Both the position numbers and the translations under genes were made by a program. A stretch of DNA of 64,000 bases from positions 5,146,001-5,210,000 of the forward strand of contig OX485809.1 of NCBI GenBank assembly GCA_950295325.1, read 5' to 3'. Shown here one piece after another: positions 1 to 64,000 of the stretch. This stretch comes from Polytrichum commune (taxonomy: Eukaryota; Streptophyta; Polytrichopsida; Polytrichales; Polytrichaceae). A model generated the notes under the pieces. The model saw only the letters and a list, made by a program, of their open reading frames with translations, ran no database searches and was not told the DNA's origin. How positions within the stretch are numbered: position 1 is the first letter of the stretch; every line of letters starts with the position of its first letter.

Positions 1-45
1 GAATAGAGGAAAATGAAAATGAAGAAGGCCGAGGAATGGATTTAC

Positions 46-1738
46 TTGAGCCCAGAAGGACGCCTTGTGTAGCCAGTCGTCCAAAGCCCTCTCCCTCATA
101 GGCTTGTCGACGGGGAACTTGTTATCTAACCTTTCACGAAGGGGGGCGTTCCACCAGTGAAGCCACTTAGCTTTGAACGAAGCTTCGACCGGGCATGTGA
201 CAATTTTTTGCAATTTTTCAATTGTCATGTCCGTCGAAGAGAACTCATTAAAATGACGGTCAATCTGTGCACAAAATAAAAATGATTTGAGTTCAAAAGA
301 GTAATAGAGTTGAAGAGTGATTTGGATGAATTGCGTTCAAGAGTGATTTGAGTTCAAAAGAGTACCTCATGAAAGAAATCCTCTCCATTGTCAGGGTGTG
401 CAACGGATATGTACTTCTCAAAAGAACGGGCCCGAATACTTTTGATTATCCTCTCCTGGGCCTTGGTCATAACATTCCAAATCTCAGTGGCCGACCTCTC
501 CGCAACGGGTGTGGTCTCACTGCAAGGTCTGCTTGAGCCGAAATGTCTCTCTGCAAGAAATGACCTTGTGAGTTCATATAATCGGTATGGAAATTATCTA
601 TGTTGGAAGCTCTAAATGATTGAATGCATAAAATCATACCTTGTAAAGAAACTTAACGAACACATCCGCGGTCAAGGTGTACCAAGTTGGGCGACTCTCC
701 TTTATCTTCTCGCATGCTTTGTAGTCAGATGGCGATATAAGATCCTTGAAGGTGGACAACTCTAACCTCCCAAAAGTGCGGATTCGAAGGAGCTTGGCCG
801 GAATGTTTGCCTTGACATAATCATGCTCGGTTGACCTGAGAAAAAATATGTGAGGAACGTGAGCTGAAAAGAATGGAAAAGAATTGAAACAAAAATGAAA
901 AATGAATGAAAAAAATGAATGAAAAAAATGAATGAGCTTACCAATTAATGTCGCTCATGACATTGAGGAATATACCGGTGTATCCTCTAGGGTCAACAAC
1001 AATGCAATCCACCGAGATATGCCAACTCTTGTCATCGGCGTGGTGGTTATTGATGTGTCTCCACCAAGCGGTGAGACGATGATTGCCTTCCCAGACGAAG
1101 AACATCTTCCCGGCGAAATGTGCAAGATCCGGATCCTCCTTGAGCTTGGCGTCAAATTCTGCGGAGGCCTCTTGCCAGAGAGGGCTCCAAGAGGCCATAA
1201 TGCCAGGGGGAATGGGGAGGTCCACGGGAACGTCGTTGAAAGAAGACACGTAAAGAACCCGATCACCCTCTCGGTATCCCATTACAAATTCACATTCCAA
1301 GCGCTGCACCTCAACCTCACTGATAGGACGGACGAGAGGGAGGGCTCTCAAGCGGCATAAAGGAATGGATAAGCGGGACTTACATGTTGGCTTAATCCGA
1401 AGGCATTGGATAACACCAATGGAGTCCTCCTTTTGTGATTTCCGAAGCTCAAGCTCACACACCACGGGATCCGTGTCGGCAACTGCTTGAACGGCATCTT
1501 CGCTCATTGCGAGAGCCTAACAAAAACACAAACAATAAAACCATGCTTAGAAAGCTAGAACTCAAAAAACTTGCTTAACAAATTATTCAACAACTATCCA
1601 ACTCACCTCTACTTGTAATGGGCCCTGCGAATTGAGACTCTCAACCTGCACAGCTTCAACTTCAACCGCGGGGGCCGCAAGAACAACATCCTCTCCAGAT
1701 TGGGGTTGCGATTGCGCAACCTGTGAAGAGTCCATATC
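46..1738 (-). CDS. Element A ParB-like long gene, internal exons, runs off left edge
   Basis: Five exons can be phased by splice signals: 1738-1607, 1516-942, 835-640, 548-366 and 264-46; the last ends at a donor (GTAAAT) and the gene continues outside the window. The second exon carries the motif FVWEGNHRLTAWW, which resembles the conserved G-x-x-R loop of ParB-superfamily domains and matches in position the DGQHS and NGQHT motifs of the long genes at 18.8 kb and 57.5 kb; downstream, FLNVMSDINW aligns with FMNQGNKVRQF of the copy at 18.8 kb. It keeps the Arg that the other two have lost. The rest is charged and helical, without a domain I recognise. Function is inferred only as possible DNA or nucleotide binding. 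The upstream exon is probably 8101-7652, across an intron filled with palindromes. No frame break is seen within the window. Confidence 0.6.
1607..1738 (-). other. Exon after the palindrome-filled intron of element A
   Basis: Acceptor TTCTTAG precedes GATATGGACTCTTC, and donor GTGAGT follows codon 44; the exon is open and phase 0 at both ends. It encodes an acidic, Val/Ala-rich stretch beginning MDSSQVAQSQPQSGED. In the long genes of elements B and C the main coding exon likewise opens a few bases after an acceptor, right after the palindrome-bearing leader intron. The ATG here could therefore be either the true start or an internal Met. Confidence 0.5.
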
Positions 1739-2621
1739 CTAAGAACATGGAGAAAATGAGAATTTCACAAAGAAAAGTCAATAACTTCGTAACTATAAAG
1801 AAACAAATCCTCACAAAAACAATACAAGGCCGAGAGCAAACTACAAATGGAAATGGCCGAATGCTAAGTCAAGTGCTCAACTCTAGCACTAACCTACCTA
1901 CGAATGAGAGGCCTCGGATCCGAGGCCTCTTTTCCTACCTCCTCCTTATGCACTACCCAAAAGAAAAAGGCCGAGAGAAATCTTATGTGAACATAGCAGT
2001 TTGACTTTTCAAGCACATACATTGTCTCCAAAATGAGGCCTCGGATCCGAGGCCTCTTCACAAACCTCCTACTCATGTAGTACCCAAAACAAGAAGGCCG
2101 AGAGCAATCTTACACGAACATAACATTTTGATTTTTCTAGCATAAAATTGACACAAACATGAGGCCTCGGATCCGAGGCCTCTTCCCAAAACACATACTT
2201 ATTCACTTCCCAAAACAAGAAGGCCGAGAGGATTCGAAAATGAACATAAGATTTTCATTTTTCAAGCACATACCTTGACACAAAAATGAGGCCTCGGATC
2301 CGAGGCCTCTTCACAAAGTACCTACTTATGCACTACCCAAAACAAGAGGGCCAAGCGCATTCAAAAATGAACATAACATTTTAACTTTTCATGCACATAC
2401 CTTGACACAAAAATGAGGCCTCGGATCCGAGGCCTCTTCCGAATGCCCCTCCTTATGAAATACATACTACAGAAAATGGCCGAGAGAATTAAAAAATGAA
2501 CCTAACATTTTCATTTTTCAAGCACACAACCTGACTCAAAAATGAGGCCTCGGATCCGAGGCCTCTTCCAAATGCCCCTCCTTGATGATTTTAAAACCTA
2601 ACCAATTTACTTGTTACATGG

Positions 2622-3177
2622 CTCACGGGTGTTCACCCGTGAGGTTCACATTTGATGATGTTCCAGGGGAGGTCACTCCATTGCCAAGTTGCATCACCAA
2701 AATGGGTCAAAATTTTCTCAAATTTTTTTGGGACGTAGATATACATGATATCTATTACAGAGTAAAATATCATGACCAAATTTGATGACCATATTTTTCT
2801 AGAAAACATACCATTTCTACCTAGAATGACGCAGAATTCAACTAAAACAATTACTAGAAAAAATGAAGATGACAAAAAATTTCAAAAAAATATACAAAAG
2901 ATATAATCAATAGTTACGAATATAGAGAAAAAAAATCATAATTTTAAAAAATATTTGACATGGAGACATCTCCCCGTAATGATGCTAAATCCTACCCAAG
3001 TTACCTGTTACATGGCCCACGGGTGTTCACCCGTGGGGCACACATTTGATGATGTTAAAACCTAACCAAATTACTTGTTACATGGCCCACGGGTGTTCAC
3101 CCGTGGGGCACACATTTGATGATGTTAAAACCTAACCAAATTACTTGTTACATGGCCCACGGGTGTTCACCCGTGGG
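2622..3177. repeat. Second hairpin family (CCCACGGGTG / CACCCGTGGG)
   Basis: Four hairpins with 10-nt arms and a TT loop lie at 2622-2643, 3016-3037, 3086-3107 and 3156-3177, and a fifth at 6020-6041. The last three of the first group are in a ~70-bp tandem unit that includes GATGTTAAAACCTAACC. The copy at 2622 has CTCAC...GTGAG and the copy at 6020 has GGGCG...CGCCC: in both, the two arms changed together, so pairing is kept. The intervening 2660-2990 is AT-rich with no gene visible. Confidence 0.85.
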
Positions 3178-4462
3178 GCACAAGGCAGAGAGCAAGGAAC
3201 CAAAAAAGCAGGAAAGTTGACATTCTATTAGTTTGAGAAATCAAGAACCTCACCTCTCTCAAAACCCTACCTTTCACATACTCAAACTTACACAAATAGG
3301 AGGCTTCGGATCCGAGGCCTCTTCCTCTAGCTGGTTCTTATGCACTACAGAAAACAAGACAAGACCGAGAGCAATTGATGTGCACATAACATTTTGATTT
3401 TTCAAGCACAAACCTACCCACAAATAAGAGGCCTCGGATCCGAGGCCTCTTCCTATGGCTCCCACTTATGCACTACACAATAGAAGAAATGGCCGATAGC
3501 AAGGAATCAAGAAAGCAAGAAAGTTGACATTCCATTAGTTTGAGAAATCAAGAACCTCGCCTCTCTCAAAACCCTACCTCTCACATACTCAAACTTACAC
3601 AAATATGAGGCCTCGGATCCGAGGCCTCTTCCCCTAGCTGCTTCTTATGCACTACACAAAACAAGACAAGGCCGAGAGCAATTGATGTGCACATAACATT
3701 TTGATTTTTCAAGCACAAACCTACCCACAAATAAGAGGCCTCGGATCCGAGGCCTCTTCCTATGGCTCCCACTTATGCACTACACAATAGAAGAAATGGC
3801 CGATAGCAAGGAATCAAGAAAGCAAGAAAGTTGACATTCCATTAGTTTGAGAAATCAAGAACCTCGCCTCTCTCAAAACCCTACCTCTCACATACTCAAA
3901 CTTACACAAACAAGAGGCCTCGGATCCGAGGCCTCTTCACAAACCTCCTACTCATGTAGTACCCAAAACAAGAAGGCCGAGAGTAATCTTACACGAACAT
4001 AACATTTTGATTTTTCTTAAATAATATTGACTCAAACATGAGGCCTCGGATCCGAGGCCTCTTTCCAAAACACATACTTATTCACTACCCAAAACAAGAA
4101 GGCCAAGAGCATTCAAAAATGAACATGAGATTTTCATTTTTCAAGCACATACCTTGACACAAAAATGAGGCCTCGGATCCGAGGCCTCTTCACAAAGTAC
4201 CTACTTATGCACTACCCAAAACAAGAAGGCCAAGAGCATTCAAAAATGAACATAAGATTTTCATTTTTCAAGCACATACCTTGACACAAAAATGAGGCCT
4301 CGGATCCGAGGCCTCTTCCGAATGCCCCTCCTTATGAAATACATACTACAGAAAATGGCCGAGAGAATTCAAAAATGAACCTAACATTTTGATTTTTCAA
4401 GCACAAACCTTGACACAAAAAAGAGGCCTCGGATCCGAGGCCTCTTCCCAAAGCTCCTACTT

Positions 4463-5230
4463 ATGCACTTAACAAAACACATTTCCCCCCCCCCCGCAGC
4501 TTCAGACCTCCATATCTTCCACGTGTGGTCTCCAAATCTAACAATCAACCACTCTATCGTCATCTACGTGAAATGTAGATGCCGATGGACACCTCACTTG
4601 CCCCATTTGGGCAAAAATCAAGGAAGTTATGCCTGTTTAAACATTCGCAGTCCCGGGAGCCACTCCCAGGAGACTGCTGATCGAGGGCACTAAAAGGAGG
4701 CCTCGGATCCGAGGCCTCATTTTCAAACTAGTGTACATACTCAAAAACAAGCAAAGTGCCTCATTCATACAAGCTATACGTTGAATCAAAAAACCTCAAG
4801 TGGCCTCGGCTGAGAGGCCTCGGATCCGAGGGCTCACACACAAAGTAATTTACGTACTCCAAACCAACCATAGTGCCTCATCCGTACACTAGTTTTGGAA
4901 CACATAAAAGAGGCCTCGGATCCGAGGCCTCTTCTCCTAGCTTCTACATATGCACTTAACAAAACACATTTCCCCCCCCCGGCAGCTTCAGACCTCCATA
5001 TCTTCCACGTGTGGTCTCCGAATCTAACAATCAACCACTCTATCGTCATCTACGTGAAATGTAGATGCCGATGGACACCTCACTTGCCCCATTTGGGCAA
5101 AAATCAAGGAAGTTATGCCTGTTTGAACATTCGGAGTCCCGGGAGCCACTCCCTGGGGACTGCTGATCGAGGGCACTAAAAGGAGGCCTCGGATCCGAGG
5201 CCTCATTTTCAAACTAGTTTACATACTCAA
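4463..5230. repeat. Direct duplication of a ~270-bp segment inside the palindrome array
   Basis: The segment from about 4463 to 4740 (C-run, then CAGCTTCAGACCTCC and on through the next palindrome) recurs at about 4953-5230 with few differences. Each copy starts beside a C10-C12 homopolymer and ends with AAACTAGTTTACATACTC-like sequence. It is a local segmental duplication within the type A array. Confidence 0.8.
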
Positions 5231-7651
5231 AAACAAGCAAAGTGCCTCATTCATACAAGCTATACGTTGAATCAAAAAACCTCAAGTGGCCTCGGCCGAG
5301 AGGCCTCGGATCCGAGGCCTTACACACAAACTAGTTTACATACTCAAAACCAACCAAAGTGCCTCTTCCGTACACTTGTTTTGGAACACATAAGAGAGGC
5401 CTCGGATCCGAGGCCTCATTCACAAACTAGTTTACATACTCAAAACAAACCAAAGTGCCTCATCCGTACACATGTTTTGGAACACATAAAAGAGGCCTCG
5501 GATCCGAGGCCTCATTCACAAACTAGTTTACATCCTCAAAAACAAGCAAAGTGCCTCATTCATACAAGTTATACTTTGAATCAAAAAACCTCAAGTGGCC
5601 TCGGCCGAGAGGCCTTGGATCCGAGGCCTTACACACAAACTAGTTTACATACTCAAAACCAACCAAAGTGCCTCTTCCGTACACTTGTTTTGGAACACAT
5701 AAAAGAGGCCTCGGATCCGAGGCCTCATTCACAAACTAGTTTACATACTCAAAACCAACCAAAGTGCCTCTTCTCTACACTTGTTTTGGAACACATAAAA
5801 GAGGCCTCGGATCCGAGGCCTCATTCACAAACTAGTTTACATCCTCAAAAACAAGCAAAGTGCCTCATTCATACAAGTTATACTTTGAATCAAAAAACCT
5901 CAAGTGGCCTCGGCCGAGAGGCCTCGGATCCGAGGCCTCACACACAAACTAGTTTACATACTCAGAACCAACCAAAGTGCCTCATAAAGACATGCCTAAC
6001 CAAGTTACTTGTTACATGGCCCACGGGCGTTCGCCCGTGGGGCACAAGGCAGAGAGCAAGGAATCAAAAATGGAACAAAGTTGACATTCCATTAGTTTGA
6101 GAAATCAAGAACCTCGCCTCTCTCAAAACCCTACCTCTCACATACTCAAACTTACACAAATATGAGGCCTCGGATCCGAGGCCTCTTGCCCTAGCTCGTT
6201 CTTGTGCACTACACAAAACAAGACAAGGCCGAGAGCAATTGATGTGCACATAACATTTTGATTTTTCAAGCACAAACCTACCCACAAATAAGAGGCCTCG
6301 GATCCGAGGCCTCTTCCTATGGCTCCCACTTATGCACTACACAATAGAAGAAATGGCCGAGAGCAAGGAATCAAGAAAGCAAGAAAGTTGACATTCCATT
6401 AGTTTGAGAAATCAAGAACCTCACCTCTCTCAAAACCCTACCTCTCACATACTCAAACTTACACAAATAAGAGGCCTCGGATCCGAGGCCTCTTGCCCTA
6501 GCTCGTTCTTGTGCACTACACAAAACAAGACAAGGCCGAGAGCAATTGATGTGCACATAACATTTTGATTTTTCAAGCACAAACCTACCCACAAATAAGA
6601 GGCCTCGGATCCGAGGCCTCTTCCTATGGCTCCCACTTATGCACTACACAATAGAAGAAATGGCCGAGAGCAAGGAATCAAGAAAGCAAGAAAGTTGACA
6701 TTCCATTAGTTTGAGAAATCAAGAACCTCACCTCTCTCAAAACCCTACCTCTCACATACTCAAACTTACACAAATAAGAGGCCTCGGATCCGAGGCCTCT
6801 TCCCCTAGCTCCTTCTTATGCACTACACAAAACAAGACAAGGGCGAGAGCAATTGATGTGCACATAACATTTTGATTTTTCAAGCACAAACCTACCCACA
6901 AATAAGAGGCCTCGGATCCGAGGCCTCTTCCTATGGCTCCCACTTATGCACTACACAATAGAAGAAATGGCCGAGAGCAAGGAATCAAGAAAGCAAGAAA
7001 GTTGACATTCCATTAGTTTGAGAAATCAAGAACCTCACCTCTCTCAAAACCCTACCTCTCACATACTCAAACTTACACAAATAAGAGGCCTCGGATCCGA
7101 GGCCTCTTCCCCTAGCTCCTTCTTATGCACTACACAAAACAAGACAAGGGCGAGAGCAATTGATGTGCACATAACATTTTGATTTTTCAAGCACAAACCT
7201 ACCCACAAATAAGAGGCCTCGGATCCGAGGCCTCTTCCTATGGCTCCCACTTATGCACTACACAATAGAAGAAATGGCCGAGAGCAAGGAATCAAGAAAG
7301 CAAGAAAGTTGACATTCTATTAGGTTGAGAAATCAAGAACCTCACCTCCCTCAAAACCCTACCTCTCACATACTCAAACTTACACAAATATGAGGCCTCG
7401 GATCCGAGGCCTCTTGCCCTAGCTCCTTCTTATGCACTACACAAAACGAGACAAGGCCGAGAGCAACATGATGTGCACATAACCTTTTGATTTTTCAAGC
7501 ACAAACATACCTTTCCTAACATGTTCCTAAACCCAAATCAAGACAAGGCCGAAAGCAAGTCAAGCTGATATTCCAAATACTATGAGAAATCAAGGTGATA
7601 GAAAGCAAAAACGTTGGCGAACATAGCTTGGCCGAGATCCCGACACCTTAC

Positions 7652-8101
7652 CAGAATTTGGAGTATGCCCTCCACTGAAGCCCCTATATTGGCGCCACTA
7701 TCTTCCGAGGTCCCGTCCTCTGTCGGCGATATTGGAGTGCTTCTCGAATCTCCGAGGTTTACTTGCGCCATTCCTCTCCCGCAGCCACGCCCTCGCCTTG
7801 ATGTTTGTTGTGTTCCGCCCGCCTTGCTTCGCAGAAATCTTGAAGCAGGGGTCACAACATCCACACTTAGGGTTTCTGCGCATGGGTCTCCTCCTTCAGC
7901 TCTTTCGCGGCCTCCCAACAAATTTGATTTCAGATCTTCCTTTGCCGCTTTCCTCTTGGACGCCTTCATTTTTTCTCTTGCTTGAATCGTTGGTTGTCCC
8001 GACATCGGTTCTCGCTCTTCTAACGCCTTCTCAATTTGTTGTGCTACCTCCTTGTTGTCTTCTTCATAGATATTTCCACTATCTCCACTCCCCCCCTCTT
8101 C
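7652..8101 (-). CDS. Upstream exon of element A long gene
   Basis: An exon of 150 codons opens after acceptor AAATATAG and closes at donor GTAAGG with phase 0 at both ends. It encodes an acidic N-terminal half (EEGGSGDSGNIYEEDNKEV), a basic patch resembling a nuclear localisation signal (KASKRKAAKED) and an Arg/Gly-rich stretch (TSRRGRGCGRG). No known domain is recognised. It lies 5' of the palindrome array, as do the leader exons of the element B and C long genes, which is why I assign it to the same gene as the exons at 1738-46; that 5.9-kb join is inference. Its own upstream exon appears to be 25931-25583 plus 8251-8247, split by the insertion of element B. Confidence 0.5.
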
Positions 8102-8255
8102 CTATATTTAAGATAAAACAATGTTTATAACAATGATGACAAACCATAATATCTAAAAGAAAAGTTGTTTCACAGTTGAATATGTTCTACCATTTTCATT
8201 ATGTGCTCAAACAACTGAATATATGGAGAACCCGAAGAATACGTACGACACTTGT

Positions 8256-8283
8256 AACACTATATTCGTTAATTCGAGACTTT
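8256..8283. repeat. Left terminal inverted repeat of element B
   Basis: 28-bp terminus starting AACACTATATTCG; pairs with 25555-25582 with mismatches only at positions 17 and 20. The first 11 bases are identical to the element C terminus at 49544. From here to the transposase-like gene's stop at 8913 there is ~630 bp of AT-rich subterminal DNA with GGGAAC and CACATCCGTAAA motifs (8704-8716 and 8760-8772) and no gene. Confidence 0.85.
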
Positions 8284-8912
8284 GGAAAGTCTCAAAATAA
8301 ATTGGACCCGTAGTTTCGGATGCGAATATTGTGAACGTAGGGAACATGGGGAACAATGGCAACATAATGTTCGAAAGATCCATATGTGATGAATATATAT
8401 GTTTCTAAATATAGTAATTATTTGGGGGATAATCAAAACTACGCCAACACAATATTCCAATGTCACAAATTCACAATTATTTTGTATTTTTGATTTTGTA
8501 TTGAACAAAATTAATGAATCTATAAATAGCCATCTGATTTTATATCTAGGGACTCTTGGATGCGTATCCCAAACATAACATCTTAGCCAATTGTGGGTGA
8601 ATTGAACGGCACATCCCAAACGCAACAATATTAAAATAATTTGATAGTGTGTATAAGAAATTGCAAATTAGCATCTGCAATATAATTATATAGTTTGGAC
8701 TCCACATCCGTAAACACAAACATATAAAAAACATTTGATAGCGCATGTGAAGTTGGATTCCACATCCGTAAATCAATACAATCATGATATATAATTGTAA
8801 TCTATAAAATTGCTATAAAATGTGTCTAATATAGTATTCGACCCCAATGTCATATATTTCATGAAAAACCAAGACACATTTCAAATAATTGTGGTCCAAC
8901 CCTACGTCAATA

Positions 8913-11900
8913 TCATTCTCCATCTTCATCTTCAGCTTCATTTCCATTCTCGACATCGTTTTCTGCAGCAGCAATACGTGCCAAGTTGTCTTTGGCAAAA
9001 TCTATATGTTTTTGGGGGATGGTCATTGTCTCTGATTTGGAACCTTTGCGTGGTTTCCAAGCACAAAGTATGGTATCTGTGTTTATCCATATTGGTTCGT
9101 ATGCTGAGTCCATTGTCCATTTGAAACCTTTTTTGGTGTCCCACCCTAAATATGTGCGGAGCACATTTTGATCTTTGGTGCTGGGACGGCAATATTCCAC
9201 CTCAATTTGATGAAAATTTGGGCTAGTTGGAACAAAATTTGGTGATGACAATGCTTTTACCAACCAAATCGGTTTAGGGTGCTCCTCATCTCCAGGACGT
9301 ACGAGGATCATATACCCTTCGTAGCAATCAACAGCCACACGAAATGATGGAGCCGGACGATTACGAGCTGGGCCAACATAATGGTCGTCCGCTGCGAACT
9401 CTTCACGGATGTCCCCATTGTTGAAGAACATGGCCTCAGATTCCACGATTGTCACTCGGCTTTGTGGCCAAAAACCTTGTGTCAAACATGAATGTGTTTC
9501 GACATCGGGTGCTAGCAATGCTGAGCGAATGCGATCCCAGTACGTAATCAATGGTTCGTGGGTATCCCGAACACGCCTTGTGATGTCTTCCTCGCACAAT
9601 TCTTTCCAATATTGGATGAATCCGGATATACCTTTGATGATTTCTGGTCCATTCCTCATGGGGTTGGGTTTGCAAGGCTTCGGCTCCCCATCAGGTAGCA
9701 TACATTTGCCTTCTTCGTTTTGGCGCCATACGAGTATCCCTTCCTCTGGACCCCAATCCGGGGAAGTGCACAAAACTTTGAATTGCATGGCCGGCAAACC
9801 ATCATCACGCATATAGAATCGGAATTGTTGAGCCTTGGTATGGCCCACTAAACGGTCACCTCCCTTAAGAATGAATGGTTCGATAAACGCTTTGAAATCG
9901 GGCACTTCTTCAATCAAATGCGGGATGACTGGCACATTATCCAAATCCATGTATGATTTCATGAGAAGAGGAATCGTCGGAAAATCCTCCTCGTGCAACT
10001 TCATACTCCAACGTCCAAATGAAGCGTCAATGTCATCATGCGTGTGGCCAACCATCAAAAAAGACACAAACACTTCTTTGAAAATGCCCTTGGCTACGAG
10101 CAATGACCAAAAACAAAACACGTATCGACATTTGTTGTCTTTGGCACAATTGTCCAGTTGCACATGTAGAGTTGGAGGCAAAGGTTTAGCAAGAACGGTT
10201 TGTTCAAGCGGTTCTTGCAGTGACGATAGACATACTTCTTTCCCCTCTAGCACAGCCTCATAAATCGGTGTTGTTCCACATCCAACAAAAAGAGCGCGAG
10301 AGGATGATGTTGGCGGACTCTCAAGATCTCGTAGAAGTTTTGCAAAAGACCCTACGGTATGATTGGCGTCGCCTGGATAGAAATCCAAGCCATAATGTGC
10401 ATACTTGACGTCCACATGGCCATGTGCGATCATACCTGAATTAAGACATACAAATGAGAAGTACATTCCAATATCATTTATAATAAGGAAATTCAATTTT
10501 TCCGCAAGCAGGCCAAGAAAATGAACAAACACTTACGGATGTACATCCGTAACTCTTAACGATGAGTATGTGGGTTCGCAAAAAAAATGTGAAAACCAAC
10601 GAACCTGTGACAGATATTGGAAGCTTGAAATATCCATCTGTAGCCTTTATTTTCCGTGCATAACAAGGGCACGCAGTCTTCGCATGGTCCATTTTGTCAT
10701 GAATGATTGTCAAAACCTCATTCGGCCTCATTATCGATAATGCGCGATTCTTGTAGTAGTCTTGACGGTGTGCCTCTTGGTTGTTGACATGCTCAATGTA
10801 TTTCCGTTGATGTCTATTGTGCGACTCAGTCCCTATGGGATGTGCATCTCGAAGGCCCTTGTATTTTTCACAAGCAGAACACCTGGCAAACTTATCCCCA
10901 GGCCTCTTCGTAATGTACTCTGCAAATTGTTGATTCTTGATCACACTCAATTTTGACAACGAAATCGGCCCACATCCAGCCTTTTCGCCAACCTCATTAA
11001 CATCCATAAGTATGTTCTTCCATTTTGTCCCTGTAGGCAAAACCATCTGGACAACCTTTTCCCCCGACGGCAGAGTCCGTGTTTTGTGTGGCATCGCATC
11101 TGCTAATGGCATAATGATGGTTGATAGTGTTGCAGCTGCTTGGAGTGTTGCCTCCCTGGGCTTCTTTGTACCAGAGTTGCCATGGAACCGAGAACGCCGT
11201 CCTTGCAGCGAGTAGTTCCGGAACCTATAAAAATCTGCCTTTGAAACTGCATGTATAATGTACCATGCCGTGCAGCATACCTCTATATTTTCCAAGGTCA
11301 CAACCTTACGACCTTCGGCATCAAAGTGCATGTTGCGATGGACTTCAAGTTTCTTTGCAGATCGCATCCGAAAGTCCGCAAGCCACATCTCTTGTCTCAA
11401 AGATTTGATTTTGTCACGGGGAAATAGTTGGCAACACATTTTTGCACAACAATCCTTTGTTGCTACGGACCTAATAGATGTGTCTCCCAATGTTAGATCT
11501 CGACGACGTTGCGTGGGTTCACGGGGCACGCGAACGGAATCATATTTACGCCGACCTTGTCTAGGACGCATTGTGGCGAACAAAGTCTTTTGTATTTCCT
11601 CAAAACGACGTGCATGATTCCACAAGCTGACACCATCGTGAAGAACACTTCGCAACGGCCATCGACGAAGAGAGAATCTCCAACCAGGAGGTACTTCCAA
11701 TGGATGTAAGGAGTTCAAAATGCACACCCCAACATCTTCCTCCCCAAGGGGATTTGCATCAATACAGTCCATAGGATTTGAGTTCCTACAAACACCATTG
11801 GCCACGGGGACGCCGTATCCATTGACTATGACAACATCAAGATCAATCCATTGTTCCTGCGAATAACCCTCACATGTTGGTATGAAATCATCCTCTGCAT

Positions 11901-12009
11901 TGGCGACACCAATTGTAGTTTCATGTTCCATAACACCTTCAAATTCGCTAGCATAGCTTGACGCTTCCGAAGAGAACTCGAATGCATTATCTCGGACGTT
12001 GGAATCCAT
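8913..12009 (-). CDS. DDE-type transposase-like protein of element B
   Basis: Two exons, 12009-10605 and 10435-8913, join in phase (ACAG + GTATG) to give about 975 aa; the start could also be 20 codons upstream at 12069. It is clearly homologous to the gene at 31754-34865 over its whole length. Conserved acidic blocks look like an RNase H-fold DDE core: HDKMDH (~438-441), VQLDNCAKDNK (~563) and VGHTHDDIDASFGRWS (~602-605). A Cys-rich segment (KDCCAKMCC, and later CSACEKYK) may bind zinc. The HTHDDID block resembles plant proteins often left as uncharacterised transposase-like families. Role inferred: mobilising element B by acting on its inverted repeats. The reading frame is intact. Its only intron (10604-10436) holds a palindrome, and more lie upstream at 12.1-13.2 kb. 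Confidence 0.75.
10533..10552. repeat. Type B palindrome variant in the transposase-like gene intron
   Basis: A perfect 20-bp palindrome, TTACGGATGT followed by its complement, lies in the intron 10604-10436. Compared with the standard arm TTACGGACGC it differs at two arm positions, and both partner bases on the other arm are changed too, so symmetry is preserved. Confidence 0.8.
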
Positions 12010-12150
12010 GGCCACTACAAGTGACCCACATGAAGAGTATGTCAAAATATCCCATTCAATAAATGTCATGGATAGTCCTAACGCTTATTGTCAATGAAAC
12101 ACAATGTCAACAATAGTGGATTTCATGGCCTGGAAACAAAGACACATTGG

Positions 12151-13195
12151 TATACGAACGCGCGTACGTATATCTCCATGTAACAACATTATCAGTGCAA
12201 GCACGCGCATACATATGTCTTTATTTATTCATAGTCGGCGGAAAGGTCCAGACAACAAAAACATGACAGTTTTATGGGCGCGCACCCGTAAATCTCTTCG
12301 TGGTCAAAGAGGTCAATATCATGCGCAAATGTTTTCGCAAACTATACAACATAGGTATACGGACGTGCGTCCGCAAACATCCGAATGTCAAAAGTCAGTG
12401 TTGTGCAAGACACACAGAGGTTTAGGAAACCAAGATGTCCAGGTGTCAGGTTCCTACTGTGTATTATGAATGTCAAAATATTATACTATGACACATAGGG
12501 TGATGTAAGCTTAGGGTTTAGGGATCTTATACCTCCATTGACCGTACAGTCTCAATGTAATATTCTACATGGCACATAGTGAAAAGTATGGAACCAAAGG
12601 TTTGCAGGTTTACGGATGCGCGTCCGTAAACCTCTCTGTACCTCATTACTAGCACAAATAGGTTTAGGTTACTGGACGTGAGTCAAAAAAATTTCATGAC
12701 AATACAGTCTCGTTGGTATACTATACATGGCAAGTGGTCATGATGTCAGCTCAGGTGCAATACCGAACAATGGAACAAAAAGGTGCAAAAGTTTACAGAC
12801 GCGCGTCCGTAAACCTCAATGTAGATGAAATAGGTCAAGTATAATTCTCACTGCAATAGATATCCAATCAAGCAAGAGGTTAAAGGTTTACGGACGCGCG
12901 TCCATAAACCTTAATGTACATGAAATAGCTGAAGTATAATTCTCACAACAATAGATATCCAATCAAGCAAGAGGTTTAAGGTTTACGGACGCGCGTCCGT
13001 AAACCTCAATGTAAATGAAATAACTCAAGTATAATTCTCACAGAAATACATATCCAATCAAGCAAGAGGTTTAAGGTTTACGGACGCGCGTCCGTAAACC
13101 TCAATGTACATGAAATAGCTCAAGTGCAATTCTCACAGAAATAGATATCCAACCAAGCAAGAGGTTTAAGGTTTACGGACGCACGTCCGTAAACC
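12151..13195. repeat. Type B palindrome cluster upstream of the transposase-like gene
   Basis: Ten copies of the TTTACGGACGC-arm palindrome, some imperfect, lie at about 12151, 12271, 12355, 12607, 12791, 12886, 12980, 13075 and 13170, plus flanking fragments. The last five are in a 95-bp tandem repeat whose unit contains GATATCCAATCAAGCAAGAGG. They sit in the 5' flank of the minus-strand gene and so could be promoter or protein-binding sites; that role is inference. Confidence 0.9.
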
Positions 13196-16100
13196 TCCGT
13201 GATTTGCGGCGCCATAATAGGACCATTTCACCAGGAACGATACTTGCCATAAACAAAAATCAATCACTATAAGGATCCAGACAGTGCAATCCACATAAAA
13301 TTGGCTCCACTAATGGGTTTATGGCTTGGAATTTAGTGTTTAGGGTATAAAAGGTCCATTGCAATAGGATCTGTACCTGCACGAAATAAACATCCAGAAC
13401 ACTACAAGGGTCCAAGCAGCGCAACCCACATCTGAGATGCAAAAAGAGTCCCTTGGTGGAGGGGTGTCCCCTTAAGTACTGATCGTTTCCCTTGGATCCG
13501 TTTTCCAACATAGGATACTAGCCACCATCTACGTCCTATAAATAAAAACCTAACATTACTACATTCCGTGTGCCAGCCTTACAATGGAATGTGTATTCAT
13601 AGTGGACAACATGCATAGACGATGAGTCCACATAATGACAAAGCAAAAGGCATCTACGTATTTATGGTGGACAACAAAGAAAATAGGCTAATAATATATG
13701 AGCATTGAACATTGTTGAGGGGTGGTTTATAATATTGAAGTACCTAATATTGAGAGGTCATTGTAGAACTAGGAGACAGAAAATTATAGTGTCGTGTGAA
13801 ACATCAACCACAACAACAACAATAGTACATGGAGTATAAAAATACGTGTCATTCAAAATTAAACTAGCATCTATTTTATTGTTTTGCATACGATGTAATG
13901 ATATTCACTCCAATATCATGTTATCTCCTCTCATCTAGCATTTAAACTAGTAATTACATTTGCCACCACCCTACCATCCAACCCGTTTAATTTACCCACT
14001 TTTACACACCTATACATAATTATACTAATACGTACACAAACTTTGAGCGCCTAGATGCCATGAAAATAGCACATCTATTGTCATAGGCACTATGGGTTGC
14101 TTTAAAATCAATATTCTCAATTTCCTCTCTTAACTTTAGGGCCCCCTTCAATACATCAACATTTATTTCAAAAAAAATAATACTAGCATTCTTAATGTAC
14201 TATACGTGAGACAAAAAACAATTTTTAGTACCCCATGTACATTATCTACAATATTGACTCAAACAATAGCAGTTGTTGTTCTAAGTAACATTATGAGCCC
14301 AACAAAGCATAATGGAGAGAAGGGGAGGGTAGGGTATCCAAATATTATAAAGGCAAGCAATTTTAAGTTGGTGACAGAAGGGGGATACTCTCATTAGTTC
14401 ATACGTGGTACCCTAAATCCTAAACCCTAAACCCTAAACCCTAAACCCTAAACACTATACCCTATACCCTATACCCTATACCCTATAACCGCCCACCCCT
14501 GAACAAACACAACGACATACGGTACGCATGGTTAACTGAATAACTCCCAATACATGTGTAGCCTTAAGTGGAAGTAATTCAAAACTATATGACTACCTTT
14601 AAATTTTGTAAAATAAAACCATAAACATTTCAAATGTGAAGCAAATTTAGGGGTAACCTTACCTTTCATTTTTTAAAATCTTTCTTTGGCTTTAAACCAT
14701 TTGCTTTAAACATATACTTTTGATGAAAGGTTTTGAAGATCGTATATTGGTATTCTATAATCGAGTCCTAAACACAACTCACCACCGAAAGAAAACTCCA
14801 AATATAAACAAGTTTGCTACTACTTATAAGCGATAATACAAGCTGAGGCCTATGTGTGGAAGGATTGGATGGATCCGAAAGGTTGTTTAATGTACAAGAG
14901 GGATGTACATTCAACACATACCCATGCATTTTGTTTTAATACAAGCTTAGACCTATGTGTGGAGGGATTGAATTAATCCGTAATGTTGTTTAAGGTATTA
15001 CAAGCATATGAATTCTCCCCATATCTCGATGTTTCGGTTTTGTTAATTGCGTTTCACAACTTATTGCGATAATTGAGGGATTCACAAGTATTTCTTGGCA
15101 AAGTTTCATGAGAATTTGTGGCCAATTGGTATATTGCCCCAATTGCATTTGAATCCCACCTTTGAGAAGAAAAAGAATTCTTATACTGAAGTTAATCAAC
15201 AAGACATCCTTTTATTGAATATTATTACTATTCTCGAAATATAGAGTCCCCTCCATAGCTCGGGGGGTGCACTGTACTAAACATGTACGAGTTATACGTG
15301 AGTGCACAGGAGGGGTATTGATTTGGACCTTGCCGTATTGCATATACATATGGTATACATGTTATAATTTATAGTTACGTACATATATGGAAGGCCTTTA
15401 AAAAGTATAGAATAATTGTACTTGTATGGTATTGTTACTATACTATATATCATAAGTGTTCATATTGGATAAGTTTTCATAAGGTTTGGTTTGTTGGGAG
15501 AGTTTATAGGATGCGGAGGAAGTTTGGTAATCGTTGGGTGGAGTATAGGGATCCATTTGACTTGATGGACCGTCCATCAAACGTGGAGATTGGTTTATGT
15601 TGGTATCAAAAGGGGCTAACAACAAGTGGACATATGATCTTATTGATCATTCCATGGTAGACTTCGAGACAATAATTGCATTTGTATACTTATGTTAATG
15701 ACTCTCGGGGGGGGGGGGGGGGGCAGTCATTGGTTGGAGTAGCAATATACGTGCAAACAAATGATAGGGTATTTTAAAAACATGGGGGCAAAAAATTATA
15801 AATGGACTTAAGAGTAATATAGGGTATCAAAAATGGCACTGGACATCTTTAAAGTAGTATAGGGTATGGAATAATTGGTAATTTGGAATTATAAGTAATG
15901 CAAGCCATTTTTCTATTAACCCAAAGTAGAAATTTATATAATGATAGCATGTGAAAAAAAAAAAAAATTGAAAGTAATACCCCCCTATATCCTTATTTTT
16001 TTAACACACTGCCCCCCCGAGTAATGACTAATATATATGAATGGATGTTTTTTTGTGTATACATATTGTTGCTTGTATATTTATTGTTGCAATTGTATGT

Positions 16101-16560
16101 GTATTACTTCATTTCACAAAAAATCACTTGTATATATTAGGGGGTTTTTAGAGTATGCAGTGAACGCACGTGATTCTAGGTTTTAATGAAAGGTGCTCCC
16201 CCACTCTCCATAGAGGCCACACTAGAAATTGTAGTTAGTTTCTCTCATTGTTTGGAGTTCCAAAATGATATTATTATTATTATTGATGTCATTTAATTGT
16301 TGACAATGACATAATAATTTACTCAACCTCACACCCTAATATAATTTCCTAAAATAATGAATACTTTCTAGAGCTCGTATGAATATTTCACTCATTATCA
16401 AAAGTGAAGAGAAGAGGCAACGAGATGGCTCATTTTATATTTAGAGTGACATTTAGTGTGACTTTTAACTTGCCTTAGCATAAACATAAGATGTTATTAT
16501 GACATAATATGATAATAAAATCACCAAACTAAGTATAAATTAAACCCCTATTTCAATACC
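13196..16560. other. Internal spacer of element B without a convincing gene
   Basis: This 3.4-kb stretch separates the two divergent genes. It holds an interstitial telomere-like tract (14409-14488), a G17 run near 15706-15723, an A12 run near 15956 and short AT-rich repeats (ATAGGGTAT-like strings near 15790-15870). The small open frames are short, overlap one another and lack splice context. It could be older DNA caught inside the element. Confidence 0.6.
14409..14488. repeat. Interstitial telomere-type repeat
   Basis: About six units of CCCTAAA or a one-base variant are followed by five CCCTATA units. The CCCTAAA heptamer is the common plant telomere repeat. Ordinary sequence continues on both sides, so this is an internal tract, not a chromosome end. 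Confidence 0.85.
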
Positions 16561-16599
16561 AAATATAGACCAGTAGGGTGATGCCACGTAAGGGTATAG

Positions 16600-17913
16600 G
16601 CCGGCGATTGGGCGCGACGTTTGGGGTAGGGACACGTGGAGGCACGCCATTGTTTTAGGGTTCCAAGTACTCCAGCACCCTTTCGCCCTCGCTCTTCGTG
16701 CTTTTCCTTCCTTCTCTATCATCTCTTCCTTCCGTTCCTTCTACTGTTGCTCTTGCTTCTCTTGCTTTAGGGTTATAGGGTTTCAAAGTACACCAGCTCC
16801 CTTTTGCCCTCCTCTTCGTGCTTTTGCTTCCTTCTCTTGCAACTCTTGTTTATCTTGTTTATCTTGTTTCTCTTGCTCATCTGCTCTTGCTTCTCTTGCT
16901 CATTTGCTCATCTTCTCTTGCTCATCTGCTCTTGCTCATCTTCTCTTGCTCATCTACTCTTCTTCTCTTGCTCATCTTCTCTTGCTCAACTTCTCATCTT
17001 CTCTTGCTCATCTGCTCATCTTCTTTTGCTTCTTTTGCTTCTCTTCACTTGTTTCTCTTGCTTCTTACCCTTATCTTCACTTTCTTCTCTCTCTTCTCTT
17101 GCTTCCCTTGCTGGTCTTGCTTCTCTTTCCTCACAATGCAAAACTCATTCTTATTGGTCAATTGCTGACGCGCGTCAGAGCTAGAGTAAGTTCTCCTTGT
17201 TTGCTGCTCATTTGCTTATTAGCTCATTAGCTCATTAGTAAGTTTTGCTTGCTGCTTGCTTGCTTGCTGCTCATTAGATCATTAGGATGCTCATTGTTGC
17301 TTGCTACTGCTCATTAGGTTGTTTTCAGTTGTTGATCTCAGTTGTTGCAAGGGTAATTAGTGTTTCAGATGTTGCTCATTAGGGTTTCAGTTGTAGCTTC
17401 ACCATGTAGTTCATTATATTTTTTGCATACAAATCAATAGTTTCCTTTCACTTGTGTTGCATGAATCTGATTTATGAGCAACTTTTTTGAGTAGTTCTCA
17501 ATGTTGAATCATGCATGTGCACATTGAATTACTAGAGGTTTCTGACCTCAATTTTATTGTTCATTTGCAGTTGGTATTAGCTGCAGCAGGAGCAGCTAGT
17601 TGTGGTTTAGGAGCAAACACTCTAGAAAGGTAAGTTTTTTAGAACATTGCAATTGCATTTTGTATGATTGCAATTTTGGGTTGTTGTGGTTTAGGGCTTA
17701 AGGTTAGCATGACAGAATGTGAGATTCCAGTTTCAAGGAATTCTGAATTTGTTTAGTACTTTGTCTATGGCTACATTCTAAGAATCATTTAGTTATGGAC
17801 ATGTCAGTGTTCTGAAAGTGCCTTATGTTGTCAATCTGCAGTGCAGTGTTTGCTATTGCAGTGAAGTAAAATTGCATTCTTATTTGGAGGGCAAAACCAT
17901 ATTGGACGACAAG
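16600..17913 (+). promoter_or_regulatory. Promoter and leader exons of the element B long gene
   Basis: A G-box-like ACGTGG motif (near 16633) precedes a pyrimidine-rich tract (about 16680-17130) built of CTCTTGCTCAT-type units. Candidate leader exons follow: one ending at donor GTAAGT (17186), one at 17571-17629 (acceptor TTTGCAG, donor GTAAGT) and one from 17842 or 17862 to 17913 (donor GTAAAG). The next acceptor, TTTGCAG at 18781, opens the main coding exon. A 14-bp palindrome, CTGACGC plus complement (17165-17178), shares the GACGCGCGTC core of the type B repeats. Whether any leader exon is translated is unclear. Leucine/serine-rich frames in the pyrimidine tract are artefacts of composition. 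Confidence 0.4.
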
Positions 17914-17988
17914 GTAAAGTCCCGAAAAACACGGAGCATTAATGAAAACATTGGAATACGCAAACATTACAATAGCCTTTATAATCCT

Positions 17989-18728
17989 CAAAGTTTACGG
18001 ACGCGCGTCCGTAAACTTTGTGGATCTTTGTGTAGGTGAGAGACAAGCCTCTCAAACAACATATTACGCAAACGAAGCCAAATATTGTAATATTAGGCAT
18101 ATTAAAATAGCCTTTATAATACTCAAAGTTTACGGACGCGCGTCCGTAAACTTTGTGGATCTTTGTGTAGGTGAGAAACAAGACTCTCAAACCGCATATT
18201 ACGCAAACGAAGCCAAATATTGTAATATTAGGCATATTAAAATAACCTTTATAATACTCAAAGTTTACGGACGCGCGTCCGTAAACTTTGTGGATCTTTG
18301 GGTAGGTGAGAGACAAGCCTCTCAAACAATATATTACGCAAACGAAGCCAAATATTGTAATATTAGGCATATTAAAATAGCCTTTATAATACTCAAAGTT
18401 TACGGACGCGCGTCCGTAAACTTTGTGGATCTTTGTGTAGGTGAGAAACAAGACTCTCAAAAATATATGTAGGTGAGAAACAAGACTCTCAAAAAATGTA
18501 GGTGTGAAACAAGACTCTCAAAAAAATATTAACCGTAACTTGAATACATTGATATTTACCACCATACTATCTTTGCGAAGTTTACGGACGCGCGTCCGTA
18601 ACTTATAGAGATATTTGAGTATATGATATACGCGTTATGCGTATTTGGAAGAAATGTATCTTTTCATTTGGATCCAAAAATATAATTGAGACAATTTGGA
18701 AAACTTTACGAACGCGCGTTCGTAAAGT
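17989..18728. repeat. Type B palindromes in the leader intron of the long gene
   Basis: Four 32-bp perfect palindromes (arm CAAAGTTTACGGACGC) lie at 17989-18020, 18123-18154, 18259-18290 and 18393-18424 in a ~135-bp tandem unit; a shorter one is at 18578-18604. The sixth, at 18703-18728, has arm ACTTTACGAACGC: the G-to-A change on one arm is matched by C-to-T on the other. A ~27-bp tandem TAGGTGAGAAACAAGACTCT repeat lies at 18465-18525. The whole block lies between donor 17914 and acceptor 18781. Confidence 0.95.
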
Positions 18729-18781
18729 ATGATCTATATCTTTTGCCAAGAATTCTAACTTATCTATCTTATCATTTGCAG

Positions 18782-21700
18782 ATGGCATCTAAAAAGAGAC
18801 ATGCAATTGAGATGTTCGCAGAAGCTCTCATTCCTCCGCTACCAGAAGCCATCAAAGACATAAGTCCCAACGACCATTACAAGCCACAAGATGAAATTGT
18901 GGATAATTGGACAGTATTGGTAGAAAAGGACGAGAAAGAAATATTTGTGCTTAGATTTGCATATCAAATGAAGACGGACATAGATGAAGCTGAGAAGTGG
19001 ATAAAGCTTAAATCGTGGACAGTAGAGTGTGCAGTGGCACAAGGGGATTATGTAGTAATAGACCTTGAGAAGAAAGAAGATCGGGTCACTTTCATTTTGC
19101 ACGAATCCTACCACCCCTTCAACAAAAATGAGTGTGAGAATGCTAGTACAGATGCGGCTTGCTTCAATCTCCAGACGGAGTTCCAAGACTATGCATGCAA
19201 TGCACCTTGGACGGGTAAGCGGCTTGGACGACTCTTGAACAATGTAACAAGAGTAAATGGAGCCTTGCTAGAGGCCAGAAAGGGGAAAGATAAGAAAAAA
19301 CAAGTCGTTCCTGAACGACCTAAGCGTGTGCCTAAACCAGTGCCGGAATCCTCAAGGCCCTCGCAGAGTGGTGCATCAAGAGGGAGCAGACAGGCGAGTA
19401 AACGCTCTCACTCGCAGATGGACTCTGGACTAACAGAGGGTCCGGATGTCAGCTCTACACTGACTGTCGCTCCACTCCTCAAAAAGGGTCAACGCCCTGA
19501 CGCCGAACTCTCAACAAAAATATTCCAAGAGTTCGATGAGAAGACGAAGGGATGCTGGCCCCTTGGCAGGTATTTTACTTTCGAAGTAGACGTCTACAAA
19601 TGCCACAAGGACACCGAAAGTATGAATACCAGAGCAAAAGAAGAAAGCGGTGTATGGTGGCAAATGAACAACATCATGAACAACCCCAAGTTTGACAGGC
19701 AAACCATTTGTGTGACACCAAAGGATCCTATCGTTGAAGTCAACGAAAAAAATTGGCCGATTCTCAAGAATGGAGAGTTCTACATTGTCGACGGCCAACA
19801 TAGTGTAATGGCTGCAAAAGCTCTCCTTGAAGACGACGAGTGGAAAAGCCCATTAAAGGAGACAATCCGATATTGGAAGGCATTCGTCGTGCATTCCAAG
19901 GACTCGAACCAACTCATAGCAATATCTGCCTTCATGAACCAGGGGAATAAAGTGAGGCAGTTCGAGGCTTCATGGGCAGCCAACATCGTGGCTGGGAGGA
20001 CCTTGTGGGTGGAGCACGAATGTCCCCCAAAAGAAAGACATAATGCTGTCGTGAAGAACCCAAAATGGCAAGTATGTTACTCAAATAGATTTACGGACGT
20101 GCGTCCGTAAATGTGGCCCTTCTCCTCCCACTGCTTCAAATATTTGAATTTAATTTGTACTGAATTCAATGTTCTGATTTCTTGCAATTCGCGCCTCTTG
20201 CAGACATTCAGCAATGCCATATTGACAAAGTTCTCGAGTATAGACATGAAGACAAGCGGCATGAAAACAGTGCATGAATTAAAAGGCGAACTCAAGCTCA
20301 TCACTGCAACAGAAGAGACGTGGTCAATATGGTTGCGACTTTTCGATGCCCACAACAACGGCGACCTTGTCAATCCAGATACGGAGAACACCTACAAGAG
20401 CGACTCAAAAGTTAAGGTACCACCAATCCTGCGAGAGTTCTTTCGTCCCCTCCAAGGATTGATGGACTCGGAGCTGTACAGGGCAGCAGAACACATTCTT
20501 CTAGAAACTCCTAGAAGAACTCTGCCCTATCCCAAAATCTTTCTGAAGCGGCCGAAGCACATGAAGCCATCCACGTACCACATTAAGGAATGGTGCGATT
20601 ACAGAAAGAAGAAGACCATGGCTGTAAGGGAGATTAGCAAATTGCTACCCACCCACAACCTCATTAATAGTGATGGTAAGATCGTGTGGGAGAATTGGAG
20701 GAAGCTGAAGGGTGAATACCACATCAATGGCGTCTCAATGCGAGCTTTGATAAGAGGGGCATCATCCTTCCTTGCCCAACGATCCAGAAGGAACGAAAAG
20801 AAGGGATCCATCGACGAGAGGGAGGCAGGGTTGTATGTTCACTTTCTCGATAGGAAAAAGAACGCGAAATTTGGAGGGTTTGCAAGATTCTGCACGGTCG
20901 CAAAGGGCATGAAGTTCGGCGCATGGGACACCCATGCTTCAAGAGCCTCTGTGAGAGATGACCCCAGGGGTTGCCCTTTCGCCATTTTTGATTTTCGTGC
21001 AATTCCCGGAGCATGGAAGCAAGACGTTGCGGGAGCACCCTTCTACGAGCCCTTCTTAAAAGCCTTCAAGAGCTATCGCTCGCCTGCCCTCTTCGAGCCT
21101 CATGTGTGGTTATGGATTGTAGAGCAAGAGAGGTCCACATCCATTGTCCATCTGTACACATCAACGATGGACCTCGAATACGATATGTACCACAGCACCT
21201 ACATCCCAGCGAAGACAGAAGGGATCACTTTCATTCAAGAGGCAAGGGGGGTGAAGCAAGTGGGAGCTGTGCAGCTTTATTTCTTAACACGCAAGTCTTC
21301 CCCAACTGGGCGATTGCCCATTAAACCACACGAGGTGTTCAGGAAAGTCTATTCGTTGCCGCCACCACATCCCAAGGAGCTTGTTGAGGAGACAATGCAT
21401 GCAATCTATCCGGCGTTCGAGCTCCGGATGGACTTTTATATAGGGGTCTTGAAGGCTTTAACTGTCATGAGTGAGACAGTTTACAACGTCTTCGGAGGCA
21501 CGAAGTTTATGTATGCAGCACTGGTGAGTATTTGTTTGTCTTTCAACCCACCTATCTTTTGCATAGTTATTTTACGGACGCGCGTCCGTAAAAACCCAGT
21601 ATCAGGTGCATGTGAATTTTACGACCGTGCGTCCGTAAAATTGTCCAACTTTTGAGTGGTGGTTTTACGGACGCGCGTCCGTATAACGTGTTGACATCTA

Positions 21701-24283
21701 GCCTCATTTATATGCAATCACCACTATTGTTCTTATCTAATTTTCTTGTTATGGTCCAGATGCTTGGCTTGCAGGTGAATTCTTTTGTGCAAGATTCCGA
21801 CTACGATGACGCCCATACTCACAGGGTAATGGCCTCCAAAATGGATATCCAGGACATCATGGACGTCCTTACACCCCATCTTGTTGTGCCTCTTTCTTCT
21901 AGAGAAGAGGCAATGCCCGGAATGGAGACAGACCCTGAAGAGGACCGAGATCCCAGTTCCCCAAGAGCGCAACCCTCCACACAGGAGCCTTTACACGGCC
22001 TTGTTCGCGACCCAATTAATCCAAGTGCTTTCCTGCTGGGAACAGACGACACGGATGCGCAGGAGGCACGCGTGAACTTCACTCCGATAAGGGTCCCTCA
22101 TACCCCTGTTCTCTCACCTTTTGGGACTCCCACCTCTCGAGTTGGATTTCCCTCAACTGCGGGTCCATCTCGTGCTCCAGGAGTTATGGCCGAGAAGGAT
22201 GTGGACCTTGCGGCAGAAGGCGGATGCACCGCTTCATCTGGAGGGGGATCTCAACATTCAGATCTACCCCCTATGGAGGGGAGGGATGTGCTGGAGTTGA
22301 TATTGAGGCCTGATATCTCTCTATATCGTGAGAGTCGACGAAAGAGGAACAAGACGCCATACAACGAATACCCTGAAGGCGCGGTCTTGGAGCTCTCCGA
22401 TGAAGACGAGGATGAGATTAGGATTCACAATGCCATCTCTGCCTTGCCTACGGAACCTGGCAAGGTGAAGAAAGAGCCGATGTCAGTGTCCGAATTGGAC
22501 GAGAAGATGGAGAGGCGAATGAAGGAAGAGCTTGACCAACGGCTTCGAGAAGCTAACGAGGAGCACGCCAAAAAGATGGCCGCCATCCAAGCTGAGATGG
22601 AGCAAGCTAGGTTGGAGTCTGCTCGAAGGCACGCCGATCTCATGGCCCAAAATCAACAGTTCTTGGCCCAAAGTCAACAATTTATGAGCCTGATGCAGAG
22701 CTTGCAGGCAAGACCCCCTGTAGTCTATACAGCTCCCGATGCCGTCATGTCTATGCCCCCCACTCTCATGCGGCCTCCGTCTAGTAGCCATGCGGTGTAT
22801 ATACCCGAGCATGCTTATCCAGCCCCCGCGTTGATTGTCCCGCCCTCTCCCCTTGTTGTCGCCACTCCAGAGGAGCCCTCCTCTCATCCTACAGGAGTGG
22901 AGGAGATACCGGCACGTGACATGGCGGGTGCCGCCGAGACAGATGTCAATGAAGGCAATGCCCCCATCGGCGATGAAGATGTACATATGCGGGGCAGCCA
23001 AGACTCCACAGATGAGGATCAGCCTTACGTGGATACTCAAGGGTCGCAAGCGGCTGGAGACACCTTGTTGGTGGTCGAAGATCTGGACAATTTTGCGGAC
23101 GCGCGTCCGGATCCTGTGCCCATGACGGGGCCAGGTGAGGGAGGCACTGCTGGCGCGGACCTCGCCCTTGAAGAGGTAATCAACCTTTGAGCATGCCTCC
23201 CACGTTACGGACGCGCGTCCAAAACTTCCTTGTCTGCCTCCTTCGTGGCGTGTGTATATTATCGAGTTCAATCCTCGACTTCGCCCGGCGGGTGGATACA
23301 ATTTTGTTAGCATAGATTCCATTAACTTCAACAGATATTTTTTGCGACAATGTATATTATTCACCAAATGTATATCACCAATTACATTAATACCAATTTT
23401 TCAACTGGATGGTTCGGATTATTTTTGGCCTTATAATTTGTGTTGAGTTTATCCATGCTTGTCAATTGGTTTTCTTGAGTAGTACCATTTACCTAGATAG
23501 AATGTTCCATCACAGGGTCCGTCGGAGATATGTCGCAACCCCGCGGGAAAACCAAGCGCGCCCATGATGAAACCGTTCATAATATTTGACCTCAATGGGG
23601 TGCTTTGTCAATCCAAACATATCTCGAATAGTGCGTCCAAGGGGCCCTTCCGTAGTCCACAAGACATGGATTACGGCGGACATTTCGATACTCTCATAAA
23701 TAAGAAGGTTGTACGTGCCCGCCCCGGTTTGAGGAGCTTCCTTCGTGAGGTCCTTGGCTTCGCCCATGTCATCATCTGGAGCTCTATGCTCATGGACAAC
23801 ACGAAGGCCATCGTCGGTTTCCTTTTCCGAGAACTCGCAATGCCATGCTTGCTTCTCGGTCAAGAACACTGCGATGACCTCTATGACCGTAGTGGCAATA
23901 TTGTACCCAAGGTTGGAGGAGGTCGTGGGCCTCAATTCTTAAAGGTCCTGAGGAAGAACCTCTGGGTGGGCGTCCCTATGTTGGAGGGGGTTCCCCACGG
24001 TTGTTGGCCCACCCCGGATAACACACTCCTCATTGACGACAGCCCGGCAAAGAGTATTCTCAATCCCCCGGGCAATTGCATATTCCCGGATCCTTGGGAA
24101 AGCGATAGAAATGACAACTTTCTAGAGAGTGAACTAGGACCCTACATTAGGAGGCTTGCCTATCACCCCGGAAGTGTCCCGGATTTTGTGCTCTCCAACC
24201 CAATTGGCAATAGGCCTCTAGGCCCACAAGATGAGGAATTTAGGAGATTGTACGGCTACGCTAGACTCAATAAATTAATATGA
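18782..24283 (+). CDS. Element B long gene: ParB-like, methylase-like and HAD domains
   Basis: Exons 18782-20071, 20204-21523, 21760-23175 and 23516-24283 are all phase 0 and give 1597 aa; if the weak last donor (GAG|GTAATC) is not used, the third exon stops at 23190 (1346 aa). Residues ~337-410 hold YIVDGQHSVMAAKALL, like the ParB-superfamily DGxHR loop but with Ser for Arg. Residues 431-870 end in VYNVFGGTKFMYAAL, reminiscent of the DNA-methylase AdoMet motif (DxFxGxG...A), with Asn for Asp and no clear (D/N/S)PP(Y/F/W). The third exon has a Lys/Glu-rich coiled coil (EKMERRMKEELDQRLREAN) and Pro-rich flanks. The last exon is an FCP1-like HAD domain: FDLNGVL, IIWSS and LLIDDSPAK; the usual second Asp of motif I is Asn. 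The ATG follows an acceptor directly. The function of the whole is unknown; DNA binding or marking is inferred. Confidence 0.7.
20089..20112. repeat. Type B palindrome in intron 1 of the long gene
   Basis: A 24-bp near-perfect palindrome (ATTTACGGACGT / GCGTCCGTAAAT) lies 17 bp after the donor GTATGTTACTC. The element C gene has its own palindrome in the same intron after the same donor sequence. Confidence 0.9.
21570..21684. repeat. Three type B palindromes in intron 2 of the long gene
   Basis: Copies at 21570-21593 (perfect), 21615-21642 (imperfect centre, arms extended with AATTTTACG) and 21663-21684 lie inside the 236-bp intron 21524-21759, so they make up much of it. Two further partial copies lie at 23092-23112, inside coding exon 3 where they encode ADARPD, and at 23204-23222, just after the exon. 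Confidence 0.9.
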
Positions 24284-24375
24284 AAACTTTGATGATTTTG
24301 GGTTTGTACTTGGACTCTCCATGTAAATATCTAACATTTCTCCCCTTATCTTTGTAATGTATTTTTGTGTCTTAG

Positions 24376-25272
24376 TTGCCTCACCAAGCACCCAAAAGTG
24401 TCGTCAATGGCATGTCTGCATCTCAGGCAGACACCGGCTCCCTTTCCCTTGGTATGAGCGACGTTGCAATGCCTTCACTATTCCAATATTCGGCCGTCGA
24501 TGCTGCCTCTGCTGTTGATTACTCCAAAGACTCCGGGTTTGAAGACGGAGTCGTGGATAGCCCTCCTGCAAAGGTTGCAAAACTCAATTACTCTCCAAGT
24601 CCATCTCCATCTCCCCTCCGCAGTGAGAAGCACGTCCGTAACCCACGGTCGACCAGACGCCTTTGCATGGATGAACCCCAAATTGATGTCCCGGCGTTTG
24701 CGAACGTCCCTCTCGGGCTTGTATCTACACCCGTCGATGTCCCAAAAGCTCTAACCAGCGCCCCAAAGGCGAAGGTGCCCAACTATTGGCATTCTCAAGT
24801 TTTTCCTTGATGATTTCCGTGTATTAGTGCATTTCAACTTCTTGGGTTTTTCGGACTTCCATCCGTAACTTGTAACCACTTATACTAACCCACTTCATTA
24901 TATATATTTATGGTCATTGTTCAGACCCCAATGTACACGAATGTGGGCCGGGCATCATCGACTTCGTCATTGGATAGGCGAACACTGAAGACAGCTTCTT
25001 GCGAGTCTGATCGTTGTTTGGCCCTACGGAAAAGTGCAAGACGTTCGGTTTCCCAAACGCATTCGTATTCCACTTATTCGGAAGGGGGTCGGCAAATATG
25101 GGCAAATGGCGCATATTCGGGGTCAACAAATAAACAAGGTTACAGCCGCGGACCCGAGATCTTTAGAGCCATGGAGGCCATGAAAGCAAAGGAACGTGAA
25201 ACGGCCGTAAATGCTAATAATAGTATTGCAAAAGCAAAAGTAGTGAGTCGTAATCATGATCCGAACGTATAG
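24376..25272 (+). CDS. Small third gene of element B
   Basis: Two exons, about 24376-24798 and 24925-25272, give ~256 aa in phase. The first opens after acceptor GTCTTAG (TTG CCT CAC), so a 5' exon with the start may lie upstream or the ATG near 24412 is used; the donor of exon 1 (GTTTTT) is poor. The protein is Ser/Pro-rich, with KVAKLNYSPSPSPSPLRSEK in exon 1 and SRGPEIFRAMEAMKAKERE in exon 2. The element C counterpart at 50778-49979 opens the same way after its HAD exon and has SRGVRLLRAGLA at the corresponding place. No domain is recognised. It could also be an alternative 3' part of the long gene. The 3' flank to the inverted repeat is 280 bp of AT-rich DNA. Confidence 0.4.
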
Positions 25273-25554
25273 GCTATATTAACATACATGTAGTTGTGGA
25301 ATTATGTTTCTAGGACTTTCGCCTAATATTGGATATTCCACTTGCATTTTGTACTTCAACCCCTATTCAATAAATATGATATTGATTTTCCATATGCAAA
25401 TGTTTTCATATATCCCATTTTCTTATTGTTAATGTGTAGTTCCATGCATTTGAGTCTCTTATTTGTTTCCAAAATTGGGAACATAGCATATTTTTAGTGT
25501 TTTCATTCCTATAAATGTGAAAGCCACGTCCTTAAATAGTCTCAAAATTAACAA

Positions 25555-25582
25555 AAAGTCTCCAAATAACGAATATAGTGTT
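25555..25582. repeat. Right terminal inverted repeat of element B
   Basis: Inverse of 8256-8283 with two mismatches, followed by TTGT (25583-25586), the second copy of the target duplication. A GGGAAC motif lies inside it at about 25478. Confidence 0.85.
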
Positions 25583-25931
25583 TTGTAGAGTTTGTCTCTT
25601 CGCGTGAGTCCTCTTGGATGCTGTCGTTTCCCAACTCCTCCACTTCTGCCATTGGTTGCGCTTTACTTCCGTCCGCCTCTTCTACAATCGGTGATAAATG
25701 AAAAGGCCGAATCCCACAGTCTAACCTCCACGAAGGTTTCCGCAGGTCCTTTATGCTTTGGCTCAAATCCTCGGGCGTCCCACGGCCCTCAATTGGCGCT
25801 TTCCTTGCCTGTGACTTTTGTGTCCTCACTGTCTTTCTCTTCTTATCAGTGTAATGTGTAGACGATCGCCTCCTCTTCTTTTTCTTAGATGGTTCCGTTG
25901 TCGGAGGTTGTGAATTGCCTATTTCCTTCAT
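25583..25931 (-). CDS. 5' exon of element A long gene, cut by element B
   Basis: An open frame starts at ATG 25931 (MKEIGNSQPPTTEPSK) and runs to the edge of element B. It has a strong basic cluster (KKKKRRRSS, DKKRK), a likely nuclear localisation signal, then an acidic C-terminal part (DSIQEDSREETNST). Without element B and one TTGT copy, the frame would continue 5 bp past the TTGT (8251-8247) and meet a donor GTACGT at 8246 in phase 0; the acidic exon at 8101 opens in phase 0. In the present DNA the frame enters the inverted repeat and stops at 25548. So B interrupted this exon. The full 5' end may lie further upstream. Confidence 0.5.
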
Positions 25932-26250
25932 GTGTTCAACCCTCCCGCAATTCAGACCTATTCGCTCTATTTCCTTTCCACAACCTCACCACATCAAACT
26001 CACACATTGGAAAGAAAGTGAGCAATCGCATTCTTCTCAGTATATAATTGCAATACCTCCCGATGGGAGGCGCGCTTTACTATCTGACAACCATCTTTGT
26101 AATTAGGGGTATCTTTTTTTAGGATGCCTGACAGTTTTGTCTCCTTCCTGATATTCATGCGTATTTGTTTATAACTTCATCGTCATCACCATTCTCCTTC
26201 TCTATGCATCTTTGCATCTTTGTTCCTTCACGTTTGCTTTCTCTGCCTTC

Positions 26251-26553
26251 ATGGCTTCCACCTCAATTCTTCCTCCCGTCTCTGAGATGGCCGAACTTCG
26301 TTCACATGGCATCGGGGTCCCTATTATATTCCCCATTGGTGCACAAGGTATTGTTGTTGTCTCGGAGCTTCATCTTAGCATTAGGTTCTCTTTGAAAGCT
26401 AGTACAATATGGGTAGAGCGTGAGATCTACCATCCTGATACTGGATTGCTCGTTCATACCTTCCATGAGACCTCCAAGATAACTGACAATGGCAATGTAG
26501 TGTGGGAGCTTGGCGCGGGAAAGTATAGGGTTTGTGGCTGGCCAGATTCTTAG
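26251..26553 (+). CDS. Upstream in-frame ORF of the MULE-like gene
   Basis: A 100-codon frame from ATG 26251 (MASTSILPPVSEMAEL) ends in TAG immediately before ATG 26554 of the main frame, in the same reading frame. It encodes a compact mixed hydrophobic/charged segment (SLKASTIWVEREIYHP, KITDNGNVVWELGAGKY) without a known motif. It may be the true N-terminus of the transposase-like protein cut by one nonsense change, a readthrough leader, or a short separate ORF. TTCTTAG before 26554 could also act as a splice acceptor. Confidence 0.45.
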   Translation: MASTSILPPVSEMAELRSHGIGVPIIFPIGAQGIVVVSELHLSIRFSLKASTIWVEREIYHPDTGLLVHTFHETSKITDNGNVVWELGAGKYRVCGWPDS

Positions 26554-29500
26554 ATGGAAGTGTCAACAGAAATCCTTCCTCCTCTTCGATCATCCACTGT
26601 TGCCTTTAGCACACCCCCCGTAATAAGCGTCAAGACCGAGCCTGGTGTAGACAACGTTATAGACTTGTCTGATTCTTCGAGTGAAGATGTACCAGTGTAT
26701 AAGGTTGCTGTCCATGATTCCCCTCATTTGTTTCCCTTTGCATCCTACATAACGCCTTCTCCATCTAGCTCTGTCCCTTCAACTCCTTCGGTCCCTACGT
26801 CTAAACCTCCTCAAACTATTGTTCAATGTCTTCGTCGTCTTGGCTCTATGCCCGGTAGTAAGAACGTCCTCAAGAAAATAGATTACGATAAAATCAAAAT
26901 CCAAGAAGTTAATCACCTTCCCCCTCGTTTCGATGGCACCCAGTTATTTGTCCTCCCTGCAGCAGAAGTCTCTTCATCTCAAACCAGGGCCAAGTCGTTG
27001 GACGGCATGGACAAGCAATATGATGGCCATGTTTGGACTAAGACTCAAACCACCAACATTACAAACGACGTTGGCCTTGCATTTCGTTCCTCTACCTGTG
27101 TTGGCCATCTCCAATGCCAAAACCCGAGTTGTGATTACCTTCAACGCGCCCATCGTACCTCTAAGGTCAATGACATAGAATTTGAAGGTTTCACTAAAGA
27201 TCCTTTCCGTCTCTCTGGCATTGTGCCATCCGGATCTACTCTTGTCTGCAGGATCTGTAAAGAGCCTCCCAAATGCATTGCACTATGCGAGGCCAAAATC
27301 TTCTACGTCCATGGGAAGGAGTCATCCCAAAGAGCCTGCATTCATCTCGGTTCTCATCAACATCCAGTGAAGGTTGGAGACTGCAGAGACAGTCGGAAGC
27401 GTATCAATGCACTTCTTGAGGAGCACGTTGAACGTACGCCTCAAGCCACCCACAGCAAGATCGTCCTTGAAGCTAGCAAGGACATTGTTGGTGAGTTTCT
27501 CCTTTCTGGCGATAATGACACACACCGTCTCTTCTCTTTAAAAGAGCTTGAACCTGTTTTTGAGAGCTGTAGAGAGTTGAATTCCCCAAACCTTCGCTCT
27601 AAGGTTACCTCTTTCAAATATTTGCGGAGGTTTGGTGTTATGGATGGCATCGCAAAGCTCCGAGGCGTTAGCAATTGGGCCTACGTCCAACGGGACCAAT
27701 TCCCAGGACAAGGTGACGATACAGACAAGGTGTTCGTCTTCAAGATGTCGGAGGTTGGTCCTGGAAGTGGAGTGGATTTGGTTCGTCGGATGCAACCGGG
27801 TGGGGACCTGGAGAACGCGTGGATGATGTCCGATCACGTGAAGCGGGTCAAAGGGTGGACCACCATGGCCGCTCATGTGTACGATGGGACTTATCAACGG
27901 GTCATGACCATTTCATGTTGTGATTTCCAATCGGAGGATAAGGATGCCCAAGTTCTCTTCTGGCAGAACCTCAACCACGTCATGGCCCGACACGGTATCC
28001 CACATCCAAACTTTATAGGCTTCATGGCGGACAGTGCCCAAGCCAATTGGAACGCTGTTCGCATTGTATATGGTTCGGGGGATCCCAAAGTTCCAATGGA
28101 GGGTCGTGAGCGCACTTGTTTTTTCCATTGGAAACAATCGCTCGAAAAACATACGAAATCGTATATAAAGCATGAGTTACAAGACCAACATAGACATCTT
28201 TGCCTTCAATATCGAAATGCGTCATCTATGGAAGAGGCTGAGACTAGGTACCTAGCTATCAAGGCTTGGTGGGCGTCATCGAATTGTACAAGTGAGGACG
28301 GTCTCAAGCATCTTCAGCTCTGGCTTGCTTTTTGGCACTTCCGCTACCTTCAATGGGGTGGTTTCATGGAACTGGTACATCTCCTTCATAATTCATTATT
28401 GGTTTTTCTTGGATTCGATTTCCTCTCTCTGTACATTTATATTAATACTTGATTTCTCCAATCAGGAAAAAGTTTTAACCCAAGACCAATTGGCCGAGAT
28501 GCCGTCGTGCAATCTTGCGGAGTCCGTCCACAACAAATGGCTTCAAGCCTCCGGCAACAAGGGTGGAGATCTATACGTGGCTACGGTTGACGACTACATT
28601 CGCGCCTTCTTACAAGTTGTTGCATACTACCAGTTCCTTAAAGGTGGAATTGGCGGAGATGGTCCAAGCAAAGAAGAACTAAAGCTCAGGGGTGCTCAAC
28701 GTCGAGCTCAGCGTACTGGCGACCCCACAGTGTTGCAGAAGGTCTTGCTTGACATGTCCGGTGGGGAAGAATTTTGCACTCGCGATCCACACCTTGAGGG
28801 CGCTGAGGTGTTTGGATCGCAGAAGCGAAGATCAGACACTCCAATTGGTGATGATGGTGAGACCCACCGCCCCGATACCGTGAACTTCTCTCGCCCTCCC
28901 CCCGGTAAGCGTGTCACTCGATCTCAACCAGAAACACTACCCACTATCATTGAGGAGTCTTCCCCCTCTGTACAAGAGGTTCAAGTGCCTTCACCTGCAG
29001 GACTTGGTTTCCAGCGTGTCACTGCCGTGCAAGAAACCAAAGTAGATGTCTCTCTTTGGCATATTGCCCGCATACCCTATACGTCTGGGAAGTCTTGTTG
29101 GGCTAATCATGCGGGCACGAAGAAGAAGTGCACCGCAAGAATCGTCACTAATAATAAGAGCGTCCCTGCGCCGACCTACACCGGTATGTGGCATCATTAC
29201 AAACTCCAATCTATGAAGCGCACGGACTTTGTCTTTTGCCCCGACGACATTGAGCGTTGCGTGAAGGGCCCTCGTCGGAAATGGGTCATGCCGTTCTCTG
29301 CTCATGACCAGAAGCCTCCTATTCCCCCAATCTGGCCCGTGAAGATTGGTACCAACCTCACCCGCTCGGATATCTTCGCCCTTGAGAACGCAGGTTTTCA
29401 ACTCCCACCAAAGGAGCGCATCACACCGACTCAACTCTTCACCAACTCTGCTCCCCCGCTGGATATGTCTGGAATCCGTGTTCCAGAAAACCCCGACATG

Positions 29501-29923
29501 ATCCCTCCGACAAGATTGTCCAAGCTTGTTCGGCGATCCAGTAGCGCACCTTCGGCAAAGCAGAGGCAGATGGTGGCCTCTGCTGAAGCTATGCATGGTA
29601 CCGTTATGAAGTTAACTATGATCCCTCAACCGGGATTTGGTTGCATTATCACACTGCAGTCCAAATCAGAACCCCAACCACCGATCTACCAAGTGACAGT
29701 CAGTTCTCTTCCAGAGTGCAACTGCGCATTTTTCTTGGATATGATTTCCAAGTTCAGCCGCAAACGAAATTCTTATTTGAATTGTAAGCATTTGTATTAC
29801 ATTTTCATCAAGGTTTCTAATTTGGATGCGGAAGTGAATTTGTTCATTCACGCCCCGACATTTAGCTTCAACGAAGTCAAACTCATCCTCGAAGGGGGTC
29901 TTTTGACAAAGTCTACTTCTTAG
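26554..29923 (+). CDS. MULE-like transposase with SWIM zinc finger
   Basis: Exons 26554-28374 and 28466-29923 join in phase 0 for 1092 aa. A Ser/Pro/acidic N-terminus leads to Cys clusters (CQNPSC, CRICKEPPKC, CEAK...CIHLGSHQH) that may bind zinc. The core matches MULE-type RNase H folds: AAHVYDGTYQRVMTIS, FIGFMADSAQANWNAVR and CFFHWKQSLEKH (roughly residues 440-540). Near the C-terminus, CNCAFF...NCKHLYY fits the SWIM finger C-x-C-x(n)-C-x-H found in MURA and FAR1-related proteins. Inferred role: transposition of a Mutator-like unit. No inverted repeats were found by eye around it. Apart from the TAG at 26551-26553 it looks intact. Confidence 0.75.
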
Positions 29924-30084
29924 GATTTATCTCAGCCTAGCAGTACTTTGGGCTATGATATATGTGTCTATTTCTGGACCTCTTGTGAAGCAATAATTGA
30001 TTGATATAATAAAGGTATAATCTCAATGATTATTTTTATTTGCTTCAAAATTTTGTATTACAATGCTTCCTATGTCTATCAACT

Positions 30085-30552
30085 CTATTTCCGTTTTGCA
30101 TACTTCTTAGATGATTGCGAGGGAGGTGGACCCGGTCGAAGCAAATCCATATAAGAAATTGTCTTATCTCTCTTTCGATCCTTCAGCGGAAGATGATGCG
30201 GCGTCATTCCTCTCATCCGTTCGCGAAATGAAAGAGACTTCGAAGATTCCCCTTCCACCTTCACCTCCTCCTCCGTTTCGTTCGATTTGTCTTCATCTAA
30301 ATCAACATCCTTCTCCGGCACATCTTCCTGCCTTTTTTCCTTTTTCTCATATTGTTTTTGCTCCTCCTGCACCCTCCACCTCCATGCTTGTGTAGACTGC
30401 GAAAATGGAATCAGCTCGTAGTCATCACTACTTTGATTTCCAGCAGCAAACTCAAATTCCGGCGATGGATTAAATGGAATATGAGGATCTCCTAGACTTC
30501 TAATTTCCTTCTCCCATCCTAATCCAGCAAACATGTCTCTCTCATCTCCCAT
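30085..30552 (-). CDS. Small charged protein convergent with the MULE-like gene
   Basis: A single frame of 155 codons starts MGDERDMFAGLGWEKEIRSL. The middle is highly charged (VQEEQKQYEKKEKRQEDVP, DLDEDKSNETEEEVKVE), likely helical, and the C-terminus is basic (PSQSSKKYAKRK). No known domain. Its stop is 162 bp from the stop of the SWIM gene, tail to tail. That layout recalls the convergent mudrA/mudrB pair of MuDR elements, but I see no sequence evidence that it is a MURB homologue. A 7-codon longer start at 30573 is possible. Confidence 0.5.
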   Translation of the reverse strand: MGDERDMFAGLGWEKEIRSLGDPHIPFNPSPEFEFAAGNQSSDDYELIPFSQSTQAWRWRVQEEQKQYEKKEKRQEDVPEKDVDLDEDKSNETEEEVKVEGESSKSLSFRERMRGMTPHHLPLKDRKRDKTISYMDLLRPGPPPSQSSKKYAKRK

Positions 30553-30573
30553 TGTGTGCAACTGTATATACAA

Positions 30574-31753
30574 TTATGTTGGGTATGAGTCCAATTTATA
30601 ATCTATTCGGCCACAAACGATAATTGCTAAAGTCCAAGCTATAGAATAGACTCACATATAAGACAAAGAGAAAAGTGATGAATAAAAACCAAGCAAGTTT
30701 ATTATTTTGATTCCTTTGTATATTGATTGACTCATTCTTCAATTATACCAATCTCAAAAAATCCATTTTCATTGATTTTTCTTGTAGTCATCATTGGTTT
30801 TAATAATTCAACCACCTCACGGTTTCCAAACTTAATGAGACCATTTCAAATTCAGGGTTTTTATTTTATTTTATGACCTATACATCCCACGGAAATAGGT
30901 CCAATTTTTTTATTATTATTGTCAAATTCTGGAATATTCTTGGTATATTCTTGGCTATTTTGGAATATCCTAATTTTAGTCTGACAAGTTTACTATTTTT
31001 ATTTCCTCTACGCTCTCCGCTCTCCAAATCTCCGCTCTCCGCTCTACGCTCACATACAAGTGTCGTCCACACGATTGAGGTGATCCCGGTTCAACCACAC
31101 TGAGTTCCACTCGATCGAGTGGATCCCAGTGCACCAACCTTGTGGCACTGTGAACCCTAACCACGTGGAAAACTAATGGTAATGTAACCCTAAACACAAC
31201 GTTTAAAGAATTCATGGCACTGATATTTGGAGGGGACGGTTGAGGTGAACCTGGTTTATAACTTTGGTTCGAAGTTTTTGATGTCCATGGAGAAGTGGTC
31301 ATAGAAGTGAGAATGTGGCTACTTGCAGTTTTTGGAGGCACTGGCACTACATCTGCCATCCGAACACCACATTGTTCGCTGAAAATAGTGATAAATCAGG
31401 GAAATTAGTTGGATTACACGGGGAATTCGGAAGTGAGCTGGTTGGGATATCCTTTAGTTTGGTAATGCAGTCATAATGTATTCCCTTTTGTGGAATATGC
31501 ATTTGTCACGCCCTGGTAGTTCCCACTCGAACGAGTGGAACCTTCCGCCATGTTAATGTACGAGGATCAGTTTTGGCTGCCATGTTTAATATTGTGCTAA
31601 CGACATGTTGGTCGGTGTGCGGGTGATATGCCTGTGTAGGATGGAGGAACGAATGTCTGTGGAACTGTCCACAATAGAAGAGGTGATTTACTAATACCAG
31701 AGAATGCTCACATTCTTTATTTGAGGTGATCTTAATAACATTTGTTGGTGTAG
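30574..31753. other. Upstream region of gene D with C-type palindromes
   Basis: AT-rich DNA (30574-31010) precedes a CTCCGCTCTC-type microsatellite (31011-31055). A perfect 18-bp palindrome TCCACTCGA plus complement lies at 31106-31123, with looser symmetry out to 30 bp. An imperfect one, GTTCCCACTCG/CGAGTGGAAC, lies at 31519-31541. Both share the core CACTCG(A)TCGAGTG with the element C repeats. A first coding exon of gene D should be here, but I could not place it. Confidence 0.5.
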
Positions 31754-34700
31754 GGGTCGTCCCTATCCGACGCAGTATTTTCAGAGGAAGACGGCGTGCA
31801 TGAAGAGATTGACATAAACTGCAGTGGGCTTCAAAGAGAGGAGTGGGTAAACATTCTTGTGATGCTTGTGAATGAAGATGGACACAACGTGGCAAAAGGC
31901 ATTTGCCGTAACGTGAACCCAATTGACTGCGTGGAAGACAAATGTCTAGGTCCTGACCACGTTGGTGTTCTTATTATGGAGCCTATGGAGGGAATGATGG
32001 ACATGGGTGCCATGTTCGCTTTAAAAGCGTGGCCAACGCACCGTGTTTTTCACGGTGGGTGTACACTCCAACATCACCTCCATGTGAGTAAATACAGATT
32101 GCGTGCAAAAATGAAGTTGCTGGAGAAACGACGGAAGGACGGGAAAAGAGCCTACGACACAACCCGAACAGCACAGCATGCTAGGCCCACTAAGAAATCT
32201 CAAATTCTGAATACTGCAAGCATACAACAGCTCTCTGCACTTGTTTGCTGTGATCGAGAGTGCCTCAGGTTCTTCCCTAGGGACGAGGCACTCGCGCTTC
32301 GAACTGAGTTCTATGACTGCTCCTCAAGGATGAGGCACGCCAAACGGCTCGAGGTGCACGGACAAGTACATCCACTCCCAGGGAGTTCTGCGAACGTCGT
32401 CACGTTAAGTGGTCGTGATATTTGTGTCATAGCATGGAGGCACATATTTGTGATCTCAAAAACCACATTCTATAGAAATCGTCAGGAATTCAGGTGTGGC
32501 ATGCGCCCGCGAGACCATGGCAACTTGAACATTAAACGGTATCGTGTGTCCACTCTGCAAGCCAGTGCCACTCTTTCCACACTGCTGCAGGACAAAGCGG
32601 ACATGATGCCCCACAAATCCCGCACGTTGCCTAACGGCAATCGAGTAGTGGAGATGGTCTTGCCCCGCGGCACAAAATGGAACAAGTTTCTGTTAACAAT
32701 CAATAAGGTCAGCAGAGACGCTTCCTATTTTACACTATGCGGAAGCTCCATGTGGTTACATTGCAATGACTTCAATCCACGTATCCCCATGTGTGCCAGT
32801 AACTTAATGTGTGGTTGTGGTGCGCTTTTAGGTGAATGAAAAATGTGGCTTGTTGCCAATCTCGCTTTCGACACTTAGCCAAATAAGGCAGACGTACTTT
32901 AAGCACTACGTGAAAAAGAGGGCTGGCGACAATTTTGCCCGCTGTGGGAAATGCGACTCACTGGCTGCTATTATTCTTCAACATGTTAAGGGTTCGGCCG
33001 CACACACTGGGTTTTCAAAGCAGTTGGAGAAGCATCAAGCGCAGCAAGAATCCGCTCGTAATGCTTACCGTTGCATGAGGGCCCTCTCTATTGAACATCC
33101 TAGTAAAGTGGTCACCATCATTCACGACAAGATGGACCATGGCAAAACAGCTTCCCCTTGCTTTGCTTACAAAAACAAGGACACGGACATGTTCACAAAA
33201 CTGCCACTTTCGGTAACAGGAATGATGGCTCATGGACATGGAGATGAGAGGTATGCCCACTACGCATTGGATTTGTATCCCGGCAATTGTAACCATACTG
33301 TAGGATCATTTGCGAGACTACTCCGCGATCTGGAGAAACCTCCAGTGTCCTCGTCTCGAGAGCTTTTCCATGGTGCCGGAAGGTCTCCGCTGTATCGAGC
33401 TGTTCTCCATGGGAGTGATATATGTTTGCAAGGCTTACGAACCCCGCCCACTGAGCCCATCCCTGCTATTCCTCTTCCACCCGTTTTGCATGTTCAGCTC
33501 GATAATTGTTGGAAGGACAACAAATGTAGGTTTGTGAAGGCATTTTGGTCCCTACTCACTGCCAAAGGCATATTCACTGAGGTCTATGTGTCTTACCTTT
33601 TAGTTGGTCATACACATGACGACATTGATGCTTCATTTGGTAGATGGAGTATGGACTTGCGTGAACATGATTATCCAACAATCCCCCTGCTCATGAAATC
33701 CTACATGGACATGGAGAAGGTCCCTATCATCCCACACATGATAGAGGAACTTCCGGACTGGAGGGCTTTTGTTTGTGACTATCTTCCTGATGGTGGGAGC
33801 AAACTAATTGGGCACACGAAAGCACAACAATTCAAGTTTGTTGTCCGAGACGATGGATGGCCTGTCATGCATTACAAGGTTCTGAGTACGCATGATGAAT
33901 GGTTGCCCAAAGAAGGCATATTGATGTGGAAATCCAATATAAAGGGGGAACCGGTTCTTCCCACCGGGGATCCTTATCCTGCAAAACCCCGTGAGATGGC
34001 CAAACTGGAAGATGTGCTCGTCGGTTTGCAAGGATTTATTGACTACTGGCAGTCAATTTGCGACCACGACATGACCGGAGCGTATGCCGGCTCACACGGG
34101 CATCTTTTACGATATTGGACTGGGGTTAAGGAGGCATTGGTTGCACCCCTCACAGATGTATACACTGCTGGACTACCACTACGAGAGGGATTCTGGCCGT
34201 CTAGTAGAGTCGAAATGGACGCTCAGCCTTTCTTGAATAATGGCGAACTTCGGGAGGAATTTCAACCGGACGACCACTATGTGGGGCCCTCTAACCTCCG
34301 TCCTGCACCTGCTTTCCGCATTGCCGACAATGTTCATGAAGGACATATCCTCATACTTCGACCCCAAGAACAAGATATTGATAGACCCATTTGGGTGTGC
34401 CGTGCTTTGAGTCCACCTAACTTGAGTGTCACTGGGGAGCATCCCCGTCAGATTCTTGTACAATGGTTTACTCCAACTTCAACTGCTAGAGACATTACAA
34501 AGAAATATGATGGTTGGGACTCAAACACCAACTTCAAGTGGAAACGCGATACTGTATATTCCATTCCTGACTGGCAACCTATAGACTGCATCTTGGCGGC
34601 ATGGCCTCTCCCACCACACGAAGATTTAGAGCCCCTCAAGATTACCATTCCACTAGAACAGATCGAGTTTGCCAAAGACAACCTTCGCCGATGTTCTACG

Positions 34701-34865
34701 CAAGAGCGTCGACGGTCCGGATTTGAGGAGGACGTGGGTGTTGCAATTGCGCGACAAGGAGGTCGTGGCCGTACAAGTGGAGGTCGTGGACGAACAAGAG
34801 GGCGTGGCACTGGAAGTGGTGGCCGAGGGGCTCGTGGACGCCCCGCGACCCGTGGTCGCTCGTGA
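31754..34865 (+). CDS. DDE-type transposase-like protein D
   Basis: Exons 31754-32707 and 32832-34865 join in phase 0 to give 995 aa; the first opens after acceptor GTGTAG, so the start codon lies in an unplaced upstream exon. It is homologous throughout to the element B gene at 12009-8913, sharing HDKMDH, VQLDNCWKDNK and VGHTHDDIDASFGRWS, the putative acidic catalytic blocks, and a Cys pair (CGKCD). Its intron falls after FLLTINK, where the B gene has none, while B's intron after SVTG is absent here. The C-terminus has an RGG-type tail (GGRGRTSGGRGRTRGRG), suggesting nucleic-acid contact, absent from B. The frame is intact. The element terminus follows 716 bp downstream at 35581. Confidence 0.7.
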
Positions 34866-35289
34866 TTCAGTAGGGTTCAATATGTCACCAGAATGGCGGT
34901 ATTCACGTGCCCATATTCACGAATAGAGTGATCGAGGGCACCAATTACTACCATTAGCAATAGTAAGTGATGCTACATGGTCAATGGGAGAACAACATGA
35001 CGCATCCATGGCAGTGGGAGTAATCTTCGTTCATTTGAATACTCTACATGCTAATTGGCACGGCAAGATTCGTGCTCAAGATTTTAATGGAAGGCAACAG
35101 ATCCATTTGTTGAATGGTTGACATTTGCAGTGTGGAGTGTTCCAACATCAAGTCAATATTGCTAGACTAAGTACTTATAGGGGTATAAAGAGGCGTACAT
35201 GGGACTGTATAACGGTCATGAACGTGTACCACTTTTTTTCATCCATTTCAACTGTCCCCTTGAGCAATTGATATGCTGGCCGCTGTCAC

Positions 35290-35540
35290 CGTTCCCACGT
35301 TCCCACGTTCCCAGGCGTGTAAACTGTGTTCCTATGTTCCCATAAGCCCGTTGACATGTCTTTGTGCGAGTGTTCCCGCGTTCCCGTGCCATGCGTTCCC
35401 AATTTACTGTGCACATGTTCAAATATTCACATTCACACGTTCCCATGGGAGCAGTGGCCCTTCATGTGTTCAGGCCAACATGTTCCCGTTGTTCCCCTTC
35501 ACTGGATCATCCTTCATGCACGCAACAAAGTTGTTCCCAT
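35290..35540. repeat. Subterminal GTTCCC cluster
   Basis: More than a dozen GTTCCC motifs, some in 8-bp tandem (CGTTCCCA), lie between gene D and its terminus. The inverse motif GGGAAC recurs just inside the element C end (49610-49641) and the element B left end (8340-8354). Such subterminal repeats are typical transposase-binding sites in other DNA transposons; that role here is inference. Confidence 0.8.
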
Positions 35541-35580
35541 ATGCACAATATGTGCATTTTTGTCATTTTGGGAATCCCAA

Positions 35581-35607
35581 AAGTCCCGAAATGTTTAATA
35601 TCATGTT
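35581..35607. repeat. Right terminus of the element carrying gene D
   Basis: Read inward (reverse strand) it begins AACATGATATTAAACATTT then CGGGACTT, matching the element C terminus at 49544-49570 at 25 of 27 positions. The partner terminus on the left was not found. Confidence 0.7.
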
Positions 35608-36114
35608 ATACATCAAATGTACAGAAAATTACTTATGAACTTCAAACAATTATGATTTCAACTGAAAGTAAAATACATATTAAACACTTAGTATTTGCAT
35701 AGATTACATCAGTACCAACCTATGGACACCAACAATAGTTAATTTGGAATTCATTCAATAAACGTATGGGAATTCATGTGCAAATCAAATATGAAAAGTT
35801 AAATGATGATAACCTTCATTACCGGTCACCTTCATAAAGTGGGATATCTTATTATTCACCAAATTTGGGAAGAAAGTAGAAAATTAGAATATACAAGCAC
35901 CCCACATAGAGGTACCCTTCATTAAATGGGTGACATGATTCATTTTTTGGATGATGTCACCTATTTCTCACCCACTTAGAAAAATGGACTAGGACGAGTA
36001 CAAACACGATATTCAATATTTTGAGAGGGTGGGATCCTCTCAAAATAATATTGGCCATTTGAACACCTAAAAGTCATGTTAGGTTGATAAATACTAGATT
36101 ATACTTCAGATGTG

Positions 36115-36350
36115 TAGTTTCCATTAAAATGAGGGTATATTAAGCTGGGAAATCAACTTATTTAGGTTGAGTCGACCTAAATGAGGACAATATTTTGTCA
36201 ATTTAGGTTGAGTCGACCTAAATGAGGGCACTATGTTGTCAATTTAGGTTGAGTCGACCTAAATGAGGACAATATGTTATCAATTTAGGTTGAGTCGACC
36301 TAAATGAGTCGATTTCCCAGCTTAACATACTCTCATTTTAATGGAAACTA
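36115..36350. mobile_element. MITE-like element with 40-bp inverted repeats
   Basis: 36115-36154 (TAGTTTCCATTAAAATGAG...) and 36311-36350 are inverted copies differing at about two positions. Between them are four ~44-bp tandem units, each holding the hairpin arms TTTAGGT/ACCTAAA around TGAGTCG. It has no coding capacity. No clear target duplication is seen. Its size and structure fit a non-autonomous DNA transposon. Confidence 0.75.
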
Positions 36351-39300
36351 CGGCGGAATTTACGGTGGAAAATCAAATGTTATTTTTTTACTTGTACTCT
36401 ACAACTTTCCAGTGGTTTTCATTTCATTCTTGGATTAATAGTTTGCTTTACATGTACTCTCAATTCACTGGAAAACTCTCATTTTGATGAATATTGTGTT
36501 TACATGGAATGTGACCTTTAGCTCATAAGGGTTGCCTAGGCTATGGCATGAGCAAACTAGAAGCTAGGGAGGGATTGCATAGTGAAGTATATTGTGCTTC
36601 TTACACCGCAGGAATGCAAATCTTAATCAACATTAAGAGAAATTTATGGCTGATACCATTGGATGATGAATTATTGAACTTGGATTGGTTTGTGTTCACA
36701 TATAGTTTAAGGTGGAATGAATCTGTGGAACATTTTGACATATTTGAGCAGCAACATTCAACTAGAACTCTTGTCATTTGGGAGTGGTCATCTAACCCCA
36801 CTTTGCCTTGTATTGGAAATAAATAAGTAAAAGGTGACAGTGGTCATGTTGTAATTTCTTACTATTTGGAATCTCTGAAGCCATGATCTGTCTTCATGAA
36901 ATTTAAAGTGGAGTGAACATGTGGACTATTTCAACATTAAGCAGCTATATGTAGCAGTTACGTACTCTTGCCATTTGGGAGTTGTGATCTAAACCCTCCT
37001 TGCCTTTTAAGGTGAGTAATTAAGTAAAAGTTGACAGTGGTCATGTTGTAATTTCTTACTATTTGGAAGCTATAAAGCCACGATTTGTGTTCATGTACAG
37101 TTTAAATTGAAATGAACTTGCGGCCCATTTTGACAATAAGCAGCTACATGCATGTATCTGTAAGTCTTGCCATTTGGGATTTGTCATCTTACTCCACTTT
37201 GCCTTGTATTGCAAGTAATTAAGTAAAAGGTGGCAGTGGATATGTTGTAAGTTCATACTGTTTGAAAGCTCTGAAGCCATGATAGCTGCATAGTGCACAA
37301 ACAACTAGACTTTGTGACAGTCCTCATAAATGCGAGGGCACCATGCGTGGCACACACCATGACTTGTGCACCATCCAATTCGGCTTGACATGATGATGTA
37401 AGCAGCTACATTCAATAGAGAAGAGAAAGTATTTGAACTATTGATTATCTCAATTTTAAAGTGAGATAGTTGCACCACTTGCATAAAATAGTTGCACCAC
37501 TTGCATGACAAAGTTGCCCCACTTGCAAGGAATTACGTGCAAATGTGTTATTACATAATGTTGTCAAATGCTGGAATGTCAATGTACCCTACACATAAGG
37601 TTTGGGTTGCAGGTAGCAATTCATAGAGAGCACTACCCTAGTGGCGATCTCTTACTTTCTCAACATCTTTTCTTGCATGGAAATTGTTGAGATTCTAGCT
37701 AGGGAGACCAGGTTCCTTGAGAATAGGCTTGCTCATAAGTATTAAACTTCTCCAAGAGCTACACTTGGTTTTGATGCTCAACTACGAGCAACCCTTTGTT
37801 TGGAAGGGGTTTAATTTGGAACCAGCTCAAGAGCTAGGAATCTCTGATAGTACCAGGATTTACATATGAAACTAGGTCTATCCTCAAGGTTGAAGCATCT
37901 CTTATTCAGGCCACCTTAATTTCGCGTCAACTCTTCCTCCTCTGATAGTGGTTCAACTGGCTTTCTTTGGCAACATCGGAGTTCACTAGATATATGATTC
38001 TGCACATACAGATTTGAGTCAGTTTAGTTACTTTAGTCCCATATACATGACACCTTGCATGTTACAGAGGTGGACAACATGGTAGGAAAACGTGGTACAT
38101 AGAGACGTTGAAGCACGAGACAGATGATCTCCACCTTCTTGGTGTCCCTTGGTGTTGGGCTGTGGCTCAACCTCTCCAATAGGTCAATACCCCTTGGATA
38201 GAACTGTAGGCACTAAATTAATACAATGTACCTTGATTGGATTGAGTAATGCTTGCTTCAAAACCATGTTGTAGCTGTGAAGGAAGAATGGGAGGAGCCT
38301 ATAACTAGATAGAGTATGGAACCAAGAAGTGATAAGCCTATGTGAAGAGGTTAGCTAGTGATAAGCTCACTTTCGCATGCATCCAGAAACCTGCCATTAT
38401 TTGGGGGGGGGGGGGGGGCTACACAGTCACAAACATTACAGTCTACCTTACACATTTCCGAGTCCGCAGAAATTTTGAAGGTGCAAATCCATGTGATAGA
38501 CGATACCAAACCAGGAAAAGTAACCATTTAAGGCATCTATTGCTTACTTTTGCATATGTCCACATATTCTCTCCCCTCTGTTAGATATCTAACAATTATA
38601 TACTTACTCCTTGGCGCCAGCACAGCTTAGTTGGTAAACTTTTCTTTTTCTTTTTCTATTTTTCTTGAGACAAACGAAATATTTATTTGGTGGCAGAGCT
38701 TTGGTGCTTGCAGCTGCATCATTTTATGGCAAAAACCGAATTTGGTTCGAATGTGGAATTTGTACTCTTTCCGGATACTGTTACACCAACAAGAACCTTA
38801 TCGGGTGCAAGCATGTTGACAAATTCCAGTATTTCCTCAGAATGCTTACTACATTGTTCCAGAGAGCTCACAAGAGATAATATTATTTGAGGTGGGTTCT
38901 GTGGATGTAGTACCATATCCCTGCTCATATCTACTTGTGAAAAGAGTTCACTCAGTGTGAATATATATACACATATGTGTGTGTGTGTGTGTGTGTGTGT
39001 GTTTGTGTTTGTTGTGTTCAGTGGGCATATAAGATGAGAAATTTGCAAATTAAAAGAATCACTGACTTTATTAGAATGTCATATAATTGAAGAGGGTCAA
39101 ATCGGCACAACCATAAATTAATTATCTTGCCATCCTCCTCAACTGGCCTATTCAGATAGTACTAGTTCTTCAGCAAATTTATTGAATCTGATTAATTACA
39201 TCTGTTCTGCATAGGCTTATTTTGGCATAGTATGTGAATTGTGACTGGCGAACTCCTCCCATCCATCCTCACTTCTAGCTATAATCTATTCTATATCAAT

Positions 39301-41147
39301 CCACAAATACCAATAAATATCAAGCTCCTTGCATTTATTTCGACAAGTTACGGTTGTGCCAGAAGTTCAAAATGATTGCCTTGATCCGGTTGCTTCATGT
39401 CAGATGAAGACCGAAGAACCCAAATTTTATAATATCAAAACTTTGTGGGAGCAGCTATTTGTGATTATCATCTCATGATTGATGCCATGAGTATTGTTCC
39501 CGGGTGACAACTATCTGTGGCACCACCAGCAGGGGTTAGCATCTTTTGAACCTGGTTTGGAGCACCTAAAACATTTTGAAGAAGCAATATTTTCATGTTT
39601 GCAAATATTTTTGAGACATAAGTTTTCAAGAAGATTGATCAATTCCATAAATTTTATTTGAATGTGAAAATAAATATCTAGGGTCTGGATGGTGGGCCCT
39701 GCTCTCTTAAGAAAATGCTTCTAAGTAGTTCTAAGAATGACATCTAAAAGTGTAAATACAAAGTTTACTTCAAACACAACTTATTTGATCAACGGATTCC
39801 TAGACTCAATGCCTAAGTCTTTCCAAGCATCATGCTCCTCCTTGTGAAATAAGAGTGATTCATCAATTCATTAGAACCATGGTTAAAGCAATTTAGAAAC
39901 ATCTCTTCCAAAGGCAAAAGTTACCACCCCATACCCTGAAAGTGCATCCCCAGCTATGTCCAGTATGTAGTATATTCATAGATCTAGTGTCACCAATGAA
40001 AGTGGTACATCTACCCTATATTTTGTATATTGGGCCAATAGAGGATGAACTTTAAGGCTACTGCATGAGGATTGTAATTAAGGTTTTCTTTTTTAGAGAG
40101 AATTGAAACAATTTTATCACATTGTAAAAATACACACAATGTCATGATGACCCAAAGCAAAGAGGAGTTGCTGCAACTCTCTAGGCCCTAGGGCACATGT
40201 GCTGGAAATAGACAACCTCAAGAACTTGGGTACTAACAAGAGTTGCATCTAGATTTCACATGATCAACTAAGCCAACAGTAAACACTACTAGCATGTGAG
40301 TCCTAGGCAATCGTCTTGCGTCGATGAGAGAAATATACAAATCTATCATTCTAGTAGGTTTTAGAGATTTTTCAATGATGTAGAATAATCTCTTAGGGAC
40401 AAAGATCAATCACCAAGGACTCATATGCATGTAGTTAAGCCACTTTGTATTCCAAGAAATCTAAGAGTTTGTGGTAGTGACTAGAATCCTTACTTACTAG
40501 GGATGAGTTGGAAGATGCCTATATACGCATGATCAATGAAATATACAACTATGCAACATTAACTACAGTCTACTTAGTGACTTGTGGAGACCACCATGCG
40601 CACCTCAAAGAGTTGCATCCCTCTTTGCTCTCATGTCAGCCTTGTTGGTTCTTTGGCGGTGAAAGAAAGCGTTTCACTTGTCTCAAAAATAAAAACAATA
40701 TACACTAAATACTAGGCGACTTTATATTCGAAAAAATCTTGGAGTTCGATGGGTGAGTTTCTAGTCGAGATTAAATGTACCTTGCATTAACGGTGGTCAA
40801 TTGCACTGGTGTGGGAACCCACAATGGAGTCCCTCGCCTCAAGTTGATGTACCTACCTAGGTTATTGATCTTAAACATACACATGTGTTTGGCTAGTGTA
40901 TGATTGGGTGTAGATCTAAGAACGGACAACTAAAAAACATGTTTTGAAAAGAGATTGGACTATGCATTAACCAAATGAATCGTGATAGTCAACATAATCA
41001 GGGGGATTTATACGATCATGTAATAGTAATTTATGGAACTTAGCTACAGGCACAGATTAGATTTTGCTAATCATCTTGCTCGCACTAATCATGTGTTTCA
41101 AATCCTATGAGAACTGGGTGCAAAGAGGAATTTAGTGGCCACTTACC
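36351..41147. other. AT-rich intergenic DNA, no supported gene
   Basis: I see only short, unconnected open frames. Notable simple features: three diverged ~190-bp repeats at about 36,600-37,290 (AAGTAAAAGGTGACAGTGG-type units), a G16 run at 38402-38418 and a GT microsatellite at 38978-39002. One segment (38618-38750) has weak tRNA-like A- and B-box motifs. Confidence 0.6.
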
Positions 41148-41735
41148 TTAGTAGTTTTTGCCACCCCACCCGTAGCCACAGAGGCCTTTTTGGCAGGGGA
41201 GGTTGTTCTTGCACTTGTTCCCGCACCACCCGCAGTTGTTGGCGTCGGTTTCCCTGTTGACGCACTTCCCGCTGCAGCAGTTTTTGCCGAAGGCGCACTT
41301 GGTGGTGCACGAGCCGCACTTATCGTCCAAAAAGGCACCTGTGTCGAAGCACATTTGGGTGATGCCCACAGTGCAGCAGGAAGCCTGTTTGTGGAAAGGG
41401 TTCCACTCCTTGCACTGGTAGTTGGGGCCATTGCCTTTGCCGCACAGGTTGATCGTCCCCCACAGACCTCGCCCTTGCATCGTCGTCGCAGGGGCCCTCA
41501 AGGATTGTCCCAACAGGAACCGGCTCATGCGGTGGGGAGGAGTCTCAATTGATGGTTCACCATTACTCAATGTTGCAGCATTAACACTGTTGCTCATGGT
41601 GATGGCCATGATCACCAGACCCAACATCAAGAGCTGTGCCGCATTCATCATCATCATCGTCATCATCATCATCCAGGCCATCAAGCCGCTCGAGCTGCTA
41701 CTGCAAGAGAATACATACATCACCACCAGTACCAC
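41148..41735 (-). CDS. STIG1-like cysteine-rich secreted protein
   Basis: A single-exon frame of up to 195 aa. The N-terminus has a Met-rich run from an ATG microsatellite, then a hydrophobic signal-peptide-like stretch (AAQLLMLGLVIMAITMSNSVNA) with probable cleavage before ATLSNG. The C-terminal ~95 residues contain 16 Cys in a STIG1-type spacing: CGKGNG, ASCCTVG, MCFD, CGSCTTKC, NCCSGKCVN, NNCGWCGNKC, CQKGLCGYG. STIG1 proteins are small secreted plant proteins, some acting at the stigma or pollen-tube surface; in other plants roles are less clear. The exact start among the clustered ATGs is uncertain. A TATA-like CTATAAAGG lies ~720 bp upstream (near 42460, minus strand). This is the most host-like gene in the window. 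Confidence 0.85.
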   Translation of the reverse strand: MVLVVMYVFSCSSSSSGLMAWMMMMTMMMMNAAQLLMLGLVIMAITMSNSVNAATLSNGEPSIETPPHRMSRFLLGQSLRAPATTMQGRGLWGTINLCGKGNGPNYQCKEWNPFHKQASCCTVGITQMCFDTGAFLDDKCGSCTTKCAFGKNCCSGKCVNRETDANNCGWCGNKCKNNLPCQKGLCGYGWGGKNY

Positions 41736-44700
41736 GTCAACAGAAATTAAATGGGTATCAGCGAATCAGTGAATATGGAATTGTTGTGTGGTACTGAGAA
41801 AACTGGGGTTGCAGGTATACATCTGCAGCACCAGATCAGCAGGGGTGAAGATCACTAGGGCCTCTAGAGCCCAGTGATCAAATGGTCGCTGCTATTTGAC
41901 ATTCATAGGATTCAGCAGATTTATCATTGGAGCTGCTTTCATATTACGAGCATTTTCAAGACTACTATACATTCAAAGACATTTTTAGAAGTACATATAA
42001 CTACCTAGCTAGGGGATCTGGATGCATGGCTACCCAGCCAAGTGACAGTATTTGATAGGGAAATCCTGTTTTAGTTCAGACACCATATAATCAATGGATT
42101 CCTTGCAATGCATAGACGCTCTCAATGCCTAGACGTTCCAAGCATGCTGCTAGCTAGTCAGTCCTAGTATTTGTGAAAACTATAATTACGAAATTTCATC
42201 AACAATTCCACGTCTAAAGCATTCGAAGCATTGGAAATTTGGAAGCGACTTAGAAACAGTTGGTGGTCTACGGGGCGTTGGGCAAAGAGATGTTGCGCTG
42301 ACCCGGACTCATGTATGGGATAGGTGATCTACCTAATGAGTATCAGACTCGGCGACTTAATGTGCAGGTGGATGAATGCAAAGTATACTGAGAGACTGGT
42401 GGTCGATCCGTTTCCGATCCGCTGGTGATTTGCGATTATACTGGACTGTAGGGGCCTTTATAGCTGCTTGAATGATACTGGTACGTCCCGATTCGGCGAT
42501 CTAGCGTAACTTAGGAGCTCAAGTTCATGCATACTGTCCGCTCTCCGACACATCCCCACGAAGTTGGGCAACATCACAGCAGTGCTGCAGCTACTGCTGC
42601 GAAAACGTACGTTCAGAGGGAAGCCCGATCGATTGAGCAGAAGGTGGGGACTAAGTTAAAGTGTCTTTGCTCCACGCGCCCACCGTGCTATATAACCAGG
42701 AAGGGGTCTAGTATGGCCTCACGTTGTCAGCTAGCACCACGACAATGTCACGAACACATATATATATTATGTCCATGCATGCTGGTCAATAACTTGATTC
42801 TTCGTCCATCCTCCCCGTGAAGAATGAATCTACTCAGACTTTCTTCTCCTGTGGGGACTAACATTGTTAGCTTAGAATCTCAATACTGTTCTCCCTCTTT
42901 AGTATGAGACGTTTGAGAAACACAACAAAGTTGTCTTCTCATTAACATGACAAATGGCGTAAAATTGTTGTGTTATTGAGGGAATACGAAAACATAAGTA
43001 ATATGAGCTTAAAATGTATATACAACGAGTTCAAGCAATGTAGATGGTATGAAATGATAACTTATAACTTCAAACAAATACAAATATCCTCAAGGAGCTC
43101 AAATATCCTCTAGGAGTTCAAAGAGCTATGGTGTTGCCTACCCAAGTTAGAAACTATCATCTTATCTAAATTCCCTACTAACTTTTGAAAACTAATAGTT
43201 TGATTAACATCAAATTATAAAGAGTTATTTAATAAGAAACTAGATAACAATGATGCATGACGTTTAGCAACATGCTAGCAGGAGGCCACTCTAACTCTAA
43301 CCATGTCCATTCTACACTAGTAACCCTAAGTTCCTAATGATAAATTGTGAAGTTCCCAAGTAGTTCTCAAGTAAAAATGGATATATGTTAGATGTACATA
43401 ACGTTGATGAAACAAATTTTAGCATTAACTACCTCTTTAATATGACAAAATGAAGATTCTAAATGTCTTATTATTGAGTGTCGTAGTCGTATAAAAGAGT
43501 TCTGAACTAAAATGTTTAGTCGCACAAAAATGTGTCGTAATATCAAGGGTGTCGCATAAACGAGTGTTGTATTAACGAAATTAGACTGTATTGAATATCT
43601 AGTGTGGGTTTTGGTTCACGGCCCTCCCAACTTTGTTGTTAATTCCTTCTAATTGGGTACCACAGAATTGATCAAGGTCTTTGACGTTATTTGGTGGTCA
43701 ACTTATTTTAAACTAGTAATAGACTCTAGTACCGTAAATGTAATCGTAGATTCTCCACATGGATATATTAATAGATGTAACATGGTATTCCCCCCCCCCA
43801 AATCCCCTACACCCATCATGAAAAAAAAAAGTTTATATATATATATATTTATTTATTTATTATGTATACTAGATTTCACGTTCTCTTTCCATCGTGATAG
43901 TCATTGGAGATTTTTATCCATAGATTGTAACTTATAATAATCAGAATTTATAACATATGTTTATTGTTCAAAAAAATGTTGGGATTTGAAGACCCCTTTT
44001 TGTAAGTAGATACCTCTACTTGAAATTTTTAGTAGCCTTGTGAATTTTATATATTAGAGTAAAGTCCTAGGAGGTGAACTCTCCATACCACATACAAACT
44101 AACATCCCGGGTATGCAACTTCCATTATATTATATGGCCTTGATTATAATCACTTATAATTTATTTTAGTCCAATCTCGAGTGATATAATTTGTTTTAAT
44201 GTGTCAAACTCTTGTAGCTCTTTTAACAAGGAATCCAAAAATGTTATCATACATAGGCAATGAATATTCCTTGAAGCATATAATTGCACAAAAAACCTAT
44301 TTATATGAGTATTTTTAATAAATGTACCATAGGCCAAACTACTCTACTTTTTGGAGTCTTTATTCTGTGCAGCTTGTTTAGCTGTATTGAATATTATCCG
44401 ATTCTATTTTTCGTAAGCGCAGCCCCCTAGAGGCGAAACAAAAATATATAAAAATATATATTTTTGTTTCCTGATCGCTCATCCTAGACAATGACTCTAC
44501 GCCTACGGCCTTCTGCCTTTTGGCGGTTGCGGCATTAGGCACTTTTATCGTTTTACTTCATATTTGTGGCCTTCATTCGTTTTTGGCCTCGGTGATGCCA
44601 TTGCGTAATAGTTTGTAGAATATAGTGAGAATGTATATATATATATATATATATATTGTTATAAATGAAACATTGCCAATGCCTTTGAATTTTAATTGGA

Positions 44701-47700
44701 GGCAACTACTCGTGTGGATATTTTTAAATTAGATACTCCATAAGGTTAAGAAAAAAAAAGTTTTTCAATTCTTTATATACGTTGTGAAGATTTTTTATAA
44801 GAAATAGGCAACCCAACTTTTTCCACATCTCATTTTATTTAATTTGGTCTTCACCCAACTTTTTGGTGTTTTTCTTTTTGTATAATTTGATTTAAATTTT
44901 ACGAAAGTTGTCTTCAAAGCCATTTTAATGCCAATGCCCCCTAGGTATGATATGGGAGTTGCGTACCTAGGACTAACATGAGTGTCGAAAGGGGTATTAT
45001 TTGAGACATTAGCATACATAAAGGGGAAGGTGTTGCTACATTTAGGGTGTACTACAAATAAAAAGGCTATTGAGAATTTCAAAGTAGAGGTAGTCATTCT
45101 ACAAACAAGGATCCCTTAAGGTTTAGAGGGGGGAAAATGATATTAGATGTGTCATTTTCATCCAATTTAAGATTTCATCCATTATTATGATTCAGTTGGT
45201 TATCGTCCCCAATGACTTCTAGATCCATTTTTTATTTTTTTTGGGGAGACAAAACACCTTCCAACTTCCAACACTTGAAACCCGATTACTTTCGATAGAA
45301 ACAAACCTCCTACTACCCAATACTTACTTAAATTACACTTTACTTTACCACCTTACCAATTAAGTTGCTTACCAAACTGTGATTGAGATTGAATATAATA
45401 TAGCACATGCATATCATTATTTAGATTCATGACATACAAATTCTATGGGACTGATCGTATTTCACATAATATTCCCAACATTTAGTTTGAATGTGAATAA
45501 TATTCTACGGAATACCATCAGTCTCATAAAACATTGTCATGGATCTGAATAATGTTACGTGGATAGTATGTTGGTTGTCCAGATATAATACTGTTATAAA
45601 GGTACTCAACACTAGCTTATTGTAAGAGCACTCCTACATGGAGCTCAAGCTTCAATAACTCTTCAGGGTAAGAAGTTGGACATGACTTCCAAAACTTGGA
45701 CTTCATAATTATCAAGTGTGTGGTGGCACCAACCAATTTCAAAATAAATTTACCTCCTACCCAAATGGAAATTTACTAAAAATTACATAACAACAAGCTA
45801 ATCAAAGTAAAAGCAAAGACATGTGACACTGAGTTTGATTTGAAGGAGGAATCGTGGAACTCCAAGTTTGACAATCTTGGAAGGTTAAAACTCATATATT
45901 TATCAGTGGACATCATCATCCAAGTTTTCGCCTTCAGTCCTACTAATGCCACAGGTCAAGAAAAATGTCATTGGCACCACATATACGAATTGTAAACTAG
46001 GATTTAAGTATATTTGGATTCATGCATGAATTTTGAACAATTCCAATGGTCAATATGGCATATACAAGATTACAAAATCACAAAGATATGGTGGTTGGCA
46101 AACATGGAATACAAACATTCAAAGTTGTGATTGTTGTGTTGTTATTTTTGTTGTTTGACTACTTTGGACAAGTGGTTTGTCCAAATATACTTAAATGTCA
46201 AAGTATATATTGGCATTCCAAGATATGTGAAACACATGTTGCCAACAATATTTCTTACTACATATTGCTAATATTAAGCTATGAATAGTTAGGCACCATT
46301 CTTAAGGTGCATGATGGCAATGCGTCTTCCATAGTCATCCTTCTCTCTTGTCTTGTGATTTCAATATTCAACAATGGCATAACATAAACTCGCATACCCT
46401 TCATTAGATTCAAATTTTAAAATACCACATTTAGGAAATTGTTGGGCAACCTTAATATCTGCTTGGTCTTGATGGCGAATTCACAATGTGAAGTCATTAG
46501 GGGTGTCAACACCCAATATTATTCATGTTTCCTCACAAATATGGTGGACTAGCCATGTTTTTCCCACCTCAGTAGTTCCAAGCTCTCACCTGTCAAAAAA
46601 CCAACTTCACCTCCACTATAACCTCATCATGCACTTGATCAATGTGCTCCCAAGATTTGCCATCTCCCAACATACGAAGTCTACCATTTTGAAAATCAGC
46701 ATGCTCCTCCCTACATGATACCTATGTTTCCAATCATACCAACACCAAGTTCATTAGCTCAATGTGTGTTGTGACCAATGGTTTGAATATAAGAACATGA
46801 ATTTGACTATATGTTTTTCCATCACACAATTGATTGAATCTAAGCCACAATGGATTTCAAAGTTCCATCATGGGTCCATCAAACTAGAAAACAACTCCTC
46901 GTCTAGTTCAGTGACAACAACCATGGTTGGAGTTTGTTTGAGGTTTTGGGCGACATGAAGTAGATCTACCATCACGTGCATTGGTAGAAGCCATTGCAAG
47001 TGGCCCATGCCATTTCCAATCCTTGCCTTGGTAACTCCTTTGACTTAAAATAGAATTTGGTTCTAATTGCCTCACTACAATGCATATCCGATAATGGCCA
47101 TGCAAGATCATCAAATGACGGAAACTCTATAAGCTCCAAGTGAGTGGCATACAAGTGCCCCTAAGGGAGGAGGAACATATATGTCAGCATGATAGATAAT
47201 TCCATTCTCAAGCAGATCAGGGTTGAGTCTTCCATTCCTTTGGGCCTCCCCAATGTTGTGTGGAGCACAACTATAACTCCAAGAAGTGAAAGTGGCCCAG
47301 TCCACCCAATCCTCAAAATACAAGGCATACATATTTGCAAGAAACAAAGTTAGACTTTAGTTTTGTTTGCTAGCAACAACATGCTACAGTTAACCCCCGA
47401 ACTCAATTGACACCAATACAAAATCAAGATTATAACTTCAATGAAACAACACTCACGATCGCACGTTGGTCTCTGCACAACCACATCATAATGGCAAAGT
47501 CGTTCAACATCAATGTAAACTAGCATATGCCTCACAATAGGGTAACTGACACTATAACTTCTCATGTGACACTAAATACCACAAACGATGTAACATCACA
47601 TTGACAACTAATAGATGTGACACTATGAAACCTCTAGGCATGTAGTTTAGGCCCTTTGCAACATAATGTACGTGACACCGAATACCATGAGCGGTGTAGT

Positions 47701-49543
47701 GGTCCAAAAAGGAACCATGTAAAGCCCCAGCTCTACCTTAGTCTTGGGCTCAGGCATTTGTAACAAGTGATGAACTAGCTTGAAGTGTGTCCCAGCGGAC
47801 ATGACTATAGGCCACGACACATTGTTCTGGCGCAGATCCAATTGTCAACCGCACGTCAACTTAGTGTTGACAATTAATTGGAGCTTCAGCAGCAGCACTA
47901 CTACAACATGTATATATACTACAGCTGTTGCAAGCAAACGAGTGACAATATCCCTCTCGCATCAGACTGTTAGTTAAGGTAGAAATACCATAACCTGTGA
48001 AAATAAGGTGATTCGCATTGAAGATCTGGTCTGACAAACATGAGATAATTTTTCAAGACAGACGAGAAGGATTCATGAAGAATGCAAGTTGTTTCATTTT
48101 TTTTTTCCCTAGTATACAAAAAATGCTACAATTTTTCAAAGTGGAAAGTTGTCCAACCCCCTACTCGTTCACTAGATTCTCCCTACACTGAACATGGTAA
48201 TCCGCATTTCCATACACAACATCGTCTAAATCGGTTACCTCATGAGTACATTAACACTTGACTCTCATTGGCTACACTAAATGTACACGCATTGCAGTGC
48301 CGCCGAGCCATGATCGGTTTTAGAAATGGCACTTCACCATTATGACAGCGGTCTAGTGCACGGCTAGAGGGTGGTTAATGGGTTATGGTATTTCTACCTT
48401 ACCCCCTGACTTGAACATGAGTTGTGCTGAGCTGAATCAGGAGCTCAATAGCTGCAGTACCTGGCTGGCTTGCTTGCAGCTGCCGCTGCTTCCCACATCC
48501 ACGATCTCTAGACTACACTGAGTGGCACTGATTCACAGACTTGTTCAGAGATACGCATTCAAATCTGAAATGTACATATTTGAAAGAAAATCTTAAATAG
48601 GTCAGTCTATTCTATGAAGATTTACAACCCCCCCCCCCCCCACCCCCCCTTCCCCCTTTTTTGGAGGCTTGAGTGAAACATTTTATTCTTACTTGTCAAG
48701 AAAATATACGGTGTCATTGGGACCTGAAGTGTAGAGAGGGGTAGCTCTCCACCTGTTACACCCTCAAATCCGTAATATCAACTTCCATAATGTCACACAC
48801 TCTTTTAATATCCCGAAATCCTAGGGAGCAGATGTTCGTAGTTCAAATCTCACTCCTTATTGTCACATTTCTCTTCCTTATCTCACGAATTTTGTCATTA
48901 ATGCAAACCATCAAAGAAGTCAACCCACACCCTCACATTGCGCCATGTGTCAACATGTGGAGTGTCACCTTTTCATTCTTATTATTCTTCTTCATCTTTT
49001 TATGTCACTTGTTGAATGTTGGTGCATGTGTCCGCCACATCACCCGGGAAGGCCATGAAGTGGACCACACTAGTGTACGTGACGGGAGAACAAATTGAAA
49101 TTATCCTCACATATCCTCTGTGTTATTCCATAATGCCACATGCTAACACGAATTCTATAGCATCACACAACCATGTTAACACTACACAACTCCGTGATAT
49201 CACATGCATGTTGGTTGCCACAGGTGTGATACTATGGAGTTTAGAGTGTATTATCATGTAGCTCTCTACTAGGGTGCATGTGATGGGCCGGCAATGGGAC
49301 CACACAACCCCAAGCAAGGTAACTATCTGAGGGCCGGTTTACAATATGGACCATGAAGTTGTCCCAGGGCGATGTAAGAGCGTTGATTGGTTGTTGATCA
49401 CGTCCCGGGACAACTTTGGTTTACACTAGAGAAAAAATGGTAAAGGGACCACAGAGGTCAACGTCCCAAAAATAAGCCTAATTGTCAGCCATAAACCCCC
49501 ACCCTTATGCGTCGTAGTCCGGGTGAGAGCCCATGGCCCACAT
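41736..49543. other. Intergenic DNA, no supported gene
   Basis: The flank of STIG1 (to ~42.8 kb) is mixed-composition DNA. Beyond it is AT-rich sequence with homopolymer C runs (43791-43799, 48628-48648), a TA microsatellite (44634-44655) and a 36-bp hairpin at 44435-44470 (arms GAAACAAAAATATATA). Open frames are short and lack splice or motif support. Confidence 0.6.
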
Positions 49544-49570
49544 AACACTATATTAAACATTTCGGGACTT
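49544..49570. repeat. Left terminus of element C
   Basis: Begins AACACTATATTAAACATTT then CGGGACTT. The first 11 bases equal the element B terminus, and 25 of 27 match the D terminus in inverse orientation. Three tandem 11-bp CATTGGGAACG units follow at 49610-49641. No right-hand partner was found up to 64000. Confidence 0.75.
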
Positions 49571-49978
49571 GGCGTCAATATGGGACTTCTGGAGTGTCCA
49601 TTGAGATCGCATTGGGAACGCATTGGGAACGCATTGGGAACAAATCCTATGTTGTGTAGCAGTGACCCCTAATGGACTCCCAGTTGATTGCAACACTACT
49701 TTGACCGGTTCAAATGAGTGGGTGAGTGGAGGCTACAGCCTTGTACTCGAAAGAAAAGAATTGGTAACCCATACACCAAGTTTGTAGAACAATTACTGTT
49801 TGAATTGAGATCTTTATTCCTGAAGCATATGTCGAATGCCTCATTCTTAGGCGTCTACATACATGTTTGGCTATATATATGTCCCCACCGATATGTGGCT
49901 AAAGGGGACGCATTATCAACTATAGTATTTAATACATGTTGTGGCTTCTACAGGTCGCTCAATTGTAGTCCTGCCTCG

Positions 49979-50778
49979 TCAAGCGATACGATTATTTCCA
50001 CGGTCACCCAATCCAGCCCGCAAAAGTCGAACTGCCCTTGAATTAGGGCCTTGAGATTCGATGAGTGAAATTTGGTAGTCCCGTGTAGCAGCGGGGTGCA
50101 CGATGGCCAAAGTTCCGCATGGAGGTGTTGAAGCATCTGCGAGGGTGCACATACTGGTGTCAACGCCCTCCACATGGTTAATGGTGGAAGGGAGCTTCGT
50201 CATGGCGGGTTGAGGGGCATAAGTCTTCCCAAGTCCTGCCAATCCAGCACGTAGAAGACGAACACCTCTTGAGTCAGGGCCTTGCGATTCGATTAGCGCA
50301 ATTTGGTACTCGCGGGTAGGGGTGGGGCGCATAATGGATAATGTATGGGCGGGTTGTGGTCCGTCATCCATTGGGGGGAGCATATTTAGGTCAACATCCT
50401 GCAGGCCGACATAGGCAAAAAACATTCTCCAACTTATTGCCCCACAAATACCACCAACATTCATATACATGCACATACATTCCACGCCAAATGTTGGAGA
50501 TTAGATAGAGATTGAAAAGGAGATTTGCAAAATATTTATTTGGGTAAGAACATTCCCAGGTGAACAAAATGAGCTATATTTACCAGATTCTGTCCATCAG
50601 GGGTTGCTTCAGCGAGGGGTGACACACTTTGAGAGTTAGCGACCCGGATAGCTTCTACGCCCACGTGGGCAAGTGAGAAGGGATGGCAGGCCAGTACTAC
50701 GTTGTGTTCATGCCGCGGGGTGAGACACACGAATGCCGATCGCTTGGAAGTGGATGGTGTGTATCCAGCAGGAGGAAA
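49979..50778 (-). CDS. Small third gene of element C with internal duplication
   Basis: Exons 50778-50584 and 50398-49979 join in phase 0 for ~204 aa; the first opens after acceptor TTGTTCAG (TTT CCT CCT), so the start is not visible. It corresponds in position and opening residues to the element B gene at 24376. The second exon holds two ~40-residue repeats: TREYQIALIESQGPDSRGVR and TRDYQISLIESQGPNSRAVR, each followed by LLRAGL. No known domain. It lies 84 bp after the stop of the HAD exon and 409 bp before the element terminus. No frame break is seen, unlike the long gene beside it. Confidence 0.4.
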
Positions 50779-53080
50779 CTGAACAAAGCATATAATACAC
50801 AATGTTACATGCCATACAATTCATGAACCTTACATGCCCTAACCTAAACCCTACATGCTAACTATCTTGGGACAGTAGTTATAGGGTGCAAGTCGGGTCG
50901 ATTGGAGTGCTTGTTGGCCATCATAAGTGACTCCCTGACTGGATCGTTATGCGGGACCGGCTGTTGCCCAAATCTATGTGTGATCACAAAATCGCGTACG
51001 TCGCTCATTGTCGAATTGAACATACGTTGGAAGTAGGGGAGAAGAACTGCTCTCATATCCACAGTTGCCTGTTTGTTGGTGGTGAAGGAATCGGGAAACA
51101 ATACATTCCCGGGAGGATTACAAGCACCTTTGTAGGGGCTGTCATCCACAAGAACAGTGTTCTCAATAGTGGCAGTAACACGTCCGGAATCAAGAGATAC
51201 AGGCGGCCACCAAAATGTTTTGTTTAAACTCTTGAAGAACAATACTAATTCTGGCTTTAGGGGGTTCCTGATCTGATTGTCCCAGATGTCTTTGAATGTG
51301 ATGCAATCCTCCTGGCCAAGAACTATTGCAGGTTTTGACATCCCATTGAATAGAAACTCCACCACGAGGTCCACAGTGGACTTTTTCATAGATGACCATA
51401 TGCAAACATAGAACATTTGGGTCATTCTCTTCCAAAACTGCTTGTAACCCAGTCTAGGTAGGACAGCTTTGGGACCGACAATCGCCGGACCCTTGTCTGG
51501 CGCACGATCTTGCACCATCCATGTGGGTAAAGCGGAACGGCCGCGAGGAATACAATGACAAAATATGCCATTCAAATCGAACACCAGAATGAACCTTCGG
51601 TCGGGTACAGCAGCTAGTGCCTGGCGACAGGAATCCACTGTCAACTTCTCCTGCTTTACTCGAATTACATATAATGTTGCAACTAATGAAAATTGTGGAA
51701 CTTCATATATTCAAAAACTTACATTCATATATGCAATAGGTGCATATATTGATATGGGGGTTTATAATGAATTAAATATTAAAAGTTATTATGAACTGGG
51801 AAACCAATACCTCGAAAGTTATGGGATTGAATTCCCAGCGATCCGATGGTCCTAATGAAGGGTCTTGAGGGTCCCTAGAAATAAGTCTTTTAGCACACGC
51901 TATTCCCATCTCCCTCGTGAAAACTTGAGAGATGTTCCTATCGTACGTTGGGTAGTTGTCAGCGTAAACAAAAAGTTTATCATAAACAACGTGTGGGTTG
52001 AAGGGCGCATCCACAGTCGTTTGCGCACTTTGTCCACCCTGAACCCAAAACTACGCGGAGATGAATGTTTGGGACACAAATAAACCGGGTATATTGAAAA
52101 GAAAATCCAGTGGACCAAGTGAAATTTTATTGAGAAGGGGAAACGAAGCTTACACAAACTAAGTGCCATGAGAAGGGGAAACGATGCTTACACAAACTGG
52201 GAGAGCTGGCCGCACACGCAGCTCTGGGCAAGTGACCTCGGAACGGCTGGTGTGCATAGCCCGCCAAGCCTCAAATGGACGTTCGGCTATTTTTGTATTG
52301 TCAGGGGGAAAGTCGGGGAACCTGTCGTCGCGTGGCCAACGTTCCACGACTTTCTTGACATGATGTGGGCCGACAAAAGATGAAGGCTCCGTTGGATCGA
52401 CGACAGCGGGCTCCGTTGCATCAACGACAGGAGGCTCCTCACAATGTGGAGCCTCGGGTTGGCAAGGGCCTGCAGAAGAGGAAGGCTCCATTGGCTCCAC
52501 GGTAGCAGTACAGTAACAAGGTGGTGATATTGGTTGTTGCAGGCCTGCAGATGATGACCCGGGCTCTGAATGTTCGATGACAGCCTGCTTCAGAGCAAGA
52601 GGTTTGATGGCAGCAATGTGGACCGCTGTGGGCGAAGGCGACTTGACCACATCATCGTCACTACCTATGGGCAAGAGGGGTGAACGATCCCCTTTGTCCA
52701 AAGGGGTGACGACAAGCGTTGGACTTCGACATGTAGTGGCAATGGGGGCTTGCATGGGGCCAACTATAAGTGAGGTGTCCTCTTCGGCTGCACCCGTTTG
52801 CGGGACTGCTACACATGGTGATCTTGGCCGTGTGAAATCAACGATTTGCAAACCAGCCTGTGAATTGAACATGCATTGTTAATGACAGCCATTGCAGACA
52901 ATGTAATTGAATGTAAAATGTAAAACACATTTCATTGAATGTAAAATGTACATCTTCCAAGTACCCAGTACATGGTGAGTTTGGCTACAACTAAAATGTC
53001 CTAAAGGTTTTTAAGTCCAATGCTCTAGTCAGCCTTGGATTGCGATCTACAAACGGCTTCCTATTCTCCAAGTGGTTTGA

Positions 53081-54244
53081 TTATGATGCGCGGCCTCCAA
53101 CCTGGATCAAATATCCCGGCGGAGATTCAATGACTAGCATGTTTAAAAACAATTGGAAAAGCGAGAATAGGTCAAGGATATTTACCTCATCTTCAACAGG
53201 CTGGGAATCATGGGAAGGCCCCTCCACGCATCCGGCATCTGCAGGTGAACTTTCCACTTCGTTCTTCTCGGCCGATTTCTCAGCAACCTCCGGTTGATCC
53301 ACATGAGCTGGCTCGACTTGAGGAAGGACATCTTGGGGAGGGTCAGTACCAATGGGGACAGAAACAACCTCCGCATTTGCTGGTACAGGGGCCGGAGTAG
53401 GAATTGGCGTGGGCACGGCTTGAGAGGGTGGCATGGCCTGGGCCATGGCATCCTTGAACAGGCTCGTTAGTAAGCCTGGCAAATTTTTATTCAAAATGCC
53501 CATCATGAGAGGTTCCAAAACAGCCGTCGTAAGTGGGGGCTCCACGGGCTTACCATGGTGGCGTTTATGCCTATCCTTAGTTGAGGACCGACTTCGTGAG
53601 CGAGAGGACTTCCTATGTGGAGTGTCCATGGCACCACTAGGACCAACATCGGCAATACTGGGTCTGAGGGGACTCTGTGGAATGTCCATGGCACCACTAG
53701 GACCAACTTCGGCGGTACTGGGTCTCTGGGGACTACGTGCAGCAGGCTGTGGAGGTTGGTAGGTGTCGGGAATAGAACGAGGGGACTCCAAAACCACATC
53801 GACATCTTCGACCTCCTCTTCGACATCCTGATCCTCGTCAAGGGCATCCTGATCCTCTTCTTCGACATCCTGGTCCTCATCTTGGTGTTCCTCATCCTCC
53901 TGGTCCTCATCCTCCTGGTCCTCATCGTTAGCCGGGTCTTGGTCATCGCGGTCTTCGTCATCGAAGTCAAGTTGCTTCGCTCGCAGCGGCGAAGCACCGA
54001 GATCGCAGGCAGTCGACATATGCTCTTCCAACGGAGTCAAACCGCCAGTGGCATCATCGTCCGAGTGCTGGGACGTGTGGGGGGATTCGCCATGGCTCTC
54101 GACGTCGGTATCCCGTTCACTTGGAGGCTCCACAGACTCATCATCTTCATCGTCAGGAAGATCTTCCACATCGGAGGGGTTTCGGTCAATGTCCATGGCC
54201 TCGATCGGTTCGCGATCTTCGACATCCTCCTGTGTAGCAACCAT
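53081..54244 (-). other. Acidic low-complexity exon of element C long gene
   Basis: Exon 54229-53186 lies within this open frame. It runs from a Glu/Asp-rich head (EDVEDREPIEAMDIDRN) through an EDQ/DQEDE repeat of about 60 residues to two near-identical copies of PSGAMDIPQS / PSGAMDTPHR and an Arg/Ser-rich basic tract. It corresponds to the third exon of the element B gene, which is coiled-coil instead, so this linker is the fastest-changing part of the protein. Confidence 0.5.
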
Positions 54245-56042
54245 ACAATGTCAACAACTATCTCATATAAAGGGGGAGTGAGAAAATGATGATTTTCATA
54301 AATACAAGTAATTCATTAGCAATACTTACCAAAAGCAAGGGTGGATCTGGGTTGAGGTCAGGGTGAATGTGGCCATCGTGGGCTTGGTACTCATCTTCAT
54401 CTTCGGCTTGTTCAGCAAAATCCTTCAGCTTAAGTACGCGAACACGTTGAATCAACGCGTCCAGAATATGCAAGAATGCCGAATCCATGTAGGAAAAGAC
54501 GTTGTAATCGTGCATCTGGAAAATCAATGAGGTTAGAAAAATGGAAGAGGGAAGAGGTGAAAGGGAACGAATTGAGATAGTTCAGATAGGTGGAACTCAC
54601 CAACGCTGCAGCAACTGGTTTCAAGCCCCCAAATAGATTGAGAACCATGCCTCCGGCGGAGCCCATGTACTCCAAGAACTTAATATAGACCTCCATTCTG
54701 AGCTCCCCTCGATTCACTTCATATGTCAACTCAGACCAATCCTTGGGTTTTACTTTGTATCGGCGCGAATCCGGGGCTAGCATTGGACATGCAATTACCT
54801 TCCACTTGGGAAATTAATCTGGGACAATGAGGTGGTCGATGTAGAGGGCAGGGGTTTGCCTCTTTCCATCTATTTATTTGGGGTCGGCTAATTCCTCTGC
54901 AGAACAAGGGAAATAGAACGACGGGACGATCACAAACGTATTGGGATGTCTGCGCATAAGCGACGACATGAATACGAGCGAGGCATCGTGGCTACGCAAG
55001 TCGGAGACAATCATCCAAGCTGGAACAGATTTCACCCCTGGTGTCCATTCCGGAGAGCACAAGTATTTAACCAAGGACTCCACAACTTCAGGAGGGATTG
55101 GTTCATCTACACATCCAGGGATGAACCTGAAGTCCAGAAACCCCGCGGCAATGATGCTTCCCTCAATCCACTCAACATCACTGGAATCTTGCTTGGGAAT
55201 CACCAATCGTTTATTAATGGCATTATGCGACACCCACCGCGTGATCATTTGCCCTGTGCATTCGTTGAAATCTGTTTGCAGCCAGTCGCGAAGCAATCGG
55301 TCTAATGCCGGCTGTACCGGCAAGGACTTATTGTTAGTTGCATTTTTCTTGTTCAGCCAATCTGAAGTCGCAACCTGGTAGAGCTTTATCCATTTCGGCT
55401 TTGTAATTTCATGCTCCCGTTTGAATTTTGTCCATACGTCGCGATCGAGGAACCCATGCCCCTCATCATCCTTCTTCCACAAGCCAACTTTATTGGGATC
55501 CCGCCTATCCAACTCCTGCAGCAAGATATTCTTCCACTTGCGGAAATTGCACCATGACTTCAGTGTCACGACTTTGCTGTTCTTGCAAGTCCTGAGAGTG
55601 ACACTAGGAACGCCGTCCTCTCCCCTCCCTTCTAGAAGCCGTCTCGCTGCTAGGTGAAAGTCAGGTTTTGTGAGTCCTGACATGTTCTTGAACGTCTCCC
55701 TTGTAAGGGGTTTAGTCACGAAAGGTTTCTCCTCGAAGGGTGTTCCTGCCTTGGACTTCTCGTGGCGAGCTCGCAATTTTTGCTGAGCCTCCACATGATC
55801 TTCCAGGTATGTGCGTCCTGGCTTGTCCGGGTTGATAAATAAACCCTTCTCGTGTGACACGAACATTTTTTTCTACAATCTTGATGTTTCCTCAGGGGCC
55901 ATAATTAACGTGAGTTCCGCTTTAAGATCGTTATGCGTGATCCCTCTTGCGATTGCGGTGAATGATGCCTCCATGCTGGTAGTGAAGTTCTGCACATCAC
56001 GGATACAGGAGTGAGATTCATGATGAACACAATGTGAAGGCT

Positions 56043-56074
56043 CACCACTTTCACTCGATCGAGTGAAAGTGGTG
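56043..56074. repeat. Type C palindrome in intron 1 of the element C long gene
   Basis: A 32-bp perfect palindrome (arm CACCACTTTCACTCGA) lies in the 145-bp intron 56134-55990, ~60 bp after the donor GTATGTTACTC. The donor 11-mer and the presence of a palindrome in this intron are both shared with element B, though the palindrome sequence is not. Confidence 0.9.
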
Positions 56075-57621
56075 TGAGGCCATGGTCACCACTTGAGGGA
56101 GCAGATGAATTAAGGGGAGCAGAGAGTAACATACCTTCCAAGCCAATGCTTTCTCAGGGTCATGTGTGGCCTCAGAGGCGTTCGTACGTTGCTTTTCGGG
56201 CTTGTTCAACTTCACCCATACCCTGCGACAATACAGAATTTGTGTAGTCCATGTTGGTGTGAACTTGTTGAACGAGTTCGAATTGTTCAATGTATATGAA
56301 AGCCTGACGGTCATGCTGGGGTCCTCTGTCCACACAATTGTGCAGGGTCACACCTTCAACTTTTCCTTGAGCTTAGGATCCGTATCTCTATGAGCAATTA
56401 TTTCCGTAGATGCGGCTACAGTATGTTGCCCATTGATTATGGCGAATTGCATGTTCTTGATGTCATCCCATGTCATCCTTTCTCGCCATGTCTCACATTT
56501 CTTAAACTTCGGCATCAAACACAGATTGTGCTGAGGCCATGTAGGTGGGGTTTGGATGAGGTAGTTCTTCATGAGGTTCACCCCACTTGGATCCAGCGGC
56601 CGCGTAACCTGATAAGCTTTTGCGCCCTTCATTTGCTTGATGGGTACACGGAATATCAATTCTACGCCGAATGGATAAATGTGCCCAAAAAATTGCAAAA
56701 ACTTCTTCCTATCCAGAGCAGCTTCCTCAAGGCTGGGTTGTTGACCTTGCGATATAACTCGACCCTTCTCCGCTTGAGTCAAGACCAGTGGGGTGTCCTC
56801 ATGCATAACATCGTCTTGCTTCATTTTCTTTTGTTTTGGTTTCTTCTCGGGTGACAATGCCCTCTTTTCTTTCTTTTTCCTTCCACTCCCGGCATCCCCA
56901 GCATCCCTCTCCGTGTTCTGAGTATCTGGTGCAACGTGGGGCTCCACCTCGTGAGGCTTCTCTCTCTCCGTCTCCTTTGATGCAGTTCGCTCTTCAGTTT
57001 GTTTCCCCTTCTTTGCCTTCAATTTTTGTCCAATAGAGCTGCCACCTTCGTCGGCCTTGGACTTCAATATACCCTTGGCTTGCTTATTCTTTTGCTGCCT
57101 TGATTCTTCACGTGTAGCTGCCTCTCTACTGTTGATGTCTTCCAATGTCTCCAACACAAAGTTTATGGCTCTTTTGGTTATTCCAGATGACATCATCTTC
57201 TCTATCTCTTCCTTCTCCTTTGAAGGGAGTGAGGCTACGGACTCATAAAATGGCACCAAGAGAAATGTATGCTTCTTGCAATCTATAGATAAAATTCTCT
57301 CTTCCACCCCCTCCATAACCGAAACCTCTAGCCTATCCCTCGCTCCCACATGAGCGATGGTAATTGGATTTCCAGGGTTCGGAATCCAACTATTGTTTAC
57401 CTTGTACGTGAATATAAGGTCGTACCCTAAAGATTGGTTTTTCTTGTTAATAGCCAGTGACCACTTCTGCAAATGGGAGTCCCTAATTACCCATTGAGGA
57501 CCATTTGGCCCTGCTTGTCTGGATCCAACTAGATCTGTCCATAAAACAACTTTGTCCATTCTTCCTGCAAAGTCCCCCAATAAGTTAGGAAACCACATAA
57601 CTCCACAATCCATCCAGCCAG

Positions 57622-58453
57622 CACTTTCACTCGATCGAGTGAAAGTGGGGCTTGGCCATCAAGCAAGCCAGACAGCCATCTACTGGCCACTTTCACTCGA
57701 TCGAGTGAAAGTGGGGCTTGGCCATCAAGCAAGCCAGACAGCCATCTCCAGCCAGCATTTTCACTCGATCGAGTGAAAGTGGGGCTTGGCCATCAAGCAA
57801 GCCAGACAGCCATCTCCAGCCAGCATTTTCACTCGATCGAGTGAAAGTGGGGCTTGGCCATCAAGCAAGCCAGACAGCCATCTCCAGCCAGCACTTTCAC
57901 TCGATCGAGTGAAAGTGGGGCTTGGCCATCAAGCAAGCCAGACAGCCATCTCCAGCCAGCACTTTCACTCGATCGAGTGAAAGTGGGGCTTGGCCATCAA
58001 GCAAGCCATACAGCCATCTCCAGCCAGCACTTTCACTCGATCGAGTGAAAGTGGGGCTTGGCCATCAAGCAAGCCAGACAGCCATCTACTGGCCACTTTC
58101 ACTCAATCGAGTGAAAGTGGGGCTTGGCCATCAAGCAAGCCAGACAGCCATCTCCAGCCAGCACTTTCACTCGATCGAGTGAAAGTGGGGCTTGGCCATC
58201 AAGCAAGCCAGACAGCCATCTCCAGCCAGCACTTTCACTCGATCGAGTGAAAGTGGGGCTTGGCCATCAAGCAAGCCAGCCAGCCATCTACTGGCCACTT
58301 TCACTCGATCGAGTGAAAGTGTGGCTTGGCCATCAAGCAAGCCAGCCAGCCATCTACTGGCCACTTTCACTCGATCGAGTGAAAGTGTGGCTTGGCCATC
58401 AAGCAAGCCAGCCAGCCATCTACTGGCCACTTTCACTCGATCGAGTGAAAGTG
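57622..58453. repeat. Thirteen-copy type C palindrome tandem array
   Basis: A 67-68 bp unit (CTTGGCCATCAAGCAAGCCA plus spacer plus palindrome) repeats 13 times. Each unit has a 26-bp palindrome, CACTTTCACTCGA plus complement; the third and fourth have one arm change (CATTTTC) and the eighth has CTCAATCGAG. It sits directly 5' of the acceptor (57565) of the element C long gene, in its leader intron. Frames through it on both strands are repeat artefacts. Confidence 0.95.
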
Positions 58454-58470
58454 TGGCTTGTCTTGAAACC

Positions 58471-59720
58471 ATGTTGGTTGTCCGTACAGTTCCAGGTGTG
58501 AACATGGATATTTCCAGCCTCAATGTAAAGAAACACTTCGACCATAAGCAATGCATGTAAGATTATGAATGTTTGGTATATTTCTTGACATTTAATGCAA
58601 GCTATGAAATTACCTGATTTGTGTGAACAATCTGGTTGTGGATTTGCAACTCAGGCTCCAATTGCACGAACTCCGCGTTGGTGTCTACTGTTAGATAGTT
58701 ATAATCAACAATTAGAGCACTGCTGGATAATTTACATGTGATTTGTGAGGTGTCTACATAAATGAAGATGGATGCAATTTCATATTCGGGGAAGGGTTTG
58801 GCCAATCTGAATATCTTGTGCCTCTGGATTTAGGGGCCTGGAGTGAAAAAAACGAACCGGATTGTTTATGGATCAGGTTGGAAAGACCTCAAAAAGTGAA
58901 CAACGTGCTTATTCTGAAAATTCAATATGCCGAGATCCTTGAGAAGAAGTTTAGGATGCTGTGTGTGAAGATTGCAGGTGCATAACAAACAATGAATGTA
59001 GAACACAAAAGTTGAGTAGGTTCGAGGCTCCAGGCGCATTCAGTGATGAATAGACATCACTGAATAGTTGATCAATGAATAGTTGAGCATGTCCATAGAA
59101 ATTTGACTAATATATTTGAACAAACAAATAGAGAATGACAAACATCAAGCAAAATGCATACACACTGAAATGAATAAAAACAGCATGCTCTTTGTGAACA
59201 TACCAGGTGGCTCCCAGGTGAGGAGGGCAGTTTAGGAAGATTGAGAATGTTGAGGGACCAGCGAAAAGGGAGATGATGCAGAAAGTTTGTGGAAAAGGGA
59301 AGATTCAGATTCTTGGGCAATGTGCATACTAGAGGCAGAGCTCAACCAGATCTTAGTAAAGCCAGTTGCATACTAGAGGAGGAGATCAACCACATTTGAG
59401 TGAAGCAAGGTGCATGCCAGAATTGAATGAAGCAATGTGCATACTAGAGCAAGAGATAAACCAGATTTGAAGCTATCAATGTGCATACTAGAGCAAGAGA
59501 TAAACCAAGTTTGAAGCTATCAATATGCAGACTAGAGCAAGAGATAAACCAAGTTTGAAACTATCAATGTGCATACTAGAGCAAGAGATGAAGAAGCAAG
59601 GTGCATAGACAAAGCCAGTAGCAGAATGTTGGGGAGCCAGGGGCGAGGAGGGAGGAGAAAGGAGGAGAAAACAATCTGAAAGGCATGGGCGGGGGAGGTC
59701 ATTCTGGACACTGCTTGGGA
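58471..59720 (-). promoter_or_regulatory. Promoter and leader exons of the element C long gene
   Basis: Candidate leader exons are 58806-58614 (acceptor ATATTCAG, donor GTAATT; open, with ELQIHNQIVHTNQ near its end) and 58518 to ~58471 (weak donor GTTTCA). Further upstream, on the minus strand, a pyrimidine-rich tract (59685-59635) and a GGGACGTGGCC motif (~59728) mirror the layout before the element B long gene. A 44-bp tandem repeat (TGCATACTAGAGCAAGAGAT) runs from 59431 to ~59605. Translation of the leader exons is uncertain. Confidence 0.35.
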
Positions 59721-59759
59721 ACGGCCACGTCCCTTCGCGATCTCCCGATGGTCAGGATT

Positions 59760-62700
59760 CCGCCGTCAAAGATGGACGGTCCAGATCCGAGACACCTTCC
59801 CATGAAGTAGGTACTTGTGAGTAGGTTAGGGTGGTGTAGTCTCACCCGTTCTCATTAAGGAGGGTGTGGGTTAATAGGTAGAGTACTTCCTACTAATTGT
59901 AGAGGGTACTGATTGCAGTGTATGTTGTTAGTTGGTGATTTATGATTCCATTACCATACCAAATGGTCTTTCATCCAAATTTCATAATTCCAAGACACTG
60001 GTTCTTCAATTTAGGCAATTTAAAAGAGATTGGACTATGTATTGAAACATTGATAACTACTCTACTCAAAAAAGTTACCACAATTGAAAGGACCTATATA
60101 CGCAGCTCAAAAATCGACGAACATACACTTTCGATAACCATATATATACGTTATATATATTACACATTTATAGTATATATAACTTGCCGTTATATAACTT
60201 GCAAGTTTTATAGACTTATAATGTATATATACTATAATAATAACTGATATATATGAGACCTATATGTATAAGGCAAGTTATATATACATATATATAATAA
60301 TATATGTATATATAATAATATACTTATATATAATAAATTGAAGAACCAGTGTCTTACATACATATATGTATATAATAATATATGTATGTAATATGTATGT
60401 ATATATAATAATATACAATTATACTTAATATACTTCAGATACTTCAGATACTTATAATTATACTTATAATTATACTTAATATACTTCATAATATACTTAT
60501 AATTATACTTATAATTATACTTATAATTATACTTAATATACTTCATAATATACTTATAATTATACTTAATATACTTAATATACTTAGAAATTTTATTAAT
60601 TATACTAAAATAAATTTAAAAATCCACATTAGGACATTGAGAGTAGCACATTCAATTTAAATTGGGATACTTTGGATGACAATCATGCGTTTTAGTATGT
60701 AAGGGGAAGATATTATTAATATTTTGGAATGCAAAAGGAAGATATATATGCAACTCATAAATTATACATATACACATACATACATACATATACATGTATG
60801 TATATGTATATTTTTATGACTCAGAGTGGATTACGTGCTTAAAAGTTTTTAATGATACTAGTTTGCATAGTCAAATGCGATTGAATTACTCAATCTATCT
60901 ATGTGCACTAGAACTACACTGTTTATGATGTTAAATTAGTGTCAAGTGCACAATTTACGAAGGGCCTAAACTAGATGCCTAGGGGTCTCAAAGTGTCAAG
61001 TTTACTAATTGCCCAATGGCATATGATACAATTCATCAACATAAGTAACATCTTTAAGCAAAAAAATTAAATAAAAAATCCACATTATGACATTCAGAGT
61101 AGCACATTCCAATACTCTAGATGACAATCTTGCGTTTTAGTGTGTTCAATTTAGATTATATTAAAAATTTAGAATGCAAAAGGAAGATATTCTCAAAAGG
61201 CATACTAATGGCAAGTGTCATACTAGGCATACTAATGGCAAGTGTCATACTAGGCATACAGTCTAATGAACTTGTAGACCATTGTGTAACATAGGCATGC
61301 ACCTCATGACATTGTATGTGACACTACATTCCACACTAGATTGTGTAGTGGTCGGTTCTCTCTATTGATTGCTCTTCAGACGCTTAATAAACATTTCTAG
61401 GATTTCATTTCAAATAGTGACATTACATAAACCAATTCAAAAATGGATGTTGCATAAAATTAGACATGATAGTTAGGTGCTTTGTTCAAGTACTGTAACT
61501 TTTGATGAAAGTTTACCGTTGCCACCTGGTCCAATTAATAATAATGATCCCACATAAGCTAGGCATACCCAAAACTAGGCCAAGGATGCATCAGGGTTCG
61601 GGAGACTTTGGAGCTCAACCAGCTCAAATCCGCCCCTTCACAACTTCTACCGGTTTCTTCAGGATTTGACCGGTTGCAAACTTGTTGCCATTGATTTGGA
61701 CCGGCGGTGAACCCATCTTTTTTTTCAAGTGCCGGTTAATTTCTTCTTCATTGTAATGACGACCAGCCAAGAACTTGGGTATTGATAAGTAAGCCATGCC
61801 TCCAATGTAGCAAAATTATGAATAGCAATAAAGAAGCAAAAGCTTCGCTTATTCGCCATTCACCAAATCGCTACAAGCCTACAATGCACAAATAACCTAA
61901 ACCCTAGAACCAGATGATATTGTGTAGATGAATCAAACCGGATGAAATTTGCCTATTTCACAATTCATCCGGGTAAGAATCCTCCTCCTGAAAATGGTTG
62001 CCGGTTGAAATCCGTTGTGTTTTCAAAAGCACCGGTTTACACTAAATGCCGGTTGGACCCGGAGATTGGGATGCATGCCATTCAAGCAAGTTGAAGGTGA
62101 ATTTCAAACGATTCAAAAACCCTTGTAGAGTCTTAAATGCCCCCATATGATCAACGCAATTTCTAATGACAGATGGGTGCTCGAAGATTGGTGCCATTGG
62201 AACATGTTTCGGTTCCTTCTCTTAAAAATAACACTTCTATTGAATAACTAAGTGCAGATCTACAAATAAACACCAATTTGAAAATCACATATTATATGTA
62301 CTAGGCAAGATTGGACCAAGTGCCCCAAACTTAAGTGTCACTTCCTATTTGGATTATACGAGGCTATATGTAGTGTCCAATAATTCTTTATGCAATAATT
62401 CTTTCCGTCCAATGTTCAAGTTTTGAAGTAAGCACACCTAGTTCAATTGCTCAACTTCAATAGACACCTATATTTGATAGGGTCTGTAGTCAAGTACGGA
62501 TAAGTTGTTTGAAAAAGGGATTGAACTACATGCTTCATTTTTTCCAGAAGGTTCTAGGCCCTTTAATCAACATGCGGGGGTGGGGACAGTAATTCGATCA
62601 TTTCAGAAGGAAAAAATATCTTCACTTTTGCATTGTATTAGATACATGTACAAGCTTCAAATATAATGAGGAAAACAATGATGGGCATGATATGGATTTG

Positions 62701-64000
62701 CTAATAATCTTGCACTAATTGCGTATTGTAAGTACGACAGTATGTAGGGAGTAGAAGATAGTTAACATTTAGAGAGGCATGACAGTTATAGGTGTAACAT
62801 TTATATCGTGACCGGTGGCCTGTAGTGGGTTCTGAATATATATCTATATTTCCCCTAATTTTAAGTTACGGAGCCCATTATAACCAACATATATCTTCAC
62901 CATGACCGACAACAACTATTTCGACCCTAAACCCTCCACTCCATAAGGTCCTCACGTCTATAATATACAAATATCGACTTCTCACGTTTACAATATCAAT
63001 CTATCGACTTCTAGGGTTTGCCATGCGCGTTCATGCATCGGTCTACTTATCGGTGATGGGTGCGTTAATATCGGTTATGGGTGTCTATTGCCTCAAGCCT
63101 GCACGACGGTGTAAGGATGTTGAGTGTTCGTAGTACTACGCATAAGTTAAGGGCTCTTAATTGCAAGGTGTTACACTGTTGGTTATAACATAACAGTTGG
63201 TATGTATTTAATTTGTGGTATTGATTATAACATATTATGGTGAAAGTGGGTGTCGCAAGGGTTAGCCCTCCATCCCATATTAATATTGTGCACTTTCATA
63301 AGGCTACTAGTAGGCAAATTGAATGCGCTGGCAAGTCTTTCAGACCGTCTAGTTGTGCATGATCGTCGTCCTATTAATGGTTAGTGGTCTATAGACTGTG
63401 GTGCATATATGTCCCAACCCACTCTAGGTACACTAAATATGATATTTAGTGTTAGATACACAAAATACGAACGCATACACTAAATATTAGTAACCCTAGA
63501 TGAAAGTAAGTAACATTAATTGTGAACTATATGAATTAATCCACATATTGCACACTATAAAATTAATGTTAAACGTGTTAACTGTTTACAAAATGGTACT
63601 CCCTTCTTTGTAAATTTGACTCTATAAATGTTAACGAATGAAATACAACCATAATATTCCATCCTATGGTGACATATAATCTAGTTTTGGTACCATTAGA
63701 AGGTACATGGCTACACGTTCATGTGATGTGTCCAAGTATGTGGGTTTGTTCTTGGTGCAGATTGAGAAATATTTGGAAGTTGTGGAATCAATGCAAATGA
63801 ATCTCACCAAAGGACCATTGATTCATATTTCACCCGTGATTTGTAAACTTGTGTTTCAATATAATTATAGTTTTGATTGGGGATTGTAATTTTATGAACG
63901 GTATTCACCCACAAGGACTCTTAACAATTGCGTCTATTTACAAATGTGGAATTTTGTATATTGCTCAAAAAAGTAATTTTATAACTGTGTTATGTCAATG
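59760..64000. other. AT-rich DNA without a supported gene
   Basis: 60120-60600 is dominated by TATATA and TACTTATAATTA microsatellite-like repeats. A 61-bp-scale direct repeat (GGCATACTAATGGCAAGTGTCATACTA) lies at 61200-61260. A hairpin with arms ACACTAAATA/TATTTAGTGT sits at 63430-63452. The segment 61560-62110 has many CCGGTT motifs and may be a decayed exon on the minus strand, but I cannot build a frame. No transposase-like gene or right terminus for element C is visible here. Confidence 0.55.

Follow-up and report, generated by a model that had tools for sequence, protein, structure and literature searches.

The 64,000-nucleotide stretch of Polytrichum commune DNA analysed here (the window) contains at 8256..25582 a giant DNA transposon of 17,327 bp, which we call E1. 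As the original prediction had it, E1 ends in 28-bp inverted repeats (8256..8283 on the plus strand and 25555..25582 on the minus strand) that agree at 26 of 28 positions, and is flanked by the duplicated target site TTGT (8252..8255 and 25583..25586, plus strand). The first 11 bases of the left terminus, AACACTATATT, are shared with two related families, E2 and F4. The expectation of further copies with termini about 17 kb apart, of empty sites and of 4-bp duplications elsewhere also held across the genome. The left end has at least 40 full-length matches at 99-100% identity and one partial match at 83%, a lower bound with 40 of 812 first-look candidates scored, and the right end has at least 40 matches at 97-100% (40 of 683 candidates scored). 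A right-end partner on the same strand was found for 28 of the 40 left ends scored, and 23 of these 28 pairs span 17.19-17.35 kb. Flanks were fetched for 20 of the 28 pairs, and 19 of the 20 carry identical 4-mers, of varied sequence; the sole exception is a 33-kb pair, probably formed by ends of two different copies. The joined E1 flanks (150 + 150 nt with one TTGT) are contiguous, as an empty site, at 40 or more places with 98-100% identity (40 of 79 candidates scored). On the evidence of its termini, paired copies, duplications and empty site, E1 is a real, complete cut-and-paste transposon that was recently active, and the genome holds many near-identical copies of it. The motif GGGAAC, earlier taken as subterminal, is at chance level (six occurrences in the whole element on both strands, versus 5.9 expected) and we have dropped it as a defining feature. 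Separately, GTTCCC clusters subterminally in a neighbouring E2-family copy, with 11 occurrences within 35291-35538, and a STIG1-like gene was recognised by eye.

The transposase-like gene already proposed for E1 is borne out by open reading frames, a genome family search and a domain match. It lies on the minus strand at 8913..12084, in two ORFs separated by an inferred intron near 10.53 kb, and DUF7869 (PF25273, E 5.6e-41) apart, no Pfam family scores above cut-off in these ORFs. An E2-family ORF at 32832-34865 runs uninterrupted across the junction matching the inferred intron, and D, DN and GHTHxDxD motifs are seen in the transposase alignment. To which superfamily does such an element belong? 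Sola elements have a transposase of the DDD type. The available part of a published description gives Sola elements a 4-bp target-site duplication and terminal inverted repeats of 11-1124 bp, some elements exceeding 15 kb (PMC10741241). The duplications of E1 are likewise 4 bp long, as are those of E2 (ACAT) and F4 (TGGG), and its 28-bp termini and 17.3-kb length fit the reported features. We infer from these described features that Sola is the likeliest superfamily for E1. The idea of a new family stands as far as a complete, multi-copy element is concerned; a new superfamily is disfavoured, since the 4-bp duplications point to Sola.

Divergent from the transposase gene, on the plus strand, runs a single spliced reading frame of 1,597 amino acids. 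The original prediction had listed ParB-like, methylase-like and HAD products and a small third gene as separate cargo, a view that we reject on the strength of conserved splice sites and the single open frame. Exon 1 (18782..20071) carries a ParB-like/DGQH domain in its C-terminal half, at about residues 240-430; exon 2 (20204..21523) encodes a conserved middle domain without assigned fold, formerly called methylase-like, with the motif DFRxIPG; exon 3 (21760..23175) is acidic, coiled and, judged by eye, probably disordered; and exon 4 (23516..24283) supplies a HAD/NIF phosphatase-like domain (PF03031, E 4.4e-13) and the stop codon, so that the HAD assignment survives, as the last exon of this gene. 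The introns lie at 20072..20203 (intron 1, GT-AG), 21524..21759 and 23176..23515. GT-AG sites occur at matching places in E1, in its relative E1b and in families F5 and F4, all in phase 0 in E1; the intron-2 donor was found in two of these four copies (E1 and F5), and the stop codon sits at the identical place in all four copies compared. Because of these matching sites, and because the HAD exon of F5 has no ATG ahead of its DLNG motif, the ParB-like, middle, third and HAD parts are, from their sequences, best read as exons of one gene. Exon 1 of this accessory gene is under purifying selection, with dN/dS of 0.04-0.12 among E1 subfamilies. Downstream, the small third gene region (24376..25272, plus strand) is conserved in two related copies: 75-87% in E1b and 43-45% in F4.

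What do the first two exons encode? The ParB-like label is borne out by pairwise profile comparison: 12 family members aligned with hhalign to 11 phage ParB-like proteins gave 96.1% (E 2.8e-9), whereas 20 column shuffles reached 0.1-0.6% and a further two controls 0.1%. Direct searches gave less: the PHROG ParB-like match is weak (E 0.019), no Pfam or NCBIfam family lies above cut-off (the best in Pfam being YEATS, E 0.017), and a PDB sequence search found nothing above cut-off (best with the alignment, E 0.16). A single-sequence PDB match to interleukin-2 (E 0.0015) is N-terminal, outside the ParB-like stretch, and is absent with the alignment; we take it as chance. The methylase-like label of exon 2 we set aside as unsupported, with nothing significant in Pfam, PHROGs or hhalign (0.13% against six methyltransferases) and the motif [DNS]PP[YFWH] absent from all six copies examined, four of them partial. 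Exon 2 is possibly a degenerate methyltransferase relic.

In the original prediction this gene content was unfamiliar from described plant transposon superfamilies. Sola1-1_Ec32, a 21.5-kb Sola-1 transposon of the brown alga Ectocarpus, encodes an accessory protein of 1,104 amino acids with ParB-like and predicted DNA methyltransferase parts, on the strand opposite to its transposase, and this protein was proposed to bind the transposon that encodes it and to modify it epigenetically, according to the part of the source available (PMC12477816). E1 is similarly giant, with a ParB-like accessory protein opposite the transposase strand. The combination of ParB-like and methyltransferase parts therefore has a precedent, but E1 differs in its longer protein, its HAD end and its lack of a supported methyltransferase. 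Palindromic sites, which E1 has, are not mentioned for Sola1-1_Ec32 in that part of the text.

Neither the palindromes of E1 nor its relatives elsewhere in the window formed part of the original prediction. The sequence TTTACGGACGNNCGTCCGTAAA comprises 22 bp, as a 10-bp half-site, two central bases and a second 10-bp half-site, and within 5 mismatches it occurs at 23 sites in E1, against a mean of 0.1 (maximum 1) in 200 base shuffles. Nearly all lie in introns and other noncoding gaps, the accessory-gene exons holding one of the 23 (at 23092, in exon 3). Nine lie upstream of the transposase gene (12151..13193), some within a 95-bp tandem array, and six upstream of the ParB-like exon (17994..18726), some within a 135-bp tandem array; intron 1 has a perfect copy at 20090-20111, intron 2 has three and intron 3 a diverged one at 23204 (4 mismatches). 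Further diverged copies lie at the inferred transposase intron (10532..10553, 4 mismatches) and between the ORFs of the third gene region (24848). Genome-wide there are 1,147 exact copies versus none for the reversed control. Among 50 palindrome places listed, 47 (counted by eye) have an E1-type ParB-like exon within 10 kb, and three have none among the matches listed.

Other families have palindromes of their own. E2, which begins at 49544, runs to the window end at 64000 and continues to 78370 in window numbering, with ACAT on both sides, bears an array with the half-site CTTTCACTCG upstream of its ParB-like gene (57622..58453). E0, the element into which E1 jumped, has 35 near-perfect copies with the half-site GAGGCCTCGG (1907..7415); its transposase candidate is, by eye, MULE-like. 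E1, E2 and E0 each carry a ParB-like gene and an array of their own. Across families we count at least nine half-sites, and a table of families against palindromes, computed at no more than 1 mismatch, is almost diagonal. The half-sites of E1 and F5 differ by one base in each arm. All 14 ParB-like regions picked from two match lists hold such palindromes, and all 22 F3-type transposase loci (L021-L042) hold the F3 palindrome; in the 3.4-3.6 kb of each of the distant DUF7869 loci L013-L020 no palindrome is repeated, and two of these loci have single 18-mers. One family, one palindrome is not a strict rule, since at locus L099 the upstream half-site differs from the intronic one and one E0 copy holds two F3-type sites and one F6-type site.

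E1 and F4 agree at 26 of 28 terminal positions and at 63-67% in their transposases, whereas the ParB-like exons share only 34% and the palindromes are unrelated. The palindrome thus varies together with the accessory gene, against a background of similar transposases and termini. This correlation does not single out the ParB-like part, because the middle (43%) and HAD (39%) domains diverge too, and it is confounded by descent, the HAD and ParB proteins having a common history with the element as a whole.

How might these parts work together? In our model E1 has two divergent transcription units, one for a DUF7869 transposase that would act on the conserved termini and one for a long accessory protein, a dimer of which would bind the intronic and upstream palindromes, with the ParB-like part as the likeliest point of contact. 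The palindromes would form a private address, so that the protein loads along copies of its own family and not along other DNA, and the most likely use would be to keep these copies expressible in the face of silencing by the host, much as VANDAL elements are served by VANC. That E1 is a giant element, most likely of the Sola group, whose accessory protein binds its own palindromes, most likely for anti-silencing, is a reading we consider reasonably probable; both the binding and the anti-silencing outcome are deduced from the patterns above.

Alternatively, the palindromes could serve as operators or enhancers: the accessory protein, or else a host factor, would use them to control how the two genes are transcribed or spliced, and silencing would not be countered. 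Their clustering upstream of both genes, in introns 1-3 and at the inferred transposase intron would suit this, but a host factor explains poorly why half-sites differ by family and an operator would hardly seem to need arrays the size of those in E0 (35-43 copies), and we regard this reading as rather unlikely. We give little credence to by-products of hairpin- or conversion-driven spread with no bound protein. Tandem units do amplify, and palindrome arms often continue symmetrically beyond 22 bp (in locus L100 to as much as 116 bp), suggesting that hairpin or conversion processes act alongside protein binding. However, the consensus 10-bp half-site is identical across E1 subfamilies although coding dS is saturated (1.67 between the E1 and E1d exons), most surrounding sequence is unalignable and nearly all upstream local alignments between E1 and E1d are the palindromes themselves, and the two central bases vary in most families. 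A partition-like role, in which ParB-like clamps gather copies or retain the excised element in the nucleus, would account for the ParB-like domain together with parS-like palindromes; yet the element is integrated and a Pfam scan of E1 ORFs reveals no ParA-like partner, making such a role improbable. Transposase-binding sites or transposition enhancers, conceivable in that the element encodes its transposase and other transposon superfamilies often have subterminal repeats, we reject as very improbable, the palindromes being interior and intronic and entirely different between E1 and F4 despite their similar transposases and termini.

Binding by the accessory protein, the reading we prefer, has parallels in two known systems. 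Bacterial ParB-parS pairs a ParB-like domain with palindromic sites near its gene, which the protein binds specifically and on which it forms a CTP clamp. This resembles the ParB-like domain (by profile comparison) of E1 and the nearby palindromes that it is predicted to bind; in contrast, E1 is a plant transposon with a HAD fusion, 22-bp sites that differ by family and no ParA seen. VANDAL transposases are of the MULE type and VANC is, to our knowledge, unrelated to ParB, whereas the E1 transposase ORFs match DUF7869 only and the ParB-like exon falls in no Pfam family above cut-off. In the available part of its description, the VANC21 motif is YAGTATTAY; its arrayed copies all face one way and lie in introns and other noncoding DNA, and that paper never uses the word palindrome (PMC5735166). 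Judged by that text, VANDAL elements of Arabidopsis resemble E1 in an element-encoded accessory protein and in short, often tandem motifs in intronic or noncoding DNA that vary between related elements, just as E1 and its relatives have family-specific arrays in noncoding DNA; the E1 motif differs in being palindromic.

The pairing of family-specific palindromes with the accessory gene suggests a private protein-and-address pair by which an element finds its own copies. More generally, since the DUF7869 elements E1 and E2 and the apparently MULE-like E0 all carry a ParB-like gene and an array, we tentatively propose, at somewhat less than even confidence, that a ParB-like protein and its private palindrome constitute a portable module for self-recognition (anti-silencing) in giant plant transposons, diversified into many protein-site pairs within one genome and shared by unrelated transposases. 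No report of such palindromes was found in the titles and abstract openings of a partial literature search, little of it specific to palindromes, and for giant transposons of algae, whose ParB-like accessory proteins were proposed to bind their own element, the available text names no binding sites (PMC12477816). Here the candidate sites are spelled out, occur in large numbers and vary from family to family, which opens the idea to immediate testing in vitro. If the proteins do bind, one genome would hold at least nine half-site types with partner genes, plant transposons would have a second sequence-specific self-recognition system besides VANC, and these elements could be a source of DNA-addressing domains.

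We find that E1, the 17,327-bp element at 8256-25582, is a complete, recently mobile transposon inside another repeat. Its termini are identical at 26 of 28 positions, TTGT stands on either flank, and searches of the genome (408 Mb in 64 contigs; only the best candidates were scored, so match counts are lower bounds) gave at least 40 full-length matches plus one partial match to the left end (best 40 of 812 first-look candidates) and at least 40 matches to the right end (best 40 of 683). A right-end partner was found for 28 of the 40 left ends, at a spacing of 17.19-17.35 kb in 23 of the 28 pairs. Identical 4-bp duplications of varied sequence flank 19 of the 20 pairs whose flanks were fetched, the sole exception being a 33-kb pair. 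Moreover, the E1 flanks, joined without the element, are contiguous at at least 40 places with 98-100% identity (40 of 79 candidates scored). The original reading of E1 as a complete plant DNA transposon is borne out, and the checks proposed for it gave recurrent terminal spacing, 4-bp duplications and empty sites elsewhere. A plant telomere-like repeat, ACCCTAA in about 11 copies, lies within E1 at 14410-14490.

The minus-strand gene, predicted to be transposase-like, indeed matches Pfam DUF7869 (E 5.6e-41), and D, DN and GHTHxDxD motifs appear in an alignment of E1, the related families E2, F3 and F4 and seven distant loci, some of them partial across the motifs. These motifs, whose catalytic role we infer, are consistent with a DDE/DDD transposase. 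DUF7869 itself was found at no fewer than 150 places, every one over the cut-off (150 of 1,491 candidates scored).

For the plus strand, separate cargo genes had been proposed; the ParB-like and HAD parts stand, but the four exons join in phase 0 into a single 1,597-aa reading frame. GT-AG splice sites occur at corresponding places in E1, its subfamily E1b and the families F5 and F4, the intron-2 donor being seen among these in E1 and F5 only. The F5 HAD exon has no ATG ahead of its DLNG motif and is therefore presumably spliced from upstream. Exon 1 gave no ParB call against Pfam and NCBIfam, and a weak match to the PHROG ParB-like family (best E 0.019, two of six members). The ParB-like label is upheld by aligning a 12-member family profile pairwise with 11 phage ParB-like proteins rather than by searching a database (96.1%, E 2.8e-9); the match stops just past a (V/I)(D/N)GQH(S/T) motif in the C-terminal half of exon 1; 20 column shuffles gave 0.1-0.6%, and the N-terminal half of exon 1 and the transposase 0.1% each. 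The middle domain had been called methylase-like, and searches could not demonstrate a methyltransferase there.

Exon 1 is under strong constraint, with dN/dS of 0.04, 0.07 and 0.08 between E1 and relatives of 97, 88 and 78% identity, respectively. When E1 is compared with the E1b copy beside the window, exons 2 (375 of 440 codons), 3 and 4 have dN/dS values of 0.08, 0.36 and 0.18, respectively. Across 20204-24283, the dS of E1 from the E1b copy (L012/L009) declines exon by exon, at 0.97, 0.41 and 0.18 for exons 2, 3 and 4, which suggests that the two subfamilies may have recombined.

E1 carries 23 palindromes within five mismatches of TTTACGGACG-NN-CGTCCGTAAA, 17 of them within two mismatches and nine perfect, while 200 base shuffles of E1 averaged 0.1 and never gave more than one. 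The transposase has nine of them upstream and the ParB-like exon six. Introns 1 and 2 contain one and three, respectively, intron 3 has one diverged copy, and single sites fall at the inferred transposase intron and in the small-gene region; the accessory-gene exons hold a single site, in exon 3. Exact matches number 1,147 across the genome, against zero for a reversed control, and 47 of 50 listed places, counted by eye, have an E1-type ParB-like exon within 10 kb; three do not.

Related families carry half-sites of their own: CTTTCACTCG in E2 (49544 to 78370 in window numbering, the latter beyond the window; ACAT duplications), TTTACGAACG in F5, GTTTGGGTCG in F4, CCCACGGGTG in F3, CCCACGGGCG in F6, CTTCCACTCG or CTTCCTCTCG, plus near variants, in E2 relatives, and GAGGCCTCGG in E0, the host of the E1 insertion. 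Such palindromes occur in all 14 ParB-like regions fetched (chosen from two match lists), with one in the broken copy L097, and the F3 palindrome in 22 of 22 F3-type loci (L021-L042); no repeating palindrome was found in the distant loci L013-L020. The table of half-sites against families is almost diagonal at up to one mismatch. Off the diagonal, four E1-group rows hold a single TTTACGAACG-type site each, the F6 group one F3-type site, and E0 two F3-type and one F6-type sites. The table lacked columns for GTTCCTCTCG and ATTCCACTCG, the half-sites of L098 and L103, which is why these loci score zero and one there, respectively. L099 has CTTCCACTCG upstream and GTTCCTCTCG in the presumed intron after the ParB-like exon, possibly a half-site switch in progress. 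In L100, a relative of E2 (C1:57785400-57788600, reverse strand), a nearly perfect 116-bp palindrome follows the ParB-like exon at 2918-3033, its arms reaching far past the core site. Tandem repeats of a separate palindrome, ATTTAGGTTGAGTCGACCTAAAT, occupy 36114-36351, adjoining an E2-family right end.

Within the window, E0 covers 1-8251 and 25587-31057, with E1 nested inside. Its ends are suggested by a pair of perfect inverted repeats of 29 bp, one at -3441 to -3413 (window numbering) and one at 31029-31057, but both copies have further bases in common beyond the right repeat. The window copy has 35 palindromes, a ParB-like ORF (938-1516; no Pfam match) and, by eye, a MULE-like transposase candidate (26554-29923), whose first part gave nothing above the Pfam cut-off. 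An E1-free copy (C6:42452000-42469000) combines in a single stretch 43 palindromes within two mismatches and, by eye, a ParB-like ORF and a MULE-like-looking transposase candidate; a few F3-type palindromes occur in both copies. The E1-free stretch starts within the next ORF, whose counterpart in the window's left flank runs, by eye, into a methyltransferase-like motif that searches did not support. The E2 family has two copies here, a complete 28.8-kb copy running from 49544 past the window end and a right part at 31058-35607. Since E2-type palindromes flank E0 on both sides, the nesting order would appear to be E1 in E0 in E2. The right part has 11 subterminal GTTCCC copies, and the ParB-like gene of the window E2 copy contains an early stop. 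A 44-nt inverted repeat (86%; 47618-47661 and 60955-60998, 13.3 kb apart) straddles the E2 left end, and an ORF at 41148-41765 resembles, by eye, a STIG1-type secreted cysteine-rich plant protein.

What do the palindromes track? E1 and F4 match at 26 of 28 terminal positions and their transposases are 63-67% identical; their ParB-like exons are only 34% identical and their palindromes unrelated. The middle (43%) and HAD (39%) domains diverge too, so that palindrome type follows the entire accessory gene rather than just its ParB part, with common descent as a confounder. Between E1 and its subfamily E1d (dS 1.67), upstream local alignments are nearly all palindromes, one 46-bp alignment excepted; with its closest subfamily, E1 shares longer upstream alignments.

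Since the motif is dispersed, symmetric, family-specific and constrained, and is coupled to a gene that encodes a ParB-like domain, the palindromes are best explained as predicted binding sites of the accessory gene product. VANC21 is the nearest tested precedent: it recognises a 9-base motif located in the introns and other noncoding DNA of VANDAL21, and its binding is accompanied by induced loss of DNA methylation (PMC5735166). By gene content the nearest relative is the Ectocarpus Sola-1 giant, with its ParB-like plus methyltransferase protein (PMC12477816). From these two precedents we favour anti-silencing as what the palindromes and the accessory protein may together achieve.
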